DNA of 64,000 bases. Origin: Eubacteriales bacterium. GTDB taxonomy: Bacteria; Bacillota; Clostridia; Lachnospirales; Lachnospiraceae. Position 1 is the first letter of the stretch. The number at the start of each line of letters is the position of its first letter. Shown here piece by piece: positions 1 to 64,000 of the stretch. The stretch is taken from positions 18,577-82,576 of the forward strand of contig JAUNPS010000018.1 in the NCBI GenBank assembly GCA_030536575.1, written 5' to 3'. The notes below the pieces were generated by a model, which was given only the letters and a program-made list of their open reading frames with translations, had not been told where the DNA came from and searched no databases. The translations under genes and the position numbers were made by a program.

Positions 1-171
1 GATGATCTCAACTTCATCATCGAACAATACGGTTGTAACATTTACCGGTTTTCCTTCAGCCTTTTGTTTGGCTATCATTCCATTAAATCCGCCAATCGTA
101 TCGCTTTCCAGACCTCCCATGGAACCGCTTCTGTCCAAAAGAAAAACCAACTCCGTTAATCCTGTATTCAT
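1..171 (-). CDS. vWA-domain protein, N-terminal part (cut by window edge)
   Basis: Only the first 57 codons are present; the gene runs off the left edge. The start ATG (complement of 169-171) follows the ribosome site AGGAGT. The visible N-terminus reads as a hydrophobic strand followed by LLDRSGSMGG, the MIDAS metal-site motif DxSxS of von Willebrand A domains, then SDTIGGFNGM, typical of bacterial TerY-like vWA proteins. The gene lies just downstream of the truncated macro/HTH-type gene at 321-1025 on the same strand. A decayed copy of the same gene junction exists at 3814-4091. The family is known to act as a metal-dependent protein-binding scaffold; the partner here is unknown. Confidence 0.8.
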   Translation of the reverse strand, partial: MNTGLTELVFLLDRSGSMGGLESDTIGGFNGMIAKQKAEGKPVNVTTVLFDDEVEII

Positions 172-244
172 GTGAGTACTCCTTTCCTGACCTGTTTTTC
201 GGTCATTGCGGCATCCCATTGAGGGATTCCCACGCTCAATCGTT

Positions 245-332
245 ATAATCACATTCTACATATAGGACGAACCAAGTTGGTCGCATACCAGGCGACAATT
301 TTTCGCCATTCATTTTTTAATTAATCAAATAT
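245..332 (+). repeat. Inverted repeat copy 1 (partner at 3814-3897)
   Basis: About 88 bp covering the last codons and 3' flank of the macro/HTH-type gene. It shares with the complement of 3814-3897 the blocks ATAATCACATTCTACATATAG, AAGTTGGTCGCATA, CAGGCGACA and AATTAATCAAATAT, with small differences between them. The two copies face each other across about 3.5 kb that includes guaA. Similarity continues more weakly outward into the leader of the vWA gene. Confidence 0.75.
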
Positions 333-1025
333 CGGCTGCCCATAGGCATACAAAACATCATTGATTTCAAACATATCATAAATCTTATTCTGTAAAAAAT
401 ATGCCACAATAATGTCTGTTTTGGAGCTTCTGGATAAAGCAAACCCGGCACTTTGCAGTAAATCCTTTGCTTCATCCAAGGATAATTCCAATGCGATCGT
501 GAAAGCTAAAACGGTCTTTTTGTTGGGGGTATAGTTTACGTCTTTCCTTATTTTTGAAAAATGCCTGCGGTCTACATTGGCTTTGGTATATACTTGAGAA
601 TCTGTCATGCCTTTCTCGTCAATCAGGCGGAGAAGCCTCTCTGAAAAGGTTTCTTCCATCTGGCTCATCAGATCATCAATGTTTCGATTTTTCGCCACTG
701 TCTGTGACATTTCTTTGGTGATCTTTGTTTTCTTCATACTGCCAACATCAAATTCTGTTGGCGAACACTCGTCCGCTTCATATACTGCAGGAGCTTCATG
801 AGTTTTTTGTCTTTTTTTTCGGAAACCTGTTATTTTATCAAAGATAGATTTCATTTCCTCGTCTATTTTGATATCATCTGTTTCCGGTTCATAATATTTA
901 TCTATGTACTTTCCAACTTCCTCAAGGAATTCTTTACTTGCCATCTGAATGATACCTGCCTTCACATTTTCTGATTTTATTATAAAGTCCTTTATTTCGT
1001 TACTGTTCAGACAGTACCTGAGCAC
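321..1025 (-). CDS. Truncated relative of the macro/HTH protein (C-terminal HTH-like domain only)
   Basis: This 234-residue protein (GTG start; an internal ATG at codon 28 is also possible) shares its last 115 or so residues with the protein at 45350-46369: both carry DLM...E.FS..LL..ID.KG.TD..VY.KAN.DR..FSKIR....YTP.K. and end with a related EIN.VL....QP segment. That shared part looks like a helical HTH-like domain. The macro domain that precedes it in the other protein is missing; only a stub (GKYIDKYYEPE) of its end remains, after about 28 unrelated residues. A stop codon and a perfect hairpin lie just upstream of the start. I read it as a chimeric or 5'-deleted gene that may still be expressed. 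No function is assigned. Confidence 0.65.
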   Translation of the reverse strand: MLRYCLNSNEIKDFIIKSENVKAGIIQMASKEFLEEVGKYIDKYYEPETDDIKIDEEMKSIFDKITGFRKKRQKTHEAPAVYEADECSPTEFDVGSMKKTKITKEMSQTVAKNRNIDDLMSQMEETFSERLLRLIDEKGMTDSQVYTKANVDRRHFSKIRKDVNYTPNKKTVLAFTIALELSLDEAKDLLQSAGFALSRSSKTDIIVAYFLQNKIYDMFEINDVLYAYGQPIFD

Positions 1026-1040
1026 TTAGCTGCTCAGGTA
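1015..1040. repeat. Perfect 10-bp inverted repeat at the truncation point
   Basis: TACCTGAGCA, six bases, then TGCTCAGGTA. The arms overlap the GTG start of the truncated macro/HTH-type gene and sit just after the DUF3788 gene on the same strand. There is no clear T-run, so it is either a weak terminator or a scar of the rearrangement. Confidence 0.6.
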
Positions 1041-1060
1041 CGTAAGAACGTGATTCAGGT

Positions 1061-1474
1061 TTATTTCCGATTCGGTTTTCTTTTAATAGCCAACAATTTC
1101 ATATAATCATCGAATTCAGTATTGTCAGTCGGTTCAAACATTACCCATTTTCCGTCATGATAGATTTTCGCTTCATCATATTGCCTACAAACGACATGAG
1201 AAAGAGTACCTCTTATATCTTCAAATTTGGTTCTTTCATTTTTTCCAAAAATAATCATGAAACCAACGCAATTACTTTTGGCGTATAAGCAACAGAGTGT
1301 TTTACCTCCTCTGCGATATTTATACTCATAAGTCCAATTCTTACCGCCAGTATTCCATAATCGTTCCATTTCGTATTTTTCATCAATAGCCGAACATAAC
1401 TCTTGCCAAACTTCAAACAAAGATTGTCCGAGTAATTCAGTCATAGTTGATTGAGACGGTATATTTTCAAGCAT
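1061..1474 (-). CDS. DUF3788 family protein
   Basis: A 137-residue soluble protein resembling the DUF3788 family, small proteins often found in accessory regions of Firmicutes and of unknown role. Visible family-like features are an N-terminal helix around LFEVWQELCSAID, a W-W pair (RLWNTGGKNWTYEYKY), the GGKTLCCLY strand and a C-terminal DGKWVMFEP segment. The start ATG has a strong ribosome site (GGAGGGG, five bases upstream). It lies upstream of the truncated macro/HTH-type gene, 35 bases from that reading frame. No catalytic residues are evident. Confidence 0.6.
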   Translation of the reverse strand: MLENIPSQSTMTELLGQSLFEVWQELCSAIDEKYEMERLWNTGGKNWTYEYKYRRGGKTLCCLYAKSNCVGFMIIFGKNERTKFEDIRGTLSHVVCRQYDEAKIYHDGKWVMFEPTDNTEFDDYMKLLAIKRKPNRK

Positions 1475-2091
1475 TATATCCCCTCCGTAATTTTCACTAT
1501 TCTAAAAATTATATTGCTTCTATCATACCTGCTTCAAACAAAGTTTCAAATGTATTTACCGCACCACCATAAGCCATCAATTTAAATCATATTTTCATTT
1601 GCTATATAGATATTCTACCAGAAGCCGCCATCACTTTCCACACATTATCAAAAGAAATAGCAAATCCCCACCAGCCAGTTAAGAGTAAACTGAACGACTA
1701 CGCCGCTCTTGACTAACTGGTGAGGATTCATTTCATGGTAGCTAAGAGGGCTTTAAGCAGCCCACCACCTGTCAGCGGGATTCCCGATTGTATTTTCTCT
1801 TTGCAGCCCGTTTCTGTTCGGCTTCTATCTGTTCCTGGTGCTTTGCACGGTCAATCACAGCATTTATCTGTTCAGATGTCACGGTGCAAACCTTATTTCC
1901 CTCTTTCGCACTAAATAAAATCACTATTTGGGCTTGAAAATCCTTTATTTTCAAGGTTTTTCATGTAAAATAAAAAACCTCAGAGGATGGGAATTTTCCC
2001 AAACTCTAAGGTTTTATTTTTTTCTTTTGGTCGGAGGGTAATCATTTTTTGCCCATTAAGGGAAATGACTGCTACCTCTTAACAACAAATA
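1475..2091. other. Intergenic stretch with gene relics
   Basis: No intact gene is convincing here. The complement of 1509-1586 encodes a 25-residue tail (LMAYGGAVNTFETLFEAGM core) that starts right after a stop codon and looks like the remnant of a deleted protein. The complement of 1772-1954 holds a 60-codon frame starting with TTG and lacking a ribosome site; its charged C-terminus (AEQKRAAKRKYNRESR) resembles the tail of a mobile-element protein, but I do not recognise it. An imperfect inverted repeat (CCAGTTAAGAG / CTCTTGACTAACTGG) lies around 1674-1722. The stretch is a graveyard of accessory fragments beside the 3' end of guaA. Confidence 0.5.
1966..2022 (-). terminator. Terminator downstream of guaA
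   Basis: On the minus strand the arms AAAACCTTAGAG and CTCTGAGGTTTT flank an 18-base loop and are followed by TTATTTT. It lies about 70 bases past the guaA stop codon. The plus strand also has a T-rich tail, so it may work in both directions. Confidence 0.8.
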
Positions 2092-3633
2092 TCACTCAAA
2101 CTCAATCGTTGCCGGCGGCTTCCCCGTACAATCATACATCACTCGGTTAACCCCTTTAACCTCATTCACAATCCGGTTCGCCACCTTCGCCAGCACCTCC
2201 CACGGAATCTGCGCCGCATCCGCCGTCATAAAATCAGACGTATTTACCGCCCGCAGCGCCACCGCATAATCATAAGTCCGGAAATCCCCCATCACACCGA
2301 CCGACCGCATATTTGTCAGCGCCGCAAAATATTGTCCCAAACCCTTGTCCAATCCAGCTTTCGCGATTTCTTCCCGGTAAATGTAGTCAGCCTCCTGGAC
2401 AATTTTAACTTTTTCTTCGGTCACTTCGCCGATGATGCGAATTCCAAGGCCAGGGCCGGGGAACGGCTGACGGAACACCAAATATTCCGGAATGCCAAGT
2501 TCCAGTCCGGCTTTGCGGACTTCATCTTTGAACAGGAGGCGGAGCGGCTCAATAATTTCTTTAAAATCTACAACGTCCGGAAGGCCTCCCACATTGTGGT
2601 GGGACTTGATTACGGCGGACTTGCCAAGGCCGCTTTCGATAACATCCGGATAAATCGTACCCTGGACAAGGTAATCTACAGCGCCGATCTTTCGGGCTTC
2701 TTCTTCGAATACACGAATGAATTCTTCACCGATGATTTTCCGCTTGGTTTCCGGATCGGTAACGCCAGCCAGTTTAGTGTAGTAACGCTGCTGGGCATTT
2801 ACACGGACGAAATTCAATTCGTAGGGGCCGTCCGGGCCGAATACGGCTTCTACTTCGTCACCTTCATTTTTTCGAAGAAGGCCATGGTCTACAAAAACAC
2901 ACGTGAGTTGTTTGCCGACTGCTTTAGAAAGCAGGACAGCGGCTACGGAAGAATCGACACCGCCGGAGAGGGCACAGAGCACTTTTCCGTCGCCAATTTT
3001 TTCACGGAGAGACTGGATGGTGGTTTCGACAAAGGAATCCATTTTCCAGTCGCCGGCGCAGCCGCAGACTTTGTAAACAAAATTACTGAGCATCGTTTTT
3101 CCTTCGGCGGTGTGCATGACTTCCGGATGGAACTGGGTTGCGTAGATTTTCTTTTCGGGGCAGGCCATGGCGGCTACCGGGCAGACCGGAGTATGGGCGG
3201 TCACGGTAAAGCCCGCGGGAACCTTGGAAATATAATCCGTGTGGCTCATCCAGCAGACTGTGGATGGAGAAACACCTGCAAAGAGCATATCCTCCGTATT
3301 TACTTCGACTTCCGTATGGCCATATTCGCTGGTGGGTGCTGTTTCGACGGTTCCGCCTAAAAGATGGGCAACGAGCTGGGAGCCGTAGCAGATACCCAGA
3401 ATCGGAATTCCGAGATCGAAGATTTCTTTGGTATAGCTTGGAGAATCTTCGCCGTAGACGCTGTTCGGGCCGCCGGTGAAAATGATTCCTTTGGGATTCA
3501 TTTCTTTGATTTTTTCGATGGATAAGGTATACGGATGTACTTCTGCATAGACATTACATTCTCTGACTCTTCGGGCAATCAACTGATTATACTGGCCGCC
3601 GAAGTCCAATACGATGATCATTTCTCTTTCCAC
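2092..3633 (-). CDS. guaA: GMP synthase (glutamine-hydrolysing)
   Basis: GuaA converts XMP, ATP and glutamine to GMP in the cytoplasm, the last step of guanine nucleotide synthesis. The 513-residue product has the expected order: a class I glutamine amidotransferase domain ([10 protein letters not shown] nucleophile cysteine, then FHPEV histidine and glutamate), a PP-loop ATP pyrophosphatase motif ([10 protein letters not shown]), and the C-terminal dimerisation domain ending in KPPATIEFE. The GTG start is chosen because AGGAGG lies seven bases upstream; an ATG seven codons earlier has no ribosome site. Length is normal. The gene is flanked by inverted copies of an accessory repeat. The 3' end of guaA is a known integration hotspot for genomic islands, though no integrase is visible here. 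Confidence 0.97.
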
Positions 3634-3674
3634 AAGTATTCCTCCTGTATGCAATCTTCTTTTTAATGGTCAAA

Positions 3675-3694
3675 AGGCGGAAATTTGTCCGCCT
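3675..3694 (-). promoter_or_regulatory. Hairpin in guaA leader, possible attenuator
   Basis: On the minus strand AGGCGGA and TCCGCCT pair around a short loop and are followed by TTTTG, about 40 bases before the guaA start. It could be an attenuator or a weak terminator; no aptamer consensus was recognised. Confidence 0.35.
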
Positions 3695-3813
3695 ATAAGC
3701 TGTTTTCTTATTATAAAATATTCTCCGGCTCTTGGCAAGAGTGAAATCGCGGGCCTCACGGAATTGCGTTTGCCGATCGTTCCGCCACAGACCAAAAGGT
3801 ATGTGTTTTGCGT

Positions 3814-3897
3814 ATATTTGATTAATTGAAAAAGGCAGGCGAAATGTCGCCTGATATGCGACCAACTTAGTCGGTTCTATATGTAGAATGTGATTAT
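3814..3897 (-). repeat. Inverted repeat copy 2 (partner at 245-332)
   Basis: Read on the minus strand this matches 245-332. On the plus strand it begins with the last codons of a macro/HTH-type gene (ATA TTT GAT TAA), continues with the stem AGGCGA/TCGCCT, and ends in ATGTAGAATGTGATTAT. It shows that a second macro/HTH-vWA locus once stood here in the opposite orientation. Confidence 0.75.
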
Positions 3898-3980
3898 GGC
3901 CTGAAAACAGATCAAGGAAGAGATAACCCCCAAGGGGATACCATGATGCGCAAAAACCGTGCACAAAGAAGGAGTGCGGA

Positions 3981-4091
3981 TGGGAATTTTTCTCCCCAGG
4001 TGCGAATATTGATGCCGGGAAAGCGGCGGAAAAGATTAGCATTGCCCGTAATCGCTCTGCAGCTTATGAAAACAATTCGGAAGGAGTTTGA
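3981..4091 (+). pseudogene. Relic of a vWA-protein C-terminus
   Basis: The frame 3981-4091 has no proper start and reads GANIDAGKAAEKISIARNRS followed by AAYENNSEGV and a stop. This resembles the C-terminal segment of bacterial vWA proteins (typically F.GANIDA...A...GI...RA..Y..DS.G). Upstream, 3898-3980 resembles the leader of the vWA gene at the left edge (..CCC..AA.GGGAT.CC... and AAGGAGT). The N-terminal vWA domain has been deleted. Confidence 0.6.
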
Positions 4092-4112
4092 AAGTATGTA
4101 TTCAAACTCCTT
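4081..4112. terminator. 12-bp perfect hairpin after the vWA relic
   Basis: AAGGAGTTTGAA, eight bases, TTCAAACTCCTT. It overlaps the stop codon of the vWA relic and precedes the BREX promoter. The stem is strong but no long T-run follows, so it is a terminator-like insulator. Confidence 0.55.
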
Positions 4113-4163
4113 CTCTGCGAAAATACTGAAAAGTGATGAAAAATCCCTCGATCGCCAACTTTT

Positions 4164-4196
4164 TTGATATCCAAAAAGAGGATTCTATGCTACAAT
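4164..4196 (+). promoter_or_regulatory. Putative promoter of the BREX operon
   Basis: TTGATA (4164-4169) can serve as -35 with TATGCT (4186-4191, 16-base spacer). The extended -10 TGCTACAAT ending at 4196 is an alternative. The start is about 50 bases before the regulator gene, and nothing comparable is seen before brxA. Confidence 0.5.
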
Positions 4197-4211
4197 GATC
4201 TATGTAGCATA
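4186..4211. promoter_or_regulatory. Inverted-repeat operator overlapping the BREX promoter
   Basis: TATGCTACA, eight bases, TGTAGCATA: perfect 9-bp arms covering the -10 element. The position fits a binding site for the XRE regulator encoded immediately downstream, implying repression of its own operon. Confidence 0.65.
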
Positions 4212-4246
4212 AGATGAAAGAAAGTATATGTAATGAGGAATCAGGC

Positions 4247-4486
4247 ATGGCAGTATCTTATAAAAAGCTTTTCAAAATGCTGATAGATAGGGATATGAAA
4301 AAGAAAGATTTTAGAGAACTAACAGGTATTAGCAGCAATACCGTTACGAAGCTTGCAAAAAATGAGAATGTCACTATGGAAGTAATCGAAAAGATATGTA
4401 TTCATATGGGTTGTACGGTTGATGAGATTGTGGATATTATTCCTGATGATCCAATAGGTGAGAATGCAGAAAAGATGGGGAAATAG
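4247..4486 (+). CDS. XRE/Cro-family HTH regulator of the BREX operon
   Basis: A 79-residue DNA-binding protein of the small Cro/CI type. A helix-turn-helix is visible (KKKDFRELTGISSNTVTKLAK), followed by a short helical tail ending in DEIVDIIPDD. The ATG before AVSYKKLF is chosen because homologous regulators begin there; an in-frame ATG at 4214 would add 11 residues. The stop lies 13 bases before brxA, so the two are co-transcribed. With the perfect inverted repeat at 4186-4211 over the promoter, it most likely autoregulates and keeps the defence operon at a set level. HTH proteins are common first genes in BREX loci. Confidence 0.85.
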   Translation: MAVSYKKLFKMLIDRDMKKKDFRELTGISSNTVTKLAKNENVTMEVIEKICIHMGCTVDEIVDIIPDDPIGENAEKMGK

Positions 4487-4499
4487 AGAGGTTTTGCAT

Positions 4500-5102
4500 A
4501 TGGAATGTAAAAAATACAGCGCCGGTCTTATGTCTCAGTCGTTCTGGTTCCTTGAATTTAAGAAAGCGGTCAGACTCAGACAAGAGGGCTTGGGCGATGA
4601 TGAAATAAAGAAAAAATGTGTAGAGGAAAATCTCTTTGGTGCAGCGAAAGAATACAGAGCGTTGCGAATGGCTGGGTATATCATTACCCGTCTGAAAATG
4701 ATGGACGATACACTTGTGGAACTGTTTTGCTCATCGGATATTGCAGCGCAGAAGCTGATTAACCTGATCACGATACTCTGGACGGACAGATTATATTTTG
4801 AATTTGTATATGAGGTTTATCGGGAAAAAGTATTGCTCGGAACGGAATGTATAGAAGATGCGGATGTGAATGTGTTCTTTACCAGAAAAGAGACGCAAAG
4901 CGAAGCAATTGCTGGTTGGAAGGACTCAACGAAACGACATCTGCGCTCCTGCTATTTAAACTTTATGGCGGATGCAAATTTGCTGACGGTGATAGATAAA
5001 AAGAAAATCATTACTCCGCCGATTCTGGATATTGCATTGGAACGTTATCTGAAATCTGTGGATGCAGAGGTAATGATAAAAGCTCTGACGGGGGTGAACT
5101 GA
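4500..5102 (+). CDS. brxA: BREX protein BrxA (DUF1819)
   Basis: A 200-residue BrxA homologue, the first core gene of BREX phage-exclusion systems. It begins MECKKYSAGLMSQSFWFLEF, the usual DUF1819 start (a conserved Y-S/T-A segment), then an acidic-basic helical body and a C-terminal LDIALERYL segment. BrxA is a small all-helical DNA-binding protein; its exact task in BREX is not settled. The ATG at 4500 is preferred to the upstream in-frame ATG at 4458, which would overlap the regulator gene. brxB follows after four bases, indicating translational coupling. Confidence 0.93.
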   Translation: MECKKYSAGLMSQSFWFLEFKKAVRLRQEGLGDDEIKKKCVEENLFGAAKEYRALRMAGYIITRLKMMDDTLVELFCSSDIAAQKLINLITILWTDRLYFEFVYEVYREKVLLGTECIEDADVNVFFTRKETQSEAIAGWKDSTKRHLRSCYLNFMADANLLTVIDKKKIITPPILDIALERYLKSVDAEVMIKALTGVN

Positions 5103-5106
5103 CAGG

Positions 5107-5682
5107 ATGACATTGGAAGAAAGATTGAATAAAGCAGAAGCAATTATGCAGAAGCCTTCTTTTCGTCAGAATAAAGGGTTGGGAAATGAAGTGGGTTATT
5201 ACATTTTCGATTATCCTGCTGAACAGGAGCTGGCCGTTCGGGAGAGGGTTGCGTATATCCGCAAAAAGAACGAGCAGTCTGGTGATGAATACCAGGTGGA
5301 GGTGTTTGACCTCTATGAGATTATGATAGAGATTCTGAAAAATAAAGGCTATCTGGAAAAGTGCTACGAATTTGAAAAGAAAAAAGGGTTTGAACGTATC
5401 ACAAAATCCGTTGGCAATATGCTTCGCATTACAGCCAAAGACAGTTTGATTGTGAATTACATTAAGGAGCGTACACCTGAAAAGGCGATTGTATTTCTTG
5501 TGGGCATTGGGAAGTGCTATCCGATTTTACGATCCCATACGGTACTGAACAACCTTCATCAGGTGATTGACAACGTACCTGTGGTGATGTTCTATCCGGG
5601 AAAATACGATGGACAGGAACTTGTTCTTTTCTCAGAGATAAAAGATGATAATTACTACCGAGCCTTTAAGCTTGTTGATTAA
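5107..5682 (+). CDS. brxB: BREX protein BrxB (DUF1788)
   Basis: A 191-residue BrxB homologue. Family features are the N-terminal EERLNKAEAIM helix, the YYIFDYPAEQEL segment (F-Y/D-Y-P is typical), and a C-terminal region with VFLVGIGKCYPILRSHTVLN and VVMFYPGKYDG, resembling the predicted P-loop-like fold of DUF1788 without a full Walker motif. BrxB is required for BREX defence in studied type 1 systems but has no assigned enzymatic activity. It lies 4 bases after brxA and 12 bases before brxC, whose ribosome site AAAGGAG is in the gap. Confidence 0.93.
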   Translation: MTLEERLNKAEAIMQKPSFRQNKGLGNEVGYYIFDYPAEQELAVRERVAYIRKKNEQSGDEYQVEVFDLYEIMIEILKNKGYLEKCYEFEKKKGFERITKSVGNMLRITAKDSLIVNYIKERTPEKAIVFLVGIGKCYPILRSHTVLNNLHQVIDNVPVVMFYPGKYDGQELVLFSEIKDDNYYRAFKLVD

Positions 5683-5694
5683 AGGAGCAGCGAA

Positions 5695-8600
5695 ATGAAG
5701 ATTGGGCAAATGTTTGCAAAACCGATTGACCGTGACATGAAAGGCGTCATCAAGGTCGGTCAGGATGATAATTTTAATATTCAGCAGGAACTGGAGGAAT
5801 ATGTTGTTACCCGTGAGCTGCAAAAGCACTTTCGTGATTTCTTTGACAGCTATAAGCGGGGAATCCATGGAAAAACAGATAAGATGGGCGTATGGATTTC
5901 CGGCTTCTTTGGAAGTGGTAAATCCCATTTCCTGAAAATTCTCTCCTATTTGCTGGAGAATAAAATGGTGAACGGTAAGTCTGCGCTGCAGTATTTTGAA
6001 GATGACGATAAAATCAAAGACCCTATGGTGCTGGCTGATATGCGTCTGGCGGCGTCGGTTCCTACGGACGTTGTGCTGTTCAATATTGACTCCAAGGGAG
6101 AACAGAGCGGCAAACAGGATAAGGACGCTATTGTTTCCGTTTTCCTGAAAGTATTCAACGAGATGCAGGGATTCTGCGGGGCGATTCCGTTCCTTGCTGA
6201 CCTTGAGAGAAAACTTTCAGAGGAAGGTCGCTATGAGGAGTTTCAGGAAAAGTTCGAGGACTCTTTTGGAACGGAATGGACAGAGGCACGCAACGATTTT
6301 GATTTTATTCAGGATGATATTGTGGAAGTCCTCTCTGATATGGGATTTATGAGCGAAGAAGCAGCCCGCAACTGGTGTGAACGTGCGACAACGGAATATG
6401 CGATCAGTATCGAGCGTTTTGCCGATCTGGTGAAAAGATACATAGACCGTAAGGGCAACAATCACCATGTCGTGTTCCTTGTGGATGAAATTGGTCAGTA
6501 TATTGGCGATGATTCGAAACTGATGCTGAACCTCCAGACGGTAACAGAGGATTTAGGAACTGCCTGCCAGGGCAAGGCGTGGATTATCGTTACCAGCCAG
6601 CAGGATATTGACTCCATCACGAAAACGAAAGGCAATGACTTCTCCAAGATCCAGGGGCGTTTTGATACCAGACTGTCCCTGTCTTCTGCCAATGTAGATG
6701 AAGTCATTCGTGAAAGAGTTTTGAAGAAAACAGAATCGGCAGTACAGACGCTTTCTCTTTACTATGACGAGAAAGAAACCATTGTAAAGAACCTGATTCT
6801 CTTCAATGATGGAATCGAAAAGAAGCTTTATGCGAACAGAGCAAACTTTGCAGAAGTATATCCGTTTATTCCGTATCAGTTCAATCTTCTGGGGAGTGTG
6901 CTCACATCCATACGCACCCACGGCGCATCCGGTAAACATCTGGCAGAAGGAGAACGCTCCATGCTTGCATTGTTCAAAGAATCTGCGGTGCGGGTGATGA
7001 ATGAAGAAACGGGTACGATTGTGCCATTCCATATGTTTTATGACGCCCTTGAGCAGTTCCTTGACCATTCTCATAAGAGTGTGATTTCCCGTGCGCTGGA
7101 TAATGACTATCTGAATCCGACGCACGCTGATGAGTGTTTTGATGTGAATGTCCTCAAGACACTCTTTATGATTAAGTATGTAAAAGAAATTAAGGCGAAT
7201 ATCGAGAATATTACAAGCCTGATGGTTACACATATGGACAATGACCGCATGGAGTTGTCACAGAAGGTTGAGGACGCTTTAAAGCGTCTGGTTCGCCAGA
7301 CGCTTGTCCAGAAAAACGGCGATCTCTATGTATTTCTGACGGATGAAGAACAGGAAATTAACCGGGCGATAGAGTCTCAGCCTGTGGATGCCGGTGAAAT
7401 TACGGCAAAGGTGTCGGAACTGATTTTTGACGGCTTGTTTGATGAGAAGAAATACCGGTATCCTGCTTTCAACGGACGGTATGCGTTTGGGTTTAACCAG
7501 ATTGTAGATGATAAGCCTTACAAGGCAAATCAAAACTACGATATTACTTTGAAAATCCTGACGCCGAACAGCGATGAAATCGCTGATGAAGTGACCATGC
7601 GGATGCTGTCGGCACAGAGCCATTGTGTTTTGGTTATATTACCTGACGACAGAACCTTTCTTGATGAAATCCGCTCTTCTCTCCAGATTGAGAAGTTTCT
7701 TCGATTTGATGCGGCAAATACGGTGACAAAGTATGAGCAGATCAAGGAAGCCAAGAAAGTGGAGCTTCGTGAGCGAAGTGCGGCGGCGAGGCTGTTCCTT
7801 GAGGAATCCTTAAAATCCGCAGTTATCTATGTGAATGGCGACCGGGTGCAGTCTTCTGCAAAGGAGATTTCTTCCCGCATGAACGACGCTATCGGAAAGC
7901 TGGTTGTATCCGTGTATCATAAGTTATCTTATATCGACACAGCCATGAGCGAATCGGATATTAGAAAGCTATTCAATAGCAATAGCCAGCAGTTGACACT
8001 GGCAGGAACTAATTCTACGCCGAACAGTTTGGCATTGCACGATGTGAACGATTATATCGGTGTAAATACGGCTCGCCACACCAAGACTTCCATGAAGTCT
8101 CTGCTGGATCGCTTTATGAAAGCTCCGTATGGATTTGTTGAAGCAGATGTTCAGTGGCTGGTTGCCAAATTATTCAAAGATGGAGAAATTGCTTTCTACG
8201 TCAATAGCGAACCTGTGACACTTCTGTCTAAGAGTGCTGACGAGATTGTTCGATTTGTAACCCGTAAGGAGTTCAATGAGCGTCTGATGACAGAGAAACG
8301 TGTCCGTGCCAGCGAAAAGCAGAAAAAAGCTGTCCGCGAAGTTATGAAAGAGCTGTTTGGTATTTCTCCATCCAGCGATGATGACGATGCGGTTATGAGC
8401 AGTTTCCTGAACTATGCAGGGCGCTTAAAGAACGATTTAGAGAAACTGGAGATTCATTATAAAAATCAGCCGTTGTATCCGGGAAAAACACTGGTAGCTT
8501 CGGGCAAAAAAATGATGACGGATGTTGCACAGTTTCGGAATGCTAATGAGTTCTTCGCAGCAGTTGACAGAGAACGTGACGAATATCTGGACTTCGCGGA

Positions 8601-9354
8601 AGACTATGAGCCGGTGAAGAAATTCTTTGCTGGTGAACAGATGACAATTTTTGACCGTGCGATTCGGTTGATGGCAATATACGATGACAGCCAGACTTTC
8701 ATTGTGAATGAAGAAATTGAGTCTACGGTTGCCCAGATTAAAGCGATTATGAAAAAAGCGGCTCCCTATGCAGAGATTAAAAATCTGCCGGGGCTGTTGG
8801 ATACATTTAACGATGCCTATGGCGACTTACTGAATGAAATGACAGAGCCGGTTGCGGCGGCGGTCGATGAGGCGAGAAAACGTGTCATGCAGGAGCTGGA
8901 AGGAAAGCTCTGTGAAAAGGAACTTCGTGGCAGGTATACGGAACGATTCCATGAATTAAATGAAAAGGCAGAGCGCTGCAACAATGTGGCGGCATTGCAG
9001 AACATCAAGATAGAAGCGGATACGCTGAAGGTTCGCTGTCTGAATGAGATTGCGGCTGCCGAGAGCAGAATGCAGACACAGAAGGCGGCGGAAGAAGCCA
9101 GGAGACAGGCGCAGCAGAATCCGAAGCCAGATATGGTAAGAGAAGATCCGGTACCCTATGGGGAAAAGGTGGAGAAACCGGCAGCTTATGCGCCCAAGGT
9201 AAAGAAGCAGCGTATTGTCAGCATCAAGACGATCAATACGGAGACAACGTGGCAGTTGGAGACGGCGGAGGATGTGAAAAGGTATGTGGTGGAGTTGGAG
9301 AAGAAGCTGATGGCACAGCTGGAAGAGGGCGTAGTCGTCCATGTTGAGTTTTAG
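5695..9354 (+). CDS. brxC: BREX P-loop ATPase BrxC
   Basis: A 1219-residue BrxC/PglY-type ATPase, the large motor-like protein of type 1 BREX. Walker A is GFFGSGKSH near residues 70-78. Walker B is FLVDEIGQ with D264-E265. Typical family landmarks are the N-terminal MKIGQMFAKPIDRDMKGVIKV and the GRFDTRLSLSSANVDEVI sensor-like region around residue 320. The last third is rich in coiled-coil sequence (around residues 1080-1140, A/E/R/Q-rich), followed by a basic tail. BrxC is known to be needed both for methylation and for restriction. Length is normal for the family. The next gene starts about 57 bases later and is not a BREX core gene. Confidence 0.96.
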   Translation: MKIGQMFAKPIDRDMKGVIKVGQDDNFNIQQELEEYVVTRELQKHFRDFFDSYKRGIHGKTDKMGVWISGFFGSGKSHFLKILSYLLENKMVNGKSALQYFEDDDKIKDPMVLADMRLAASVPTDVVLFNIDSKGEQSGKQDKDAIVSVFLKVFNEMQGFCGAIPFLADLERKLSEEGRYEEFQEKFEDSFGTEWTEARNDFDFIQDDIVEVLSDMGFMSEEAARNWCERATTEYAISIERFADLVKRYIDRKGNNHHVVFLVDEIGQYIGDDSKLMLNLQTVTEDLGTACQGKAWIIVTSQQDIDSITKTKGNDFSKIQGRFDTRLSLSSANVDEVIRERVLKKTESAVQTLSLYYDEKETIVKNLILFNDGIEKKLYANRANFAEVYPFIPYQFNLLGSVLTSIRTHGASGKHLAEGERSMLALFKESAVRVMNEETGTIVPFHMFYDALEQFLDHSHKSVISRALDNDYLNPTHADECFDVNVLKTLFMIKYVKEIKANIENITSLMVTHMDNDRMELSQKVEDALKRLVRQTLVQKNGDLYVFLTDEEQEINRAIESQPVDAGEITAKVSELIFDGLFDEKKYRYPAFNGRYAFGFNQIVDDKPYKANQNYDITLKILTPNSDEIADEVTMRMLSAQSHCVLVILPDDRTFLDEIRSSLQIEKFLRFDAANTVTKYEQIKEAKKVELRERSAAARLFLEESLKSAVIYVNGDRVQSSAKEISSRMNDAIGKLVVSVYHKLSYIDTAMSESDIRKLFNSNSQQLTLAGTNSTPNSLALHDVNDYIGVNTARHTKTSMKSLLDRFMKAPYGFVEADVQWLVAKLFKDGEIAFYVNSEPVTLLSKSADEIVRFVTRKEFNERLMTEKRVRASEKQKKAVREVMKELFGISPSSDDDDAVMSSFLNYAGRLKNDLEKLEIHYKNQPLYPGKTLVASGKKMMTDVAQFRNANEFFAAVDRERDEYLDFAEDYEPVKKFFAGEQMTIFDRAIRLMAIYDDSQTFIVNEEIESTVAQIKAIMKKAAPYAEIKNLPGLLDTFNDAYGDLLNEMTEPVAAAVDEARKRVMQELEGKLCEKELRGRYTERFHELNEKAERCNNVAALQNIKIEADTLKVRCLNEIAAAESRMQTQKAAEEARRQAQQNPKPDMVREDPVPYGEKVEKPAAYAPKVKKQRIVSIKTINTETTWQLETAEDVKRYVVELEKKLMAQLEEGVVVHVEF

Positions 9355-9410
9355 AAAGACATATGCTGGAGATAATAGTAGAAAATTGATTATTTATGAA
9401 AGGAAAAAAC

Positions 9411-10655
9411 ATGGGAAAAATAGAAGGAATTAAAATTCAGAACTATGGCGTGTTAAAAAATATTACATTAGGAAAGACCAGAACAGAACAAAATGCTAAA
9501 GCGTTAGGTAATTTAGTTGCGATTATTGGACCGAGTGGAAATGGGAAAAGTACATTTGCGGATGCTTTGGGATTTATAGCGGATTGTCTGGAAATGGGTG
9601 TGGAGTCTGCCTGCGACGCAAACAACCGCGGGGGATTTGAAAAAATAATTTCCCAAGGCGCTAAGGAACCGATTTTATTTGAACTGTATTATCGAGAAAC
9701 AAGCACTGCTCGTCCAATTACTTATGAGTTGGAAATTGATTTAGATAAAACAGGACGCCCCTATGTGAAAAGAGAGAGATTGCGCCAACGCGTAAAATCT
9801 TATGGATGGCCAAGATCGTTTATGTACTTACAAGAAGGAGTTGGTTACGCTTTTGAAGGAACCGAGAAGGATGATACTGGACAGAACGATGACGGGAGTG
9901 TTATTGGAAAAAAAGTTGATGTGCAGTTATCGGACATTCGCCGTTTGGGAATTGTTACCCTGGGCGCTATGAAGCAATATAATCGTATAGAAAAATTTCT
10001 TAATTTTCTTAGAAGCTGGTATTTGTGTTATTTTTCTCCGGATACTGCCAGAAAACTGCAGGCGGCAGCTCCCCAGGAACATTTGGATCGAATTGGAAGC
10101 AATATAAATAATGTTGCACAGTATATGTACCGGGAGAATAAAAAAGATTTTGAGAAAGTTTTGAAAGAGATTCAAACAAAACTTCCGGGAATCAAAAAAA
10201 TAGAGCCCCAGAAATTTGAAAACGGACAAATGATGCTCAAGTTTTATGAACAAGGATTTGAAAAACCATTTTATTCTCAAAGAATGTCGGATGGTACATT
10301 AAAATTATTTGCGTATTATTTATTGCTCCACGAAAAGAATGCACGTCAATTGGTATTTATTGAAGAACCTGAAAATGGACTATACCATCATTACTTAAGC
10401 GATTTGGCGGAAGAAATGAAAAAAAATGTTGGAAACAGTTTCGCTAAACAACTATTTGTTACAACACATAGTCCGTTTTTTGTAAATGCGTTGGGCCCTG
10501 ACGATGTCTGGGTATTAACCAAAGAGGTCGATGGATTTTCTACGATAAAAAGAGCTTCGGAGTTTGCTTTTGTGAAAGAACTTGCAGAAGAAGGAGTTCC
10601 TGTTGGAGATATGTGGTATAGTAAATATTTTGAAAACGAGAACGTGGAGGAATAG
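9411..10655 (+). CDS. AAA family (OLD/AAA_21-like) ATPase, accessory defence gene
   Basis: A 414-residue ABC/SMC-type ATPase: Walker A IGPSGNGKST at residues 39-48, Walker B LVFIEEPENGLYHH in the C-terminal third, and the H-switch TTHSPFF. The start ATG at 9411 is chosen because GAAAGGA lies six bases upstream; an earlier ATG at 9396 would sit within that site. It is inserted between brxC and pglX and is directly followed, with adjoining stop and start codons, by a DUF4276 gene. ATPase plus Toprim-like gene pairs are known defence modules (OLD, PARIS). I infer that this pair is an independent anti-phage system carried inside the BREX operon. Substrate and trigger are unknown. Confidence 0.85.
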   Translation: MGKIEGIKIQNYGVLKNITLGKTRTEQNAKALGNLVAIIGPSGNGKSTFADALGFIADCLEMGVESACDANNRGGFEKIISQGAKEPILFELYYRETSTARPITYELEIDLDKTGRPYVKRERLRQRVKSYGWPRSFMYLQEGVGYAFEGTEKDDTGQNDDGSVIGKKVDVQLSDIRRLGIVTLGAMKQYNRIEKFLNFLRSWYLCYFSPDTARKLQAAAPQEHLDRIGSNINNVAQYMYRENKKDFEKVLKEIQTKLPGIKKIEPQKFENGQMMLKFYEQGFEKPFYSQRMSDGTLKLFAYYLLLHEKNARQLVFIEEPENGLYHHYLSDLAEEMKKNVGNSFAKQLFVTTHSPFFVNALGPDDVWVLTKEVDGFSTIKRASEFAFVKELAEEGVPVGDMWYSKYFENENVEE

Positions 10656-11321
10656 ATGTATTTTCAGTTTTTAATCGAAGATAAATCGACGGAAATAGTA
10701 GTTGAACATGTAATGAAAAAAATGAAAACTTATTATACTGAAAAAAACATTGCATGGGATATAAAGTCGTTTGGTGGAATTGGACATTTATCGAAAAAAG
10801 GAAAACCGCTGGAGCAAAAAACGGGGAAATTATTAAATGACCTTCCAAAGTATATGAGAGCTTTTGATAAAATATTGCGGGCAATGGGAGATGCAGCTTT
10901 AGTTATAGTTCTGGATAATGACAAGAGAGATTGTGAACAATTTAGGAAAGAATTGGAAAATGTGGCTGCTTGCAATATGGTATTATGCGATTATGTATTT
11001 TGTATAGCAGTTAAAGAGATGGAAGCATGGCTGCTGGGGGATTTGAAAGCTATTACAGAAGCATACCCAAATGCAAAAACACAATATATCAAAAAATATA
11101 AACAAGATGCTATTTGTGACACGTGGGAGGTATTGGCAGACATTGTTTATCCGCAAGGTTTGAAGAAACTTAGGAAAGAAGCGGCCGGAAGTTATCACAG
11201 GATAGGCAGCGCAAAGTGTGAGTGGGCTGATAAAGTTGGAGAACATTTACATTTGCATGAGAATGCATCCCCCAGTTACAATTATTTTGTTGAGGAATTG
11301 GAAAAGAGGATTCTTACATAA
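10656..11321 (+). CDS. DUF4276 protein, putative Toprim-like effector
   Basis: A 221-residue protein of the DUF4276 type. It starts MYFQFLIEDKSTEIVVE, giving an early acidic motif (E8...E13). Next comes a hydrophobic strand with LDND (D87, D89), then KEMEAWLLGD around E123. The early glutamate followed by a DxD is the layout of Toprim metal-binding folds, as in OLD nucleases and AriB; this is inference from motifs. The ATG follows the TAG of the ATPase gene directly, with GTGGAGG as ribosome site, so the two are coupled. It most likely acts as the nuclease or RNase effector activated by the ATPase. Confidence 0.75.
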   Translation: MYFQFLIEDKSTEIVVEHVMKKMKTYYTEKNIAWDIKSFGGIGHLSKKGKPLEQKTGKLLNDLPKYMRAFDKILRAMGDAALVIVLDNDKRDCEQFRKELENVAACNMVLCDYVFCIAVKEMEAWLLGDLKAITEAYPNAKTQYIKKYKQDAICDTWEVLADIVYPQGLKKLRKEAAGSYHRIGSAKCEWADKVGEHLHLHENASPSYNYFVEELEKRILT

Positions 11322-11337
11322 TAAATATGGAGGAACA

Positions 11338-11437
11338 ATGAATAAGACAGCGATAAAAAATTTTGCGGTATGGGCGTGAAATAACCTCATTGCAGATATT
11401 ACATAAGGCAGGATTGATTAGTGTAATCGAGAATGGT
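11338..11437 (+). pseudogene. Decayed duplicate of the pglX 5' end
   Basis: About 100 bases align with 12652-12753, the first 34 codons of pglX. The start is preceded by GGAGG and reads ATGAATAAGACAGCGATAAA compared with ATGAACAAAACAGCGATAAA. Codon 14 has become TGA (AGA in pglX), two bases are lost a little later, and similarity ends near GAGAATGGT. The intact pglX starts 1.3 kb downstream, after an inserted AAA ATPase gene. The ATPase insertion therefore duplicated the head of pglX, or pglX was captured twice, and the upstream head has decayed. Confidence 0.85.
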
Positions 11438-11468
11438 GAATAATATAAAATAAAGCGGGGTGACTGAC

Positions 11469-12524
11469 ATGGAGATTAAGAAGCTCACGTTAAATAATTT
11501 TATGCTTTTTGAAAATACAGAGATAGATTGGGCAAAAAATATCAATATTATTTGCGGAGAAAACAGCACTGGCAAGACAACTCTGTTAAAAGTAATGTAT
11601 TCTGTTCTGAAACCGCTTAGCAGGGGAAGTAAAGAGGCTCTCAGCAAAGAAATGGAAGAGCAGTTATTTGTAAGTAAATTGCAGGGAGTATTCCGTCCAG
11701 ATGGAATGAAAATTGGAAGACTGGTAAGCCGTAAACAAGGCAGTAATCGTACAGATTTTATGATTGAATTGGATAAAAACCAAAGGGTTTCCATTGGTTT
11801 TGGAAATCGTCAGGAGAATCACGCGGATGTTAAGGTACAAACGGTAGCTCCGCAGTTCAAATGTGATGTAATTTATATTCCGACAAAGGAGATGATATCG
11901 ACAACAGAACACTTTGCGTCTCTTTACGAGGAATATCATATTGATTTTGAGGAAATGTATTACGATTTGGCAAAGCTATTAGATCGCCCGCTTTCAAAGG
12001 GACCAAATACGACTGAGCAAAATGAAGTATTAAAGAGTTTTGAAGAAATCATGAAAGGACAGATTGTCCAGAGAGATAAAAAGTTTTATCTTAAAATCAA
12101 GGGCGAGGGTGAATTTGAAATGGGACTGCTCTCCGATGGATATAGAAAGTTATCCATGATTGTTTATATGATTTTATCAGGAAGCATAAGGAAAGATACG
12201 ATTTTGTTTTGGGATGAGCCGGAAACCAATATGAACCCGAAGATGATTCGTCCGATTGTACAGGCAATGGTGGCACTGGCGAGGATGGGAGTTCAGATTT
12301 TTGTGACAACGCATGATTATTTTGTGCAGCAGGAGTTTAACATGCTGACAGTTTATCCTGAGTTAAATCAGAATGAATTGGATACCCGGTTTATGTCATT
12401 ATATCGGGATGAGAAAACGAATGATGTGAAAATTGAGATGCAAAAAACAGCATCCGATTTGAAACATAATGCAATCATGCAGGAATTTGACGCGATTTAT
12501 GATAGAGAACAGAGGGTGATTTAA
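11469..12524 (+). CDS. AAA ATPase (AAA_15 type), accessory BREX gene, copy 1
   Basis: A 351-residue SMC/RecF-like ATPase: Walker A CGENSTGKT at residues 29-37, Walker B ILFWDEPETNMNP, then VQIFVTTHDYF. It is a paralogue of the protein at 16299-17333: the Walker A falls at the same residue number, and both share the FWDEPE.N.NP and VQIF..TH.YF motifs and the leader GGGGTGRCTKAC before the ATG. Unlike that copy it has no complete partner gene behind it; the 127 bases to pglX contain only a short relic frame. It sits between two copies of the pglX start. The role is inferred as a defence ATPase; the effector appears to be lost or supplied in trans. Confidence 0.82.
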   Translation: MEIKKLTLNNFMLFENTEIDWAKNINIICGENSTGKTTLLKVMYSVLKPLSRGSKEALSKEMEEQLFVSKLQGVFRPDGMKIGRLVSRKQGSNRTDFMIELDKNQRVSIGFGNRQENHADVKVQTVAPQFKCDVIYIPTKEMISTTEHFASLYEEYHIDFEEMYYDLAKLLDRPLSKGPNTTEQNEVLKSFEEIMKGQIVQRDKKFYLKIKGEGEFEMGLLSDGYRKLSMIVYMILSGSIRKDTILFWDEPETNMNPKMIRPIVQAMVALARMGVQIFVTTHDYFVQQEFNMLTVYPELNQNELDTRFMSLYRDEKTNDVKIEMQKTASDLKHNAIMQEFDAIYDREQRVI

Positions 12525-12651
12525 GGTTACAGAGAAGTATCAATATAAAGATGAGATGGTTGGACTGTAAGGTGTCGGTTGTTGATTCCGCTACATATAA
12601 CGAGAAGATTTTTCAGATTGTATCATAGATACATTACACAGGAGAAAAGTG

Positions 12652-15600
12652 ATGAACAAAACAGCGATAAAAAATTTTACGGTATGGGCAAGAAATAAGC
12701 TCATTGCTGATATTACATATAAAGCAGGACTGATTGGCGTAAGTGAGAATGGTATCGCAGCGCCTCTGCCTCAGTCCTCTAAAGATCTGCAGTTCTTTGA
12801 TATTGGAACAAAGGACTATGTGCAGGTCGCAGGTGCTGGTATTAAGCAGAGAAATGCGCTTGTCAATGTTATTCAGGAGAAAGAGTGCGCCAGTGATTAT
12901 AAGACTGCATTTAAGTCAATTATTGAGGAAGTCGCCTACACATGGTTTAACCGCTTGATTGCGATTCGCTTTATGGAAGTTAATGAGTATCTTCCCTCCA
13001 GAATTCGTGTGCTTTCTTCTGAAAATCCGGCAAAGAATGAACCGGATTTTGTGACAACTCCTTTTGATACTGATCTGGAGTTTACTGTGGCGGAGCAGGA
13101 TAAAATCATGAAGCTGAAGGATGAGAATAAGCTGGATGAGCTGTTCCGTATGCTTTTTATCAAGCAATGTAATAAACTCCACGAGATTCTTCCGGAGCTG
13201 TTTGAAAGGACAAATGATTATACAGAACTGCTTTTAAGCATTTCTTTTACTGATAGCGATGGCATTGTGTATCATCTCGTTCACGACATTGACGAGGATG
13301 ACTTTAATGTAGAAAAAGAGGGGCAGGTTGAAATTATCGGCTGGATGTACCAGTATTACAATATAGAGCCGAAGGATGAGACATTTGCTCTCTTGAAGAA
13401 GAATGTAAAGATTACCAAGGAGCGGATTCCAGCGGCGACGCAGCTTTTTACTCCTGATTGGATCGTTCGTTATATGGTGGAAAACAGTCTTGGTCGTCTG
13501 TGGGTTGAAGGACATCCGAATGATAATTTGAAAGAGAATTGGAAATATTATCTGGAAGAAGCGGAGCAGGAACTGGATGTGGAGACACAGTTGGAGGAGA
13601 TTCGTGCGGAATATCGTAACCTGAATCCGGAGGATATTAAGGTGATTGATCCTTGTATGGGTTCCGGGCATATTCTTGTGTATTGCTTTGATGTGCTGAT
13701 GCAGATTTATGAGTCGCAGGGGTATACGCAGAGGGATGCGGCACAGTCTATTTTGGAGAATAATCTGTATGGATTGGATATTGATAAAAGAGCGGCGCAG
13801 TTGGCGTATTTTGCTGTGATGATGAAAGCCTGCGAGTACGACCGTCGATTCCTGAAGCGGGGCATCCAGCCTCATGTGTGCGCCATTTCGGAGAGCAACG
13901 GCGTGGATTCCTATACTCTGGAATACTTCTGCAACGGCGATGCCAAGCTGACGAAAGCCATGAAGACCATTGTGGATGAGCTGCATGATGCTGAGGAGTA
14001 CGGATCACTTCTGACGGTCACGCCACAGGAATGGTCTGCTTTGTATGCCCGTTTTGACGAGATTGAGGATGATATTTCCATGCACAAAGAGGCTTCTCTG
14101 GCGTTGAAACCCCTGGTGGAGACTGCCCAAGTGTTGAGCCAGAAGTATCACACCGTCTGCACGAATCCGCCCTATATGGGTAGTTCTAACATGAACGGTG
14201 ATCTGGCAAAATATGTGAAGGACAATTACCCTGACAGTAAGAGTGACTTGTTTGCCGTGTTCATCGAACGATGCGGCAAAATGGTAGTAAGAAATGGCTA
14301 TCAGGCCATGATTACGCAACACGCATGGATGTTTCTGTCCAGCTTTGAAAAATTGCGCGGGAAGATGCAGCAGGTGGATACTGTCAACATGGCCCATCTC
14401 GGCCCTCGGGCTTTTGAGGAGATCGGCGGTGAGGTAGTGCAAACTACCAGCTTTGTGTTGCGAAAAAGCCATACGCCGGACTATAAGGGAACCTACTGCC
14501 GTCTGATTGAGCCGACCACCCAGCAGGGAAAAGAGGATATGTTTTTTTTAGGAGAGAATCGCTATGTTGCCACGCAGGACAACTTCGCCCAAATTCCCGG
14601 TTCACCTGTGGCGTATTGGGTGAGTCAGTGTGTGTTAAATATTTTTTCGAATACATCAAGTTTTAGGAAATATGGAAAATCACTACAAGGGACGGTTACT
14701 GGGGACAATGAAAGATTTATGCGGTTGTGGTATGAAATAGCCTATTATAAATTGAGTATCGCCACAAAATCTGAATTACCATCGAAATGGTACCCATATT
14801 GCAAGGGCGGTGAGTTTAGGCGTTGGTACGGAAATTTGATTCATGTAATCAATTGGGAAAATGATGGATTTGAAATTAGGAATTTCTATGATGAAAATGG
14901 ACGATTGAAATCACGACCACAGAATACATCATCATTTTTCAAAGAGGGAATCACATGGTCAAGTTTGACAGGGGGATTTTTTGGGGGTAGATATTTACCT
15001 GACAATTCAACATTTAGTGATATTGGGCCATTATTAATTCTTAATAACAACGAATGCTTATATAATGTCCTTGCCTATGTTAATTCAAAGGTTTTCCAAG
15101 CTATTCTTGATATTTGCTGTACGGGATTGCATTACCAGAACGGTATTATTGCTGGATTGCCTTGTATCGACCCAAAGTATAAATCAGAATACGTTGACAC
15201 GGTGACGAAAGAATGTATTTCTATATCTCAGAAGGATTGGGATAGTTATGAAACATCATGGGACTTCCAGCGGCATCCGTTGGTTGGACGAGGTGTAACG
15301 CAAATTTCGGATGCCTTCGTCCAGTGGGAAAGCGAGTGTGAAACCCGCTTCCAGAAGCTTAAATCCAACGAGGAAGAACTCAATCGCATATTCATCGAAA
15401 TCTACGGTTTACAAGACGAGCTGACTTCGGAAGTGAAAGATAAGGATGTGACCGTCCGCAAGGCTGACCTTGGCCGGGACATTCGCAGTCTGCTTTCTTA
15501 CGCGGTCGGTTGTATGTTGGGGCGTTATTCTCTGGATGAACCCGGTCTTGCCTATGCAGGCGGAGAATGGGATGACAAGAAGTATAAAACTTTTATTCCA

Positions 15601-16206
15601 GATAGAGATAACTGTATCCCAATCACAGATGAAGAATATTTTGAGGATGATATTGTGGGCTTGTTTGTTACATGGTTAAAGAAAGTCTATGGTGCGGATA
15701 CGCTGGAAGAAAACCTTGATTTTATTGCAAAAGCTCTTGGTAACAAGGGAGCAACTTCCCGTGAGATTATTCGCAATTATTTCTTGAATGATTTTATGAA
15801 GGATCATATCAAGATTTACCAGAAGCGTCCAATTTATTGGCTTTTTGATTCCGGCAAGCAGAACGGCTTCAAGGCTCTGGTGTATATGCATCGTTGGAAC
15901 GCTGATACAGTTGGCAATCTGCGTGTCGAATATCTGCACAAGATGCAGCATATTTACGAGCGTGAAATTACCCGTATGCAGGAAACCATTGACAATAACC
16001 GGGACTCTCGTGAGGTTTCCAGGGCTACTAAGCGTAAGGACAAACTCCAAAAACAGTTGAAAGAAACCAAGGAGTATGATGCGAAATTGGCACATATTGC
16101 TCTTTCTCGTATTGAAATTGATCTGGATGATGGCGTGAAAGTCAACTATGAAAAGGTTCAGACTGGCAGAGACGGTAAGAAGATGCAGATTCTAGCAAAG
16201 ATTTGA
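12652..16206 (+). CDS. pglX: BREX-1 adenine-specific DNA methyltransferase PglX
   Basis: PglX puts an N6-methyl group on adenine in a BREX recognition site, marking host DNA as self. This 1184-residue protein has the SAM-binding motif DPCMGSGH (D333) and the catalytic motif NPPYMG (N505-Y508) of N6-adenine methyltransferases. A long C-terminal target-recognition region follows and ends in a basic helical segment (ATKRKDKLQKQLKETKEYDA). ATG 12652 has AGGAG eight bases upstream. Length is typical. The middle section coding for about residues 660-860 is AT-richer than the rest and may correspond to an exchanged specificity region. The methylated site cannot be read from sequence alone. Confidence 0.96.
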   Translation: MNKTAIKNFTVWARNKLIADITYKAGLIGVSENGIAAPLPQSSKDLQFFDIGTKDYVQVAGAGIKQRNALVNVIQEKECASDYKTAFKSIIEEVAYTWFNRLIAIRFMEVNEYLPSRIRVLSSENPAKNEPDFVTTPFDTDLEFTVAEQDKIMKLKDENKLDELFRMLFIKQCNKLHEILPELFERTNDYTELLLSISFTDSDGIVYHLVHDIDEDDFNVEKEGQVEIIGWMYQYYNIEPKDETFALLKKNVKITKERIPAATQLFTPDWIVRYMVENSLGRLWVEGHPNDNLKENWKYYLEEAEQELDVETQLEEIRAEYRNLNPEDIKVIDPCMGSGHILVYCFDVLMQIYESQGYTQRDAAQSILENNLYGLDIDKRAAQLAYFAVMMKACEYDRRFLKRGIQPHVCAISESNGVDSYTLEYFCNGDAKLTKAMKTIVDELHDAEEYGSLLTVTPQEWSALYARFDEIEDDISMHKEASLALKPLVETAQVLSQKYHTVCTNPPYMGSSNMNGDLAKYVKDNYPDSKSDLFAVFIERCGKMVVRNGYQAMITQHAWMFLSSFEKLRGKMQQVDTVNMAHLGPRAFEEIGGEVVQTTSFVLRKSHTPDYKGTYCRLIEPTTQQGKEDMFFLGENRYVATQDNFAQIPGSPVAYWVSQCVLNIFSNTSSFRKYGKSLQGTVTGDNERFMRLWYEIAYYKLSIATKSELPSKWYPYCKGGEFRRWYGNLIHVINWENDGFEIRNFYDENGRLKSRPQNTSSFFKEGITWSSLTGGFFGGRYLPDNSTFSDIGPLLILNNNECLYNVLAYVNSKVFQAILDICCTGLHYQNGIIAGLPCIDPKYKSEYVDTVTKECISISQKDWDSYETSWDFQRHPLVGRGVTQISDAFVQWESECETRFQKLKSNEEELNRIFIEIYGLQDELTSEVKDKDVTVRKADLGRDIRSLLSYAVGCMLGRYSLDEPGLAYAGGEWDDKKYKTFIPDRDNCIPITDEEYFEDDIVGLFVTWLKKVYGADTLEENLDFIAKALGNKGATSREIIRNYFLNDFMKDHIKIYQKRPIYWLFDSGKQNGFKALVYMHRWNADTVGNLRVEYLHKMQHIYEREITRMQETIDNNRDSREVSRATKRKDKLQKQLKETKEYDAKLAHIALSRIEIDLDDGVKVNYEKVQTGRDGKKMQILAKI

Positions 16207-16298
16207 ACGGATAAAAATTGCCAAAGTGAAAGATAAGATTTAGAATGAATTGGGGAATAAATAAATTATGTATATGCTTGTAGAAAGGGGTGGCTTAC

Positions 16299-17333
16299 AT
16301 GAATATTAAAAGTATTAAGCTGGAGAATTATACTGTCTTTGAAAAGCTTTCACTGGATTTTAACAAGGGAATCAATGTATTTATCGGTGAAAATGCGACC
16401 GGAAAGACACACTTGATGAAGCTGCTTTATGCCGCATGTAAGTCAAATCGGGCTAATACCGGCTTTGAAGAGAAGATTGTTCGTACCATGATGCCGGACG
16501 AATTTCGGATAAGCAGGCTTGTAACAAGAACCGCTGGGAATCGGCATGCAAAAGTAAAAATATTAGCGTCTCAGAATGAGCAAAAAGCAGAACGACAGCT
16601 GTCCATCGAATTTGCTCGAAATATAAAGAAGTGGAAAGCAATTGTAAAAGGAAAAGAAGGCTGGGAGAAAGCTTTTGCAGAAGATTCCAGTGTATTTATT
16701 CCGGCAAAAGAAATTTTGTCCCATAGCTATAAGCTGGCTGCAGCAACGAGTGTGGATAATGTTCGATTTGACGATACGTATATTGATATTATCAATTTGG
16801 CGAAAATTGATATTTCAGTGGGAAAGAATCCGACACTTCGTTCAGGGCTGTTAAAGAAAATTGAACGGATCACAGGGGGCAAGATTCAGTATGACGAGAA
16901 AAAAGATGAGTTTTATTTAAAACAAGGAAATTCTAAACAGGAGTTTAATCTTGTCGCAGAAGGAATTAAGAAAATGGGGCTTTTGTGGCAGCTGGCAAAA
17001 AATGGTACTTTGGAAAGCGGCTCTGTATTATTCTGGGACGAACCAGAAGCAAATATTAATCCCGCTAATCTTTCTCTGGTTGCAGAGCTTTTGCTGGAAT
17101 TACAAAGAAATGGTGTTCAGATATTTATATCTACACATAACTATTTTTTAGCTAAATATCTGGATATTAAGAAAACAGATCAAGACGATGTCTCATTTTA
17201 CTCATTCTATTATGGTGCTGAGGAACAGGGTGTACAATGCGAAATCAATGACCAATTTACATTATTGGAAAATAACCCCATTACAAAGACATATCTTCAG
17301 ATTTATAGAGACGAGCTGGGGGTGGTATTATGA
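16299..17333 (+). CDS. AAA ATPase (AAA_15 type), accessory BREX gene, copy 2
   Basis: A 344-residue AAA_15-type ATPase: Walker A IGENATGKT at residues 29-37, Walker B VLFWDEPEANINP, H-switch region VQIFISTHNYF. It is paralogous to the ATPase at 11469-12524. The start ATG follows AAAGGGGTGGCTTAC. Its stop overlaps the start of the next gene (ATGA), so both are made together. The pair lies between pglX and pglZ, a common place for extra genes in BREX-1 loci. I infer a toxin- or nuclease-plus-ATPase module that widens BREX defence. The trigger is unknown. Confidence 0.84.
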   Translation: MNIKSIKLENYTVFEKLSLDFNKGINVFIGENATGKTHLMKLLYAACKSNRANTGFEEKIVRTMMPDEFRISRLVTRTAGNRHAKVKILASQNEQKAERQLSIEFARNIKKWKAIVKGKEGWEKAFAEDSSVFIPAKEILSHSYKLAAATSVDNVRFDDTYIDIINLAKIDISVGKNPTLRSGLLKKIERITGGKIQYDEKKDEFYLKQGNSKQEFNLVAEGIKKMGLLWQLAKNGTLESGSVLFWDEPEANINPANLSLVAELLLELQRNGVQIFISTHNYFLAKYLDIKKTDQDDVSFYSFYYGAEEQGVQCEINDQFTLLENNPITKTYLQIYRDELGVVL

Positions 17334-17857
17334 TGGCTCCTTTAATCGCAGAATCCGGAGTGGAATTTGGTCCGTTTGAGGAAGAACGGCTGTTTCGAAT
17401 TGAGCATTCAGAGGTTCATAAACGTGCTGGAAAAGGGATTAAAGCTGTTGAATTTGTCTATTTGACAAAGAAGGCTAATCTTCTCTTTGTTGAGGCGAAA
17501 ACCTCCTGCCCAAATCCGGAGAATAGAGATAAAGACAGTGATATGCGGAAAAAATATGAGGAAACGTATTCTGAGATTACGGATAAATTTATAGATTCTC
17601 TTCATATGTTTGCGGCAATGGCATTGGGGAGATATGGGGAAAAGCCTGGAGCCGGACAACTCATTCGTCGTACATACAGCGAAATAGGAATCAAATTTGT
17701 TCTTGTAATAACAGGCGCAAAAGAAGAGTGGCTAATGGGACCGAAAGCGGAACTGGAAGCTAGACTGCTTCGAGTCCGTAATATATGGAAAGCAGATGTG
17801 ATTGTTTTGAATAAGGATATGGCAACCAGATATGGACTTATCAGAGATGGGGAATAA
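17330..17857 (+). CDS. Putative PD-(D/E)XK-like partner of the AAA ATPase
   Basis: A 175-residue protein I do not recognise by name. Residues 41-57 read EFVYLTKKANLLFVEAK: a strand, a turn, then VEAK with E55 and K57. This looks like the E-(x)n-E-x-K core of PD-(D/E)XK nucleases. The C-terminal half contains a second strand (GIKFVLVITGA) and a helical end. Its ATG overlaps the TGA of the ATPase by four bases, and its stop codon precedes pglZ by one base, so it is fully embedded in the operon. Nuclease activity is an inference from a short motif; a non-catalytic adaptor is possible. Confidence 0.65.
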   Translation: MMAPLIAESGVEFGPFEEERLFRIEHSEVHKRAGKGIKAVEFVYLTKKANLLFVEAKTSCPNPENRDKDSDMRKKYEETYSEITDKFIDSLHMFAAMALGRYGEKPGAGQLIRRTYSEIGIKFVLVITGAKEEWLMGPKAELEARLLRVRNIWKADVIVLNKDMATRYGLIRDGE

Positions 17858-17858
17858 A

Positions 17859-20471
17859 ATGGCAGAATTGAGCTTGAAACAGGTTGTAGATAAGCTGAAT
17901 GAGGAATTGTCCGGTGATGTGCGGAAGCTTATTTTTTGGTATGATGCCAATGCTGAGTTTGCGGATGATGTGGACACAATGGAACTGGTGAATGCCAAAG
18001 TGCTGCATCTGGAGCCGGACAACCAGTTCTATACAAAATATTTTCTGGAGTGCGTAGATACCACGACGAACTATCTAGTATATGCTCCTTTTGCGAAGCC
18101 TGCTATTCGAGAGAACCATTTGGCGGATACTATCAAGTATTCTAAAGAGTTCTTTGCTGACAGAGCTTCCTTGCTGACCCTTGACTTGGGCATTGACGAA
18201 CGCTACAAGCCGGTGATCCAGCATTACATTAAGTTTTTCGGAGAAAAGAAGCGTACTCAGGCTTTCTATGATCTGGAGATTGAGACTTTTAATCGTAATA
18301 CGATTGAGATTGCCCTGATGAGCGTTCTCTGCAAGTGTAAGACTCCTTCCTATGAGGAGGTTCTTCGCACTGTTCTGACCGACAAAGTGAATTCCGCTGA
18401 AAGCGGAAGCGAGGGCAGCCTGAGCTGCGCGGGATTTAATGAAAATCCGTATCTGGCAGAGTTCAAGAAATATGATCTCTTGGATGCGTTCTGGCGTCAG
18501 GCGCAGGATGTATTTGGGTATGCAGATGAGAAACCTACCCTTGAGAAGTTCACGATGACTATGTTCGTGACTTATGCAGCCAAGGTTATCTCTGCGGAGA
18601 TGCCCGTTGCATGGAGGGCGTTCATTAGTTTCAAGTCCGGTAATGTTATTGCATTTATTGACAACCTGATGAACAGTTACATTTATGGGGAAAGATTCGA
18701 CGAGATTTCTAAGTTGGTTTATGACAGCTTGAAAGCAGATACTGAGTTTAGAAAATTCCCTGTCGAAGCGCTTGTTTCCTGCGGTATATTTGCGGGTGTT
18801 GATGAGCTGCTGATTGATTGGGTTATCGAAAGATTGGAACTGGAAGATGTAGCTGCCAGGTTGGGTGACATTACAATCCCTCAGTTGGTAAAACAGCGTC
18901 GTCAGGGGCACTTTGGAAAGCTGTATCGCTCTGAGTATTTCGTGTTGCAAAACGCATGGAATATCATCTCCGGAGCACAGTATGTATCTTCTGCAAGCCT
19001 GAACGAGATGGTGAAAAATTATACGACCGATCTGTATAAGATGGATCGCTATTACCGCTACTTCTATTATTATCTGGATAAGCTCGAAGATACGACAAGA
19101 TTTGACAGGCTGAAAGAGCTGGTTGAGAATATTTATGCCAATGATTATCTGGCGAAGGTATGTACCAACTGGAACGATCTTTTCAGCAACGAATTAGAGT
19201 CTTTGCAAATTGCAAAGCAGCCTGACTTTTTTAATCGCAATGTGAATTACGCAAAAGACCAGTTGGTTGTTATTATCTCTGATGCCCTGCGTTATGAGGT
19301 CGGCATGACTCTTTTTGAAAAATTGCAGGCAGACGAGAAATGTACTACTACGATGAAAACGATGGCAAGCACCTTACCTTCTATCACACAGTATGGTATG
19401 GCTGCATTGCTTCCGCATAGAACGTTGGAATTGACTGACGACTATACTGTATTGGTTGACGGGCAGAAAACTGAGACATTGGAACAGCGTCAGACAATTC
19501 TCCAGAAATATAAACCTGCCAGTAGATGCGTTCAGTACGATGACATCAAAAATCTGAGTGTGGCAGATCTCCGCAGTATTTTTACCCGTCAGGATGTGGT
19601 ATATATCTACCACAACCAGATCGACGCCAGAGGTGATAAGCTGAATACGGAAAATGAAGTGTTCAATGCCTGCGCTGAAGCTGTGGATGAAATCGCTGCA
19701 TTGATTCGCCGTTTGACGATCAGCGCCAACAGGTCTCATTTCATTGTGACCGCAGACCATGGTTTCCTTTACAGAAGAAATAAGCTGTCTGAAAGCGATA
19801 AGGTGAATGTCCCCAAAGGGGACAGAGAGGATGGCCTGGGCCACAAGATTAGCTCTGTATCAGGTACAGCGGATATTCTCGGACGCCGCTATCTCCTTTC
19901 AGTGGAAGCCGTAGAAACGGAGGGTGTGGCAGCAACAGCAGTCGGTACTATGATGCAGAATAAGGATGAGCGTATGGTTTCTTATCCGGTTGGGGCAGAT
20001 ATTTTCAAGGCTCCCGGCTCTGGCATGAATTATGTTCATGGCGGTTGTTCCCCTCAGGAGATGCTTGTTCCCCTGATTGAGGTCAAGACGGAACGCGGAT
20101 ATAAAGAAACTACAACGGCTCAGATTGCTCTGGTAAGTTTGACTTCCAAGATTACAAACCTGATTACCTCTCTTGACTTTGTTCAAACAGAAGCAGTCAG
20201 CGATGTGGTTAAAGAAACAACCTACCGGCTCTACTTTGTAGATAGCAATGGAGAGAGGATTTCTAATGAGCATTTGTACGTTGCCGATAAAAAGGACAAT
20301 GATACGGTTAAGCGTGTGTTCCGCTTACGTTTCTCTTTCAAAAACAAAAAGTACAATAAGTCTCAGAAGTATTATCTGGTGGCTTATGACGATAACAATG
20401 CGCTTGAAGTTCTGCGGCATGAAATTGTAATGGATATTGCATTTGCGGATGAGTTTGATTTTGGATTCTAA
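17859..20471 (+). CDS. pglZ: BREX-1 phosphatase-like protein PglZ
   Basis: An 870-residue PglZ, the hallmark alkaline-phosphatase-superfamily protein of BREX systems. The N-terminus has FWYDAN, as in type A PglZ. The PglZ domain shows IISDALRYEVG with D475 as candidate metal ligand and TADHGFLYRR with D633-H634 as the second metal site. It acts with PglX in site recognition, and metal-dependent nuclease activity has been reported for the family. ATG 17859 (before AELSLKQ) follows GGGG; the reading frame is open further upstream but would overlap the previous gene. Length is normal, and brxC and brxL bracket it as in canonical type 1 loci. Confidence 0.95.
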   Translation: MAELSLKQVVDKLNEELSGDVRKLIFWYDANAEFADDVDTMELVNAKVLHLEPDNQFYTKYFLECVDTTTNYLVYAPFAKPAIRENHLADTIKYSKEFFADRASLLTLDLGIDERYKPVIQHYIKFFGEKKRTQAFYDLEIETFNRNTIEIALMSVLCKCKTPSYEEVLRTVLTDKVNSAESGSEGSLSCAGFNENPYLAEFKKYDLLDAFWRQAQDVFGYADEKPTLEKFTMTMFVTYAAKVISAEMPVAWRAFISFKSGNVIAFIDNLMNSYIYGERFDEISKLVYDSLKADTEFRKFPVEALVSCGIFAGVDELLIDWVIERLELEDVAARLGDITIPQLVKQRRQGHFGKLYRSEYFVLQNAWNIISGAQYVSSASLNEMVKNYTTDLYKMDRYYRYFYYYLDKLEDTTRFDRLKELVENIYANDYLAKVCTNWNDLFSNELESLQIAKQPDFFNRNVNYAKDQLVVIISDALRYEVGMTLFEKLQADEKCTTTMKTMASTLPSITQYGMAALLPHRTLELTDDYTVLVDGQKTETLEQRQTILQKYKPASRCVQYDDIKNLSVADLRSIFTRQDVVYIYHNQIDARGDKLNTENEVFNACAEAVDEIAALIRRLTISANRSHFIVTADHGFLYRRNKLSESDKVNVPKGDREDGLGHKISSVSGTADILGRRYLLSVEAVETEGVAATAVGTMMQNKDERMVSYPVGADIFKAPGSGMNYVHGGCSPQEMLVPLIEVKTERGYKETTTAQIALVSLTSKITNLITSLDFVQTEAVSDVVKETTYRLYFVDSNGERISNEHLYVADKKDNDTVKRVFRLRFSFKNKKYNKSQKYYLVAYDDNNALEVLRHEIVMDIAFADEFDFGF

Positions 20472-20484
20472 GGGAGGTGTTTGA

Positions 20485-21993
20485 ATGGACATAAAGGAAT
20501 TACAATCCATTCTTACAATTGGAGAAACCGTAGCGGTAGAATTCAAACGCTGCGGTAATGGAATAGAATCGGATACCTATGAAAGTGTTTGCTCTTTCCT
20601 GAATCGTTTTGGAGGGGACATTTTCATGGGTGCGCTGGATGATGGTACAGTGCTTGGCGTGCCGGAAAAAGCGGCTCCTGATATGATAAAGAATTTTATC
20701 AGTGTAGTGAGCAATCCTGCATTATTTTCTCCGACTGTTTATCTGACTCCGAAGATAATCACGGATGAAGCCGGGCATACAATTATCCATGTTCACGTAC
20801 CGCCAAGCGCCGAGGTTCACAGTTATAAAAAAGTGATTTACGACCGTGTAGACGATGCGGATGTTAAGGTGACGGCTACTGGTGCGATTGCACAGATGTA
20901 TATCCGTAAGCAGAACATCTTCACGGAAAAGAAGATTTATCCTTATGCGACAATGGAGGATTTACGGCTGGATCTGTTACCGAAAGTCCGGCTCATGGCG
21001 CAGAATCATGCGGGTGGGCAGCATCCGTGGACAAAGATAGACGATATGCAGCTGTTGAAAAGTGCGGGATTATATGGAAGAGATATTGCGACTGGGGAAG
21101 AAGGGTTTAATCTTGCCGCAATTATGCTGTTGGGGAAGGACGATGTCATTCTGAATGTAGCTCCTACCTATGTTACGGATGCGCTTGTCAGAAAGGTTAA
21201 TGTAGATCGGTATGATGACCGTGAAATCATAAAGACAAACCTGATTGAAAGTTATGAGCAACTGTTGGAGTTTGGTAGGAAGCATCTGCCGGACAAGTTC
21301 TTTTTGGAGGATACCATAAATAAGAGTCTGAGAAATACGATTGTCAGGGAGATGGTCAGCAATACGCTGATGCATCGAGAATTTACCAGCAGTTATACGG
21401 CGAAGTTTGTGATTGAAAAAGACCAGATGTATGTGGAAAATGCAAATCGTGCAGCAAAGGACGGATGGATTACGGTGGAAAATCTGTCACCAAATCCGAA
21501 AAATCCGTATATAGCAGCATTTTTTAGAAATATCGGATATGCGGATCAGCTTGGTTCCGGGGTGCAGAAATTGTTTGAGTATAGCAAGTATTATTCCGGA
21601 CGTGATCCACAGTTTTTGGAGAGCGATGTGTTCCGGATTATTGTACCATTGGATGAGGCATATTCTTATGATTTTGCATTGCTTGATGGTAAAAATGGTA
21701 TCAGTGGAACCCAATATGCCGATAATGAGATCAAAAGTGCCGAAGAAGCCACCCAAGCGACTACCCAAGCCACCCAAGATAGGAACCAATCGCTGATGCG
21801 GTTAAAAGAAAATGAAACGGTAAAGAGCGTTTTAAAGTTAATAGAAAAGAATCCTGCTATTTCTCAGAAGCAAATAGCAAAAACATTGTGTTTGAATCAA
21901 AACACGGTAAAATATTATATAAAGAAGATGAAAGAGATTGGAATCATAAAGAGGGTTGGTTCTAGTCAAACAGGTCACTGGGAAATTCTCTGA
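20485..21993 (+). CDS. AlbA_2 (Schlafen-type) ATP-binding protein with C-terminal winged helix
   Basis: A 502-residue protein in three parts. Residues 8-130 are an AlbA_2 (Schlafen-like) domain with EFKRC and the FLNRFGGDIFMG signature. Residues 270-400 resemble the ATP-binding HATPase_c_4 domain (EMVSNTLMHREF, then GSGVQKLFEYS). A linker with the short repeat ATTQATQ leads into a winged helix (PAISQKQIAKTLCLNQNTVKYYIKK). Such proteins are often called transcriptional regulators, but in defence islands AlbA_2 domains can also be RNA- or DNA-binding effectors. It lies between pglZ and brxL with ribosome site GGGAGG. Its role could be BREX regulation or an added effector. Confidence 0.8.
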   Translation: MDIKELQSILTIGETVAVEFKRCGNGIESDTYESVCSFLNRFGGDIFMGALDDGTVLGVPEKAAPDMIKNFISVVSNPALFSPTVYLTPKIITDEAGHTIIHVHVPPSAEVHSYKKVIYDRVDDADVKVTATGAIAQMYIRKQNIFTEKKIYPYATMEDLRLDLLPKVRLMAQNHAGGQHPWTKIDDMQLLKSAGLYGRDIATGEEGFNLAAIMLLGKDDVILNVAPTYVTDALVRKVNVDRYDDREIIKTNLIESYEQLLEFGRKHLPDKFFLEDTINKSLRNTIVREMVSNTLMHREFTSSYTAKFVIEKDQMYVENANRAAKDGWITVENLSPNPKNPYIAAFFRNIGYADQLGSGVQKLFEYSKYYSGRDPQFLESDVFRIIVPLDEAYSYDFALLDGKNGISGTQYADNEIKSAEEATQATTQATQDRNQSLMRLKENETVKSVLKLIEKNPAISQKQIAKTLCLNQNTVKYYIKKMKEIGIIKRVGSSQTGHWEIL

Positions 21994-22009
21994 CAGGAGG
22001 GGCAGATAA

Positions 22010-24073
22010 ATGGACGAGTATATGGAAACAGATGATACCAGAGTGGTGATAAAGAATAAGCTGCGCCAATATTTTGACGGCAAGATCGTCCGCAAGGATT
22101 TGACGAAGCACATCAAGGAAGGAGCGAACGTACCGGTATATGTACTGGAATTCCTGCTTGGTCAGTATTGCAGTTCCGATGATGAGGAGATCATCGAAGA
22201 GGGCGTAAATAATGTAAAGCGGATTCTGGCAGATAATTTTGTCAGACCGGATGAAGCGCAGAAGGTACTTTCTATTCTTCGTGAGCGTGGCAGCTATACG
22301 GTGATTGATAAGATTACCGTACATCTGAACATCAAGGAAGACCGTTATGAAGCGGAGTTTTCAAATCTTGGAATCAAGAACATTCCGATTCATCCGGACT
22401 ACCCTTCCAAGTATGACCGCCTGCTTTGCGGCGGCATTTGGTGTATTTTGCAGCTGGATTATGAGTTTATCGAAGAAGACAAGAAAAATACGACGCCGAT
22501 TCGCATTCGCAAGCTGACGCCGATCCAGATGCCGCACATTGATTTAGACGAGCTGAAGAACGGCAGAAAAGCATTCACGAAAGAAGAATGGATTGACGTT
22601 CTGATTCGCTCTACCGGAATGGAGCCGGATAAGCTGTCTGACCGTGTGAAGTGGCTGCTGCTGGCTCGTATGATTCCATTGGTGGAGAATAACTTTAATC
22701 TCTGCGAACTGGGACCGAGAAGTACCGGTAAATCCCATATTTACAAAGAGATTTCACCTAACAGCATCCTGGTATCCGGCGGCCAGACGACGGTGGCAAA
22801 TCTGTTTTACAATATGGCAAGTAAGACAGTCGGCTTAGTTGGTATGTGGGACTGCGTTGCTTTTGATGAGGTTGCCGGTATCACGTTTAAAGACAAAGAT
22901 GGTGTGCAGATCATGAAGGATTACATGGCTTCCGGCTCCTTTGCCCGTGGCCGAGAGGAAAAGGCTGCGTCTGCATCAATGGTTTTTGTCGGCAATATCA
23001 ATCAGAGTGTGGACGTGCTGCAGAAAACTTCTCATCTGTTTGAGCCATTCCCGGCGGCGATGGCATACGATACGGCATTCCTTGACCGTATGCATTGTTA
23101 CATTCCCGGTTGGGAGATTCCGAAGTATCGCCCGGATTTTTTCACAGATGATTATGGCTTTATTACGGATTACCTTTCCGAGTATATGCGTGAAATGCGT
23201 AAGGAATCTTATGGTGATGCATTTGATAAATATTTCCGTCTTGGCACCAATTTGAACCAGCGTGATACGATTGCGGTTCGTAAGATGGTATCCGGTTTTG
23301 TAAAGCTGATTTATCCGGATGGCGAGTATAGCAAGGAAGACGTTCAGGAGATTCTGTCGATCTCCCTGGAACTTCGCCGCAGAGTGAAAGAGCAGCTCAA
23401 AAAAATCGGCGGTATGGAGTTCTATGATGTGAACTTCTCATACATTGACAATGAAACTTTTGAGGAGAATTATATTTCCGTTCCGGAGCAGGGCGGCGGC
23501 AAGCTGATCCCGGAAGGAATGGGCAAACCAGGTTCTGTTTACACTGTTTCCAAGTCAAAAACCGGTATGATCGGCTGTTACATGCTGGAAACACAGATGA
23601 TGCCGGGGAATGGAAAGCTGACATGTACGGGTATTGGTTCCGGGAAAGAGCCAAAAGAAGCGACCAATACGGCGTTTAATTATCTGAAAGCCAATGGAAA
23701 CCGCATTTCCGGTCAGATCAGTACCACGACAAAGGATTATATCATCAATTATCAGGACATGCAGGGAATTGGAATGACCGGAAATCTGGCTTTGCCTACC
23801 TTGATTGCGATCTGTTCTGCGGCACTTGGAAAGACTCCATTGAGCAGTCTTGCGATTTTAGGAGAAATCAGTATTGGCGGCACGTTGATTAAAGTAGACG
23901 AATTGGCAAGTACGCTGCAGGTTTGTCTGGACAGTGGAGCCAAAAAAGTATTGCTTCCTACGACGTCAGCGGCAGATCTTGGCACGGTGCCCTCCGAATT
24001 GGTTGGGTCGTTTAGTTTGATTTTCTATGCATCCGCAGAAGAAGCAGTATTTAAAGCTCTTGGTGTGGAATAA
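22010..24073 (+). CDS. brxL: BREX protein BrxL (Lon-like AAA+)
   Basis: A 687-residue BrxL. Walker A GPRSTGKSH lies near residue 235, Walker B VAFDEVAG at D286-E287, and the C-terminal third has the fold of Lon protease domains (LAILGEISIGG, then SGAKKVLLP). Where Lon has the serine motif GPSAG this protein reads GMTGN, so classical Ser-Lys protease activity is doubtful; this agrees with reports that BrxL works as a DNA-binding AAA+ motor rather than a protease. Ribosome site AGGAGGGG. It closes the BREX core, and the next gene follows on the same strand within 70 bases, so transcription probably continues. Confidence 0.95.
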   Translation: MDEYMETDDTRVVIKNKLRQYFDGKIVRKDLTKHIKEGANVPVYVLEFLLGQYCSSDDEEIIEEGVNNVKRILADNFVRPDEAQKVLSILRERGSYTVIDKITVHLNIKEDRYEAEFSNLGIKNIPIHPDYPSKYDRLLCGGIWCILQLDYEFIEEDKKNTTPIRIRKLTPIQMPHIDLDELKNGRKAFTKEEWIDVLIRSTGMEPDKLSDRVKWLLLARMIPLVENNFNLCELGPRSTGKSHIYKEISPNSILVSGGQTTVANLFYNMASKTVGLVGMWDCVAFDEVAGITFKDKDGVQIMKDYMASGSFARGREEKAASASMVFVGNINQSVDVLQKTSHLFEPFPAAMAYDTAFLDRMHCYIPGWEIPKYRPDFFTDDYGFITDYLSEYMREMRKESYGDAFDKYFRLGTNLNQRDTIAVRKMVSGFVKLIYPDGEYSKEDVQEILSISLELRRRVKEQLKKIGGMEFYDVNFSYIDNETFEENYISVPEQGGGKLIPEGMGKPGSVYTVSKSKTGMIGCYMLETQMMPGNGKLTCTGIGSGKEPKEATNTAFNYLKANGNRISGQISTTTKDYIINYQDMQGIGMTGNLALPTLIAICSAALGKTPLSSLAILGEISIGGTLIKVDELASTLQVCLDSGAKKVLLPTTSAADLGTVPSELVGSFSLIFYASAEEAVFKALGVE

Positions 24074-24117
24074 ACAGTAAATATGGATAGAAAATGTTGA
24101 TAAGAAGGTGAACTGCT

Positions 24118-25209
24118 ATTTTTGAACAGGATTTTGAAGAGATGCTTCGGCAGCATCAGGCATCTCTGGATAATAAGAAGATATTTACAGCACTTGTGAA
24201 AGATCTGTTTCCGACGCAGGCAAAGAATGTCAATCTGCTGCTTATGGCCTATAATCTGGGAATTGCACAGGACATACAAAATACCTCCAGAATCAATCAT
24301 GCATTCGCCTTCCGGTATGTGAAACAGTTAATGGATGATTTTGGGGTGAGTCGTGCGAATGCAGACTGGATTGTATCTGTATGGTGCGTTTGCTATGGAA
24401 ATAAAGTGCTGGGCAAAATTTGTGAGATCACATTACAGAAGCAGGGAAACGGGCCGACGATTCAGAGGGAGCAGTCTTCTTCCAGTAAATCCTATGGAGA
24501 TTTGTTTACATATGAGAAAAGCCGCAGAGGAAAAGGTCTTGCAGTGACCGGATTCCGTGGGGATAAGAATCAGACAATCATTTTCCAGAATAGGTCAGGG
24601 AATACACCGGTGGTTGAGATTGCGGATAACAGTTTTAGTAATTCTTCAATAGAGGAAGCTATTTTGACTGAAGGCATTACATATATTGGCCGAAATGCTT
24701 TTTCCGGATGTAAAAAGCTGCATCAGGTGTTATTGCCACCCAGCATTGAGGAGATTGAAGATTCAGCATTTGAAAATTGCAGTCGTTTGAAATCAATATC
24801 CTTGCCAATGGCATTAAAGATGATTGGAGATGGGGCTTTCAAAGGAACCGGACTGCGGACAATTGAGATTCCCAAGAGTGTGTTCTGGTTAGGCGACGGA
24901 CTGGCGAAAGATTGTCAGTCAATGGATCATGTGACGATTCCGGAAAACATAGGCAGGATTCCGGATCATATGTTTGAAGGTTGTACGAATCTAAAGAAAG
25001 TGGAATTTCATGAAAATATGGTTTCGATTGGAGAAAGAGCCTTTTTTGGATGCAGTTCATTAGATTTTGTAATTATTCCGGATCGTGTGAAAAGCATTGG
25101 CCAGGATGCGTTTTCCAATACAGACAAACAGTTTATTATGCAGTGTTCTTTTGAATCTTATGCTGAGGAATATGCAAGAAAACATAAATTAAAGTATCAA
25201 CTGGTGTGA
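24118..25209 (+). CDS. Leucine-rich-repeat (BspA-like) protein with helical N-terminal domain
   Basis: About 363 residues if it begins at the ATT codon 24118 (AAGGTG seven bases upstream), or 355 from the first ATG at 24142, which has no ribosome site. The N-terminal 110 residues are a helical domain (IFTALVKDLFPTQAKNVNLL, then DFGVSRANADWIV). Residues 150-355 carry BspA-type LRR_5 repeats such as IEEIEDSAFENCSRLKSI and MVSIGERAFFGCSSLDFV. There is no signal peptide, so it is cytoplasmic. It links brxL to the kinase-phosphatase-vWA cluster and could serve as a sensor of phage proteins or as a scaffold, which is inference. A mutated ATG (to ATT) is an alternative to a true ATT start. Confidence 0.8.
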   Translation: MFEQDFEEMLRQHQASLDNKKIFTALVKDLFPTQAKNVNLLLMAYNLGIAQDIQNTSRINHAFAFRYVKQLMDDFGVSRANADWIVSVWCVCYGNKVLGKICEITLQKQGNGPTIQREQSSSSKSYGDLFTYEKSRRGKGLAVTGFRGDKNQTIIFQNRSGNTPVVEIADNSFSNSSIEEAILTEGITYIGRNAFSGCKKLHQVLLPPSIEEIEDSAFENCSRLKSISLPMALKMIGDGAFKGTGLRTIEIPKSVFWLGDGLAKDCQSMDHVTIPENIGRIPDHMFEGCTNLKKVEFHENMVSIGERAFFGCSSLDFVIIPDRVKSIGQDAFSNTDKQFIMQCSFESYAEEYARKHKLKYQLV

Positions 25210-25332
25210 TCGGTAATTTTCGTTTGCCGCCTGCTATGCGGCCATAAAGAATAACGTATTGTCTGATAGCAGCGGACGGAAATGTTGCAAATGGAGTATT
25301 TGGTTGATTAAACGAAGGAGACAAATGTCGTA

Positions 25333-26634
25333 ATGGAAGGACAGTTGAAAAAGGGAACGCTTCTCACGTCAGAATGCGGGAACAAATATGAAATTGTAAG
25401 TCTTCTGGGGGCTGGAGGTCAGGGAGAAGTGTATGATGTGAAATGCAAGGACAGCCATTATGCACTGAAATGGTACTTTAAAGGAAGCGCCACAGCAGGA
25501 CAAAAGGAAATCCTGGAAACCATCGTCTCCAAGGGTTCTCCGGATCCGTGTTTTTTATGGCCAATGGAAATGATCGTTCCGGCACAGGGAAATGTATTTG
25601 GTTACATTATGGAGCTTCGCCCTAAGAATTATAAAAGTATTGTGGATTTAATGAAGAGAAAAGCGGAACCTTCTTTCTATGCGCTTTGTCGAACTGCATT
25701 TAATTTGGCTTGTGGATATAAAAAGCTGCATGACTGGGGTGCCGTTTATCATGATATTTCATTTGGGAACCTGTTTTTTGATCCGAGCAATGGTGATGTT
25801 CTAATCTGCGATAACGATAACGTTAGTTTCGATAAGAACAAAACGGGTGGAGTGCTTGGAACCCCAGGCTTTATGGCTCCTGAGATTGTCAGAAGAGAGG
25901 CAAGACCATCAAGAAATACAGACCAGTATTCTCTTTCTGTTTTGCTGTTTTATCTTTTTATGGTGAACCATCCGCTGGAAGGCCGTTTGGAAGCGCAGAT
26001 TAAATGCATGGATATGGCTGCCAGAGAAAAATTATATGGAACAGATCCGGTATTTATTTTTGATCCGGTCAATAAGACGAATCGTCCGGTAAAGGGGATT
26101 CACGATAATGCTTCTATTTATTGGCCAATCTATCCGGAGAAGCTTAGACAGATGTTTACAAAAGCATTTACTACGGGCCTTACAGATCCTAAGAAACGAA
26201 TTACGGAGCTGGAATGGATGACTATCTTTGCAAATATGATGAGCGGTATGATGCAATGTCCTAAGTGTGGCGCCCGGATTTTTTATGATGAAGATTTAGC
26301 AGCAAAAGGAGCAGGGCACCTTTGTTGGAATTGTTCTAACAGCATTGCAGTTCCAACAAAATTAGTGGTGGGAAAGAATATGGTTTTATTGAACCAGAAT
26401 ACACGCATTATGCATCACCACATTTATGGCGATTATGATATGAACACAGTCGTCGGGAAAGTGGTGCAGAATCCAAACAATCCCAACCTCTGGGGAATAC
26501 GTAATGAAGATACTGTGAACTGGACATATGAAAAAGCGGATGGAACACAGATTCCTGTTGCGCCTGGAAGAACAGCCGGAATCGTCAAGGGAGTAAAGAT
26601 TCACTTTCCAAATGGAATTGGTATGTTCGAATAA
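25333..26634 (+). CDS. Ser/Thr protein kinase with C-terminal zinc ribbon (TerY-P triad kinase)
   Basis: A 433-residue Hanks-type kinase: glycine loop GAGGQGEVY at 26-34, lysine K46 in ALKWY, catalytic loop YHDISFGN (D141, N146), and CDNDN (D160) in place of DFG. Residues 309-334 form a four-cysteine zinc ribbon (CPKC...CWNC). The last 90 residues look like a beta-rich FHA-like domain ending PGRTAGIVKGVKIHF. Kinase plus zinc ribbon beside PP2C and vWA genes is the layout described as the TerY-P triad. There is no transmembrane segment, so it is cytoplasmic. Oddly, the ribosome site GAAGGAGACAA serves a two-codon frame ATG TCG TAA whose stop overlaps this start (TAATG). Confidence 0.88.
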   Translation: MEGQLKKGTLLTSECGNKYEIVSLLGAGGQGEVYDVKCKDSHYALKWYFKGSATAGQKEILETIVSKGSPDPCFLWPMEMIVPAQGNVFGYIMELRPKNYKSIVDLMKRKAEPSFYALCRTAFNLACGYKKLHDWGAVYHDISFGNLFFDPSNGDVLICDNDNVSFDKNKTGGVLGTPGFMAPEIVRREARPSRNTDQYSLSVLLFYLFMVNHPLEGRLEAQIKCMDMAAREKLYGTDPVFIFDPVNKTNRPVKGIHDNASIYWPIYPEKLRQMFTKAFTTGLTDPKKRITELEWMTIFANMMSGMMQCPKCGARIFYDEDLAAKGAGHLCWNCSNSIAVPTKLVVGKNMVLLNQNTRIMHHHIYGDYDMNTVVGKVVQNPNNPNLWGIRNEDTVNWTYEKADGTQIPVAPGRTAGIVKGVKIHFPNGIGMFE

Positions 26635-26693
26635 AATGAAATTATTATTTGAAAGATTGATACATACGTCGAATCGTAAGGAGGTTACAAAAA

Positions 26694-27431
26694 ATGGAAG
26701 AACTAAGAAGACCAGGCGGAGAATTAGCAAGCAGACCGCTGCATTTCTTTTGGATTGTGGATTGTTCTGGCTCCATGTACGGAGAAAAAATTGGAACAGT
26801 AAACAATGCGATCCAGACATGTATTCCAGAAATGGCGTCTGCCGCTGAGAACAATCCAAATGCGCAGCTTTTGATTCGCACGCTCAGCTTTTCTACAGGA
26901 GCAACCTGGCTGACGTCAAATCCAGTTCCAGTTGAAGATTATGCATGGGAAGATCTGGATGCAAATGGTGTTACCGATTTGGGAAAGGCATTTGAATTAC
27001 TTGCTGCGCAGCTTTCTATCCCTCCAATGCCGGCAAGAGCGCTGCCGCCAGTTCTTGTATTGCTATCAGATGGGCAGCCAACCGATAATTACAAGAAAGG
27101 ATTAGAGGAATTGAAGAAAATGCCTTGGTTTCGAAAGGCAGTCAAGATTGCTGTTTCTATTGGACAGGATGCAGATGACGATGTATTGATTGAGTTTACT
27201 GGAAATAGGGAGCTTGTTCTTCAGGCAAATAATGCTGCTGCGCTTACAAAGATGATCAAGTGGGCTTCTACAACAGCCTCAATGGTATCTGCACCTGCAA
27301 GCAGACCTATGGATTCTCCGGTATCTGCACCAGCCGACGATCCATTTGCGGCACCGAATGGCGCCCCACTTGTTCTTGATATGAGTAAGATTCCAGATCC
27401 TGGTGATATCGGTGCGGGAGATGTATGGTAG
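26694..27431 (+). CDS. TerY-like vWA-domain protein
   Basis: A 245-residue vWA protein. The MIDAS motif is IVDCSGSMYGEK at about residues 21-32, with LLSDGQPTDN as the later metal-site loop. The last 50 residues are a proline- and alanine-rich linker (SAPASRPMDSPVSAPADDPF) ending in an acidic tail. The ribosome site AAGGAGG lies seven bases upstream. TerY proteins are thought to bind partner proteins in a metal-dependent way and to be phosphorylated by the triad kinase. It sits between kinase and phosphatase; its reading frame overlaps the open frame of the PP2C gene upstream of that gene's real start. Confidence 0.88.
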   Translation: MEELRRPGGELASRPLHFFWIVDCSGSMYGEKIGTVNNAIQTCIPEMASAAENNPNAQLLIRTLSFSTGATWLTSNPVPVEDYAWEDLDANGVTDLGKAFELLAAQLSIPPMPARALPPVLVLLSDGQPTDNYKKGLEELKKMPWFRKAVKIAVSIGQDADDDVLIEFTGNRELVLQANNAAALTKMIKWASTTASMVSAPASRPMDSPVSAPADDPFAAPNGAPLVLDMSKIPDPGDIGAGDVW

Positions 27432-27442
27432 GAGGTGCTTGC

Positions 27443-28288
27443 ATGAAGCATTTACTTTATGGTGAGAGCATCAAAGGAGCTGCTCATGTGCGGAATGGAG
27501 CCCTTCTTCAAGATAGTTATAAAATAGAAAAGGTTTCTGACGATATATCCATCATTGCGGCTGCAGATGGGCATGGAAGCGAGAAATGTCCGAAAAGTAA
27601 AAATGGATCTATGATCGCGGTGAATGTATTCTGTAAGGTAATGAAAGATTATATCAATCATTATTCGGATGCCACAGAAAGTCTTATTACCTGGCTCAAC
27701 CGTGAAGGTGAGCTGAGATTTGCACAGAATATCTGTGATGAATGGCAGCGCAGAGTTCGCAAATCATTCAATGACAGTAAAGCAGAGAAACCAGTAGGTG
27801 ACGATGGAAAAACGGATTGGAAGTCTGTATATAAATTATATGGAACCACGCTCTTGGGATTGCTTATTACTTCGACGTATATATTCGCGTTCCAGTTAGG
27901 TGATGGAGATATCCAATTGGTTGATGAGGGCGGTGTGTCGTCAGTTGTAGAAACAGAAAAGATTCTTGGAACAGAAACCTATTCCTTATCAAAAGTGGAT
28001 GCTTGGAGAAAGGCTGTATCTGCAGTACGCCGGAGGGATGTATCAGAAGGTGTTCCATACTTGTATCTGATTTCTACAGATGGATTTGCAAATAGTTATC
28101 TTACCGAAGAAGATTTTGCAAAAACGTGCCGTGAGTATTTTGCACTTATCAGAAGACATGGATTTGATATAGTATGTGCGAATCTTGGAAAATGGCTGAC
28201 GGAAACCAGTGAATTGGGGTGTGGAGATGACATCACTGTTGTTCTGGCATATTTTGACGCGCGGGAGATGATCTTGGATGGTCGCTGA
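27443..28288 (+). CDS. PP2C-type Ser/Thr phosphatase (TerY-P triad phosphatase)
   Basis: A 281-residue PP2C/PPM phosphatase. Metal-binding motifs are AAADGHGS (first aspartate), LISTDGFAN and GCGDDITVVLAYF near the C-terminus. The ATG at 27443 has AGGAGGTG five bases upstream, which decides against the earlier in-frame ATG at 27425. It should reverse phosphorylation by the neighbouring kinase. Its 3' end overlaps the transglutaminase-like gene by 11 bases, so the two are translationally coupled. Length is standard and no membrane segments are seen. Confidence 0.9.
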   Translation: MKHLLYGESIKGAAHVRNGALLQDSYKIEKVSDDISIIAAADGHGSEKCPKSKNGSMIAVNVFCKVMKDYINHYSDATESLITWLNREGELRFAQNICDEWQRRVRKSFNDSKAEKPVGDDGKTDWKSVYKLYGTTLLGLLITSTYIFAFQLGDGDIQLVDEGGVSSVVETEKILGTETYSLSKVDAWRKAVSAVRRRDVSEGVPYLYLISTDGFANSYLTEEDFAKTCREYFALIRRHGFDIVCANLGKWLTETSELGCGDDITVVLAYFDAREMILDGR

Positions 28289-29303
28289 TCGATATTATTA
28301 TCAATGTTTAAATGATGTTGAGAAGCGAGTATATCAAACCGTTTATGCGGGAATCAAGCAGCAGAAAAGTTTGATTCCGATAACGGTATCTGGTCTTGCA
28401 AAGGAATCTGTAAATCGAATCTTTCATGCGGTGACTGCAGATAATCCGCTTTTTTATTACTGCAATCATTCAGTAATGAGTATTGCGCAGGATCAATTTG
28501 GAAATATGGCTTTTTGTCCACAATATTATTTTAAGGAAGATCAGGTATTCGAACATAATATAAAAATCCAGCAGGCGGTTAACCAGCTGATTGCTGATTT
28601 ACGATTAACAGAAGGATCAGATTACGAAAAGGTTTTAAAACTGAACGAGTATTTTTGCAAAAAAGTAGAGTATGATGCTGCCGGGGCTGATCTGGCAGAT
28701 GTGACACGCGTGATTATGTCTCATACGATTCTGGGCGTATTTGCCAAGCGGAGGGCTCAATGCGAAGGGATTGCAAAAGCGGTTAAAGTCTTGCTCAATG
28801 CGGTAGATGTTAAGTGCATCGTCGTTGATGGAACAGCAACTTTAAATGATGGAACCAGGAGCTTACATGCATGGAATATTATAAAGCAGGGTGGTGTGCC
28901 ATATCATGTGGATATCACATTTAATATGGGCCATACCACAAATGGAAATGTGGCATATGATTGGCTGAATGTCAGCGATGCTATGGTGAAAGGAAATCAT
29001 ATGCCGGATACTGATATGAAATTGCCAGCTTGCCGATCAGAAAAGTTAAATTATTATACATTGAACAAAGCGGTATTTTCATCCAAGAAACAGGCATGTG
29101 AATACATAAAAAAGAAAATAAAATACGGAGAACGGTTGATTTATATGAGATTTAACGGTCGGGTTAAAGTGTCAAACATATATATGGAACTCGTTCAAAT
29201 TGTGAGTGGTGCAATTCGGGAGTGTTACACAGATCAGGATAATTTAACAGTCAGCAGTGTGTTGGGAGTGGATACCAATACACTGAGACTATGGATACGT
29301 TAA
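28278..29303 (+). CDS. Transglutaminase-like cysteine protease domain protein
   Basis: A 341-residue protein with a transglutaminase-like core: cysteine C162 in AQCEGIAKA, histidine H197 in LHAWN and aspartate D212 in YHVDITF make a complete catalytic triad. Bacterial proteins of this type are usually proteases or amidases rather than cross-linkers. Before it lies a 120-residue region with YYYQCLNDVEKRVYQTVYAG, common to this kind of clostridial protein; after it a basic region around residues 270-300. There is no signal peptide, so it should act in the cytoplasm, unlike most transglutaminase-like proteins. It is coupled to the phosphatase gene. I infer a protein-modifying effector or maturation enzyme of the phospho-signalling cassette. 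Confidence 0.82.
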   Translation: MVADRYYYQCLNDVEKRVYQTVYAGIKQQKSLIPITVSGLAKESVNRIFHAVTADNPLFYYCNHSVMSIAQDQFGNMAFCPQYYFKEDQVFEHNIKIQQAVNQLIADLRLTEGSDYEKVLKLNEYFCKKVEYDAAGADLADVTRVIMSHTILGVFAKRRAQCEGIAKAVKVLLNAVDVKCIVVDGTATLNDGTRSLHAWNIIKQGGVPYHVDITFNMGHTTNGNVAYDWLNVSDAMVKGNHMPDTDMKLPACRSEKLNYYTLNKAVFSSKKQACEYIKKKIKYGERLIYMRFNGRVKVSNIYMELVQIVSGAIRECYTDQDNLTVSSVLGVDTNTLRLWIR

Positions 29304-29355
29304 AGAGAGAAGAAGTTTTGTACCAGACACCGGTGGGCGCAAAGGATAGCAGAAT

Positions 29356-30132
29356 ATGAACAGCAAAATTTGTTTATGTGACAAGAAAGCGGATATATTG
29401 GAAAGAGCCATTTACTCTGAGATATGCAGCCATGATGGTTTGAAGGCAAAAGATATATGTAAAAATATTTCAGCCGACCGAAAGACCATCAACCAATATT
29501 TGTACAAAGCGCCGCTTATGAGGGAATTGTGTTACCGTGATGATGATTACAAATGGCATGGATTGGTCCGGCAGAACCGACCGCATATAGGTTTGGGGGA
29601 TTTTTGCGGATATTATAGTTCGGTTGGGGAATTCTTGGAATTGGAGGAGGAAGAATGGTTTAAAACGATGCTTTCCGGATGCAAAAATATCGGGCGGAAT
29701 CTGAATGATACCAGGGGATTGTTCCATTCCTTCCGGGATTGCAGGAATGTGATGGTTCAACTTTTTGAGGATCTGGAGAGTGTCTTTCAACCGGATTGGG
29801 AAATTGCGTTTGAGCTGCGGATCAACCGGGCGCGCTATATCCGAATTTATGCAGATGTGCTTGTGCTTACGGAGGATAAAGCATTTTCTCTGGAATTTAA
29901 GATGAAAGATAAAGCTATGCCAGAGGAAGTCCGGCAGGCTGCGAAGTATACGGAGTATCTGGAAGTGATTTTGGGATCAGAATATGATGTGATTCCCTGT
30001 TTGGTGCTGACCAAGGCAGATGATTTGTACAGATATGAACCATTAGGTGTTGGTGACGCACTGATTCCGGTATGTTCTGGGAATATGTTGTTTAATCTAT
30101 TTGATGAATATATTGGATTCTTGAAAGAATGA
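29356..30132 (+). CDS. HTH plus PD-(D/E)XK nuclease-like protein
   Basis: A 258-residue protein without a familiar name. Residues 20-55 form a winged-helix-like start (GLKAKDICKNISADRKTINQ). The C-terminal half has the strand-turn-strand YADVLVLTEDKAFSLEFK with D167, E180 and K182, which matches the D-(x)n-E-x-K core of PD-(D/E)XK nucleases, followed by a helix (EVRQAAKYTEYLEVI) as in that fold. It is the last gene of the long plus-strand series that starts at the BREX regulator, about 50 bases after the transglutaminase-like gene. A restriction-type effector is the natural inference. The spacing between acidic residues is in range, but activity is not certain. Confidence 0.7.
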   Translation: MNSKICLCDKKADILERAIYSEICSHDGLKAKDICKNISADRKTINQYLYKAPLMRELCYRDDDYKWHGLVRQNRPHIGLGDFCGYYSSVGEFLELEEEEWFKTMLSGCKNIGRNLNDTRGLFHSFRDCRNVMVQLFEDLESVFQPDWEIAFELRINRARYIRIYADVLVLTEDKAFSLEFKMKDKAMPEEVRQAAKYTEYLEVILGSEYDVIPCLVLTKADDLYRYEPLGVGDALIPVCSGNMLFNLFDEYIGFLKE

Positions 30133-30212
30133 TTTCCCGGGTTCCGTGACACCAGTGTCCGGGGATTGGTCAAATGCGTGTGGAACGAATCAAGATAAGC
30201 GGACAGGAGTAT

Positions 30213-30250
30213 AAAAGGAGCTGAAGCACTCATTTTCGTGCAACAGCCCC
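30213..30250 (-). terminator. Dispersed terminator-type repeat (copy 1)
   Basis: On the minus strand GGGGCTGTTGCAC and GTGCTTCAGCTCC form an imperfect 13-bp stem followed by TTTTATACT. It terminates the lipocalin-like gene coming from the right. An almost identical element closes the window at 63947-63984 in the opposite orientation, so it belongs to a dispersed repeat family. Confidence 0.75.
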
Positions 30251-30381
30251 GAAATCTTTGGAGCAAAGTATGAGCTCCGGTGCTAAGATAAAGATGACTG
30301 ATGATCTTGACTTTTGTCAGATTTTTGACTTTAAGGTATTTTTAGAGCTATCACCAAAGAGTGTTCCATATGATTTTGGAT

Positions 30382-31407
30382 TTATTTGGCGTCTGCTTCC
30401 TTCGGAGCGTGTGGAAAAACAATCTCATGTAAAGAAGAAGTCCGGTATACTTTTTCTTTTTCAGTGTTTTTCTGAACGGTCAATACTTCGTCTCCAATAA
30501 AACGGTATGCGGATTCGCCGCCAGTAGGAAGGTCATCGCAAAGGGACTTCATTACAATATGATCGACATTTACCTCAAGATCAAGCTTGATATCAGGAGT
30601 CTTTACGTGTATCATGAAGCGATGCGCAAAGGAGAAGCCCAGTTCCGGTTCTGTCTCAATGTCCAAAAGTTCATAGGTAATATTTCCTGCCTGATGATGC
30701 AGGTCGTTTGGTTCTGTATAGAGATTTTCAGCGTCTTCTACAAGCATGGTAACCGCAGGCTTTGCACCCGGTATGGAAGGAATCAGAATGCCGTAATCAA
30801 TTGTGATATCCTCAGTATGAACCTTTCCCCAGTGCCAGTGATCCAATTCATTGCCGACATTAAGATTCATCCAATTGTGATCGTGGTATCCCTGGCCTTT
30901 TACGGTAATTTCCTTATCATTTTTATATAAGACTCCTTCCACGCTTGCCATTGGCTGAGCAACAACCCATGCTTTTTCTTCTCCGGTCTGCGGATTTTTA
31001 AAGACACATCCGTCTGTTCCGGCTTGCCATGATGGAACCTTTGCATAGAATTTGAGGTATGCGCCATAACCGTCGATGAATGCCTTCATTTCGTAATGGT
31101 CGCCGCAATCTTTGCACCACTGCTCATCGTTGTAATTTACGTCACATTGTTTCCGGCTGAAACTTGCTTTTTCTTCCGGATATTTTTTGATTAAAGAATG
31201 TTCTGTGCCGTCTTTTTCATATAAATCAACACGCACGGAAGGCTGGCGTGGATAAAGCCTTGTATCATTTACGGAATACATGACAACAAAATGGTCCCCG
31301 TTGTCCAAAGCTGCATCAAAATACCACCATTCTGCTTCCTTGTTGCGTTCCTGCACCGGATAGTGAATGTGTAGTTTGTCAAATTCTGGTTTGTATGTTT
31401 TCGTCAT
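30382..31407 (-). CDS. CrtC/AttH lipocalin-like protein
   Basis: A 341-residue protein of the CrtC/AttH (hydroxyneurosporene synthase-like) superfamily, a double lipocalin-type beta-barrel. The hallmark residues are EAEWWYFDA near the N-terminus and GYHDHNWM in the middle, followed by WHWGKV. Some relatives hydrate lipophilic substrates; most are uncharacterised, so the substrate is unknown. There is no signal peptide. It is transcribed away from a TetR-type gene, which probably controls it. The AT-rich palindrome AATTATAATT at 31453-31462 in the shared intergenic region is a possible operator. The flanking TTTCGTCAT/ATTCC region gives a GGAATTC-like weak ribosome site. Confidence 0.8.
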   Translation of the reverse strand: MTKTYKPEFDKLHIHYPVQERNKEAEWWYFDAALDNGDHFVVMYSVNDTRLYPRQPSVRVDLYEKDGTEHSLIKKYPEEKASFSRKQCDVNYNDEQWCKDCGDHYEMKAFIDGYGAYLKFYAKVPSWQAGTDGCVFKNPQTGEEKAWVVAQPMASVEGVLYKNDKEITVKGQGYHDHNWMNLNVGNELDHWHWGKVHTEDITIDYGILIPSIPGAKPAVTMLVEDAENLYTEPNDLHHQAGNITYELLDIETEPELGFSFAHRFMIHVKTPDIKLDLEVNVDHIVMKSLCDDLPTGGESAYRFIGDEVLTVQKNTEKEKVYRTSSLHEIVFPHAPKEADAK

Positions 31408-31583
31408 TTTTGAATTCCTTTCTATGAAATGTGTTGTGTACTTGTTGAACCCAATTATAATTAGAAAAAAGAGAGGATGTAAGATACAAAAGGGTTCCGT
31501 TTGTTACATTGTTTCTGACATGTGTTGTTTTGAAGGTGGACATTTTATTTGGAAATTGTTAGAATGATAGAAATAAGCAGACG

Positions 31584-32153
31584 ATGTGTTTTAATAGTAT
31601 TGATTGGAGCAGGTATAAATTGGAAAATCAGGAGTATTCTGTTTCAGCATCAGATTTTATTATTGATGCGTTATTTGAATTAATGAAAGAGCAGTCTTTT
31701 GAAAAAATAAGTATTACAGAAATCGCGCAGAAGGCGGGTGTCTCAAGACTGTCCTATTATAGAAATTTTCAAACCAAAGAAGACATTATCTTGACCTTTT
31801 TTGAACAGGAGTTTCAGCAGTTTCTTTATGAGATAAAGACTTTGGATATATGTGATATTTCTTTTAGAAAACTGATCAGCGTCAGTTTTTCATACTGGGA
31901 GAAGAGACAGGACCGAATCCGTATGCTGATGCGTGACGAACAGATCTATTTGATCTATGTATCATTTAATAAATATTTGTCGGAAATACTGAAAGAATAT
32001 CAAATGAAATTCAAATTGAGTTTCTGGCAGGGAAAATTTCTCGAAGGGGGAATTATGATCGTATTGCTGGAGTGGATTCAAAATGGGTGTAAAAACAGCC
32101 CCGATGAAATGGCAGAGGAGTTAAGCGAAAAATATAAAATTGATATTCTGTAA
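31584..32153 (+). CDS. TetR/AcrR family regulator
   Basis: A 189-residue TetR-like repressor. The N-terminal HTH reads ISITEIAQKAGVSRLSYYRN, followed by FQTKEDIILTFFEQEF, the standard TetR layout, and a helical C-terminal ligand-binding part. It is divergent from the CrtC-like gene, with 176 bases between them, and is the likely repressor of that gene and of itself. The start ATG lacks a strong ribosome site; no better start exists before the HTH, since the first 30 residues are needed for a complete domain. The inducer is unknown. Confidence 0.85.
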   Translation: MCFNSIDWSRYKLENQEYSVSASDFIIDALFELMKEQSFEKISITEIAQKAGVSRLSYYRNFQTKEDIILTFFEQEFQQFLYEIKTLDICDISFRKLISVSFSYWEKRQDRIRMLMRDEQIYLIYVSFNKYLSEILKEYQMKFKLSFWQGKFLEGGIMIVLLEWIQNGCKNSPDEMAEELSEKYKIDIL

Positions 32154-32370
32154 AATTCATCTCCCATATTAGGAACCAGAAAAGATCATTATGATAAATG
32201 TATTTCCGAAAGAAGAGCAAGTGGTATTTCATTGGACGTATAAACTCGATGAAATATTCGGGGAAGAAAGAGAAAGGAATGGAGAAAACAGGGCGAAGAG
32301 AGTATGCAGGGTGTAGATTTTCTGCTTGCGGGAAAATAGGAGTGAAAGAAAGAACAGGAGCGTTTAAACA

Positions 32371-33885
32371 ATGAAACGAAAGAGCTTTTACGCAGTCGCC
32401 ATAGGCAGAAAGACGGGAATCTACCGAACCTGGGAGGAATGCCGGCAGCAGGTGGACGGCTACCCCGGCGGGAAACAGCAAGGCTTTTACACAGAAGCAG
32501 AAGCCAGGAAATGGATGGAAACTTTTAAACAGCCGGAAAACCAGGTGTCGCTTGGAAAGGCAAAACCAGACTTTTCTCAGAAATATGTTTCGGTGGGCTT
32601 AAATGAAAGCCAGAAAAAGGCATTGGAAATCATGTTGAGCGGAGAAAATGTTTTTCTTACAGGCGAGGCTGGAACGGGAAAGACGTTTCTTTTAAAGTAT
32701 TTTCTAGCGAAGGTAAGCGCGAAAAATGTGATCGTCTGCGCACCGACGGGCATTGCGGCCCTCCAGATCCACGGTGCTACGATCCATCATGTTTTCCGGG
32801 CCGATTTGGGGCCATTGATGCCGGATAAGCCGCTGGGGAGAATCCAGGACGCGGTAAAAGAGGCGGATCTCATTGTTATAGACGAAATCAGCATGTGCCG
32901 GTTTGATTTGTTTGATTATGTGTGCCGTTCGATTCAAGAAGCACAGGACATTTCCAAAAGGAAAAAGCAGGTGATTGTGGTAGGTGATTTTTATCAGCTC
33001 CCTCCGGTGATGACGGACAAGGATCGGGAGGTGCTGGCACAGGCCTGGATGGGGCGGATCGAAAAGATAGGAGACGGATTCGCGTTTCTGGCTCCGGCCT
33101 GGCGGGAAATGCGGTTTCGGACAGTGCTTTTGACGGAGGTCATGCGCCAGAAGGGCGAGCTGGATTTTATCGAAAATCTGAACCGGATTCGAAGGGGAGA
33201 GACAGACGCGCTGGAATGGTTTAACCGCAATACGGCGGCCGAAGAGCGGCCGGGAATCTTTCTCTATGCGAGAAATCTGACCGTAGACCGGAAAAACCGG
33301 GAGGAAACTGCCAGACTGAACCGGACTGCGCGAAAATACAAAGGGAAAAAGGAAGGAAGTATCCGGGATTTCCCGACGGCGATGGAGCTGGAACTTTGCG
33401 TCGGAACCCGTGTGATGAGCATTGTGAATGATGGGAAAGGGCGGTATCAGAACGGTTCGCTGGGGACGGTTACGGCCCTGGGGGAGGACACGGTGAAGGT
33501 GCGGCTGGATAATGGGGCTCATGTGGCCTTTGAGAGGTATGTGTGGGAAGCGGTGGATTATGCGGTGGTACGGGAGGAGGACACGGGAAGGTGCCGGCTG
33601 GAGAAGCGGGTGGTCGGGAGATTTGAGCAGCTTCCGCTGAAGGTTGCGTTTGCAATTACGATCCATAAGTCGCAGGGGCAGACGTTTGACAGTGCGAATT
33701 TGACGCCGGAGTGTTTTGGGGCGGGGCAGTTGTATGTGGCGCTGTCCAGGGTTCGGAGCGCGGAGGCATTGTATTTGACGCGGCGAATTGAGGAGAGGGA
33801 TATGATCGTGTCGGATGAGGTGAGGCGGTTTTATGGCGAGGAAGAGGAATCCGGAATGAAACGGCATTTAAGACTAAGAAAGTAA
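32371..33885 (+). CDS. Viroplasmin (RNase H1-like) - PIF1-family helicase fusion
   Basis: A 504-residue fusion protein. Residues 5-50 match the viroplasmin/RNase H1 N-terminal domain that binds RNA-DNA hybrids (FYAVAIGRKTGIYRTWEECR, then YPGGKQQGFYTEAEA). The rest is a superfamily 1 helicase of PIF1 type: Walker A LTGEAGTGKT around residues 97-105, Walker B LIVIDEISM, then VVGDFYQLPPV and the late motif TIHKSQGQTFD...LYVALSRV. Such an enzyme would move 5' to 3' on single-stranded DNA and could resolve R-loops or G-quadruplexes. The ribosome site AGGAG is upstream. It stands alone, between the regulator and the galactosidase genes, and is GC-richer than the preceding island. Confidence 0.9.
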   Translation: MKRKSFYAVAIGRKTGIYRTWEECRQQVDGYPGGKQQGFYTEAEARKWMETFKQPENQVSLGKAKPDFSQKYVSVGLNESQKKALEIMLSGENVFLTGEAGTGKTFLLKYFLAKVSAKNVIVCAPTGIAALQIHGATIHHVFRADLGPLMPDKPLGRIQDAVKEADLIVIDEISMCRFDLFDYVCRSIQEAQDISKRKKQVIVVGDFYQLPPVMTDKDREVLAQAWMGRIEKIGDGFAFLAPAWREMRFRTVLLTEVMRQKGELDFIENLNRIRRGETDALEWFNRNTAAEERPGIFLYARNLTVDRKNREETARLNRTARKYKGKKEGSIRDFPTAMELELCVGTRVMSIVNDGKGRYQNGSLGTVTALGEDTVKVRLDNGAHVAFERYVWEAVDYAVVREEDTGRCRLEKRVVGRFEQLPLKVAFAITIHKSQGQTFDSANLTPECFGAGQLYVALSRVRSAEALYLTRRIEERDMIVSDEVRRFYGEEEESGMKRHLRLRK

Positions 33886-33968
33886 AAAAATGCAAATTCC
33901 ATCAGACGTCAGAATGTGCTATGCTAGATACGGAAAACTACTTTTTTAAAAAAGGAAAGGTGAGGATC

Positions 33969-35282
33969 ATGAACAAAAACAGCTATGCGAAAACCCCTCC
34001 CATGGGCTGGAACAGTTGGGACTGCTACGGCGCTTCCGTAACCGAAAAAATCCTGAAACAAAACGCGGACTACATGGCCGAACATCTGAAATCCTACGGC
34101 TGGGAATACATTGTATGCGATATCCAGTGGTATGAACCAGAAGCCAAAGGACATGCCTACAATCATTTTTACCCATTGGAAATGGACGAATACGCCCGGC
34201 TGATCCCAGCGGTAAACCGCTTCCCTTCTGCGGCAGGCGGCCAGGGCTTCGCGCCGATCAGCTCCTACATTCACGGTCTGGGCCTGAAATTTGGCATTCA
34301 TATCATGCGCGGGATTCCACGTCAGGCCGTTCACGCTGCCACGCCCATCAAAGGCAGTCATGCGACCGCCAGAACCATTGCTCATCCGTACTCTCTGTGT
34401 CCGTGGAACACAGACATGTATGGGGTCAATCCGGAGGCCGAAGGCGCGCAGGCATACTATGATTCGCTGTTTGAACTGTATGCGCAGTGGGGCGTGGATT
34501 TCGTGAAGGTGGACGATATCTGCAATACGGAGTACAAGCCTCATGACCCGTACTCTGCGAGAAAAGAAATTGAAATGATACGCGCAGCGATCGATAAATG
34601 CGGCCGCGAAATTGTCCTGAGCCTTTCGCCGGGCCCGGCCGTGCTTTCCGAGGCCGCCCATCTGGCCGCGAATGCAAATATGTGGCGTATAACCGGCGAT
34701 TTCTGGGACAATTGGCCTCAGCTTTATGCGATGTTTGAAAAATGTGACCAGTGGAGTCCTTATGTAAAAGAAGGCTGTTGGCCGGATTGTGATATGCTTC
34801 CGCTGGGCCATCTGGGAATCAATACCCCAGGCTATGACGGCGGTTCCCGGTTCACGAATTTCACCAGGGAAGAGCAGCGCACGATGATGACGCTTTGGTG
34901 TATGTTTCGCTCTCCGCTGATGATGGGAGGGGAACTTACGGATCTTGATGAGTGGACGCGGAAGCTGCTGACGAACCGGAAGGTTTTGCGGCTTCTGGGC
35001 CATTCCTCCGGGGCGAGGCAGCTTATGCGGACTGGGGATACGGTAATTTGGAGCAGCAATGATGAGGACGGCGGAAAGTATCTCGCGTTCTTTAATCTCT
35101 CGAATGCGGAGACGAAGCCGGGATTTCCGTTGAATCATTTGGGAATTCGGGGCGCCTGCCGCGTGGAGAATTTGTGGGACGGGACGGAACGCGAAGAGGC
35201 CAGCGGACGCCTGGAAGCGGAACTGAAACCGCATGACGCGGCTTTGTTTAAGCTGACGAAAGGAATAGGAGGCGAAGAATAA
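33969..35282 (+). CDS. GH27 alpha-galactosidase
   Basis: A 437-residue glycoside hydrolase family 27 enzyme, cleaving terminal alpha-galactose or related residues. It starts with the family signature TPPMGWNSWDCYG. The nucleophile aspartate is D182 in FVKVDDIC and the acid/base is probably D244 in ITGDFWDNW. A C-terminal beta-sandwich follows. No signal peptide, so it is cytoplasmic and works on imported oligosaccharides. ATG 33969 has GGTGAGG upstream, deciding against the frame's upstream ATG at 33921. It is followed after one base by the GH35 gene, so the two form an operon for galactose-containing glycans. Confidence 0.93.
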   Translation: MNKNSYAKTPPMGWNSWDCYGASVTEKILKQNADYMAEHLKSYGWEYIVCDIQWYEPEAKGHAYNHFYPLEMDEYARLIPAVNRFPSAAGGQGFAPISSYIHGLGLKFGIHIMRGIPRQAVHAATPIKGSHATARTIAHPYSLCPWNTDMYGVNPEAEGAQAYYDSLFELYAQWGVDFVKVDDICNTEYKPHDPYSARKEIEMIRAAIDKCGREIVLSLSPGPAVLSEAAHLAANANMWRITGDFWDNWPQLYAMFEKCDQWSPYVKEGCWPDCDMLPLGHLGINTPGYDGGSRFTNFTREEQRTMMTLWCMFRSPLMMGGELTDLDEWTRKLLTNRKVLRLLGHSSGARQLMRTGDTVIWSSNDEDGGKYLAFFNLSNAETKPGFPLNHLGIRGACRVENLWDGTEREEASGRLEAELKPHDAALFKLTKGIGGEE

Positions 35283-35283
35283 C

Positions 35284-37353
35284 ATGGCAGAAATTTATGG
35301 ATACACAAAGGATTTTTTGACGATTGACGGGGAACCCTGGTTTCCGGTGATGGGGGAATTTCATTTCAGCCGTTATCCCAAGCAGTATTGGAAGGAATCC
35401 CTTTATAAAATGAAAGCGGGCGGGGTGGAGATTGTCTCCACTTATGTGTTCTGGCTCCATCACGAGGAGGTCGAGGGCATCTATGATTTTTCCGGGCAGC
35501 GGAATTTGCGAAAATTTACGGAGACGGTGAAGGCGTGCGGCCTGAAGATGTTCCTGCGCATTGGCCCCTGGTGTCACGGGGAAGCGCGAAACGGCGGTTT
35601 TCCGGACTGGCTGCTGAAAAAGGGGTTTGAGCCGCGGACAAACGACGAGGCATATTTGGATGAGGTGCGGCGGTTTTACACGGTGATTGCGTCGCAGGTG
35701 AAGGGGCTGCTGCATGAGGACGGCGGGCCGATTATCGGGATTCAGATTGAGAATGAATATGGCCATTGCGGCGGACTGAATGGAGAAGAGGGTGAGCGCC
35801 ATATGCGCCGTTTGACGGAACTTGCGAAGGAAGCGGGGCTGCTTGCGCCCCTTTATACGGCGACGGGCTGGGGAGGGGCCGTGACGGGCGGACTTCTTCC
35901 GGTGATGGGCGGATATTGCGAAGCGCCCTGGGATCCGCGGACGACGGAGCTGGAGCCGAATGAAAATTACGTGTTTACCAAGGAGCGCAATGACCCGAAC
36001 ATTGGCAGCGATTACGGGAAGAAGAACAATCTGACCTATGATTTTACGGCGTTTCCGTATCTGACGGCCGAGCTTGGCGGTGGGCTGCAGGTTACGCATC
36101 ACCGGAGGCCGGTTGCCAGGGCGAAGGATATCGGCGCAATGTCCCTGACGAAGCTTGGCAGTGGCGTGAATCTTTTGGGCTACTATATGTACCATGGCGG
36201 AACGAACCCGGAAGGGAAATTGACGACTCTGCAGGAATCCAGGGCGACCGGATACCCGAACGATCTTCCGGTATTTTCCTATGATTTTTCCGCGCCGATC
36301 CGGGAATATGGGCAGATGTCGGAGACATTGAAGGAAATCAAATTGCTGGCAATGTTTACCAGGGATTTCGGCAGCGAACTTTGCAAAATGGAGACGGTTC
36401 CGGACGAAACGGAAGCGCAGAGGCCGGAGGATTTCGAAAGGCTCCGCATCGCAGTCCGCCGGAATGGGAAGCAGGGCTATCTGTTTGTCAACAATTATCA
36501 GCGAAGACATGTAATGAAAGAACACCTTCAGGAGAAGCTGGAAGTGAAGCTGGACGGGGAAACCATCAGCTATCCGCCGGTGGATATCCGGAATGGGGAT
36601 TTCTTTTTCGTGCCGTTTCATATGCCGATCGGGGACGGCGTGCTGAAGTCTGCGCTGGCTGCGCCGCTGTGCCGTCTGAATGGCGGGGAAAAGGAAATTT
36701 TTGTCTTTTATACGGATACGGACCCGCATTATGAATGGGAAAAAGAGCCGACAAATGCGGAGATTTTGACCATTTCCAGGGAGCAGGCGCTGAATGCGTG
36801 GAAGATTGGAAAAGAGCGGGAGTATCTTGTGATTACGGAAGAAAAGGTTCTGGAATCCGACAGCGGTTTTGAGATGCTGGCGAGGACGGGAGGGGATGTC
36901 CGGAGTTTCCCGGCATTGCCCGAAACGCCGGAAGGCTATGGATTTGCTGGGATGGAAGGCGCTTTTGCATTGTATAAAAGAACGGAACCGCTTCCGGAGG
37001 GAGCCGCGCGGTGCAGGCTGGTGCGGGAAGAGCCGGAGCGGAAGTGTTACGAAATTGAATTGGATTATCCGGGCAATGTGGAGGACTGCTTCCTGCGTGT
37101 GGATTTTTCGGGAGACCAGGCGAAGCTTCGGATCGGCGGCAGCCCTGCGGGCGATTGGTTCTATACCGGGGAATGCTGGGAAATTGGGATGAAACGGTTC
37201 GGTTTTCCGGAAAAAATCGAAATTGAGATAGAAGCATTGCGGGAAAAAGATGAAATTTTTCTGGAAACAAGACCCGCGTTTCAAAATGGAATCGCGTGCG
37301 AAATCCATAGCGTAACGAGCGAAGCTGAAAAGGCGGTTAATCTTTTCTTGTAA
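35284..37353 (+). CDS. GH35 beta-galactosidase
   Basis: A 689-residue family 35 beta-galactosidase. The (beta/alpha)8 domain shows GEFHFSRYP, the acid/base E158 in QIENEYG and the nucleophile E263 in YLTAELGGG. C-terminal jelly-roll domains follow, ending near residue 685. No signal peptide, so it is cytoplasmic. It starts one base after the alpha-galactosidase stop codon. Together the two enzymes would strip alpha- and beta-linked galactose from imported host or plant oligosaccharides. Length fits small bacterial GH35 enzymes. Confidence 0.93.
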   Translation: MAEIYGYTKDFLTIDGEPWFPVMGEFHFSRYPKQYWKESLYKMKAGGVEIVSTYVFWLHHEEVEGIYDFSGQRNLRKFTETVKACGLKMFLRIGPWCHGEARNGGFPDWLLKKGFEPRTNDEAYLDEVRRFYTVIASQVKGLLHEDGGPIIGIQIENEYGHCGGLNGEEGERHMRRLTELAKEAGLLAPLYTATGWGGAVTGGLLPVMGGYCEAPWDPRTTELEPNENYVFTKERNDPNIGSDYGKKNNLTYDFTAFPYLTAELGGGLQVTHHRRPVARAKDIGAMSLTKLGSGVNLLGYYMYHGGTNPEGKLTTLQESRATGYPNDLPVFSYDFSAPIREYGQMSETLKEIKLLAMFTRDFGSELCKMETVPDETEAQRPEDFERLRIAVRRNGKQGYLFVNNYQRRHVMKEHLQEKLEVKLDGETISYPPVDIRNGDFFFVPFHMPIGDGVLKSALAAPLCRLNGGEKEIFVFYTDTDPHYEWEKEPTNAEILTISREQALNAWKIGKEREYLVITEEKVLESDSGFEMLARTGGDVRSFPALPETPEGYGFAGMEGAFALYKRTEPLPEGAARCRLVREEPERKCYEIELDYPGNVEDCFLRVDFSGDQAKLRIGGSPAGDWFYTGECWEIGMKRFGFPEKIEIEIEALREKDEIFLETRPAFQNGIACEIHSVTSEAEKAVNLFL

Positions 37354-37376
37354 TCGGGAAAAGGGGCTGTTATAAT
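37348..37376 (+). promoter_or_regulatory. Sigma-A-type promoter
   Basis: TTGTAA, 17 bases, TATAAT, overlapping the stop codon of the GH35 gene and 30 bases upstream of the membrane protein gene. Confidence 0.75.
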
Positions 37377-37406
37377 AGAAGCTATCAAACATAAAGGAGC
37401 ATTGTT

Positions 37407-37934
37407 ATGGATGTAAACCAAAAGAGAAAAATCAGCCGGAACATCATGATTGCTTCGATCCTGCTCGTTGTAGTGGTCATCGCATTCATGTTCTGGTGTG
37501 CAATGACCGAGCGCACAGAAACCTACTTCTATAACCTGGCAGTCATCTTCTTCCTGGTCGTATACTGCTTCCTCACAGACTATCTGGAGCCTAAACTCTG
37601 CAAAGAATTTGAAGGCATAAGCGAGGAACGAAAAGCGGCCTACCGCCGTTTCTTAATCCTCGACATTGTCGGGTACGCCGGACTGGCCTTCTTCCTGGTC
37701 TTCATATATAACGGAAGCATTGGGATTCTGGGTGTGGTGGCCTACGCGCTGACCGTGAAGCCGAAGCGGGAAGCCAGGACCATTTTTTATAAGAGGACGC
37801 AGCCAGAGACGAAAACCGTCGTGCGGCCCCCGGAACCTCCCAAAGCGGAACCGGAAGTCATCGAAGCCGACGCGCCGGAAGAACCAGATACAGAAAAAAT
37901 CGACCCAGCCGGGCCGGAAGAAACCGAAGAATAA
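37407..37934 (+). CDS. Small membrane protein with acidic/proline-rich tail
   Basis: A 175-residue protein not recognised by family. Four hydrophobic segments are visible: about residues 12-30, 40-56, 86-100 and 103-115. They are followed by a 60-residue cytoplasmic tail rich in P, E, A and K (PPEPPKAEPEVIEADAPEEP). It has its own promoter, AAAGGAG as ribosome site, and ends 80 bases before the corrinoid activator gene. No function can be assigned. Confidence 0.8.
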   Translation: MDVNQKRKISRNIMIASILLVVVVIAFMFWCAMTERTETYFYNLAVIFFLVVYCFLTDYLEPKLCKEFEGISEERKAAYRRFLILDIVGYAGLAFFLVFIYNGSIGILGVVAYALTVKPKREARTIFYKRTQPETKTVVRPPEPPKAEPEVIEADAPEEPDTEKIDPAGPEETEE

Positions 37935-38013
37935 AAACCAGAAGGGCTGCGCGGCAAATGCGGACACAGAAAAAAAGCCGCCGGCCCTTTCCGCAAATCA
38001 GGAGAAGGAAAGT

Positions 38014-39567
38014 ATGGGAATCAAAATCACGATCAAAGAAACAGGGCGTATCCGGGAAATCTCCTGCCACTCAGGCGAGACGATCCTAAATGCCCTGATC
38101 CGAAATGACATTTACGTAAGCGCCGCCTGCGGGGGAAAAGGAAAATGCGGCAAATGCAAAATTCAACTGCTAAAAGGCACATTGCCCGTAACTGGCCCCG
38201 ACCGAAAGAAACTAAAACCGGAAGAGCTGGAACAGGGCTACCGCCTTTCCTGCCTGGCCGTTCCGGAAGAGGACTGCACTATCCGTCTCTGCGTACAAAA
38301 GGACGAAGAATTTGACATCCTTTCCGAAGAAGTCGAAAATCAGATGACGGAAGAAAGCAGCTATGCGATTGCCATCGATATCGGAACCACCACACTGGCT
38401 ATGGTACTGGTAGGGCTGGACAGCGGAAAAACTCTGAAATCTTACTCGGCCATCAACCGGCAGAGAGCCTATGGAGCCGACGTCATTTCCCGCATCCAGG
38501 CCTCCAACGACGGCAAAAAAGAGGAACTTCAGGCCTCCATTCGGGAAGACCTGCAAAACGGCGTCCGTGCCCTCATGGAAATGGGTGGCCTGCAGCCGGA
38601 GCAGATTAAAAAAATCACCATTGGCGGCAATACGACCATGGGGCACCTGCTGATGGGATTTTCCTGTAAGAACCTGGGGGTTTACCCGTTCCATCCGGTG
38701 GATATCGGGACGATTACCGGAAGCTTTGGGGAAATTATTGGGCCGATGGAAAATGCGCCGGATTGCCCGGTCATCCTTCTGCCCGGCATATCAACCTACG
38801 TAGGCGGCGATATCCTGTCCGGGCTTTTGGCCTGCGGGTTTGACGAGAGCGAAGAGACCGCCCTGCTGATTGACCTTGGAACAAACGGGGAAATGGCCAT
38901 TGGAAACAAAGACCGGATTCTGGTGACATCCACCGCGGCAGGGCCCGCTTTCGAAGGCGGAAACATTTCCTGCGGCATGGGAAGCGTGGCCGGGGCGATC
39001 TGCAATGTAGACCTTTCCGGTGGGCAGGTGCATGTCCGCACGATCGGAGACAAAAAGCCTGTGGGACTTTGCGGAACCGGCGTCGTGGAAACCGTTTCCG
39101 AACTGGTAAAAGAAGAATATGTGGACGAGACCGGACGGCTGGAGGATCCCTATTTTCAGGAGGGATTCGAGCTTGCGAAGACGCCGGAGGGGCGGCCGAT
39201 TACCTTTACGCAGAAAGATGTGCGGGAGATTCAGCTTGCCAAGTCGGCGGTGCGGGCCGGGATTGAGACGCTGCTGAAGCGGTTTGGCGTAAGCTATTCT
39301 GAGATCGGCCATGTGTATCTGGCCGGGGGGTTTGGATTCCATATGGATCAGAAAAAAGCGGTGTCGATCGGGCTTTTGCCGGCGGCGCTGGAGGATCGGC
39401 TGGAGACGGTGGGGAACAGTTCCCTGGCCGGGGCGATCCGGTATCTGGTGGATGAGACGGCTCCCAGGCGGGCGGAGCATATTCTGCAGGCGGCGTCGGA
39501 GGTGGAGCTTTCCACGGATAATGCGTTTAATGAATTTTATATGGAATATATGTATTTTGAGGAATGA
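38014..39567 (+). CDS. RACo-type reductive activator of corrinoid proteins (2Fe-2S + DUF4445)
   Basis: A 517-residue protein with a plant-type 2Fe-2S ferredoxin domain (cysteines C39, C45, C48 and C80) and, from residue 115, an ASKHA ATPase-like DUF4445 domain (AIDIGTTTLAMVL, then LLIDLGTNGEM and YLAGGFG). These features define RACo/RamA-like activators, which use ATP to reduce inactive Co(II) corrinoid proteins to Co(I) so they can take part in methyl transfer. No corrinoid protein or methyltransferase gene is in the window, so its client is encoded elsewhere. Ribosome site AGGAGAAGG. It belongs to a constitutive-looking gene cluster, without visible regulator. Confidence 0.92.
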   Translation: MGIKITIKETGRIREISCHSGETILNALIRNDIYVSAACGGKGKCGKCKIQLLKGTLPVTGPDRKKLKPEELEQGYRLSCLAVPEEDCTIRLCVQKDEEFDILSEEVENQMTEESSYAIAIDIGTTTLAMVLVGLDSGKTLKSYSAINRQRAYGADVISRIQASNDGKKEELQASIREDLQNGVRALMEMGGLQPEQIKKITIGGNTTMGHLLMGFSCKNLGVYPFHPVDIGTITGSFGEIIGPMENAPDCPVILLPGISTYVGGDILSGLLACGFDESEETALLIDLGTNGEMAIGNKDRILVTSTAAGPAFEGGNISCGMGSVAGAICNVDLSGGQVHVRTIGDKKPVGLCGTGVVETVSELVKEEYVDETGRLEDPYFQEGFELAKTPEGRPITFTQKDVREIQLAKSAVRAGIETLLKRFGVSYSEIGHVYLAGGFGFHMDQKKAVSIGLLPAALEDRLETVGNSSLAGAIRYLVDETAPRRAEHILQAASEVELSTDNAFNEFYMEYMYFEE

Positions 39568-39610
39568 GGGCGTCATATAATCAAATGATACTGCACCGGG
39601 CGGCGATAGC

Positions 39611-40582
39611 TTGGAACGGGAGAAGATTGATAAGAGAGTTGTTTGCAGCATTGCGCTGGTTCTGATTTTTTATGTGGGACTGGGGACGGCGGCTGTTCGG
39701 AGCGGGCCGGAGGGGATGGGGGAGGAGTGGGCGACGGAGGCGAGTGTGGAGGCGTTGGAGACGGACGACGGGGAGGAGATTGGGAGCGCGGAAGGCGCTT
39801 CAGGCGCTGCTGAGCAGGAGACGGGGAACGCGGAAGGTGTTTCGGGCGAGGAGCCAGCGGGTCAGGCGGAGTTTGGGAGAGCGGAAGGCGTTTCGGGCGA
39901 GGATGAGCAGGAACCGGGCGGCACGGAGGCAGCGGGCCAGATGGAACCAGGGGCCGCGGCGGATGTTTCTGACGTGGAGGCGGACGCGCCGGGCAGCGCT
40001 GTTCGCGAAACGGATGACGATGGGGTTGCGCCCAGAGTGGCATTGACCTTTGACGACGGTCCGCATCCGGTTTATACGCCGCAGCTTTTGGACGGCCTGA
40101 AGGAACGCGGCGTTAAGGCTACCTTTTTTGTCATTGGGAGCAATATTCCGGGCAGAGAGGAGATTTTAAAGCGTATGGACGAAGAAGGCCATCTGATTGG
40201 GAACCACACCTACGACCATGTGCGCATTGATACGCTGAGTGTCGAAGCGGCCTGTGACCAGCTTGTCAAAACAAGTGATTTGGTTCGCGCGATCATTGGA
40301 AAAGACACTGAGTACATCCGCCCGCCCTTCGGAGCGTGGGACAAAAATATGGAATGCGGCATTCCGATGTTTCCGGTGCTGTGGAGCGTGGATACGCTGG
40401 ACTGGACGACGGAAAATGTCCGGGAGATCGTGAACCGCGGGATCAAGGATACCCATGACGGGGATATTATTTTGATGCATGATTGCTATGCTTCTTCGGT
40501 GGAGGCGGCGCTGCAGATTACGGATCTGCTTTTGGAGCAGGGGTACCAGTTTGTGACGGCGGATCAGTTTATACTGGAGTAG
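39611..40582 (+). CDS. Membrane-anchored polysaccharide deacetylase (NodB)
   Basis: A 323-residue carbohydrate esterase. Residues 8-28 form a membrane anchor (VVCSIALVLIFYVGLGTAAV). Residues 30-135 are a low-complexity linker rich in E, A and G with a repeated AEG.SGEE-like unit. Residues 140-323 are a NodB domain: LTFDDGPH, GNHTYDH as the metal-binding HxxxxH, and RPPFGAWD. It should remove acetyl groups from cell-wall glycans on the outer face of the membrane. The start is a TTG with a poor ribosome site, and no better start precedes the anchor. It lies 43 bases after the RACo gene. The short spacing suggests co-transcription, without functional link. Confidence 0.87.
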   Translation: MEREKIDKRVVCSIALVLIFYVGLGTAAVRSGPEGMGEEWATEASVEALETDDGEEIGSAEGASGAAEQETGNAEGVSGEEPAGQAEFGRAEGVSGEDEQEPGGTEAAGQMEPGAAADVSDVEADAPGSAVRETDDDGVAPRVALTFDDGPHPVYTPQLLDGLKERGVKATFFVIGSNIPGREEILKRMDEEGHLIGNHTYDHVRIDTLSVEAACDQLVKTSDLVRAIIGKDTEYIRPPFGAWDKNMECGIPMFPVLWSVDTLDWTTENVREIVNRGIKDTHDGDIILMHDCYASSVEAALQITDLLLEQGYQFVTADQFILE

Positions 40583-40609
40583 CGTGCGGCGCGTGCCCCG
40601 GAACATGCG

Positions 40610-40761
40610 GGCTTCGGGAGTCGGCCATCAGCCACCGGGGGTGCGAAAAACGGAATGCCGGGCTTCGGGAGCCAGTCATCAGGCCCCGCGGGTGCGGAAA
40701 AAACGGAATGCCGGGCTTCGGGAGTTGGCCATCAGGCCCCGCGGGTGCGGAAACTGGAATG
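40610..40761. repeat. Three tandem copies of a 51-53 bp GC-rich repeat
   Basis: Copies begin with GGCTTCGGGAG at 40610, 40661 and 40714 and share CCATCAG, GGGTGCG and CGGAATGCC. They lie between the deacetylase stop and rarA. No open frame across them is credible. Confidence 0.85.
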
Positions 40762-40798
40762 AACGTTTCAAAACCAACATCAGACATGAGGAAGAAAA

Positions 40799-42115
40799 AT
40801 GGATTTATTTGACTACATGAGAAGCAATACCATGGAAAAAGAAGCGCCGCTGGCCTCCCGCATCCGTCCCAGAACCCTGGACGAAATCGTAGGCCAGCAG
40901 CACATCATCGGAAAAGACAAAATGCTTTACCGTGCCATCAAAGCGGACAAACTGGGCTCGGTTATTTTTTACGGGCCGCCGGGCACCGGAAAGACCACGC
41001 TGGCGAAAGTCATTGCGAATACCACCAGCGCCGAATTCACCCAGATCAACGCCACCGTGGCCGGTAAAAAAGACATGGAAGAAGTGGTGGCAAAAGCCAA
41101 GGACTCCCTTGGCATGTACGGGAAACGGACGATCCTGTTCGTAGACGAAATCCACCGCTTTAATAAAGGGCAGCAGGACTACCTGCTTCCGTTCGTGGAG
41201 GACGGCACCCTGATCCTAATCGGCGCAACCACGGAGAATCCCTATTTTGAAGTAAACAGCGCGTTGATTTCCCGCTCCATTATTTTCGAACTGAAGCCCC
41301 TGGAAAAGCAGGACATCCGCATTTTGATCGAGCGGGCCGTTTATGACCGGGAGCGCGGTATGGGTGCATACAACGCGGTGATCGACGAGGAAGCGGAGGA
41401 ATTTTTGGCGGATATTTCCGGCGGCGATGCCAGGGCGGCGCTGAACGCGGTGGAACTGGCCGTACTGACGACCGAGCCGCAGACGGACGGGAAAATTCAC
41501 ATTACGCTTGAAGTAGCTTCTGAGTGTATTCAGAAACGGGTTGTCCGCTATGATAAGACCGGGGACAATCATTACGATACGATTTCGGCGTTTATCAAGA
41601 GCATGCGCGGGTCGGATCCGGATGCGGCGGTGTATTATCTGGCGCGGATGCTGTATGCAGGCGAGAGCGTGACGTTCATTGCAAGGCGGATCATGATCTG
41701 TGCCGCGGAGGATGTGGGAAATGCTGATCCGCAGGCTTTGCAGGTGGCTGTGGCGGCGGCTCAGGCCGTGGAGCGCGTGGGGATGCCGGAGTCCCAGCTG
41801 ATTCTGGCACAGGCGGTTCTCTATGTGGCGACCGCGCCGAAGAGCAATTCCGCCACGAATGCCATTTTCCAGGCGACGGAAGCGGTAAAGGCCGGAAAGG
41901 CGACGATTCCGCCTTATCTGCAGGACGCGCATTATGCCGGGGCGAAGAAGCAGGGGCATGGACTTGGGTATGAATATGCTCATGATTTCCCGAAGCATTT
42001 TTCCAAGCAGCGGTATCTGCCGGAGGAGCTGGGGGATCGGAAGTTTTATGAACCAAGTGAGAATGGTTATGAGCGTCAGATTCGAAAATATTTGGATTGG
42101 CTGCATGAGGAGTAA
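40799..42115 (+). CDS. rarA: Replication-associated recombination protein A
   Basis: A 438-residue RarA/MgsA AAA+ ATPase. It opens with LASRIRPRTLDEIVGQQHI, has Walker A FYGPPGTGKTT, Walker B ILFVDEIHRFNK, and the C-terminal tetramerisation region with YLPEELGDRKFYEPSENGYE, all family hallmarks. The protein helps restart or remodel stalled replication forks, together with SSB. The start follows AGGAAGAAA. Length is normal. The gene is followed by a non-coding stretch that may hold 6S RNA. Confidence 0.95.
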   Translation: MDLFDYMRSNTMEKEAPLASRIRPRTLDEIVGQQHIIGKDKMLYRAIKADKLGSVIFYGPPGTGKTTLAKVIANTTSAEFTQINATVAGKKDMEEVVAKAKDSLGMYGKRTILFVDEIHRFNKGQQDYLLPFVEDGTLILIGATTENPYFEVNSALISRSIIFELKPLEKQDIRILIERAVYDRERGMGAYNAVIDEEAEEFLADISGGDARAALNAVELAVLTTEPQTDGKIHITLEVASECIQKRVVRYDKTGDNHYDTISAFIKSMRGSDPDAAVYYLARMLYAGESVTFIARRIMICAAEDVGNADPQALQVAVAAAQAVERVGMPESQLILAQAVLYVATAPKSNSATNAIFQATEAVKAGKATIPPYLQDAHYAGAKKQGHGLGYEYAHDFPKHFSKQRYLPEELGDRKFYEPSENGYERQIRKYLDWLHEE

Positions 42116-42283
42116 AGAAGTCTTCCAGGCCCGGAGGGGCGGAGCCGATAATAGCGAAAGCGGCTGAGCGAGGAGCAGATTCTTAGCGGAGCCGGTAATC
42201 TTAGGGTTGGTCGTGCGGGGATAACGGTCTATTGGAGTTGATGACATCGGAAATAGCTGCGCGGGGTTATGCACCCAGCGGCA
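42116..42283 (+). ncRNA. Possible 6S RNA (ssrS) downstream of rarA
   Basis: A 168-base non-coding stretch ending directly in a strong terminator. It contains GAGCCGATA and GGTTGG, and near the end GGGGTTATGCACCCAGCGG followed by CATG. These resemble, by memory, the conserved 5' and 3' parts of bacterial 6S RNA. 6S RNA genes sit next to rarA in several Firmicutes. Internal hairpins AGCCG/CGGCT and GGGT/ACCC are visible. No covariance search could be run, so this is a context-based guess. Confidence 0.4.
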
Positions 42284-42310
42284 TGAAAAAGCCCTTAAGG
42301 GGCTTTTTTA
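42284..42310. terminator. Strong bidirectional terminator
   Basis: AAAAAGCCCTTAAGGGGCTTTTTTA: an A-run, a GCCCTT/AAGGGGC stem and a T-run. It ends the rarA / possible 6S transcript on the plus strand and the response-regulator operon on the minus strand. Confidence 0.9.
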
Positions 42311-43033
42311 CGTGAAATATTTCAAATTCCGATAGGAGCATTGCAGAACCGACCCATCTTTCATGAGCAATTCCCTCTTTTTCTTATCCACCGACACCAC
42401 CTGCTTCTTATTCACCAGGCATGAGCGGTGGCACCGCGCAAAATCCTCTCCCAGCTCCTTTTCCAGACTGTCCAGCGTCGCATAATAACCCGTAATCTCC
42501 CCGTGCAGGCAGATTTCCACCTGATGCGGAATATCCGAGGTACGGATTGAAATAATTTCAGAAATACGGATATTTTCCGTCCCTCCGGCGCGTTTCAGCG
42601 TCAGATAATCCTCCGAACTGCCGCAGAAAGCCTCATAGCGTGTATAGGCATCCTCGATGCATTCCACGATCCGCTCCCGGATTTTCGAAGGCTGATCCTT
42701 ATAAATAAAATCCATCGCCTCCAGGCGGTAGCGGAAGGTCAGCGGCGCCAGATCCGCGTGAGACGTAATGAAAACCAGAAACGCCCGCGGATCTACATCC
42801 CGGATCCGTTTCGCAAGCTGAAAGCCGTCCATATCATTTTTGAAATCAATATCCAGAAAATAAAGGCCGGTATCGCTGGCGGAAGGAAGCTGTCCAAGGA
42901 GTTCCGTGGGGGAGGAACAGGAGGCAGCGAAGCCCACGTCCCATTCCGTTTTCATCAGGATGGCCTTTTTCCCAAAGTCGGAAAAGGCTTCCAATTGACG
43001 TTTGTTGTCGTCGCAAAAATAGAGCTTTAACAT
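42308..43033 (-). CDS. LytTR response regulator (AgrA-like)
   Basis: A 241-residue regulator with an N-terminal receiver domain (YFCDDN acidic pocket, D61 in LYFLDID as probable phosphoryl site) and a C-terminal LytTR DNA-binding domain (RCHRSCLVNKKQVVSVDKKK, and YRNLKYF). It is the second gene of an operon with the kinase upstream, nine bases away. AgrA-like regulators bind paired 9-bp direct repeats near their targets; none was recognised here. No agrB or agrD gene is in the window. Confidence 0.92.
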   Translation of the reverse strand: MLKLYFCDDNKRQLEAFSDFGKKAILMKTEWDVGFAASCSSPTELLGQLPSASDTGLYFLDIDFKNDMDGFQLAKRIRDVDPRAFLVFITSHADLAPLTFRYRLEAMDFIYKDQPSKIRERIVECIEDAYTRYEAFCGSSEDYLTLKRAGGTENIRISEIISIRTSDIPHQVEICLHGEITGYYATLDSLEKELGEDFARCHRSCLVNKKQVVSVDKKKRELLMKDGSVLQCSYRNLKYFT

Positions 43034-43042
43034 GGTTTCACC

Positions 43043-44284
43043 TCAAAAATTATCTAACTGCTGGATAAAATATCCGTCTCGTAACAGGGTTCTGCGGTAA
43101 ACGTAAGGGTGTTTCTTCAATATCTCTGACACGGTGGCCAGGCCCATGCCGTGGCCTTCCCCTTTGGTGGAAAAGTCAGTGTGTTCCAGACGGTCCAGGG
43201 GGAGGGAGTCCGCGTCGCAGGAGTTCAGGATGATCAGGGAGTGGCCCTCGTGGCTGTCGTCCAGGCTGATTTCCAGCTCCTTTTTTTCGGATTCCGCCGC
43301 GCCTTCCAGGGCATTGTCCAGATAAATCCCAAGGATACGGCAGAAGTCTCCGGTATCCATCACCATCCAGGAAATCGGGGAGGCGATCTGCACCTTGATT
43401 TTCAGGCCCCTGGCTTTTTCGGACAGGATTTTATTGATCAGAAGGCTTTTGACTTCCGGGATCTGCATGGCCGAGAGGGCGGAGGCGTCAAAGGAGGAAA
43501 GCTGCATCTGGCTGCTCATGGGGAGGATCTGTTCCTGGAAATAGGCCTTCAGCCCCGGAAGATTGCCCTGTTCAATGTAGCCGGACAGGGTGGAGAGGAT
43601 GTTGGCGTAGTCGTGTTTGAAACGGCGCAGTTCCAGGTTGGCGGTTTCCAGGTTTTCAGTGTAGCGGGAAAGGGTTTCCAGGCTGCGGGTGTGCTCATTG
43701 CCCCGAAGCTCCAAGAGCTTGAGTTTTAAAAGGCGGTAAAGCAGGATGACAGAAACCAACAAAAGACCGGTCAGTACCAGAGGATTTTTCCCTAAGCGCG
43801 GATAAAGAAGCAGGATGGAAAATCCGAGGAGCCAGGCAAAGATCCAGGCCAGGAAACCGGACGGAATAGGCGGGAGCTTTTCCTTAAATAAGGAACGGAC
43901 TTTGACGCCGCAGGCATATAGGATCGGAACCGTGAGCAGGAAAATCCCCAGGTGGGGCAAAATCCGCAGGCTGTCCGGCAATGCACTCGTCCAGGTGAAA
44001 TACAGACAGGATTTCCGTACAGCCAGAAGGATCAGAAATCCGGCCATGGAGGCGCAGAGGGAACGGACGATTTCCTTCTGGCCGAAAGCGGTAAAGAGCA
44101 GGCCGTAGACCAGCAAGATCCACGGGGAGGCTGTCCCCTGAAGCTGTGTCAGATACAGATAGAGGGAAGTGGACAGAAACAGGATCGCCTGTTTCCGAAG
44201 CGGCTGGCAAAGCGGCTGCAGGCGGTTCATGGAATAGCTGAATAAAAAGCCGTATAACAGGCTTGAAACGATCTTAAAAAACAT
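43043..44284 (-). CDS. Sensor histidine kinase, AgrC/GHKL type
   Basis: A 413-residue kinase. About six transmembrane helices span residues 30-185. A coiled linker (LSRYTENLETANLELRRF) leads to the histidine H224 in RFKHDYANIL. The C-terminal GHKL ATPase domain has the N-box LGIYLDNALEGA and the G-box GEGHGMGLATV. The layout is that of AgrC-like peptide sensors. It precedes the LytTR regulator, with which it forms a two-component system. The missing peptide and its protease suggest sensing of a signal made elsewhere. Confidence 0.9.
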   Translation of the reverse strand: MFFKIVSSLLYGFLFSYSMNRLQPLCQPLRKQAILFLSTSLYLYLTQLQGTASPWILLVYGLLFTAFGQKEIVRSLCASMAGFLILLAVRKSCLYFTWTSALPDSLRILPHLGIFLLTVPILYACGVKVRSLFKEKLPPIPSGFLAWIFAWLLGFSILLLYPRLGKNPLVLTGLLLVSVILLYRLLKLKLLELRGNEHTRSLETLSRYTENLETANLELRRFKHDYANILSTLSGYIEQGNLPGLKAYFQEQILPMSSQMQLSSFDASALSAMQIPEVKSLLINKILSEKARGLKIKVQIASPISWMVMDTGDFCRILGIYLDNALEGAAESEKKELEISLDDSHEGHSLIILNSCDADSLPLDRLEHTDFSTKGEGHGMGLATVSEILKKHPYVYRRTLLRDGYFIQQLDNF

Positions 44285-44361
44285 AGGGGCCCCCAGTCCT
44301 GATATCCGCAGAGTGGGCGTTTTTGCGCCCAGGATGAAAAAACGGACGTTCAGGATAAAAA

Positions 44362-44391
44362 TTACAAATTTATTAATTAATACGCTATAAT
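44362..44391 (+). promoter_or_regulatory. Promoter and orphan ribosome site before the secreted protein
   Basis: TTACAA, 18 bases, TATAAT. At 44403-44410 lies a perfect AAAGGAGG followed by an ATG TAA start-stop pair, which serves no open frame. The true ribosome site of the next gene is AAGGAGG at 44480. Confidence 0.6.
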
Positions 44392-44492
44392 TCTAACATC
44401 AGAAAGGAGGAATGTAAATAACAAATCCCTAAAATGTAAAAATCTACAATATATTGTTAATGAAAAATTAAGAAAAGACAAGGAGGAAGACC

Positions 44493-44876
44493 ATGGGAGT
44501 TCGAAGGACATACAGGCTGAACGTTCTTTTCTGCATCCTTCTCATAACAATGCTCTACTGGCAGGCGCAGGCTGTGTCTGCCGCAGAAACCATCAACATT
44601 GACGAGGAGCTGCGTACAGGAACCTGTGTGACGCTCCAGGCCGGAGAAGGGAAATCTTGGGGGGAAACGAAGTGGCAGGTAGCAAATCCTGCAATTCTCC
44701 GACTGGACCGAACGACAGGAAACCGTGTCAGAGTCTATCCGGTAAAGGCCGGAAAAACGACTGTTATTGCGCGAATGAATGACACGACCCTGATTTACCG
44801 CGTCAATGTGACGGCCGGTACTTCTTTGGAAAAATCCCAGGGGACGCCTGTCTGGAAACGATTTGCAATATATTGA
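44493..44876 (+). CDS. Small secreted protein with a BIG-like domain
   Basis: A 127-residue protein. Residues 1-32 form a signal peptide (LFCILLITMLYWQAQAVSA, cleavage probably after VSA). The rest resembles one bacterial Ig-like (BIG_2) domain: WQVANPAILRLD, then VYPVKAGKTTVIA and LIYRVNVT. Such domains usually help cell-surface proteins fold or bind; this one is alone and short. It is divergent from the AgrC-like operon, with a good promoter, so it may be a target of that system. No sorting motif is present. Confidence 0.75.
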   Translation: MGVRRTYRLNVLFCILLITMLYWQAQAVSAAETINIDEELRTGTCVTLQAGEGKSWGETKWQVANPAILRLDRTTGNRVRVYPVKAGKTTVIARMNDTTLIYRVNVTAGTSLEKSQGTPVWKRFAIY

Positions 44877-45012
44877 GAGGGCAGCACGGCGCCGGGGCAG
44901 ACGATGGGAATCGGCTGGGGAGACTCCGGCGGGGCTTTGGGCCAGGCACAGGCGCGGGAGAGTTCCAAATGACGTGCCAGGATTTGGAGAGGAACGCGTT
45001 GGCGCAGAGCGG

Positions 45013-45046
45013 AAAAAGTATCCGGGACCGGAACCGGATACTTTTT
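45013..45046 (+). terminator. Terminator of the secreted-protein gene
   Basis: AAAAAGTATCCGG pairs with CCGGATACTTTTTT; the stem is followed by the T-run in the plus direction. It lies 135 bases after the stop codon. Confidence 0.85.
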
Positions 45047-45263
45047 TGCTTTATAGGAAATACCTTTTTGTGATAAAACTGTAACACATTGTTCCTATAA
45101 AGCAAAAAGCCCTCCGGGCCGGGTGCTGAGCGCCAGTGGCGCTCGTTTAGCACCGACCGAAGCGGAGCGTAGAAGCACACAGATGCGAGAAGAAGATTTT
45201 GCCTTCGGCAAACGCATCTGGCGCGGCAAAAGTGTGCTTCTTGGATGATAAAGAGGGCGCGGG

Positions 45264-45290
45264 AGTGTGCGAAGCACACTTTTGTTGTTT
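45264..45290 (+). terminator. Short terminator before the macro gene
   Basis: AGTGTGC GAA GCACACT followed by TTTTGTTGTTT. It closes the structured stretch and separates it from the macro/ADP-ribosylglycohydrolase genes. Confidence 0.7.
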
Positions 45291-45349
45291 CATTGCATTT
45301 CCAGCGGCGCTCTGATAGAATAAATCCAAGAAAAAAGGAGAGGGTTCAA

Positions 45350-46369
45350 ATGCCATTCAAAATCATTCGCCAAGACATTACAAAAATGAACGTCGATGCC
45401 ATCGTCAATGCCGCCAATACGGCCCTGCAAATGGGAGGCGGTGTATGCGGTGCGATCTTTCGGGCAGCGGGGGTAGAGCAGATGCAAGCCGCCTGCGCGA
45501 AAGCTGCCCCCATCCAGACCGGCGAGGCAGCCATCACCCCTGGCTTTGCCCTGCCCGCCAAGTTCGTGATCCATGCGGCCGGCCCGGTTTTCACGCCCCT
45601 AAAACGCAGGCAGTGCCGGGAGCTTCTGCGGTCGGCCTATCTGGAATCCTTGAAGCTGGCTGAGGAAAACGGCTGTAAGAGCATCGCCTTTCCGTTGATC
45701 TCCAGCGGAATTTACGGTTATCCGAAAGACGAGGCGTTAGAGGCAGCGCGTTTCGCCATTGAGGAATATCTGGCGGATCACGAGATAGAAGTCTATCTTG
45801 TCGTCTACGATAAGGCGGCTTTCATTCTCAGCTCGGCCCTGTTGGGCGATGTAGAAACGTACATAGATGAACACTATGCAGAGACCCATCGCTATGACAG
45901 GCGGCGGCTCCTGGATGTGGAGAAAACTGCACTTCAGGAAGCGGTGGAAAGCAATCCGCGTGCGCCCCTGCCCACAGCGGCAAAGACCCCAATGACGCAG
46001 CGAGGGCTTGACGACCTGATGGAGAATTTGGAAGAGCCTTTTTCTGACACGCTTCTGAAATTCATCGACAAAAAAGGGAAGACGGATGTAGAGGTTTACA
46101 AAAAGGCGAACATAGACCGAAAGCTGTTTTCTAAAATTCGTACTGGTAAAGGTTATACGCCCAAGAAAACGACCATTCTTGCCCTGGCCGTGGCGTTGGA
46201 ACTGACCCTTGATGAAACGGACGAACTTTTGGGACGGGCAGGCTATGCCCTTTCCCATGCCCGCAAGTTCGATGTGATCGTAGAATTCTTTCTTGTGAAC
46301 GGCAAGTACAATATCTATGAAATCAATGAGGTGCTGTTCCAGTATGACCAGCCGCTGCTCGGTTCCTGA
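45350..46369 (+). CDS. Macro-domain protein with C-terminal HTH-like domain
   Basis: A 339-residue protein. Residues 1-175 are a macro domain (VDAIVNAANTALQMGGGVCG, later FPLISSGIYGYP), which binds ADP-ribose or removes it from proteins. Residues 225-339 are a helical domain with VYKKANIDRKLFSKIR, resembling an HTH, also found alone in the truncated gene at 321-1025. ATG 45350 has GGAGAGGG upstream and precedes the conserved PFKIIRQDI; the open frame further upstream is not coding. An ADP-ribosylglycohydrolase gene follows at 46531. The pair could reverse ADP-ribosylation of a host or phage target, with the C-terminal domain perhaps guiding it to DNA. This combination is inferred from domains. 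Confidence 0.88.
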   Translation: MPFKIIRQDITKMNVDAIVNAANTALQMGGGVCGAIFRAAGVEQMQAACAKAAPIQTGEAAITPGFALPAKFVIHAAGPVFTPLKRRQCRELLRSAYLESLKLAEENGCKSIAFPLISSGIYGYPKDEALEAARFAIEEYLADHEIEVYLVVYDKAAFILSSALLGDVETYIDEHYAETHRYDRRRLLDVEKTALQEAVESNPRAPLPTAAKTPMTQRGLDDLMENLEEPFSDTLLKFIDKKGKTDVEVYKKANIDRKLFSKIRTGKGYTPKKTTILALAVALELTLDETDELLGRAGYALSHARKFDVIVEFFLVNGKYNIYEINEVLFQYDQPLLGS

Positions 46370-46482
46370 TGTTCGAGAACGGGAACGTAAGATTTCCGTG
46401 GGGCGATTTGCTGATCATGGAGTGGAATGAAGACAAAACGCTGGCTTTTGAACAGCACTTGTCGCTTCGAAAGCGACCATGA
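46369..46482 (+). CDS. Possible small coupled ORF (37 codons)
   Basis: The ATG overlaps the stop of the macro gene (TGATG), and the frame encodes 37 residues with WGDLLIMEWNEDKT in the middle. The sequence looks protein-like but has no known match to me. It is probably a relic of a longer gene or a coupled small protein; there is no separate ribosome site. Confidence 0.3.
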   Translation: MFENGNVRFPWGDLLIMEWNEDKTLAFEQHLSLRKRP

Positions 46483-46530
46483 AGCCTTTTGAACGGAGTA
46501 TGATCGAGTTATCAAAAGGAGGGATTGGAA

Positions 46531-47391
46531 ATGATGGGAGCAATCATCGGAGACATTGTTGGCTCCGTGTACGAGTGGCACAATATTAAGACAAAGGAGT
46601 TTCCCTTGTTTCGGAAAGACTGTTTTTTTACCGATGACACGGTGATGACCGCAGCTGTTGCGGAGGCGGTGCTGAATGGAGGAAATTCCGATGCTTTCAT
46701 CGACGCGATGAAGAAATACGGGCGGATGTATCCAAACGCCGGGTATGGCGGGCGTTTTGGCGCATGGCTGTTCTCCGAAAGCAGGGAGCCTTACAATTCT
46801 TTCGGAAACGGCTCTGCGATGCGGGTCTCCCCCTGTGGTTGGGCAATGAGCTGCGGCTTCTACGCCCGGACAGGGATGTGGCCGATGAACGGACGCGCGA
46901 TGGCAAAGACTTCGGCGGCGGTTACGCATAATCATCCGGAAGGAATCAAGGGAGCAATGGCAGTGGCGGATGCTATTTTTATGGCAAGGCTCTATCGGGG
47001 AAAATGGGAGGATGACTATGCCAACCGATTCTACCCCACGATGGAAGATCTGAAAAGGGGCATCCGTGGACAGATGGAGCAGGAGTACGGCTACGATTTG
47101 TCCCGTTCTCTGGACGAGATCCGTCCGACCTATCGCTTCAACGAAACCTGTCAGGAAACCGTACCCCAGGCAATTACGGCATTTTTGGAAAGCACGGATT
47201 TTGAGGATGCGATCCGCAACGCCATTTCCCTGGGCGGCGACAGCGACACCCTGGCGGCGATCACAGGCAGCATCGCGGAAGCGGCCTATGGGGTTCCGAA
47301 ATGGATCATGGACAGGGCATGGACGTATCTTGATGAGCCGCTGCGGGCGGTCTGCCGCAAATGGCGTGCAGCGATTCACAGGAAAGCATAA
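46531..47391 (+). CDS. ADP-ribosylglycohydrolase family protein
   Basis: A 286-residue enzyme of the DraG/ARH family, which cleaves ADP-ribose from modified proteins or nucleic acids using two metal ions. Typical motifs are MMGAIIGDIVGS at the start, FFTDDTVMT for metal binding and the C-terminal GGDSDTLAAI. The ATG at 46531 follows AAGGAGG by eight bases; a TTG two codons earlier is less likely. It lies behind the macro-domain gene, and the two probably act on the same modification. No ADP-ribosyltransferase is visible in the window. A clear terminator follows. Confidence 0.92.
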   Translation: MMGAIIGDIVGSVYEWHNIKTKEFPLFRKDCFFTDDTVMTAAVAEAVLNGGNSDAFIDAMKKYGRMYPNAGYGGRFGAWLFSESREPYNSFGNGSAMRVSPCGWAMSCGFYARTGMWPMNGRAMAKTSAAVTHNHPEGIKGAMAVADAIFMARLYRGKWEDDYANRFYPTMEDLKRGIRGQMEQEYGYDLSRSLDEIRPTYRFNETCQETVPQAITAFLESTDFEDAIRNAISLGGDSDTLAAITGSIAEAAYGVPKWIMDRAWTYLDEPLRAVCRKWRAAIHRKA

Positions 47392-47392
47392 A

Positions 47393-47429
47393 AGAATCGG
47401 CTTCGGTTTTTTGAACCAAAGCCGATTCT
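47393..47429. terminator. Terminator of the ADP-ribosylglycohydrolase gene
   Basis: AGAATCGGCTT pairs with AAGCCGATTCT around a T-rich loop. The stem sits two bases after the stop codon; the T-run after it is weak (GCTTTCT). Confidence 0.7.
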
Positions 47430-47495
47430 GCTTTCTGACCAGTGCAGCGGCGGGTACGGGCAAAGACCCAGACTGCCGCCCCTTTCACGAAAACC

Positions 47496-47756
47496 TTATT
47501 CTCTGAAATCAAACAGGTTTTTAACCGGGACATTCAGTGCGTCTGCAATGTCGAAGAGCTTCTCCAGGGAAAGGGAGGTGGGCATATTCGGCGCTTCCAG
47601 GGTACTGATGTGGGTACGGCTTAAGTTAACCGTTTCTGCAAGCTGAAGCTGCGTCATGCCTCTGAGCTTCCGGTAGTAGGCGATGGTTAATCCAAGTTCG
47701 CGATACCGGTTTAGGTGTTTTGAAGTTTTGTCGGTTTTTTCGTTCATCTGATTCAT
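47496..47756 (-). CDS. XRE-family HTH regulator
   Basis: An 86-residue regulator. The HTH reads YYRKLRGMTQLQLAETVNLS followed by RTHISTLE, the classic XRE form, and a tail (SLEKLFDIADALNVPVKNLF) typical of the family. It is convergent with the ADP-ribosylglycohydrolase gene and faces a long non-coding region on its upstream side. It is not obviously linked to any neighbour, and the target is unknown. Confidence 0.9.
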   Translation of the reverse strand: MNQMNEKTDKTSKHLNRYRELGLTIAYYRKLRGMTQLQLAETVNLSRTHISTLEAPNMPTSLSLEKLFDIADALNVPVKNLFDFRE

Positions 47757-48204
47757 TCCATTTCTATGTTATTCTTTTTTCGCAACGCTTCCGGAAGAAG
47801 CTTCCACGTTACGGGATGCACACGAACTGGCACCGGAGGGTTCCACTTCGGCAAATCTTACTATCTAGTTTAGTATGTTCTGCCGAAAAACGAAACAAAA
47901 TAAAAAAAGATATTTGCAAAAATTTAAATTGCAATTGGGATGCGGGCAAAAGAGAGGGAAACGAAGGGCGGATTTTGGGCAAAATCCGTATATTCTTTTG
48001 GGGCCGGGGGTTAAGGGGCGGAGGCTGTACTAAAGTTAATGTTATCATAAATTGCCATCCAGGAATATTGTAGATATTATAGCAATTTTTGCCAAAAAAA
48101 GAGGAGCAGAATAACCAAAAGAAACAAAAATTAGTGGAATGAGTAATAAATTGTTGCATTCAAACAATTCAAGGTAGTATGATAGAAGAAAGGAGGGCAA
48201 AAAG
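47757..48204. other. Long intergenic stretch, only a promoter recognised
   Basis: About 450 AT-rich bases between the XRE regulator and a small basic protein. Apart from the promoter at 48154-48183 I see no gene, repeat or clear terminator in it. A G-rich block (GGGGCCGGGGG) lies near 48000. Confidence 0.6.
48154..48183 (+). promoter_or_regulatory. Promoter of the small basic protein
   Basis: TTGCAT, 18 bases, TATGAT, about 20 bases before the ribosome site GAAAGGAGG. Confidence 0.65.
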
Positions 48205-48426
48205 ATGGAATTTTTAAATTTTGGAATGAAACATCGTAAAAGCAAAAATCCGTTCCTGCGTTTTCTGGCGTCGATCTGTCTTTTCTTTGTAAAAAAGGAG
48301 ACGGAGCGGATAGAAAAAAAAGTTGAAAAGACGGAAATCGATTTCGAAACTTTAAGTGCGGAAGAGATGCTGCGAAGAGTGAAACAGAGGGAAAAGGAGG
48401 AGGATGAAATTGCAAAAAAAGGCTGA
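48205..48426 (+). CDS. Small basic/acidic helical protein (hypothetical)
   Basis: A 73-residue protein with the strong ribosome site AAAGGAGG. The N-terminal 30 residues are basic with a hydrophobic stretch (FLRFLASICLFFV); the rest is a highly charged helix rich in E and K. It could sit on the membrane surface. No family was recognised. The promoter of the MFS leader overlaps its stop codon. Confidence 0.65.
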   Translation: MEFLNFGMKHRKSKNPFLRFLASICLFFVKKETERIEKKVEKTEIDFETLSAEEMLRRVKQREKEEDEIAKKG

Positions 48427-48451
48427 CTTCCCAGGAATTTTGTAATATAAT
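48423..48451 (+). promoter_or_regulatory. Promoter of the MFS leader
   Basis: CTGACT, 17 bases, TATAAT. It overlaps the end of the small protein gene and lies 34 bases before the leader peptide start. Confidence 0.65.
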
Positions 48452-48484
48452 GGGTGCATTCAAAAGAAATCGAGGAGAAGGATT

Positions 48485-48523
48485 ATGAGATTAATGATTG
48501 CAGCAGCTCCATGCAGAGTGTGA
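48485..48523 (+). CDS. Leader peptide of the MFS transporter gene
   Basis: A 12-codon frame, MRLMIAAAPCRV then TGA, with ribosome site AGGAG. Its stop codon opens the 5' arm of a stem (TGAGGACA at 48521-48528, pairing with TGTCCTCA at 48575-48582). Codons for GCAGC can also pair with GCTGC further on. This arrangement is that of translation-dependent attenuation, as known for inducible antibiotic-resistance exporters. Confidence 0.6.
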   Translation: MRLMIAAAPCRV

Positions 48524-48582
48524 GGACAACTGTATGGAGGCTGAAACCCAGCGATTTCGGATCGGCTGCGTGACTGTCCTCA
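48521..48582 (+). promoter_or_regulatory. Leader stem for attenuation
   Basis: Perfect 8-bp arms TGAGGACA / TGTCCTCA enclose a 46-base loop that includes the GCTGC block. The stem starts in the leader stop codon, so a stalled ribosome would open it. No T-run follows, so control may be translational or need another partner. Confidence 0.5.
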
Positions 48583-48630
48583 GACTTTGCTCACATATCG
48601 GAAAAGAATGATGATAAGGAGCAAAGGAAA

Positions 48631-49938
48631 ATGAAGAAAAGAAGTTATAAGGAATTAAGAATCTTTTTTATCCTGTGGGGCACGCAGGCGCTGTCGCAGC
48701 TTGGCAGCAGCATGACATCGTTTGCGCTTACGCTGTGGCTGTATCAGAAGACGGGGTCTGCGCTGGAGACAGCGCTGCTGTCGATCTGTTCGTATACACC
48801 GTATGTTTTGATGAGCATTTTTGCAGGGGCGCTCAGCGACCGGTGGGATAAGAAGAAGGTGATGCTTGTCTGCGACACGCTGGCGGCGTGCTGTACGGTG
48901 ACGGTGTTTCTGCTGCTGAAGCGGGATTTGCTGTGCCTCTGGCATTTGTATTTGCTGAATGCGCTGAATGGGCTGATGAATACGGTGCAGCAGCCGGCCA
49001 GTGATGTGGCGATGACGCTGATCATCCCGAAAAAATATTATCAGAAAACCAGTGGAATGCGGTCTTTTTCCCAGTCGCTGGTGACGGTTTTGAATCCGAT
49101 TTTGGCTACGGCAGCTTTTTCGCTGTGGGGAATGGATGCGGTGATCCGGATTGATCTGGGGACGTTTGGGATCGCATTTTTGGCGCTGCTGTTTTTTGTA
49201 CGGATTCCGAAGGTGCGCGGGGAGGAGACGAAGGAGAAGGAGCCTTTGCTGCGGGCGGCGAAGAGCGGACTTGTGTTTCTGAAAGAGAATCCGCTGCTTC
49301 TGCTTCTGATCGGTTTCCTTTCCGGGGTGAATCTGATCGCCTCGGCCTTTGACGCGACGCTTCCGGCGTATATTCTGCCCTTGCCAAATGGCGGGGAGAC
49401 GGTACTTGGAATGGTGTCTTCGGCGGCGGGGATTGCGACGATGCTTGGCAGTGTTTTGGTGACGTTTCTGCCAAGGCCGAAGAACCGGGTGCGGGTGATT
49501 TATTGGACAATGCTGTTTTCACTCAGCATTGAAAATTTTTTGCTGGCGTTTTCCAGGTCTCCGGCGCTGTGGTGTCTGGGGCAATTCATTGGCTGGAGCG
49601 TCGTGCCGGTGATGAATGCGAATCTGGATGTGATCCTGCGCAGCAGCATTCCGGTGGAAATGCAGGGACGGGTATATTCCTGCCGCAATACGCTGCAGTT
49701 TTTTACGATTCCGGTGGGATTTTTCCTGGGCGGATTTCTGGTGGATGAGGTTTGTGAGCCGATTCTGGCAGGAGCGGCGGACGGCGGGATGCTTCAGAGG
49801 CTTTTTGGAGTCGGGAAGGGTTCCGGCGCGGCGATGATGATGTTTTTGCTGGGGATTGCCGGGACGCTGTTTTGTCTGGGCTTTGGGAGGCTTTTGGAAA
49901 AGTACCGTTATGAGGATGAGGCTGTGGAGAAAGAATAG
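48631..49938 (+). CDS. MFS transporter
   Basis: A 435-residue major facilitator with about twelve membrane helices. The first loop has LSDRWDKKKVM, the usual MFS GxxxDRxxRR-type motif; a long cytoplasmic loop (VRGEETKEKEPLLRAAKSG) sits in the middle. The family includes Mef-like exporters. With its leader peptide it may be induced by an antibiotic. The substrate cannot be assigned from sequence. The ribosome site AAGGAGCAAAGGAAA precedes the start, and tag follows after 14 bases. Confidence 0.88.
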   Translation: MKKRSYKELRIFFILWGTQALSQLGSSMTSFALTLWLYQKTGSALETALLSICSYTPYVLMSIFAGALSDRWDKKKVMLVCDTLAACCTVTVFLLLKRDLLCLWHLYLLNALNGLMNTVQQPASDVAMTLIIPKKYYQKTSGMRSFSQSLVTVLNPILATAAFSLWGMDAVIRIDLGTFGIAFLALLFFVRIPKVRGEETKEKEPLLRAAKSGLVFLKENPLLLLLIGFLSGVNLIASAFDATLPAYILPLPNGGETVLGMVSSAAGIATMLGSVLVTFLPRPKNRVRVIYWTMLFSLSIENFLLAFSRSPALWCLGQFIGWSVVPVMNANLDVILRSSIPVEMQGRVYSCRNTLQFFTIPVGFFLGGFLVDEVCEPILAGAADGGMLQRLFGVGKGSGAAMMMFLLGIAGTLFCLGFGRLLEKYRYEDEAVEKE

Positions 49939-49952
49939 GAGGGACGAAGGGG

Positions 49953-50507
49953 ATGAACCGTTGCGCGTGGGTGAATTTGAAGAATCCGCGGTATATTGCT
50001 TATCATGATGAGGAGTGGGGCGTGCCGGAACATTGCGATCAGAAGCTGTTTGAGCTTCTGGTTTTGGAAGGGTTTCAGGCAGGGCTGTCCTGGGAATGCG
50101 TGCTGAATAAGCGGGAGGCTTTTCGGGAGGCCTATGACCGGTTTGAGGTTGAGAAGGTGAGTCAGTATGGGGAGGAGAAGTGCCAGGAGCTGCTTTCGAA
50201 TCCGGGACTGATCCGGAATCGGCGGAAGGTGCAGGCGAGTGTGACGAACGGGAAGATTTTCCGGGAGATTCAGGAGGAGTATGGTTCGTTTGACGCGTAT
50301 ATCTGGGGATTTACCGGGGGGAAGGTTGTTGCGGAGGAGTATACGCTTCGGACGACGTCGCCGCTGTCGGATGAGATTTCGAAGGATCTGAAAAGGCGGG
50401 GGATGAAGTTTGTAGGGTCGACGATTATTTATTCGTATTTGCAGGCGATTGGAATTCTGAATGCGCACGGGAAAGAATGCGACTGCTGCCCGAAAGCGGG
50501 GAACTGA
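49953..50507 (+). CDS. tag: DNA-3-methyladenine glycosylase I
   Basis: A 184-residue Tag. It removes 3-methyladenine from alkylated DNA as the first step of base excision repair. Family residues are C4, W6, YHDEEWGVP around residues 16-24, and the C-terminal ECDCC zinc-binding motif with the earlier C4. AGGAGGGACGAAGGGG gives the ribosome site. It follows the MFS gene closely, and both may be co-transcribed. Length is normal. Confidence 0.93.
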   Translation: MNRCAWVNLKNPRYIAYHDEEWGVPEHCDQKLFELLVLEGFQAGLSWECVLNKREAFREAYDRFEVEKVSQYGEEKCQELLSNPGLIRNRRKVQASVTNGKIFREIQEEYGSFDAYIWGFTGGKVVAEEYTLRTTSPLSDEISKDLKRRGMKFVGSTIIYSYLQAIGILNAHGKECDCCPKAGN

Positions 50508-50563
50508 GCCCGGCCGAGACGCGGAGCAGGGCCTGGCCGAAACAAGGCGCAAGCCCTGGCGCG

Positions 50564-50677
50564 GCCGGGAACCGGACGAAAGGACGCATGCAAAGAGCAG
50601 CGCGGCCCGGCCACAGCGATGCCGGGAACCGGGCGGAAGGACGCATACCAAGAGCGGCGCAGCCTCGCCTCAGCGCG
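50564..50677. repeat. Two tandem copies of a 57-bp GC-rich repeat
   Basis: Copies start with GCCGGGAACCGG at 50564 and 50621 and share GGACGCAT and AAGAGC. They lie after tag and run into the 3' end of the convergent methyltransferase gene. Confidence 0.8.
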
Positions 50678-51497
50678 GCCGCAGCTCCCAAAAAGCCACC
50701 GCACTGGCCGCCGCCACATTCAGCGAATCCACCCCATGGCACATGGGAATGCGCACTGTATAATCGCAGTCCGCGATAGTGCCGGACGCCAGCCCCTCGC
50801 CTTCTGTCCCAAGGATGATAGCCAGTTTTTCATCGGCCAGGAGCCGCGGGTCATCGATGCAAAGGGCGTTGGCACTCAGGGCCATGGCCGCGGTTCGAAA
50901 GCCCAGATTCCGGATGCGCTCCATGCCCGGATGAGGCCATTCGGAGAGGTCTTTTCCGAGAAACGTCCAGGGAATCTGGAAGACGGTTCCCATGCTGACG
51001 CGGATCGCGCGGCGGTAGAGAGGGTTGCTGCAGGCGGGGGTGAGCAGGACCGCGTCCATCCCCAGCGCGGCGGCAGAGCGGAAAATAGCGCCGACATTCG
51101 TGGGATTAACCACATTTTCCAGGATGGCAATGCGGCGTGCGTCCGCGCAGACCTCTTCGACGCCCGGAAGGCGGGGACGGCGCATGGCGCAGAGAGCCCC
51201 TCTGGTCATCGGGAACCCGGTGAGGTTTCTGAGGACAGACGCCTCGGCGGTGTAGACGGGGACGTTTTCACAGCGGGCAAGGATGCCGCGGGCCTCCCCG
51301 GTAATGTGCCGGGGCTCCAGAAGCAGGGAAACGGGCTCACAGCCGGCATTTAGGGCGCGCTCGATGACTTTTGGGCTTTCCGCGATAAAAAGCCCTTTTT
51401 CCGGCTCCTGGCGGCTCAGGAGCTGGTTTTCGTTCAGACGGGCGTAGACGTCCAGCTCCGGGGCGTCAAAATCCGTAATTTCAATGATCTTTGCCAT
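50670..51497 (-). CDS. TrmH/SpoU-family RNA 2'-O-methyltransferase
   Basis: A 275-residue SPOUT methyltransferase. An N-terminal substrate-binding part carries FIAESPKVIERAL. The catalytic domain has the three SpoU motifs: NPTNVGAIFRSA, ILGTEGEGL and RIPMCHGVDSLNVAAASAV. It methylates ribose in tRNA or rRNA; which one cannot be told here. The ATG has AAAGGATATTC as ribosome site. It is convergent with tag and divergent from the ATPase gene at 51598. Confidence 0.93.
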   Translation of the reverse strand: MAKIIEITDFDAPELDVYARLNENQLLSRQEPEKGLFIAESPKVIERALNAGCEPVSLLLEPRHITGEARGILARCENVPVYTAEASVLRNLTGFPMTRGALCAMRRPRLPGVEEVCADARRIAILENVVNPTNVGAIFRSAAALGMDAVLLTPACSNPLYRRAIRVSMGTVFQIPWTFLGKDLSEWPHPGMERIRNLGFRTAAMALSANALCIDDPRLLADEKLAIILGTEGEGLASGTIADCDYTVRIPMCHGVDSLNVAAASAVAFWELRPR

Positions 51498-51597
51498 AAG
51501 AATATCCTTTCAGTTAATTTCGGGAAGGGTTTGGAAACATTATAGAATTGATGCGGAAAGGTGTCAAATAGAAAGTGCGGACACCGAAGGAGACGGA

Positions 51598-52455
51598 ATG
51601 ATTTATCTGACACACTTTGAATTCCCGGACAGGGAGCGGGAATACGATTTCATTTTGGCCCAGAAGAGAACCTGCTATGAAACCTATTACCCTTTTCAGA
51701 TCCTGTCGAAGCATGACTTGCGGATGCTGGATTTTGAGCCGGTTACGATCCTGTACGGCGGGAACGGTTCGGGAAAGAGCACCGCGCTGAATGTCATTGC
51801 GGAAAAGCTGGGGCTGGAGCGGGATACGCTGTATAACCGGTCGAATTTTTTCGGGGAGTATACCCGAATCTGCAGCTATGAGACGCGGGGGAAGCTTCCA
51901 AAGGAGAGCCGGATCATCACCAGCGACGATGTGTTTGATTTTATGCTGAATCTGCGGAGCATGAATGAAGGCATTGACCGGAAGCGGGAGGAGCTGTTCG
52001 AGGAATATCTGGACGCGAAATACAACCACTTCCAGATGAAATCCCTGGAGGATTATGAGCAGCTCAAGAAGGTGAACCAGGCGCGCAGCGTTACCCAGTC
52101 GGAATATATCCGGCGCAACCTGATGAAAAATGTCCGGGAGCACTCCAACGGGGAGAGCGCGTTTCTCTATTTTGCGGAGAAGATCCAGGAAAATGGGCTG
52201 TATCTGCTGGACGAGCCGGAGAACAGCCTGTCCCCCAAGAAGCAGCAGGAGCTGGCGAAGTTTCTGGAGGATTCGGCGCGGTTTTTCGGGTGCCAGTTTG
52301 TGATGGCGACGCACTCGCCGTTTTTGCTCTGCATGCGGGGCGCGAAGATTTATGATCTGGATGAGGAACCCGTCGATGTGAAGCGGTGGCAGGAGCTGCC
52401 CAATGTGCGGGCGTATTATGAATTTTTTGAGAAGCATCGGGAGGAATTCGAATGA
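51598..52455 (+). CDS. AAA family ABC-type ATPase
   Basis: A 285-residue cytoplasmic ATPase: Walker A YGGNGSGKST at residues 53-62, Walker B YLLDEPENSLSPK, and ATHSPFLL as the H-switch. The ATG at 51598 follows GAAGGAGACGGA; the open frame upstream is non-coding. Its last four bases overlap the start of a ThuA-like gene (ATGA), so both are translated together. Such stand-alone ATPases are widespread in Firmicutes and of unclear role; some are defence-linked. Confidence 0.88.
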   Translation: MIYLTHFEFPDREREYDFILAQKRTCYETYYPFQILSKHDLRMLDFEPVTILYGGNGSGKSTALNVIAEKLGLERDTLYNRSNFFGEYTRICSYETRGKLPKESRIITSDDVFDFMLNLRSMNEGIDRKREELFEEYLDAKYNHFQMKSLEDYEQLKKVNQARSVTQSEYIRRNLMKNVREHSNGESAFLYFAEKIQENGLYLLDEPENSLSPKKQQELAKFLEDSARFFGCQFVMATHSPFLLCMRGAKIYDLDEEPVDVKRWQELPNVRAYYEFFEKHREEFE

Positions 52456-53126
52456 AGAAAATTTTAGTGCTGTGCGATGATGTCTGGCATCCGGCGGAGG
52501 TGGTGAAGCGGGGGATGCGTCCGCTGGCGGGGCAGGAGTATGAGCTGGATTTTGTGGAGGATGCGAAGGATATCCTGACGCCGGAAATGCTGGAGGAGTA
52601 TCCGTTAATCATTTGCTGTAAGAGCAATCAATTGAGCGCCGCAAATGTGTCTCCCTGGTTTCAGGAGGGAATAACGGAAGTGATGGCTGAAGATCTGCGA
52701 ACATATGTGGAGCGCGGCGGTGCCTTCCTTTCCGCGCACGCGGGCAATGCGTTTACCGGGGAGAAGAAAGAGGAGAAAGCGTATCTGGATCTTGTGGGGA
52801 ATCGGTTCGTGTCGCATCCGCCCCGCTGTGAGGTGACGTTGAAAAAGGTGAAGGAGCATCCGATTTTGGAGGGCGTTGCGGAGACGTTTTCGGTGCGGGA
52901 TGAGCATTATCGGATCGAGATGCTGGCGGAGGATGCGGAAGTTTTCCTGCATTCCGTTTCGGAGGCCGGAGGCGTGCAGGCGGCCGGATATACCAGGAAC
53001 ATCGGGAAAGGGCGGCTCTGTGTCCTGACGCCGGGGCATATTCTTGCGGTGTGGCAGAATCCGGAATTTGGGAAAATGTTCCGGAACGCCATAAAATGGT
53101 GCCTGGGGGAAAACGCTGAGGGATGA
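52452..53126 (+). CDS. ThuA-like domain protein
   Basis: A 224-residue protein with the ThuA (trehalose-utilisation) fold, a class I glutamine amidotransferase-like alpha/beta fold: KKILVLCDDVWHP, then GGAFLSAHAGNAFTG in place of the nucleophile region, and HPILEGVAETFSVRDEHY. ThuA proteins often belong to sugar metabolism and lack the amidotransferase cysteine. It is coupled to the ATPase. The role is unknown. It is convergent with the AraC regulator and ends 70 bases before its stop codon. Confidence 0.85.
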   Translation: MKKILVLCDDVWHPAEVVKRGMRPLAGQEYELDFVEDAKDILTPEMLEEYPLIICCKSNQLSAANVSPWFQEGITEVMAEDLRTYVERGGAFLSAHAGNAFTGEKKEEKAYLDLVGNRFVSHPPRCEVTLKKVKEHPILEGVAETFSVRDEHYRIEMLAEDAEVFLHSVSEAGGVQAAGYTRNIGKGRLCVLTPGHILAVWQNPEFGKMFRNAIKWCLGENAEG

Positions 53127-53195
53127 GCGTTACTGGAACGAGGTACGAGTGAACAGTAACGGATGAGCATTTCCGCCGCGGGCGGGGAAAGCATG

Positions 53196-54056
53196 TCATA
53201 AACTGGACGGGCGGCTTTCTTTCCGGTATTCGGAAGGGGAGCTGCCTGTATGTTTCTTAAAGATTCTGCTGAAATACAGCGCATTTTCGTAGCCGACAAT
53301 CGCGGCAATTTCATTGATGTTATAATCAGAAGTCTCCAGAAGATTCTGCGCATTTGCAATGCGGATGGAGGTGATATACTGCATGGGCGTCATGCCGGTG
53401 AACTGTTTGAAACTCCGGATGAACCAGCAGGTGCTCATGTGGAGGGCGGAGGCGTAGGCTTCGACGCTGATGGGGGCGCTGAAGTTTTCGTTGAAGTAGT
53501 GGGCGGCGGTTTCCATTTCCTGTTGGATTTTGTCGTTGGCGCGGGGGGCTTCCAGGAGCTGGCGCTGGACCTGCAGGAAGATCTGGCGCAGGAGGATGGA
53601 GAGCAGTTCTTCGAAGCAGGGTTTGCAGATCTGGAGCTCGCGGATGATCTGGCGAAAGAGCTGCTGGTATTCGGGATTCGTGCCGGAGTAGAAGGTGTGG
53701 GCGGTTAAGGGGAGGCCGTAGTGGGCGAGGATGGACTCCACGTCGCTGCCGGTGAAGTGAACCCAGTAGACGACCGTTTGGTCTTTGGCGTAGTAGGTGT
53801 AGCGCTGGGGTTCGCCGGGGCGGTAGAGGATCATGTGGCCGGCGGTGAGGACTTCTTCCTGGCCGCGGAAGAAGAAGTGGGCTTTGCCGGAGGCGAGGTA
53901 GAGGAGCTGGTAGTCTTTGCGGCCAATGGGGCGGAAGGTGTTGAGGATTTGGCGGGTGCGGAGGTGGTAGGTGCCGGAGCTGAGGACGATGAGGGGGCGG
54001 GTGTGGTCTTCGAAGTCGGCGAGGGTGTTGTGGAGGTATCCGCTGTTGGCGTACAT
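53196..54056 (-). CDS. AraC-family regulator of the galactoside locus
   Basis: A 286-residue AraC/XylS regulator. The N-terminal half is a cupin ligand-binding domain (GHMILYRPGEPQRY). The C-terminal half has two HTH motifs: ISVEAYASALHMSTCWFIRS and NINEIAAIVGYENALYFSRI, with the final GSSPSEYRK. It is divergent from the GH2 beta-galactosidase gene and probably activates it in response to a galactoside. The start ATG follows AAAGGAACC. Confidence 0.9.
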   Translation of the reverse strand: MYANSGYLHNTLADFEDHTRPLIVLSSGTYHLRTRQILNTFRPIGRKDYQLLYLASGKAHFFFRGQEEVLTAGHMILYRPGEPQRYTYYAKDQTVVYWVHFTGSDVESILAHYGLPLTAHTFYSGTNPEYQQLFRQIIRELQICKPCFEELLSILLRQIFLQVQRQLLEAPRANDKIQQEMETAAHYFNENFSAPISVEAYASALHMSTCWFIRSFKQFTGMTPMQYITSIRIANAQNLLETSDYNINEIAAIVGYENALYFSRIFKKHTGSSPSEYRKESRPSSL

Positions 54057-57424
<3,368 letters not shown>

Positions 57425-57586
57425 CCGAAAAAAATACCAGTTTCGTAAGAAAGTCCAAATTTGAAAATCTTGGTCTTAAGAAAATGAAAAAATGAAAAAT
57501 TCATGTGAACTTATTCCTAATGGAAAAAAGGGCCTCCGTGATAAAATCAGACCATCAAGAAAGGATCAAAAAAGGAGGACTTGATT

Positions 57587-58882
57587 ATGAAATGCAGAAA
57601 AGGAACCGCGCTGCTGCTGGCCGGGAGCCTGGCCCTGGGGCTGGCAGGCTGCGGAAGCTCCAAAGAAAACGGCGAAAACCAGACGGCGGAGCAGAAACTG
57701 ACGATCTGGGCCTGGGATGAAGCCTTTAACATTCCGGCGGCGAAGGAGGCCACGGAGATTTATCAGAGCAATCATCCGGGGGCCGAAGTGGACATTGTGA
57801 CCATGGCCCAGAACGACATTGTGGCGAAGCTGAATACGAGCCTGGCATCCGGCTCCTATGAGGGGCTTCCGGATCTGGTGCTGATCGAGGACTACCGGAT
57901 CCAGGGGTATTTAAAGGCGTATTCCGAAGAATTTTCCGATCTGTCCGATGTGGTAAAGAACGAGGATTTTGCCAGCTATAAGACCGGGATCAACCAGTAC
58001 AACGGCGTCACCTACGGCTGTCCCTTCGACAGCGGCGTCGCCGGATTATTCTACCGCACCGATTATGTGGAGCAGGCAGGCTACACGCAGGAGGACATGC
58101 AGGATCTGACCTGGGAGAAATACATAGAAATCGGGAAAGCGGTGAAAGAAGCATGCGGGAAAGACATGCTGACGCTGGACCCTTCGGACGTCCAGCAGAT
58201 CCGGATGTTCATGCAGAGCGCCGGAACCTGGTACACGGATGAGGAGGGGCGGCCCACCCTGGAAGGAAATCAGGGCGTGCTCGACGCGGTAAACACCTAC
58301 AAAGCCCTGATGGACGCCGGAATCGTGAAGCTGGTCTCCGACTGGAACCAGTTCGTCAGCGCCTTTAACAATGGCGACGTGGCGAGCATTCCCACCGGAT
58401 GCTGGATTTCCCCGTCGGTGATCCAGGCGGAAGACCAGGCCGGGAAATGGGCGATCGCGCCGTTCCCGCGCATGGGCGAAAATCCGGATTCGGTCAATGC
58501 CACCTCCATCGGCGGCGCGGGATGGTACATCCTGAAAAACGTGGGCCATGAAGAGGAAGCCAAAACCTTCCTGAAAGAAACCTTCGCTTCCAGCACCGAG
58601 CTGATGAACACCCTTGCGGAGGAGATCAACCTGGTCAGCACCTTAAATGCGGCTTCCGAATGCGAGAACTACGCGAAGCCCCAGGAATTTTACGGCGGCC
58701 AGAAGATCTTCCAGGATTTCGCCGCATGGACGGCCGAAGTCCCGCGGGTCAATTACGGGGAGAGCACCTACCAGATGGAAGATTTCATGAAGGAAATCCT
58801 GGCCCAGGTCATCGCCGGAGCAGACCCGGAGGAAGTGCTGGCAGACTACCAGGTGCAGGCCGAAGCGGCCCTTGGGCAGTAA
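57587..58882 (+). CDS. Sugar ABC transporter substrate-binding lipoprotein
   Basis: A 431-residue extracellular solute-binding protein (family 1). A lipoprotein signal ends with the lipobox LGLAGC (cysteine at about residue 22). The mature part begins with a low-complexity segment SSKENGENQ, then the family features LTIWAWDEAF and GVTYGCPFDSGVAGLFYRTD. It captures a sugar outside the membrane and delivers it to the two permeases downstream. ATG 57587 has AAAGGAGG upstream. No ATPase gene is in the cluster; a shared MsmK-type ATPase elsewhere is presumed, as in related loci. Confidence 0.94.
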   Translation: MKCRKGTALLLAGSLALGLAGCGSSKENGENQTAEQKLTIWAWDEAFNIPAAKEATEIYQSNHPGAEVDIVTMAQNDIVAKLNTSLASGSYEGLPDLVLIEDYRIQGYLKAYSEEFSDLSDVVKNEDFASYKTGINQYNGVTYGCPFDSGVAGLFYRTDYVEQAGYTQEDMQDLTWEKYIEIGKAVKEACGKDMLTLDPSDVQQIRMFMQSAGTWYTDEEGRPTLEGNQGVLDAVNTYKALMDAGIVKLVSDWNQFVSAFNNGDVASIPTGCWISPSVIQAEDQAGKWAIAPFPRMGENPDSVNATSIGGAGWYILKNVGHEEEAKTFLKETFASSTELMNTLAEEINLVSTLNAASECENYAKPQEFYGGQKIFQDFAAWTAEVPRVNYGESTYQMEDFMKEILAQVIAGADPEEVLADYQVQAEAALGQ

Positions 58883-58892
58883 GGAGGGCATC

Positions 58893-59786
58893 ATGAGCGG
58901 AAATGTGCGAAAAAAAGCCATGAGCCCGAAACTGAACCGGCGCGCGTGGGTGTTTATTCTTCCCAGCCTGTTCCTGATTACGGTTTTCGTGTTCTATCCA
59001 ATGATCCAGGCCTTTGTCACCTCCTTCCAGACCGGGGCGGGCAATAAACTGGGCTGGGCGGGAATCTCCAACTACCGGAGGCTTTTAACCGACGCGACCT
59101 TTAAAATGGCTCTGAAAAATACCATGCTTTACCTGGTGATCCAGGTTCCGGTCATGATTTTGCTGGCCCTGGTCATCTCTTCCATGCTGAATGATAAAAA
59201 ATTAAAATGCAAAGGCTTGTTCCGCACGGCGATTTTCCTGCCGTGTGTGACTTCCCTGGTTGCTTACTCCATTGTTTTTAAGAGCATGTTCGCCACAGAC
59301 GGATTTATCAACGCGTTTCTGATGAAAATCCATGTGATTGCGGAACCAATCGGCTGGATTACCGATCCGTTCTGGGCGAAAGTGCTGATTATCCTTGCCA
59401 TTACCTGGCGCTGGACAGGCTATAACATGATTTTCTACCTGTCCGGCCTCCAGTCCATCGACGACTCCATCTACGAGGCGGCGGACATCGACGGGGCCAG
59501 CGCAGTCCGGAAGTTTAAAAGCATTACGCTTCCGATGCTGAAACCCATCATATTGTTTACAACAATCAGTTCTACCATCGGAACATTGCAGCTCTTCGAT
59601 GAACCGATGAACATCACCGCGGGCGGCCCGGCCAATGCGACCGTGACGATCTCCCAGTATATTTACAACATCCTGTTTAAATATTCTTCGGATTTCGGCT
59701 ATGCGGCGGCGGTTTCCTATGTGATCGTGGTGCTGATCGTGGCGCTCTCCCTGATTCAGTTGAAAGTAGGTGACAAGGATGCTTAA
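58893..59786 (+). CDS. Sugar ABC transporter permease, MalF-like
   Basis: A 297-residue inner permease with six membrane helices. The EAA loop is YEAADIDGASAVRKF, matching EAAxxDGA, the contact site for the ATPase. It starts 10 bases after the binding-protein stop codon, with GGAGGGC as ribosome site. Its 3' end overlaps the second permease by eight bases, so it is translationally coupled. Confidence 0.94.
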   Translation: MSGNVRKKAMSPKLNRRAWVFILPSLFLITVFVFYPMIQAFVTSFQTGAGNKLGWAGISNYRRLLTDATFKMALKNTMLYLVIQVPVMILLALVISSMLNDKKLKCKGLFRTAIFLPCVTSLVAYSIVFKSMFATDGFINAFLMKIHVIAEPIGWITDPFWAKVLIILAITWRWTGYNMIFYLSGLQSIDDSIYEAADIDGASAVRKFKSITLPMLKPIILFTTISSTIGTLQLFDEPMNITAGGPANATVTISQYIYNILFKYSSDFGYAAAVSYVIVVLIVALSLIQLKVGDKDA

Positions 59787-60618
59787 AAAGACGGCAAGAT
59801 TCCTGAAATATTTGTTTCTGACAATTGTTTCGCTGATTTCGGTGTTCCCTCTGGTGTGGATGATCATTGCGGCAACAAATAAGTCCGCGGATGTGACGAA
59901 AGGCACGATCCTGCCTGGAGGGTATTTCCTGGAAAATTTCCGCTCCCTGATGAACTCGGATCTGCAATACCTGACCGCGTTTAAAAATTCGATGGTGATC
60001 GGCCTTGTGACGACAGTTCTGGCAATGATTGTTTCTTCGGCGGCCGGTTATGCCTTCGTGGTCTATAAATCGAAAAACCGGGAACGCGTCTTCAACATCA
60101 TCCTGATTTCGATGATGGTGCCCTTCGCGGCGCTGATGGTTCCATTGTTCCGCCTGTTCAGCAAATTCCGGAATTTGGGGCCGCTGAAGCTGATTGCCCT
60201 GAATACGCCGATGGCGGTGATTATTATCGCCATTGCCACCGCGTTTCTGATCTTTTTCTTCCGGCAGAATACCAGGACGTTCCCGAAGGAGCTGATCGAA
60301 GCGGCCCGGATCGACGGGCTTGGGGAATTTCAGATTTTCGGGAGGATTTTTATCCCGACGATGAAATCCACCTACGCGGCGGCGATTGTAACGACGTTTA
60401 TGACAAGCTGGAATAATTATCTGTGGCCGCTGATCGCGCTGCAGTCCCCGGAAAAACGGACGCTTCCTCTTGTGATTTCGGCAATGGGTTCTTCCTATAC
60501 GCCGGATTACGGGATGATTATGGTGGCGGTCGTCCTCGCGACGGTTCCTACGGCGCTGCTGTTCTTCTTTATGCAGAAACAGTTCGTGGCCGGAATGACC
60601 GGTTCGGTGAAGGGGTGA
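59779..60618 (+). CDS. Sugar ABC transporter permease, MalG-like
   Basis: A 279-residue permease with six membrane helices and the EAA loop IEAARIDGLGEFQIF. ATG 59779 follows AGGTGA and overlaps the stop of the first permease. The two permeases form the channel of the importer. The YesN regulator gene begins 43 bases later. Confidence 0.94.
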   Translation: MLKKTARFLKYLFLTIVSLISVFPLVWMIIAATNKSADVTKGTILPGGYFLENFRSLMNSDLQYLTAFKNSMVIGLVTTVLAMIVSSAAGYAFVVYKSKNRERVFNIILISMMVPFAALMVPLFRLFSKFRNLGPLKLIALNTPMAVIIIAIATAFLIFFFRQNTRTFPKELIEAARIDGLGEFQIFGRIFIPTMKSTYAAAIVTTFMTSWNNYLWPLIALQSPEKRTLPLVISAMGSSYTPDYGMIMVAVVLATVPTALLFFFMQKQFVAGMTGSVKG

Positions 60619-60661
60619 CGCATGCCAGTCAGGATGAGTTTCCAAGGAACGAGGTGCATGA

Positions 60662-62197
60662 ATGGAGGAATTTTGTAAGGTACTGATTCTGGATGACGAA
60701 TTTATTGTGCGTCAGGGCATGAAACACATGATTGACTGGGAAAAGGAAGGCTTTCAGGTCGTTGGAGAGGGAACCAACGGCCAGGAAGGCCTTGCTTTGG
60801 TTGAGGAGAAAAAACCTCACATTGTCCTGGCCGATATCGTGATGCCGCTCCTGGACGGGATTGAATTTTCCAGGCTTTTGAAGGAGCGGTTTCCGGATGT
60901 ACAGCTCATTATTTTGAGCAGTTATGACAAATTTGAATATGTGAAAGAGACATTGTTAAACGGAGCGGCCGATTACATTTTAAAGCCCATGCTGGAACCG
61001 CAGATTTTGCTGAAAACTCTGAAAAAGGCGGCGAAAAATATTCCGGGCTTCCAGCTAAACGCCAGGAAGCAGGGACTCTGCGCCAGCGCTTTGGGGCGGA
61101 TTTTGGCGGGCTATCAGGAAAACGTCGACGAGAATGCCTGGCTGGAAGTCTTTCCGCACAGCCAGTTCCAGATCCTGGCGATGAATCTCAAGGAAATCTG
61201 CGGGAACCGGAAGGCGCGGATCGCCCAACTGGAGAACGAGATTCTGGAAATCCTGGAAGACCAGGGGTATTATGTGAGCGTTTCCCTGCTGATGGAGGAG
61301 ACGATCCTCTGCATTGTGCTGAATTACCGGCTCCGGGAGCAGAAAAATGTCCGCAGTATGGTGGAGATCTGCGCGGCCAAAATGGCAAACCTGTATGAAG
61401 AAACCTTTTTCGTGATCAGCGGGGCCTGCGGCAGCATTCAGCAGTTAAAGGAATGCTACCGGCAGGAGATTCTGGCGTATGTGAACCAGAAATTTTATTA
61501 TCCGGGGAAGCATCTGGTTGAGGCGAAGAAAGGCGCGAAAGCGGAGGCAGGGCGCTTCCCTTATGAGGACTACACCAGCCTTTTGATGCACCGGCAGTTT
61601 CAGGAGGCGCTGGATCAGTTCACGGACTATATTCAGGAAATCTGCCGGCTGCAGGTGGATGAATATAAGGTGAAAAACCAGACGAAAAATCTTCTGTACA
61701 GTTATCTGATGGAGATCGAGAAGTACGGGGCGCCCAGCGAGGAGCTGCGGCAGCTTTATTTTAAGCGGATTGACGAGAGCGCGGATGTGGTGCAGTTCCT
61801 GGAAGAGCTGGAGAATGAGAAGGGGCATCTGGAAGCATTGCTGCGGGAGAAGCTGCAGACGGAAGGGCAGAAGATTGCCAGAATCCGGGCCTATATCTAT
61901 GACCATTCGGACGAAGATCTGGAGCTCACGGAGCTGGCCCGCGTGTTCGGGTTCAGCTACCATTATCTGTCGTCCTATTTTAACCAGTATGCCAGGGAAG
62001 GCTTCAGCGAGTATCTGAACAAGATCCGGGTGGAAAAGGCCTGCCGGCTTTTGGAGGCGGAGGAGACGGCGATCTCAGAGATCAGCCATCAGGTGGGCTA
62101 TTCGGATCACAGTTATTTTTGCCGGGTGTTTAAGAAGCTGACCGGGACGACGCCCAGCGAGTACCGGAAGAGGAAGAGCCGGAGGGATGCGAAATGA
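60662..62197 (+). CDS. YesN-type response regulator (receiver + AraC)
   Basis: A 511-residue regulator: receiver domain with acidic pair D11-D12 and phosphoryl site D58 (IVLADIVMP), a long helical middle part, and a C-terminal AraC domain with two HTHs (LTELARVFGFSYHYLSSYFN; ISEISHQVGYSDHSYFCRVF) ending TPSEYRKRK. It should activate the transporter genes. The TGA overlaps the kinase start (ATGA). Typical of YesN proteins in gut Clostridia. Confidence 0.94.
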   Translation: MEEFCKVLILDDEFIVRQGMKHMIDWEKEGFQVVGEGTNGQEGLALVEEKKPHIVLADIVMPLLDGIEFSRLLKERFPDVQLIILSSYDKFEYVKETLLNGAADYILKPMLEPQILLKTLKKAAKNIPGFQLNARKQGLCASALGRILAGYQENVDENAWLEVFPHSQFQILAMNLKEICGNRKARIAQLENEILEILEDQGYYVSVSLLMEETILCIVLNYRLREQKNVRSMVEICAAKMANLYEETFFVISGACGSIQQLKECYRQEILAYVNQKFYYPGKHLVEAKKGAKAEAGRFPYEDYTSLLMHRQFQEALDQFTDYIQEICRLQVDEYKVKNQTKNLLYSYLMEIEKYGAPSEELRQLYFKRIDESADVVQFLEELENEKGHLEALLREKLQTEGQKIARIRAYIYDHSDEDLELTELARVFGFSYHYLSSYFNQYAREGFSEYLNKIRVEKACRLLEAEETAISEISHQVGYSDHSYFCRVFKKLTGTTPSEYRKRKSRRDAK

Positions 62198-63947
62198 AGG
62201 GGATGCGAAGAGACAGCCTGTTTTTCCGGATTGCGATCACGGTGCTGATTGGAGTGGCCGCCCTGGCGGCGGTTTTGGGAAGCTTTCAGGTGCGGCTGAC
62301 CAGACGTGTTTTCATGGAAAATTTCAGCGAGTCCCAGGACAAGATTTTTGCGCAGATCGACGCGGATTTCTATGCGTTTTATGAGGATGTGGCGGAAATT
62401 TTACAGGGGATCTGCCAGAATCCCATGGTGATCCGGTATATGCGGGGCGTCTATCCGAATCAGGCGGAGGAGTGGCTGACGATCCAGAGTATGGAGACGG
62501 GTATCCAGGAAATGGGACTGGATGCGCATACGGAGCTGGGGCTTTTGCTGGTCGGCGTAAATGGCGGGACGTATCTCTACAGCAGCCCGGAGCGGATGGC
62601 GGTATCTGCGGAAGAGATTTTGCAGACCGCCTTTTGCCGGAAAGTCTTGGAGAATCCGCGGCTTCTGGCCAGCACGTATCTGGAAAGCGGCTATACGGAT
62701 GTGATGCGAAACGAGCCTGTGGTGCTGTTTGCCAAGGCGATCCAGGAACAGGCAGGCGGGGAAGCGGACGGGATCGCCTTTCTGACCATTAAGGAATCGG
62801 AGTTTCGAAAGCTGTACCAGGCCTTTGTGTCGAAAACGAGCAATATCCTGATCTTTAACCGGGAAAATGAACTGATCTCTGCCGGGAATCCGAAGGATTT
62901 CCTGGAGCCAAACCAGCAGAAAGCCAGGGAAATCCTGGAGGAGATGGAAGCGAAAAACGTCCGGCAGATGGATCAGAAGCTGGGCGATTCCGTGAAATCT
63001 TACCAGATCCAGCGGTTTTTGAACACGAGCTATAAGATGCTGGGAGTGATCGATTCCAATGCGGCTTTTGAGGAAGAGTACCATGTGTTTTGGGTGGCGG
63101 TGCTGACGGCGGGGATTGCGGCTTTGGTGATGCTCGTGCTTTTTTACCTGGTGCGGGCGCAGACCCGGCCGCTTCACCGGCTGGCGGAGACGATGCGCAG
63201 CGTGGGAGATGGGAATCTGGAGGCGTATGTGGAGGAGGAAGGCGTCGGGGAGGTGCGGGAGCTGTCGCGCACCTATAACGGGATGATTACCAAGCTTCGC
63301 CAGTACATTGCGCGGATTCTCGAAATGGAAGAGGAGAAGCGGAAGCTGGAGTCCATGCCTTGCAGATGCAGATTAATCCGCATTACATGTACAATACCCT
63401 GGCCAGCGTCAAGTGGCTGATCTGGCAGGGGGACAGCGAGAAGTCCACGAAGGTGATCGACGCCTTTATCTCCCTTCTGCGAAATACCATCAGCAATACG
63501 GACGAGTTTATTCCGTTGGAGCAGGAGATTGAAAATCTGAAGAATTATGTGCTGATCAATGAGACGCGCTATGGGGACCGGATTCGGACGGAGTTTTATG
63601 TGCCCTCCGGGTGCGGCGCATACAAGGTTCCGAAGCTGATCTTGCAGCCGTTTGTGGAGAATGCGTTTTTTCATGCGTTCCCGGAGGGGCAGAGCGGGGT
63701 GATTCAGATTTTTGTGCGGGAGAAGGAAGGGACGCTTGTGATCGAGATTGCGGATGACGGGGTGGGGCTGGCGGATGAGAAGCTGGCTTCCCTGAAGAAG
63801 CGGGAGAAGGGGGAGCATTTTACCGGGATCGGGGTCAACAATGTGGATGACAGGCTGAAGATGATTTATGGGGAGGCGTATGGCATTTCGATTCGGAGCG
63901 GAGAGGGGAAAGGAACCACGGTTTGGGTGCGGATACCGATAAAATAG
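62194..63947 (+). pseudogene. YesM-type sensor kinase, split by a frameshift
   Basis: Two frames form one kinase. Residues from 62194 give a membrane helix at about 15-30, an extracellular sensor of about 240 residues, a second helix around 290-315 and a HAMP domain with a coil ending EEEKRKLESM. At about 63355-63358 the frame shifts: ATGCCTTGCAGATG should be ATGGCCTTGCAGATG. The rest continues in another frame to 63947 with MQINPHYMYNTL (phospho-histidine), the N-box FVENAFFHAFPEG and GIGVNNVDDRLKM. The loss of one G is either a true inactivating mutation or a sequencing error. If true, the regulator next to it has no kinase partner here. Confidence 0.85.
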
Positions 63948-63984
63948 GGGCTGTTGCACTAAAAGAGGTGCTTCAGCTCCTTTT
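63947..63984 (+). terminator. Dispersed terminator-type repeat (copy 2)
   Basis: GGGGCTGTTGCAC pairs imperfectly with GTGCTTCAGCTCC, followed by TTTT. It overlaps the stop of the YesM kinase and is the inverse of the element at 30213-30250. Confidence 0.8.
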
Positions 63985-64000
63985 CCGGGTAAAGAAATGA

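Follow-up and report, generated by a model that had tools for sequence, protein, structure and literature searches.

The window, as we call the whole stretch of 64,000 nucleotides analysed here, carries a type 1 BREX locus, and all the genes of the window described below lie on the forward (+) strand. The core with its inserts (4458..21993; PADLOC, Pfam and NCBIfam matches) consists of brxA (4458-5102), brxB (5107-5682), brxC (5695-9354) and pglX (12649-16206), each named by PADLOC, and pglZ of type A (17832-20471; PADLOC, Pfam, NCBIfam). Inserted in it are two OLD/PARIS-like pairs (9396-11321 and 16290-17857), a lone OLD-like ATPase (11460-12524) and a Schlafen/AlbA protein (20485-21993). brxL (22010..24073; TIGR02653 1077 bits; BrxL tree) encodes a mosaic protein of 687 aa and completes the type 1 set, so that 5' of the genes studied here BREX is whole from brxA to brxL. 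The core gene order and the Schlafen and OLD/TOPRIM auxiliary genes resemble type 1 BREX as described in PMC12839542. Six close-set genes had been predicted after brxL on the BREX strand, and an ORF check confirms them at 24142-30132. The gaps are 68 bases between brxL and the first gene (LRR), 123 between LRR and KIN, 59 between KIN and VWA and 52 between TGL and NUC; VWA overlaps PP2C by 7 bases and PP2C overlaps TGL by 11, so the PP2C-TGL overlap of the original prediction is there but is not the only one. Promoter-like and terminator-like motifs do not discriminate (31 against 23.2, sd 5.6, and 11 against 7.0, sd 2.7, in shuffles).

What do these genes encode? LRR (24142..25209; 355 aa) joins an N-terminal domain of about 100 aa, which has no assigned fold, to BspA-type leucine-rich repeats (LRR_5 6.9e-56; alignment of 14). 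KIN (25333..26634; 433 aa) is a Ser/Thr kinase (Pkinase 9.8e-16) with a C-terminal four-cysteine ribbon, itself a weak Pfam match (E 0.086), and the Pfam scan gives no OB-fold match at this end, the stretch beyond the ribbon having no assignment; K46, D141, N146 and D160 and the ribbon cysteines C309, C312, C331 and C334 are invariant in 24 rows. VWA (26694..27431; 245 aa; Pfam VWA 1.1e-5) is a TerY-like vWA protein, 32.5% identical to one annotated terY, whose MIDAS comprises DxSxS at 23-27 (DCSGS, read in the window), T94 and D126. T94 and D126 are invariant in 25 rows; D23, S25 and S27 are not in the same alignment, perhaps owing to some late-called start sites (a simple script rather than a gene finder predicted the genes of the retrieved loci, and their starts are rough). 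PP2C (27425..28288; 287 aa; PP2C_2 7.7e-30) is a phosphatase with D42, D154, D213 and D262 invariant in 23 rows. TGL (28278..29303; 341 aa; Transglut_core 8.7e-7) is transglutaminase-like, its profile matches PDB 9crn (E 9e-33) and no signal peptide was seen in it by eye; the C-H-D triad, already described as intact, is C162-H197-D212 and is invariant in 12 of 12 homologues. The Pfam matches agree with the five names first proposed, and catalytic-type residues are conserved among homologues. The sixth gene, NUC (29356..30132; 258 aa), encodes a winged-HTH protein with a D167..E180xK182 motif and lies outside the recurring cassette.

Does the arrangement recur? The predicted tie of a TerY-P triad with LRR and TGL partners to BREX does: of the 65 vWA loci that we scanned, 8 carry the order brxL-LRR-(168-aa protein)-KIN-VWA-PP2C-(TerY-C)-TGL, with gaps, as does one further genome, the eight sharing brxL-LRR-168 aa-KIN-VWA-PP2C (L039, L040, L043, L049, L056, L068, L079 and L103). 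The window has brxL-LRR-KIN-VWA-PP2C-TGL, two usual members being missing, and in L116/L117 the cassette order is kept, a CRISPR-Cas locus separating LRR from the 168-aa gene. LRR stands behind brxL in the window and nine other loci. Upstream of the cassette, brxA to pglZ are present in L116, L128 (for L079) and L131 (for L056), brxC to pglZ, pglX being split in two, in L130 (for L040), and only pglZ or its end in L115 (for L103) and L043; the contigs of L039, L049 and L068 are too short upstream to judge BREX. TGL is present in 7 of 9 brxL-linked loci (the relic L054 included) compared with none of 29 rnf-linked ones. Two copies have decayed, L121 to a broken LRR and L054 to a relic; in L043 TerY-C is cut and TGL missing, and in L068 PP2C is frameshifted. 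The 168-aa protein has no match in Pfam at E 0.05 or in the PDB to E 1, and the idea, formed by eye, that it is a bacterial PH-like protein was set aside. As controls we took the BrxL loci remaining after removal of the linked ones and read a few kb downstream. Relatives of LRR, KIN, VWA, PP2C or TGL were absent within 1-5 kb downstream in these 27 loci, bar L149, which has an unlike 703-aa LRR protein. Of the 31 genomes in the control list, G548 alone gives a vWA match; it is 28% identical and lies on a different contig. In a survey of 196 genomes from the order, BrxL passed the cut-off in 10; BrxL and the triad share a contig only in the window's genome. Pattern scans of viral contigs, which detect close relatives only, found none of NUC, the kinase or TGL, and phage records gave one distant kinase match.

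The history of brxL follows the cassette. In the BrxL tree, 10 cassette-linked rows (the relic L121 among them) split from 25 unlinked ones with support 100/100, and PglZ and BrxC reject a grouping of the linked loci (p-AU 0.000125 and 0.004); hence brxL has a history in common with the cassette and distinct from that of the BREX core. A first tree of all 41 rows also grouped 10 linked rows (96), the placement of L039 being unresolved. The BrxL set leaves out BrxL fragments and roughly 30%-identical matches; rows dropped were L148 (BrxL missed in ORF calling), L161 (same locus as L121) and L164 (short), and the careful tree is additionally without L160, L162, L163, L155, L165 and L068, the PglZ test without L162 and L139 and the BrxC test without L162 and L160. 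Since in unlinked loci, too, the grouping of BrxL departs from that of the core, exchange of brxL may be general. Within the window's brxL, sliding identity of protein and DNA places an approximate switch point at 23360..23440, close to where the AAA+ domain gives way to the Lon-like one (borders from Pfam), 5' of which the gene resembles L056 and 3' of which it resembles L116. Residues 1-440 are 95% identical to L056 and 81% to L116, residues 480-687 80% and 95%; the corresponding values are 90% and 38% for PglZ, 52% and 80% for LRR, and 65% and 77% for KIN. The N-terminal two thirds of BrxL track L056, like the BREX core, and the Lon-like C-terminus, LRR and kinase track L116, a pattern from which PP2C departs. 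Once the window is removed, LRR distances also track PglZ (rho 0.89, 10 pairs), and a single mosaic therefore carries the domain-level tie to BrxL. Co-variation of the BrxL C-terminus with the cassette was rejected on this ground, being high over all rows but carried by the window's mosaic; no p-value was used, because the pairs are not independent.

How does the cassette compare with known systems? KIN, VWA and PP2C have what passages of PMC11090510, after Anantharaman 2012 and Gao 2020, give as the TerY-P triad: a TerY-like vWA protein, a PP2C and a Ser/Thr kinase with zinc ribbon, here adjacent, with TerY-C added in relatives. Beyond the triad so described, the window adds LRR with its unassigned N-terminal domain, TGL and a fixed place behind brxL, and its relatives add the 168-aa protein. 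The same source reports TerY-P as frequent in type II and III-A CoCoNuTs, whose superoperons can also encode BREX; an McrB-type GTPase with a coiled-coil nuclease is not among the window's BREX and cassette genes, the large ones in 4458-30132 having other assignments, which for genes before 17832 come from PADLOC only. PglW of type 2 BREX, as outlined in PMC12839542, is likewise a BREX-encoded protein kinase, but it is one large nuclease-kinase protein, whereas kinase, phosphatase and vWA are separate genes here. The main text of that paper describes no kinase-phosphatase accessory of type 1 BREX, nor does it contain the terms PP2C, leucine, transglutaminase or AlbA, and it states that BrxL is not indispensable for restriction.

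Is this a defence system in its own right, a stress switch, or part of BREX? A self-standing TerY-P anti-phage module that uses a TGL-type effector and serves as a back-up within a BREX defence island is possible but doubtful. Passages of PMC7699616, PMC11090510 and PMC10889362 report that TerY-P protects against T7-like phages and Autographiviridae, which puts out of date the earlier description of the triad as merely predicted. The intact TGL triad would suit an effector, and the neighbouring slots are filled by a range of defence genes. L049 has McrBC, L117 type II-A CRISPR-Cas, and L039 a TmtA-like protein for which BLAST finds relatives in L079 and L056; the window and L116 both have OLD-like ATPases. 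A Prevotella plasmid on which a distant triad precedes exonuclease and FtsK genes points the same way. However, the stand-alone defence modules described in those passages (the Gao kind) have a kinase ending in an OB-fold, where the window kinase, judged from Pfam alone, has a ribbon, and the Pfam-named contexts of close relatives are brxL or non-defence genes (most of the 27 'other' loci are unnamed). Homologues in random contexts were to count against the original prediction, and here the outcome is divided: the brxL-linked order recurs, yet the LRR-triad adjoins rnf genes in 29 of 65 vWA loci (rnf named by Pfam in L041). In L123 a cation-transport ATPase and two TerD proteins precede kinase-vWA-PP2C-LRR-TerY-C-TGL, and in L192 a triad lies beside histidine genes (Pfam on three L192 proteins only), L190, L191, L193 and L194 having the same gene-size pattern. 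With such contexts a dedicated defence system is not established, and a general switch recruited to BREX fits better. This shows that TerY-P switches are used in more than one context, so to count each of them as a defence system would mislead.

The same contexts could speak for a general Ter-kind stress switch (metal, redox or envelope) merely hitch-hiking beside BREX. Elsewhere the LRR-triad probably does serve as a general stress switch; hitch-hiking is unlikely at this locus, given the single order behind brxL in 10 loci and a BrxL phylogeny that agrees with cassette presence against the BREX core. That all six genes, with NUC as nuclease effector, form one system, as originally proposed, is very improbable. 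NUC lies on the same strand across a short gap and D167, E180 and K182 are invariant in 12/12 homologues, but the gene is absent from the 9 other cassettes and its homologues, present in 13 other genomes of 397, stand in other contexts; in one of the 13 (G471) a different contig carries a vWA match. A nuclease as the cassette's effector is therefore rejected.

The best reading of these sequences is a general phospho-switch acting with BrxL as an accessory of BREX, which fits better than a dedicated defence system. More exactly, we tentatively favour LRR-KIN-VWA-PP2C-TGL as a TerY-P phospho-switch, equipped with an LRR partner and a cysteine-type enzyme, that a single bacterial lineage recruited to extend type 1 BREX at its 3' end; its recurrence behind brxL and apparent co-inheritance suggest an unrecognised control arm. 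brxL and the cassette genes would share a transcript, the LRR protein would sense or dock, and kinase and PP2C would set a phosphorylation state, read by the vWA and zinc domains, that acts on or through BrxL; TGL might cleave or cross-link a target once the switch flips. A more specific version, in which LRR and TerY-P bind the Lon-like BrxL C-terminus to license or release restriction with TGL as a fail-safe, is rather unlikely as it stands. If such a regulatory arm exists, type 1 BREX would have kinase control, as PglW may give type 2. A signalling cassette that stays with brxL while the BREX core differs singles out BrxL as the candidate contact and offers a concrete partner for questions of BREX switching and of the role of BrxL.

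As for NUC itself, Pfam gives nothing for the window protein at E 0.1, and family members give weak NERD (3/12) and HSDR_N_2 (2/12) matches. Its profile matches four PDB chains within a limit of E 0.1 (E 0.006-0.039), of which two are named eIF-2 kinases and one ORF112; they look like Z-alpha domains, and N46, Y50 and W67 are invariant in 12/12. A Z-DNA-binding N-terminus is a weak lead that we did not adopt, as single family members match general winged HTH domains better (HTH_24 to 3.5e-8).

The window carries, behind brxL (22010-24073), a cassette of an LRR protein, a TerY-P triad (kinase, vWA protein and PP2C phosphatase) and a transglutaminase-like protein (TGL). This extension, found in one type 1 BREX lineage, is real, recurs and has a common history with brxL; its mechanism we infer. 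As originally predicted, six ORFs follow brxL, all on the + strand: LRR (24142-25209), kinase (25333-26634), vWA (26694-27431), PP2C (27425-28288), TGL (28278-29303) and a sixth gene, NUC (29356-30132). Pfam assigns five of them (LRR_5, Pkinase, VWA, PP2C_2 and Transglut_core), and its search gave the sixth no name. The type 1 BREX system is complete, and its last core gene, brxL, precedes the cassette by 68 bases. The predicted overlap of the PP2C and TGL genes is present, and no TerY-C gene lies between them. In the first 40 kb of the window G+C is ~0.36-0.49 up to ~32 kb and 0.49-0.57 beyond, so BREX and cassette share a single low-GC stretch. A terminator and promoter scan of the window gave counts near shuffle level. 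The BREX operon also holds three OLD-type ATPase genes (9396-12524 and 16290-17857): two of the three are of the paired type (HEC-01A/B, HEC-02A/B), and a lone one (11460-12524) has no adjoining partner gene.

How often does this gene order adjoin BREX? A vWA-protein pattern scan of public genomes gave 65 loci, nine with an upstream brxL on the same strand, 29 with the LRR-TerY-P genes behind rnf genes and 27 with another context or too short. Eight of the nine (L039, L040, L043, L049, L056, L068, L079 and L103) have the order brxL-LRR-168-aa protein-kinase-vWA-PP2C, and L054, the remaining one, is a relic, with a fragment of brxL abutting a truncated kinase. TerY-C is found in eight of the nine (in L079 with a PF15616 match at 4.6e-10) and TGL in seven, with no TGL among the 29 rnf-linked loci. 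Individual copies vary: the L056 sequence stops too early for a full cassette, L043 has TerY-C cut and TGL missing, PP2C is frameshifted in L068, and two genes precede TGL in L039. Because near-identical copies exist (L040/L043; L049/L068/L079), we count about seven lineages, including the window and a further locus, L116. In a separate sample of 397 family genomes, 19 have a vWA match, three of them (the window, G338 and G521) with BrxL on the same contig, ~13 kb or less apart; the G338 contig is probably that of L103. Another genome, G454, lacks a vWA match and has a broken LRR gene after its brxL.

The 168-aa protein (e.g. L079:8068-8574) is conserved among BREX-linked cassettes; it has no Pfam match and, by eye, resembles bacterial PH-like domains. 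Its gene is absent between the window's LRR and kinase genes, with no match elsewhere in that genome. In L039 (16862-18811) an AAA_11 helicase adjoining TGL seems to begin with the LRR protein's N-terminal domain (BLAST match and reading by eye), and the sequences suggest a shared adaptor domain.

Is the cassette tied to the whole BREX core or to brxL? Linked and unlinked groups were set from gene content ahead of tree building. The BrxL tree splits ten linked rows (relic L121 included) from 25 unlinked ones with 100/100 support. A single linked clade is rejected for the core proteins PglZ (p-AU 0.000125, 7 vs 23 rows) and BrxC (p-AU 0.004, 5 vs 19 rows), and the PglZ tree has linked loci in three places: the window with L056; L116 with L121; and L040, L079 and L115, nested among unlinked loci. 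Since BrxL mixes between cores among unlinked loci too, brxL exchange may be frequent; the striking point is that the cassette travels along with it. Of 11 BREX-linked kinases, 10 cluster in the kinase tree with L078, whose contig is too short to reveal brxL, and L090, with L054 outside.

The window's own BrxL changes affinity along its length. Residues 1-440 are 95% identical to L056 and 81% to L116, and residues 480-687 are 80% and 95% identical, respectively; the DNA changes over in the same way around brxL bases 1350-1430, close to where the AAA+ domain ends (165-477, Pfam). PglZ (90% to L056, 38% to L116) and BrxC (89% and 52%) go with the first part, LRR (52% and 80%) and kinase (65% and 77%) with the second. 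PP2C fits neither (57% and 55%), its nearest relative being L039 (67%). From the switch position and the LRR and kinase affinities, it seems that a piece was exchanged that spans the Lon-like domain and extends through the first cassette genes or further. With the window left out, no domain-level pattern of BrxL with cassette was seen.

As controls we took the other long BrxL loci of the 397-genome sample, 31 with a called BrxL. The cassette occurs in 0 of the 27 whose downstream sequence covers 1 kb or more (1.9-5.1 kb), a figure that gives the rarity of the link and is not a blind test, because the controls remained once linked loci were removed. One control, L149, carries an unlike 703-aa LRR protein, and among the 31 listed genomes (G454 included) a vWA match occurs only in G548, at 28% identity and on a different contig. 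Within the order, BrxL exceeded the cut-off in 10 of 196 genomes; with the triad sought via PP2C, BrxL and triad share a contig only in the window's genome. The link is confined to one lineage and is not general for BREX.

Published work describes TerY-P, its zinc-ribbon kinase and its place in CoCoNuT systems, with BREX occurring in the same superoperons (PMC11090510), and reports TerY-P protection (PMC10889362, PMC7699616). The main text of a survey of BREX accessories (PMC12839542) has no word match for PP2C, leucine or transglutaminase, and the single TerY passage seen in PMC12458937 concerns TerY-C-like zinc motifs. Among the literature matches listed, with subscription papers mostly outside their scope, none on BREX with TerY, TerY-P, LRR-kinase or transglutaminase describes the arrangement seen here.

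Elsewhere the contexts reveal a hotspot of defence genes as well as a broader role for the switch. In L117 (1654-8140) a type II-A CRISPR-Cas system (Cas9, Cas1, Cas2 and Csn2, with an array of 8 repeats) sits between the LRR and 168-aa genes of a BREX-linked cassette, and in L049 McrBC follows TGL. Pfam, run in L041 alone of the 29 rnf-linked loci, named the rnf genes there (2514-9988) and found no defence gene. In L123 a cation-transport ATPase and two TerD proteins (Pfam) are followed by kinase-vWA-PP2C-LRR-TerY-C-TGL, a cassette order identical in L132. L192 has the triad with a Sel1 protein and histidine genes (Pfam), its gene-size pattern common to L190, L191, L193 and L194. On a Prevotella plasmid, exonuclease and FtsK genes lie downstream of a set made up of TerY-C, kinase, vWA and PP2C.

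Alignments show invariant K46, D141, N146, D160 and cysteines 309, 312, 331 and 334 in the kinase (24 rows), D42, D154, D213 and D262 in PP2C (23 rows), and T94 and D126 in vWA (25 rows); for the kinase, for PP2C and for the MIDAS, the roles we assign to these residues follow family knowledge. The TGL triad predicted to be intact, C162-H197-D212, is kept in 12/12 homologues, whose profile matches the solved transglutaminase-like protein 9crn at 9e-33.

NUC had been counted as a cassette member, a placement we withdraw: it is missing from all nine other cassettes. It has matches in 14 of the 397 family genomes, the window included, 12 of the other 13 at 55-65% identity and one weak. Twelve fetched neighbourhoods (5-13 kb) hold no cassette genes near NUC homologues, bar a distant 840-aa LRR match in L188. 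The predicted D..ExK motif is borne out, with D167, E180 and K182 invariant in 12/12, and NUC probably belongs to the PD-(D/E)xK type and carries a winged HTH. Its N-terminus, in which N46, Y50 and W67 are invariant in 12/12, weakly matches solved chains (E 0.006-0.039) that we take to be Z-alpha domains; for single NUC members a general winged HTH fits better than those chains.
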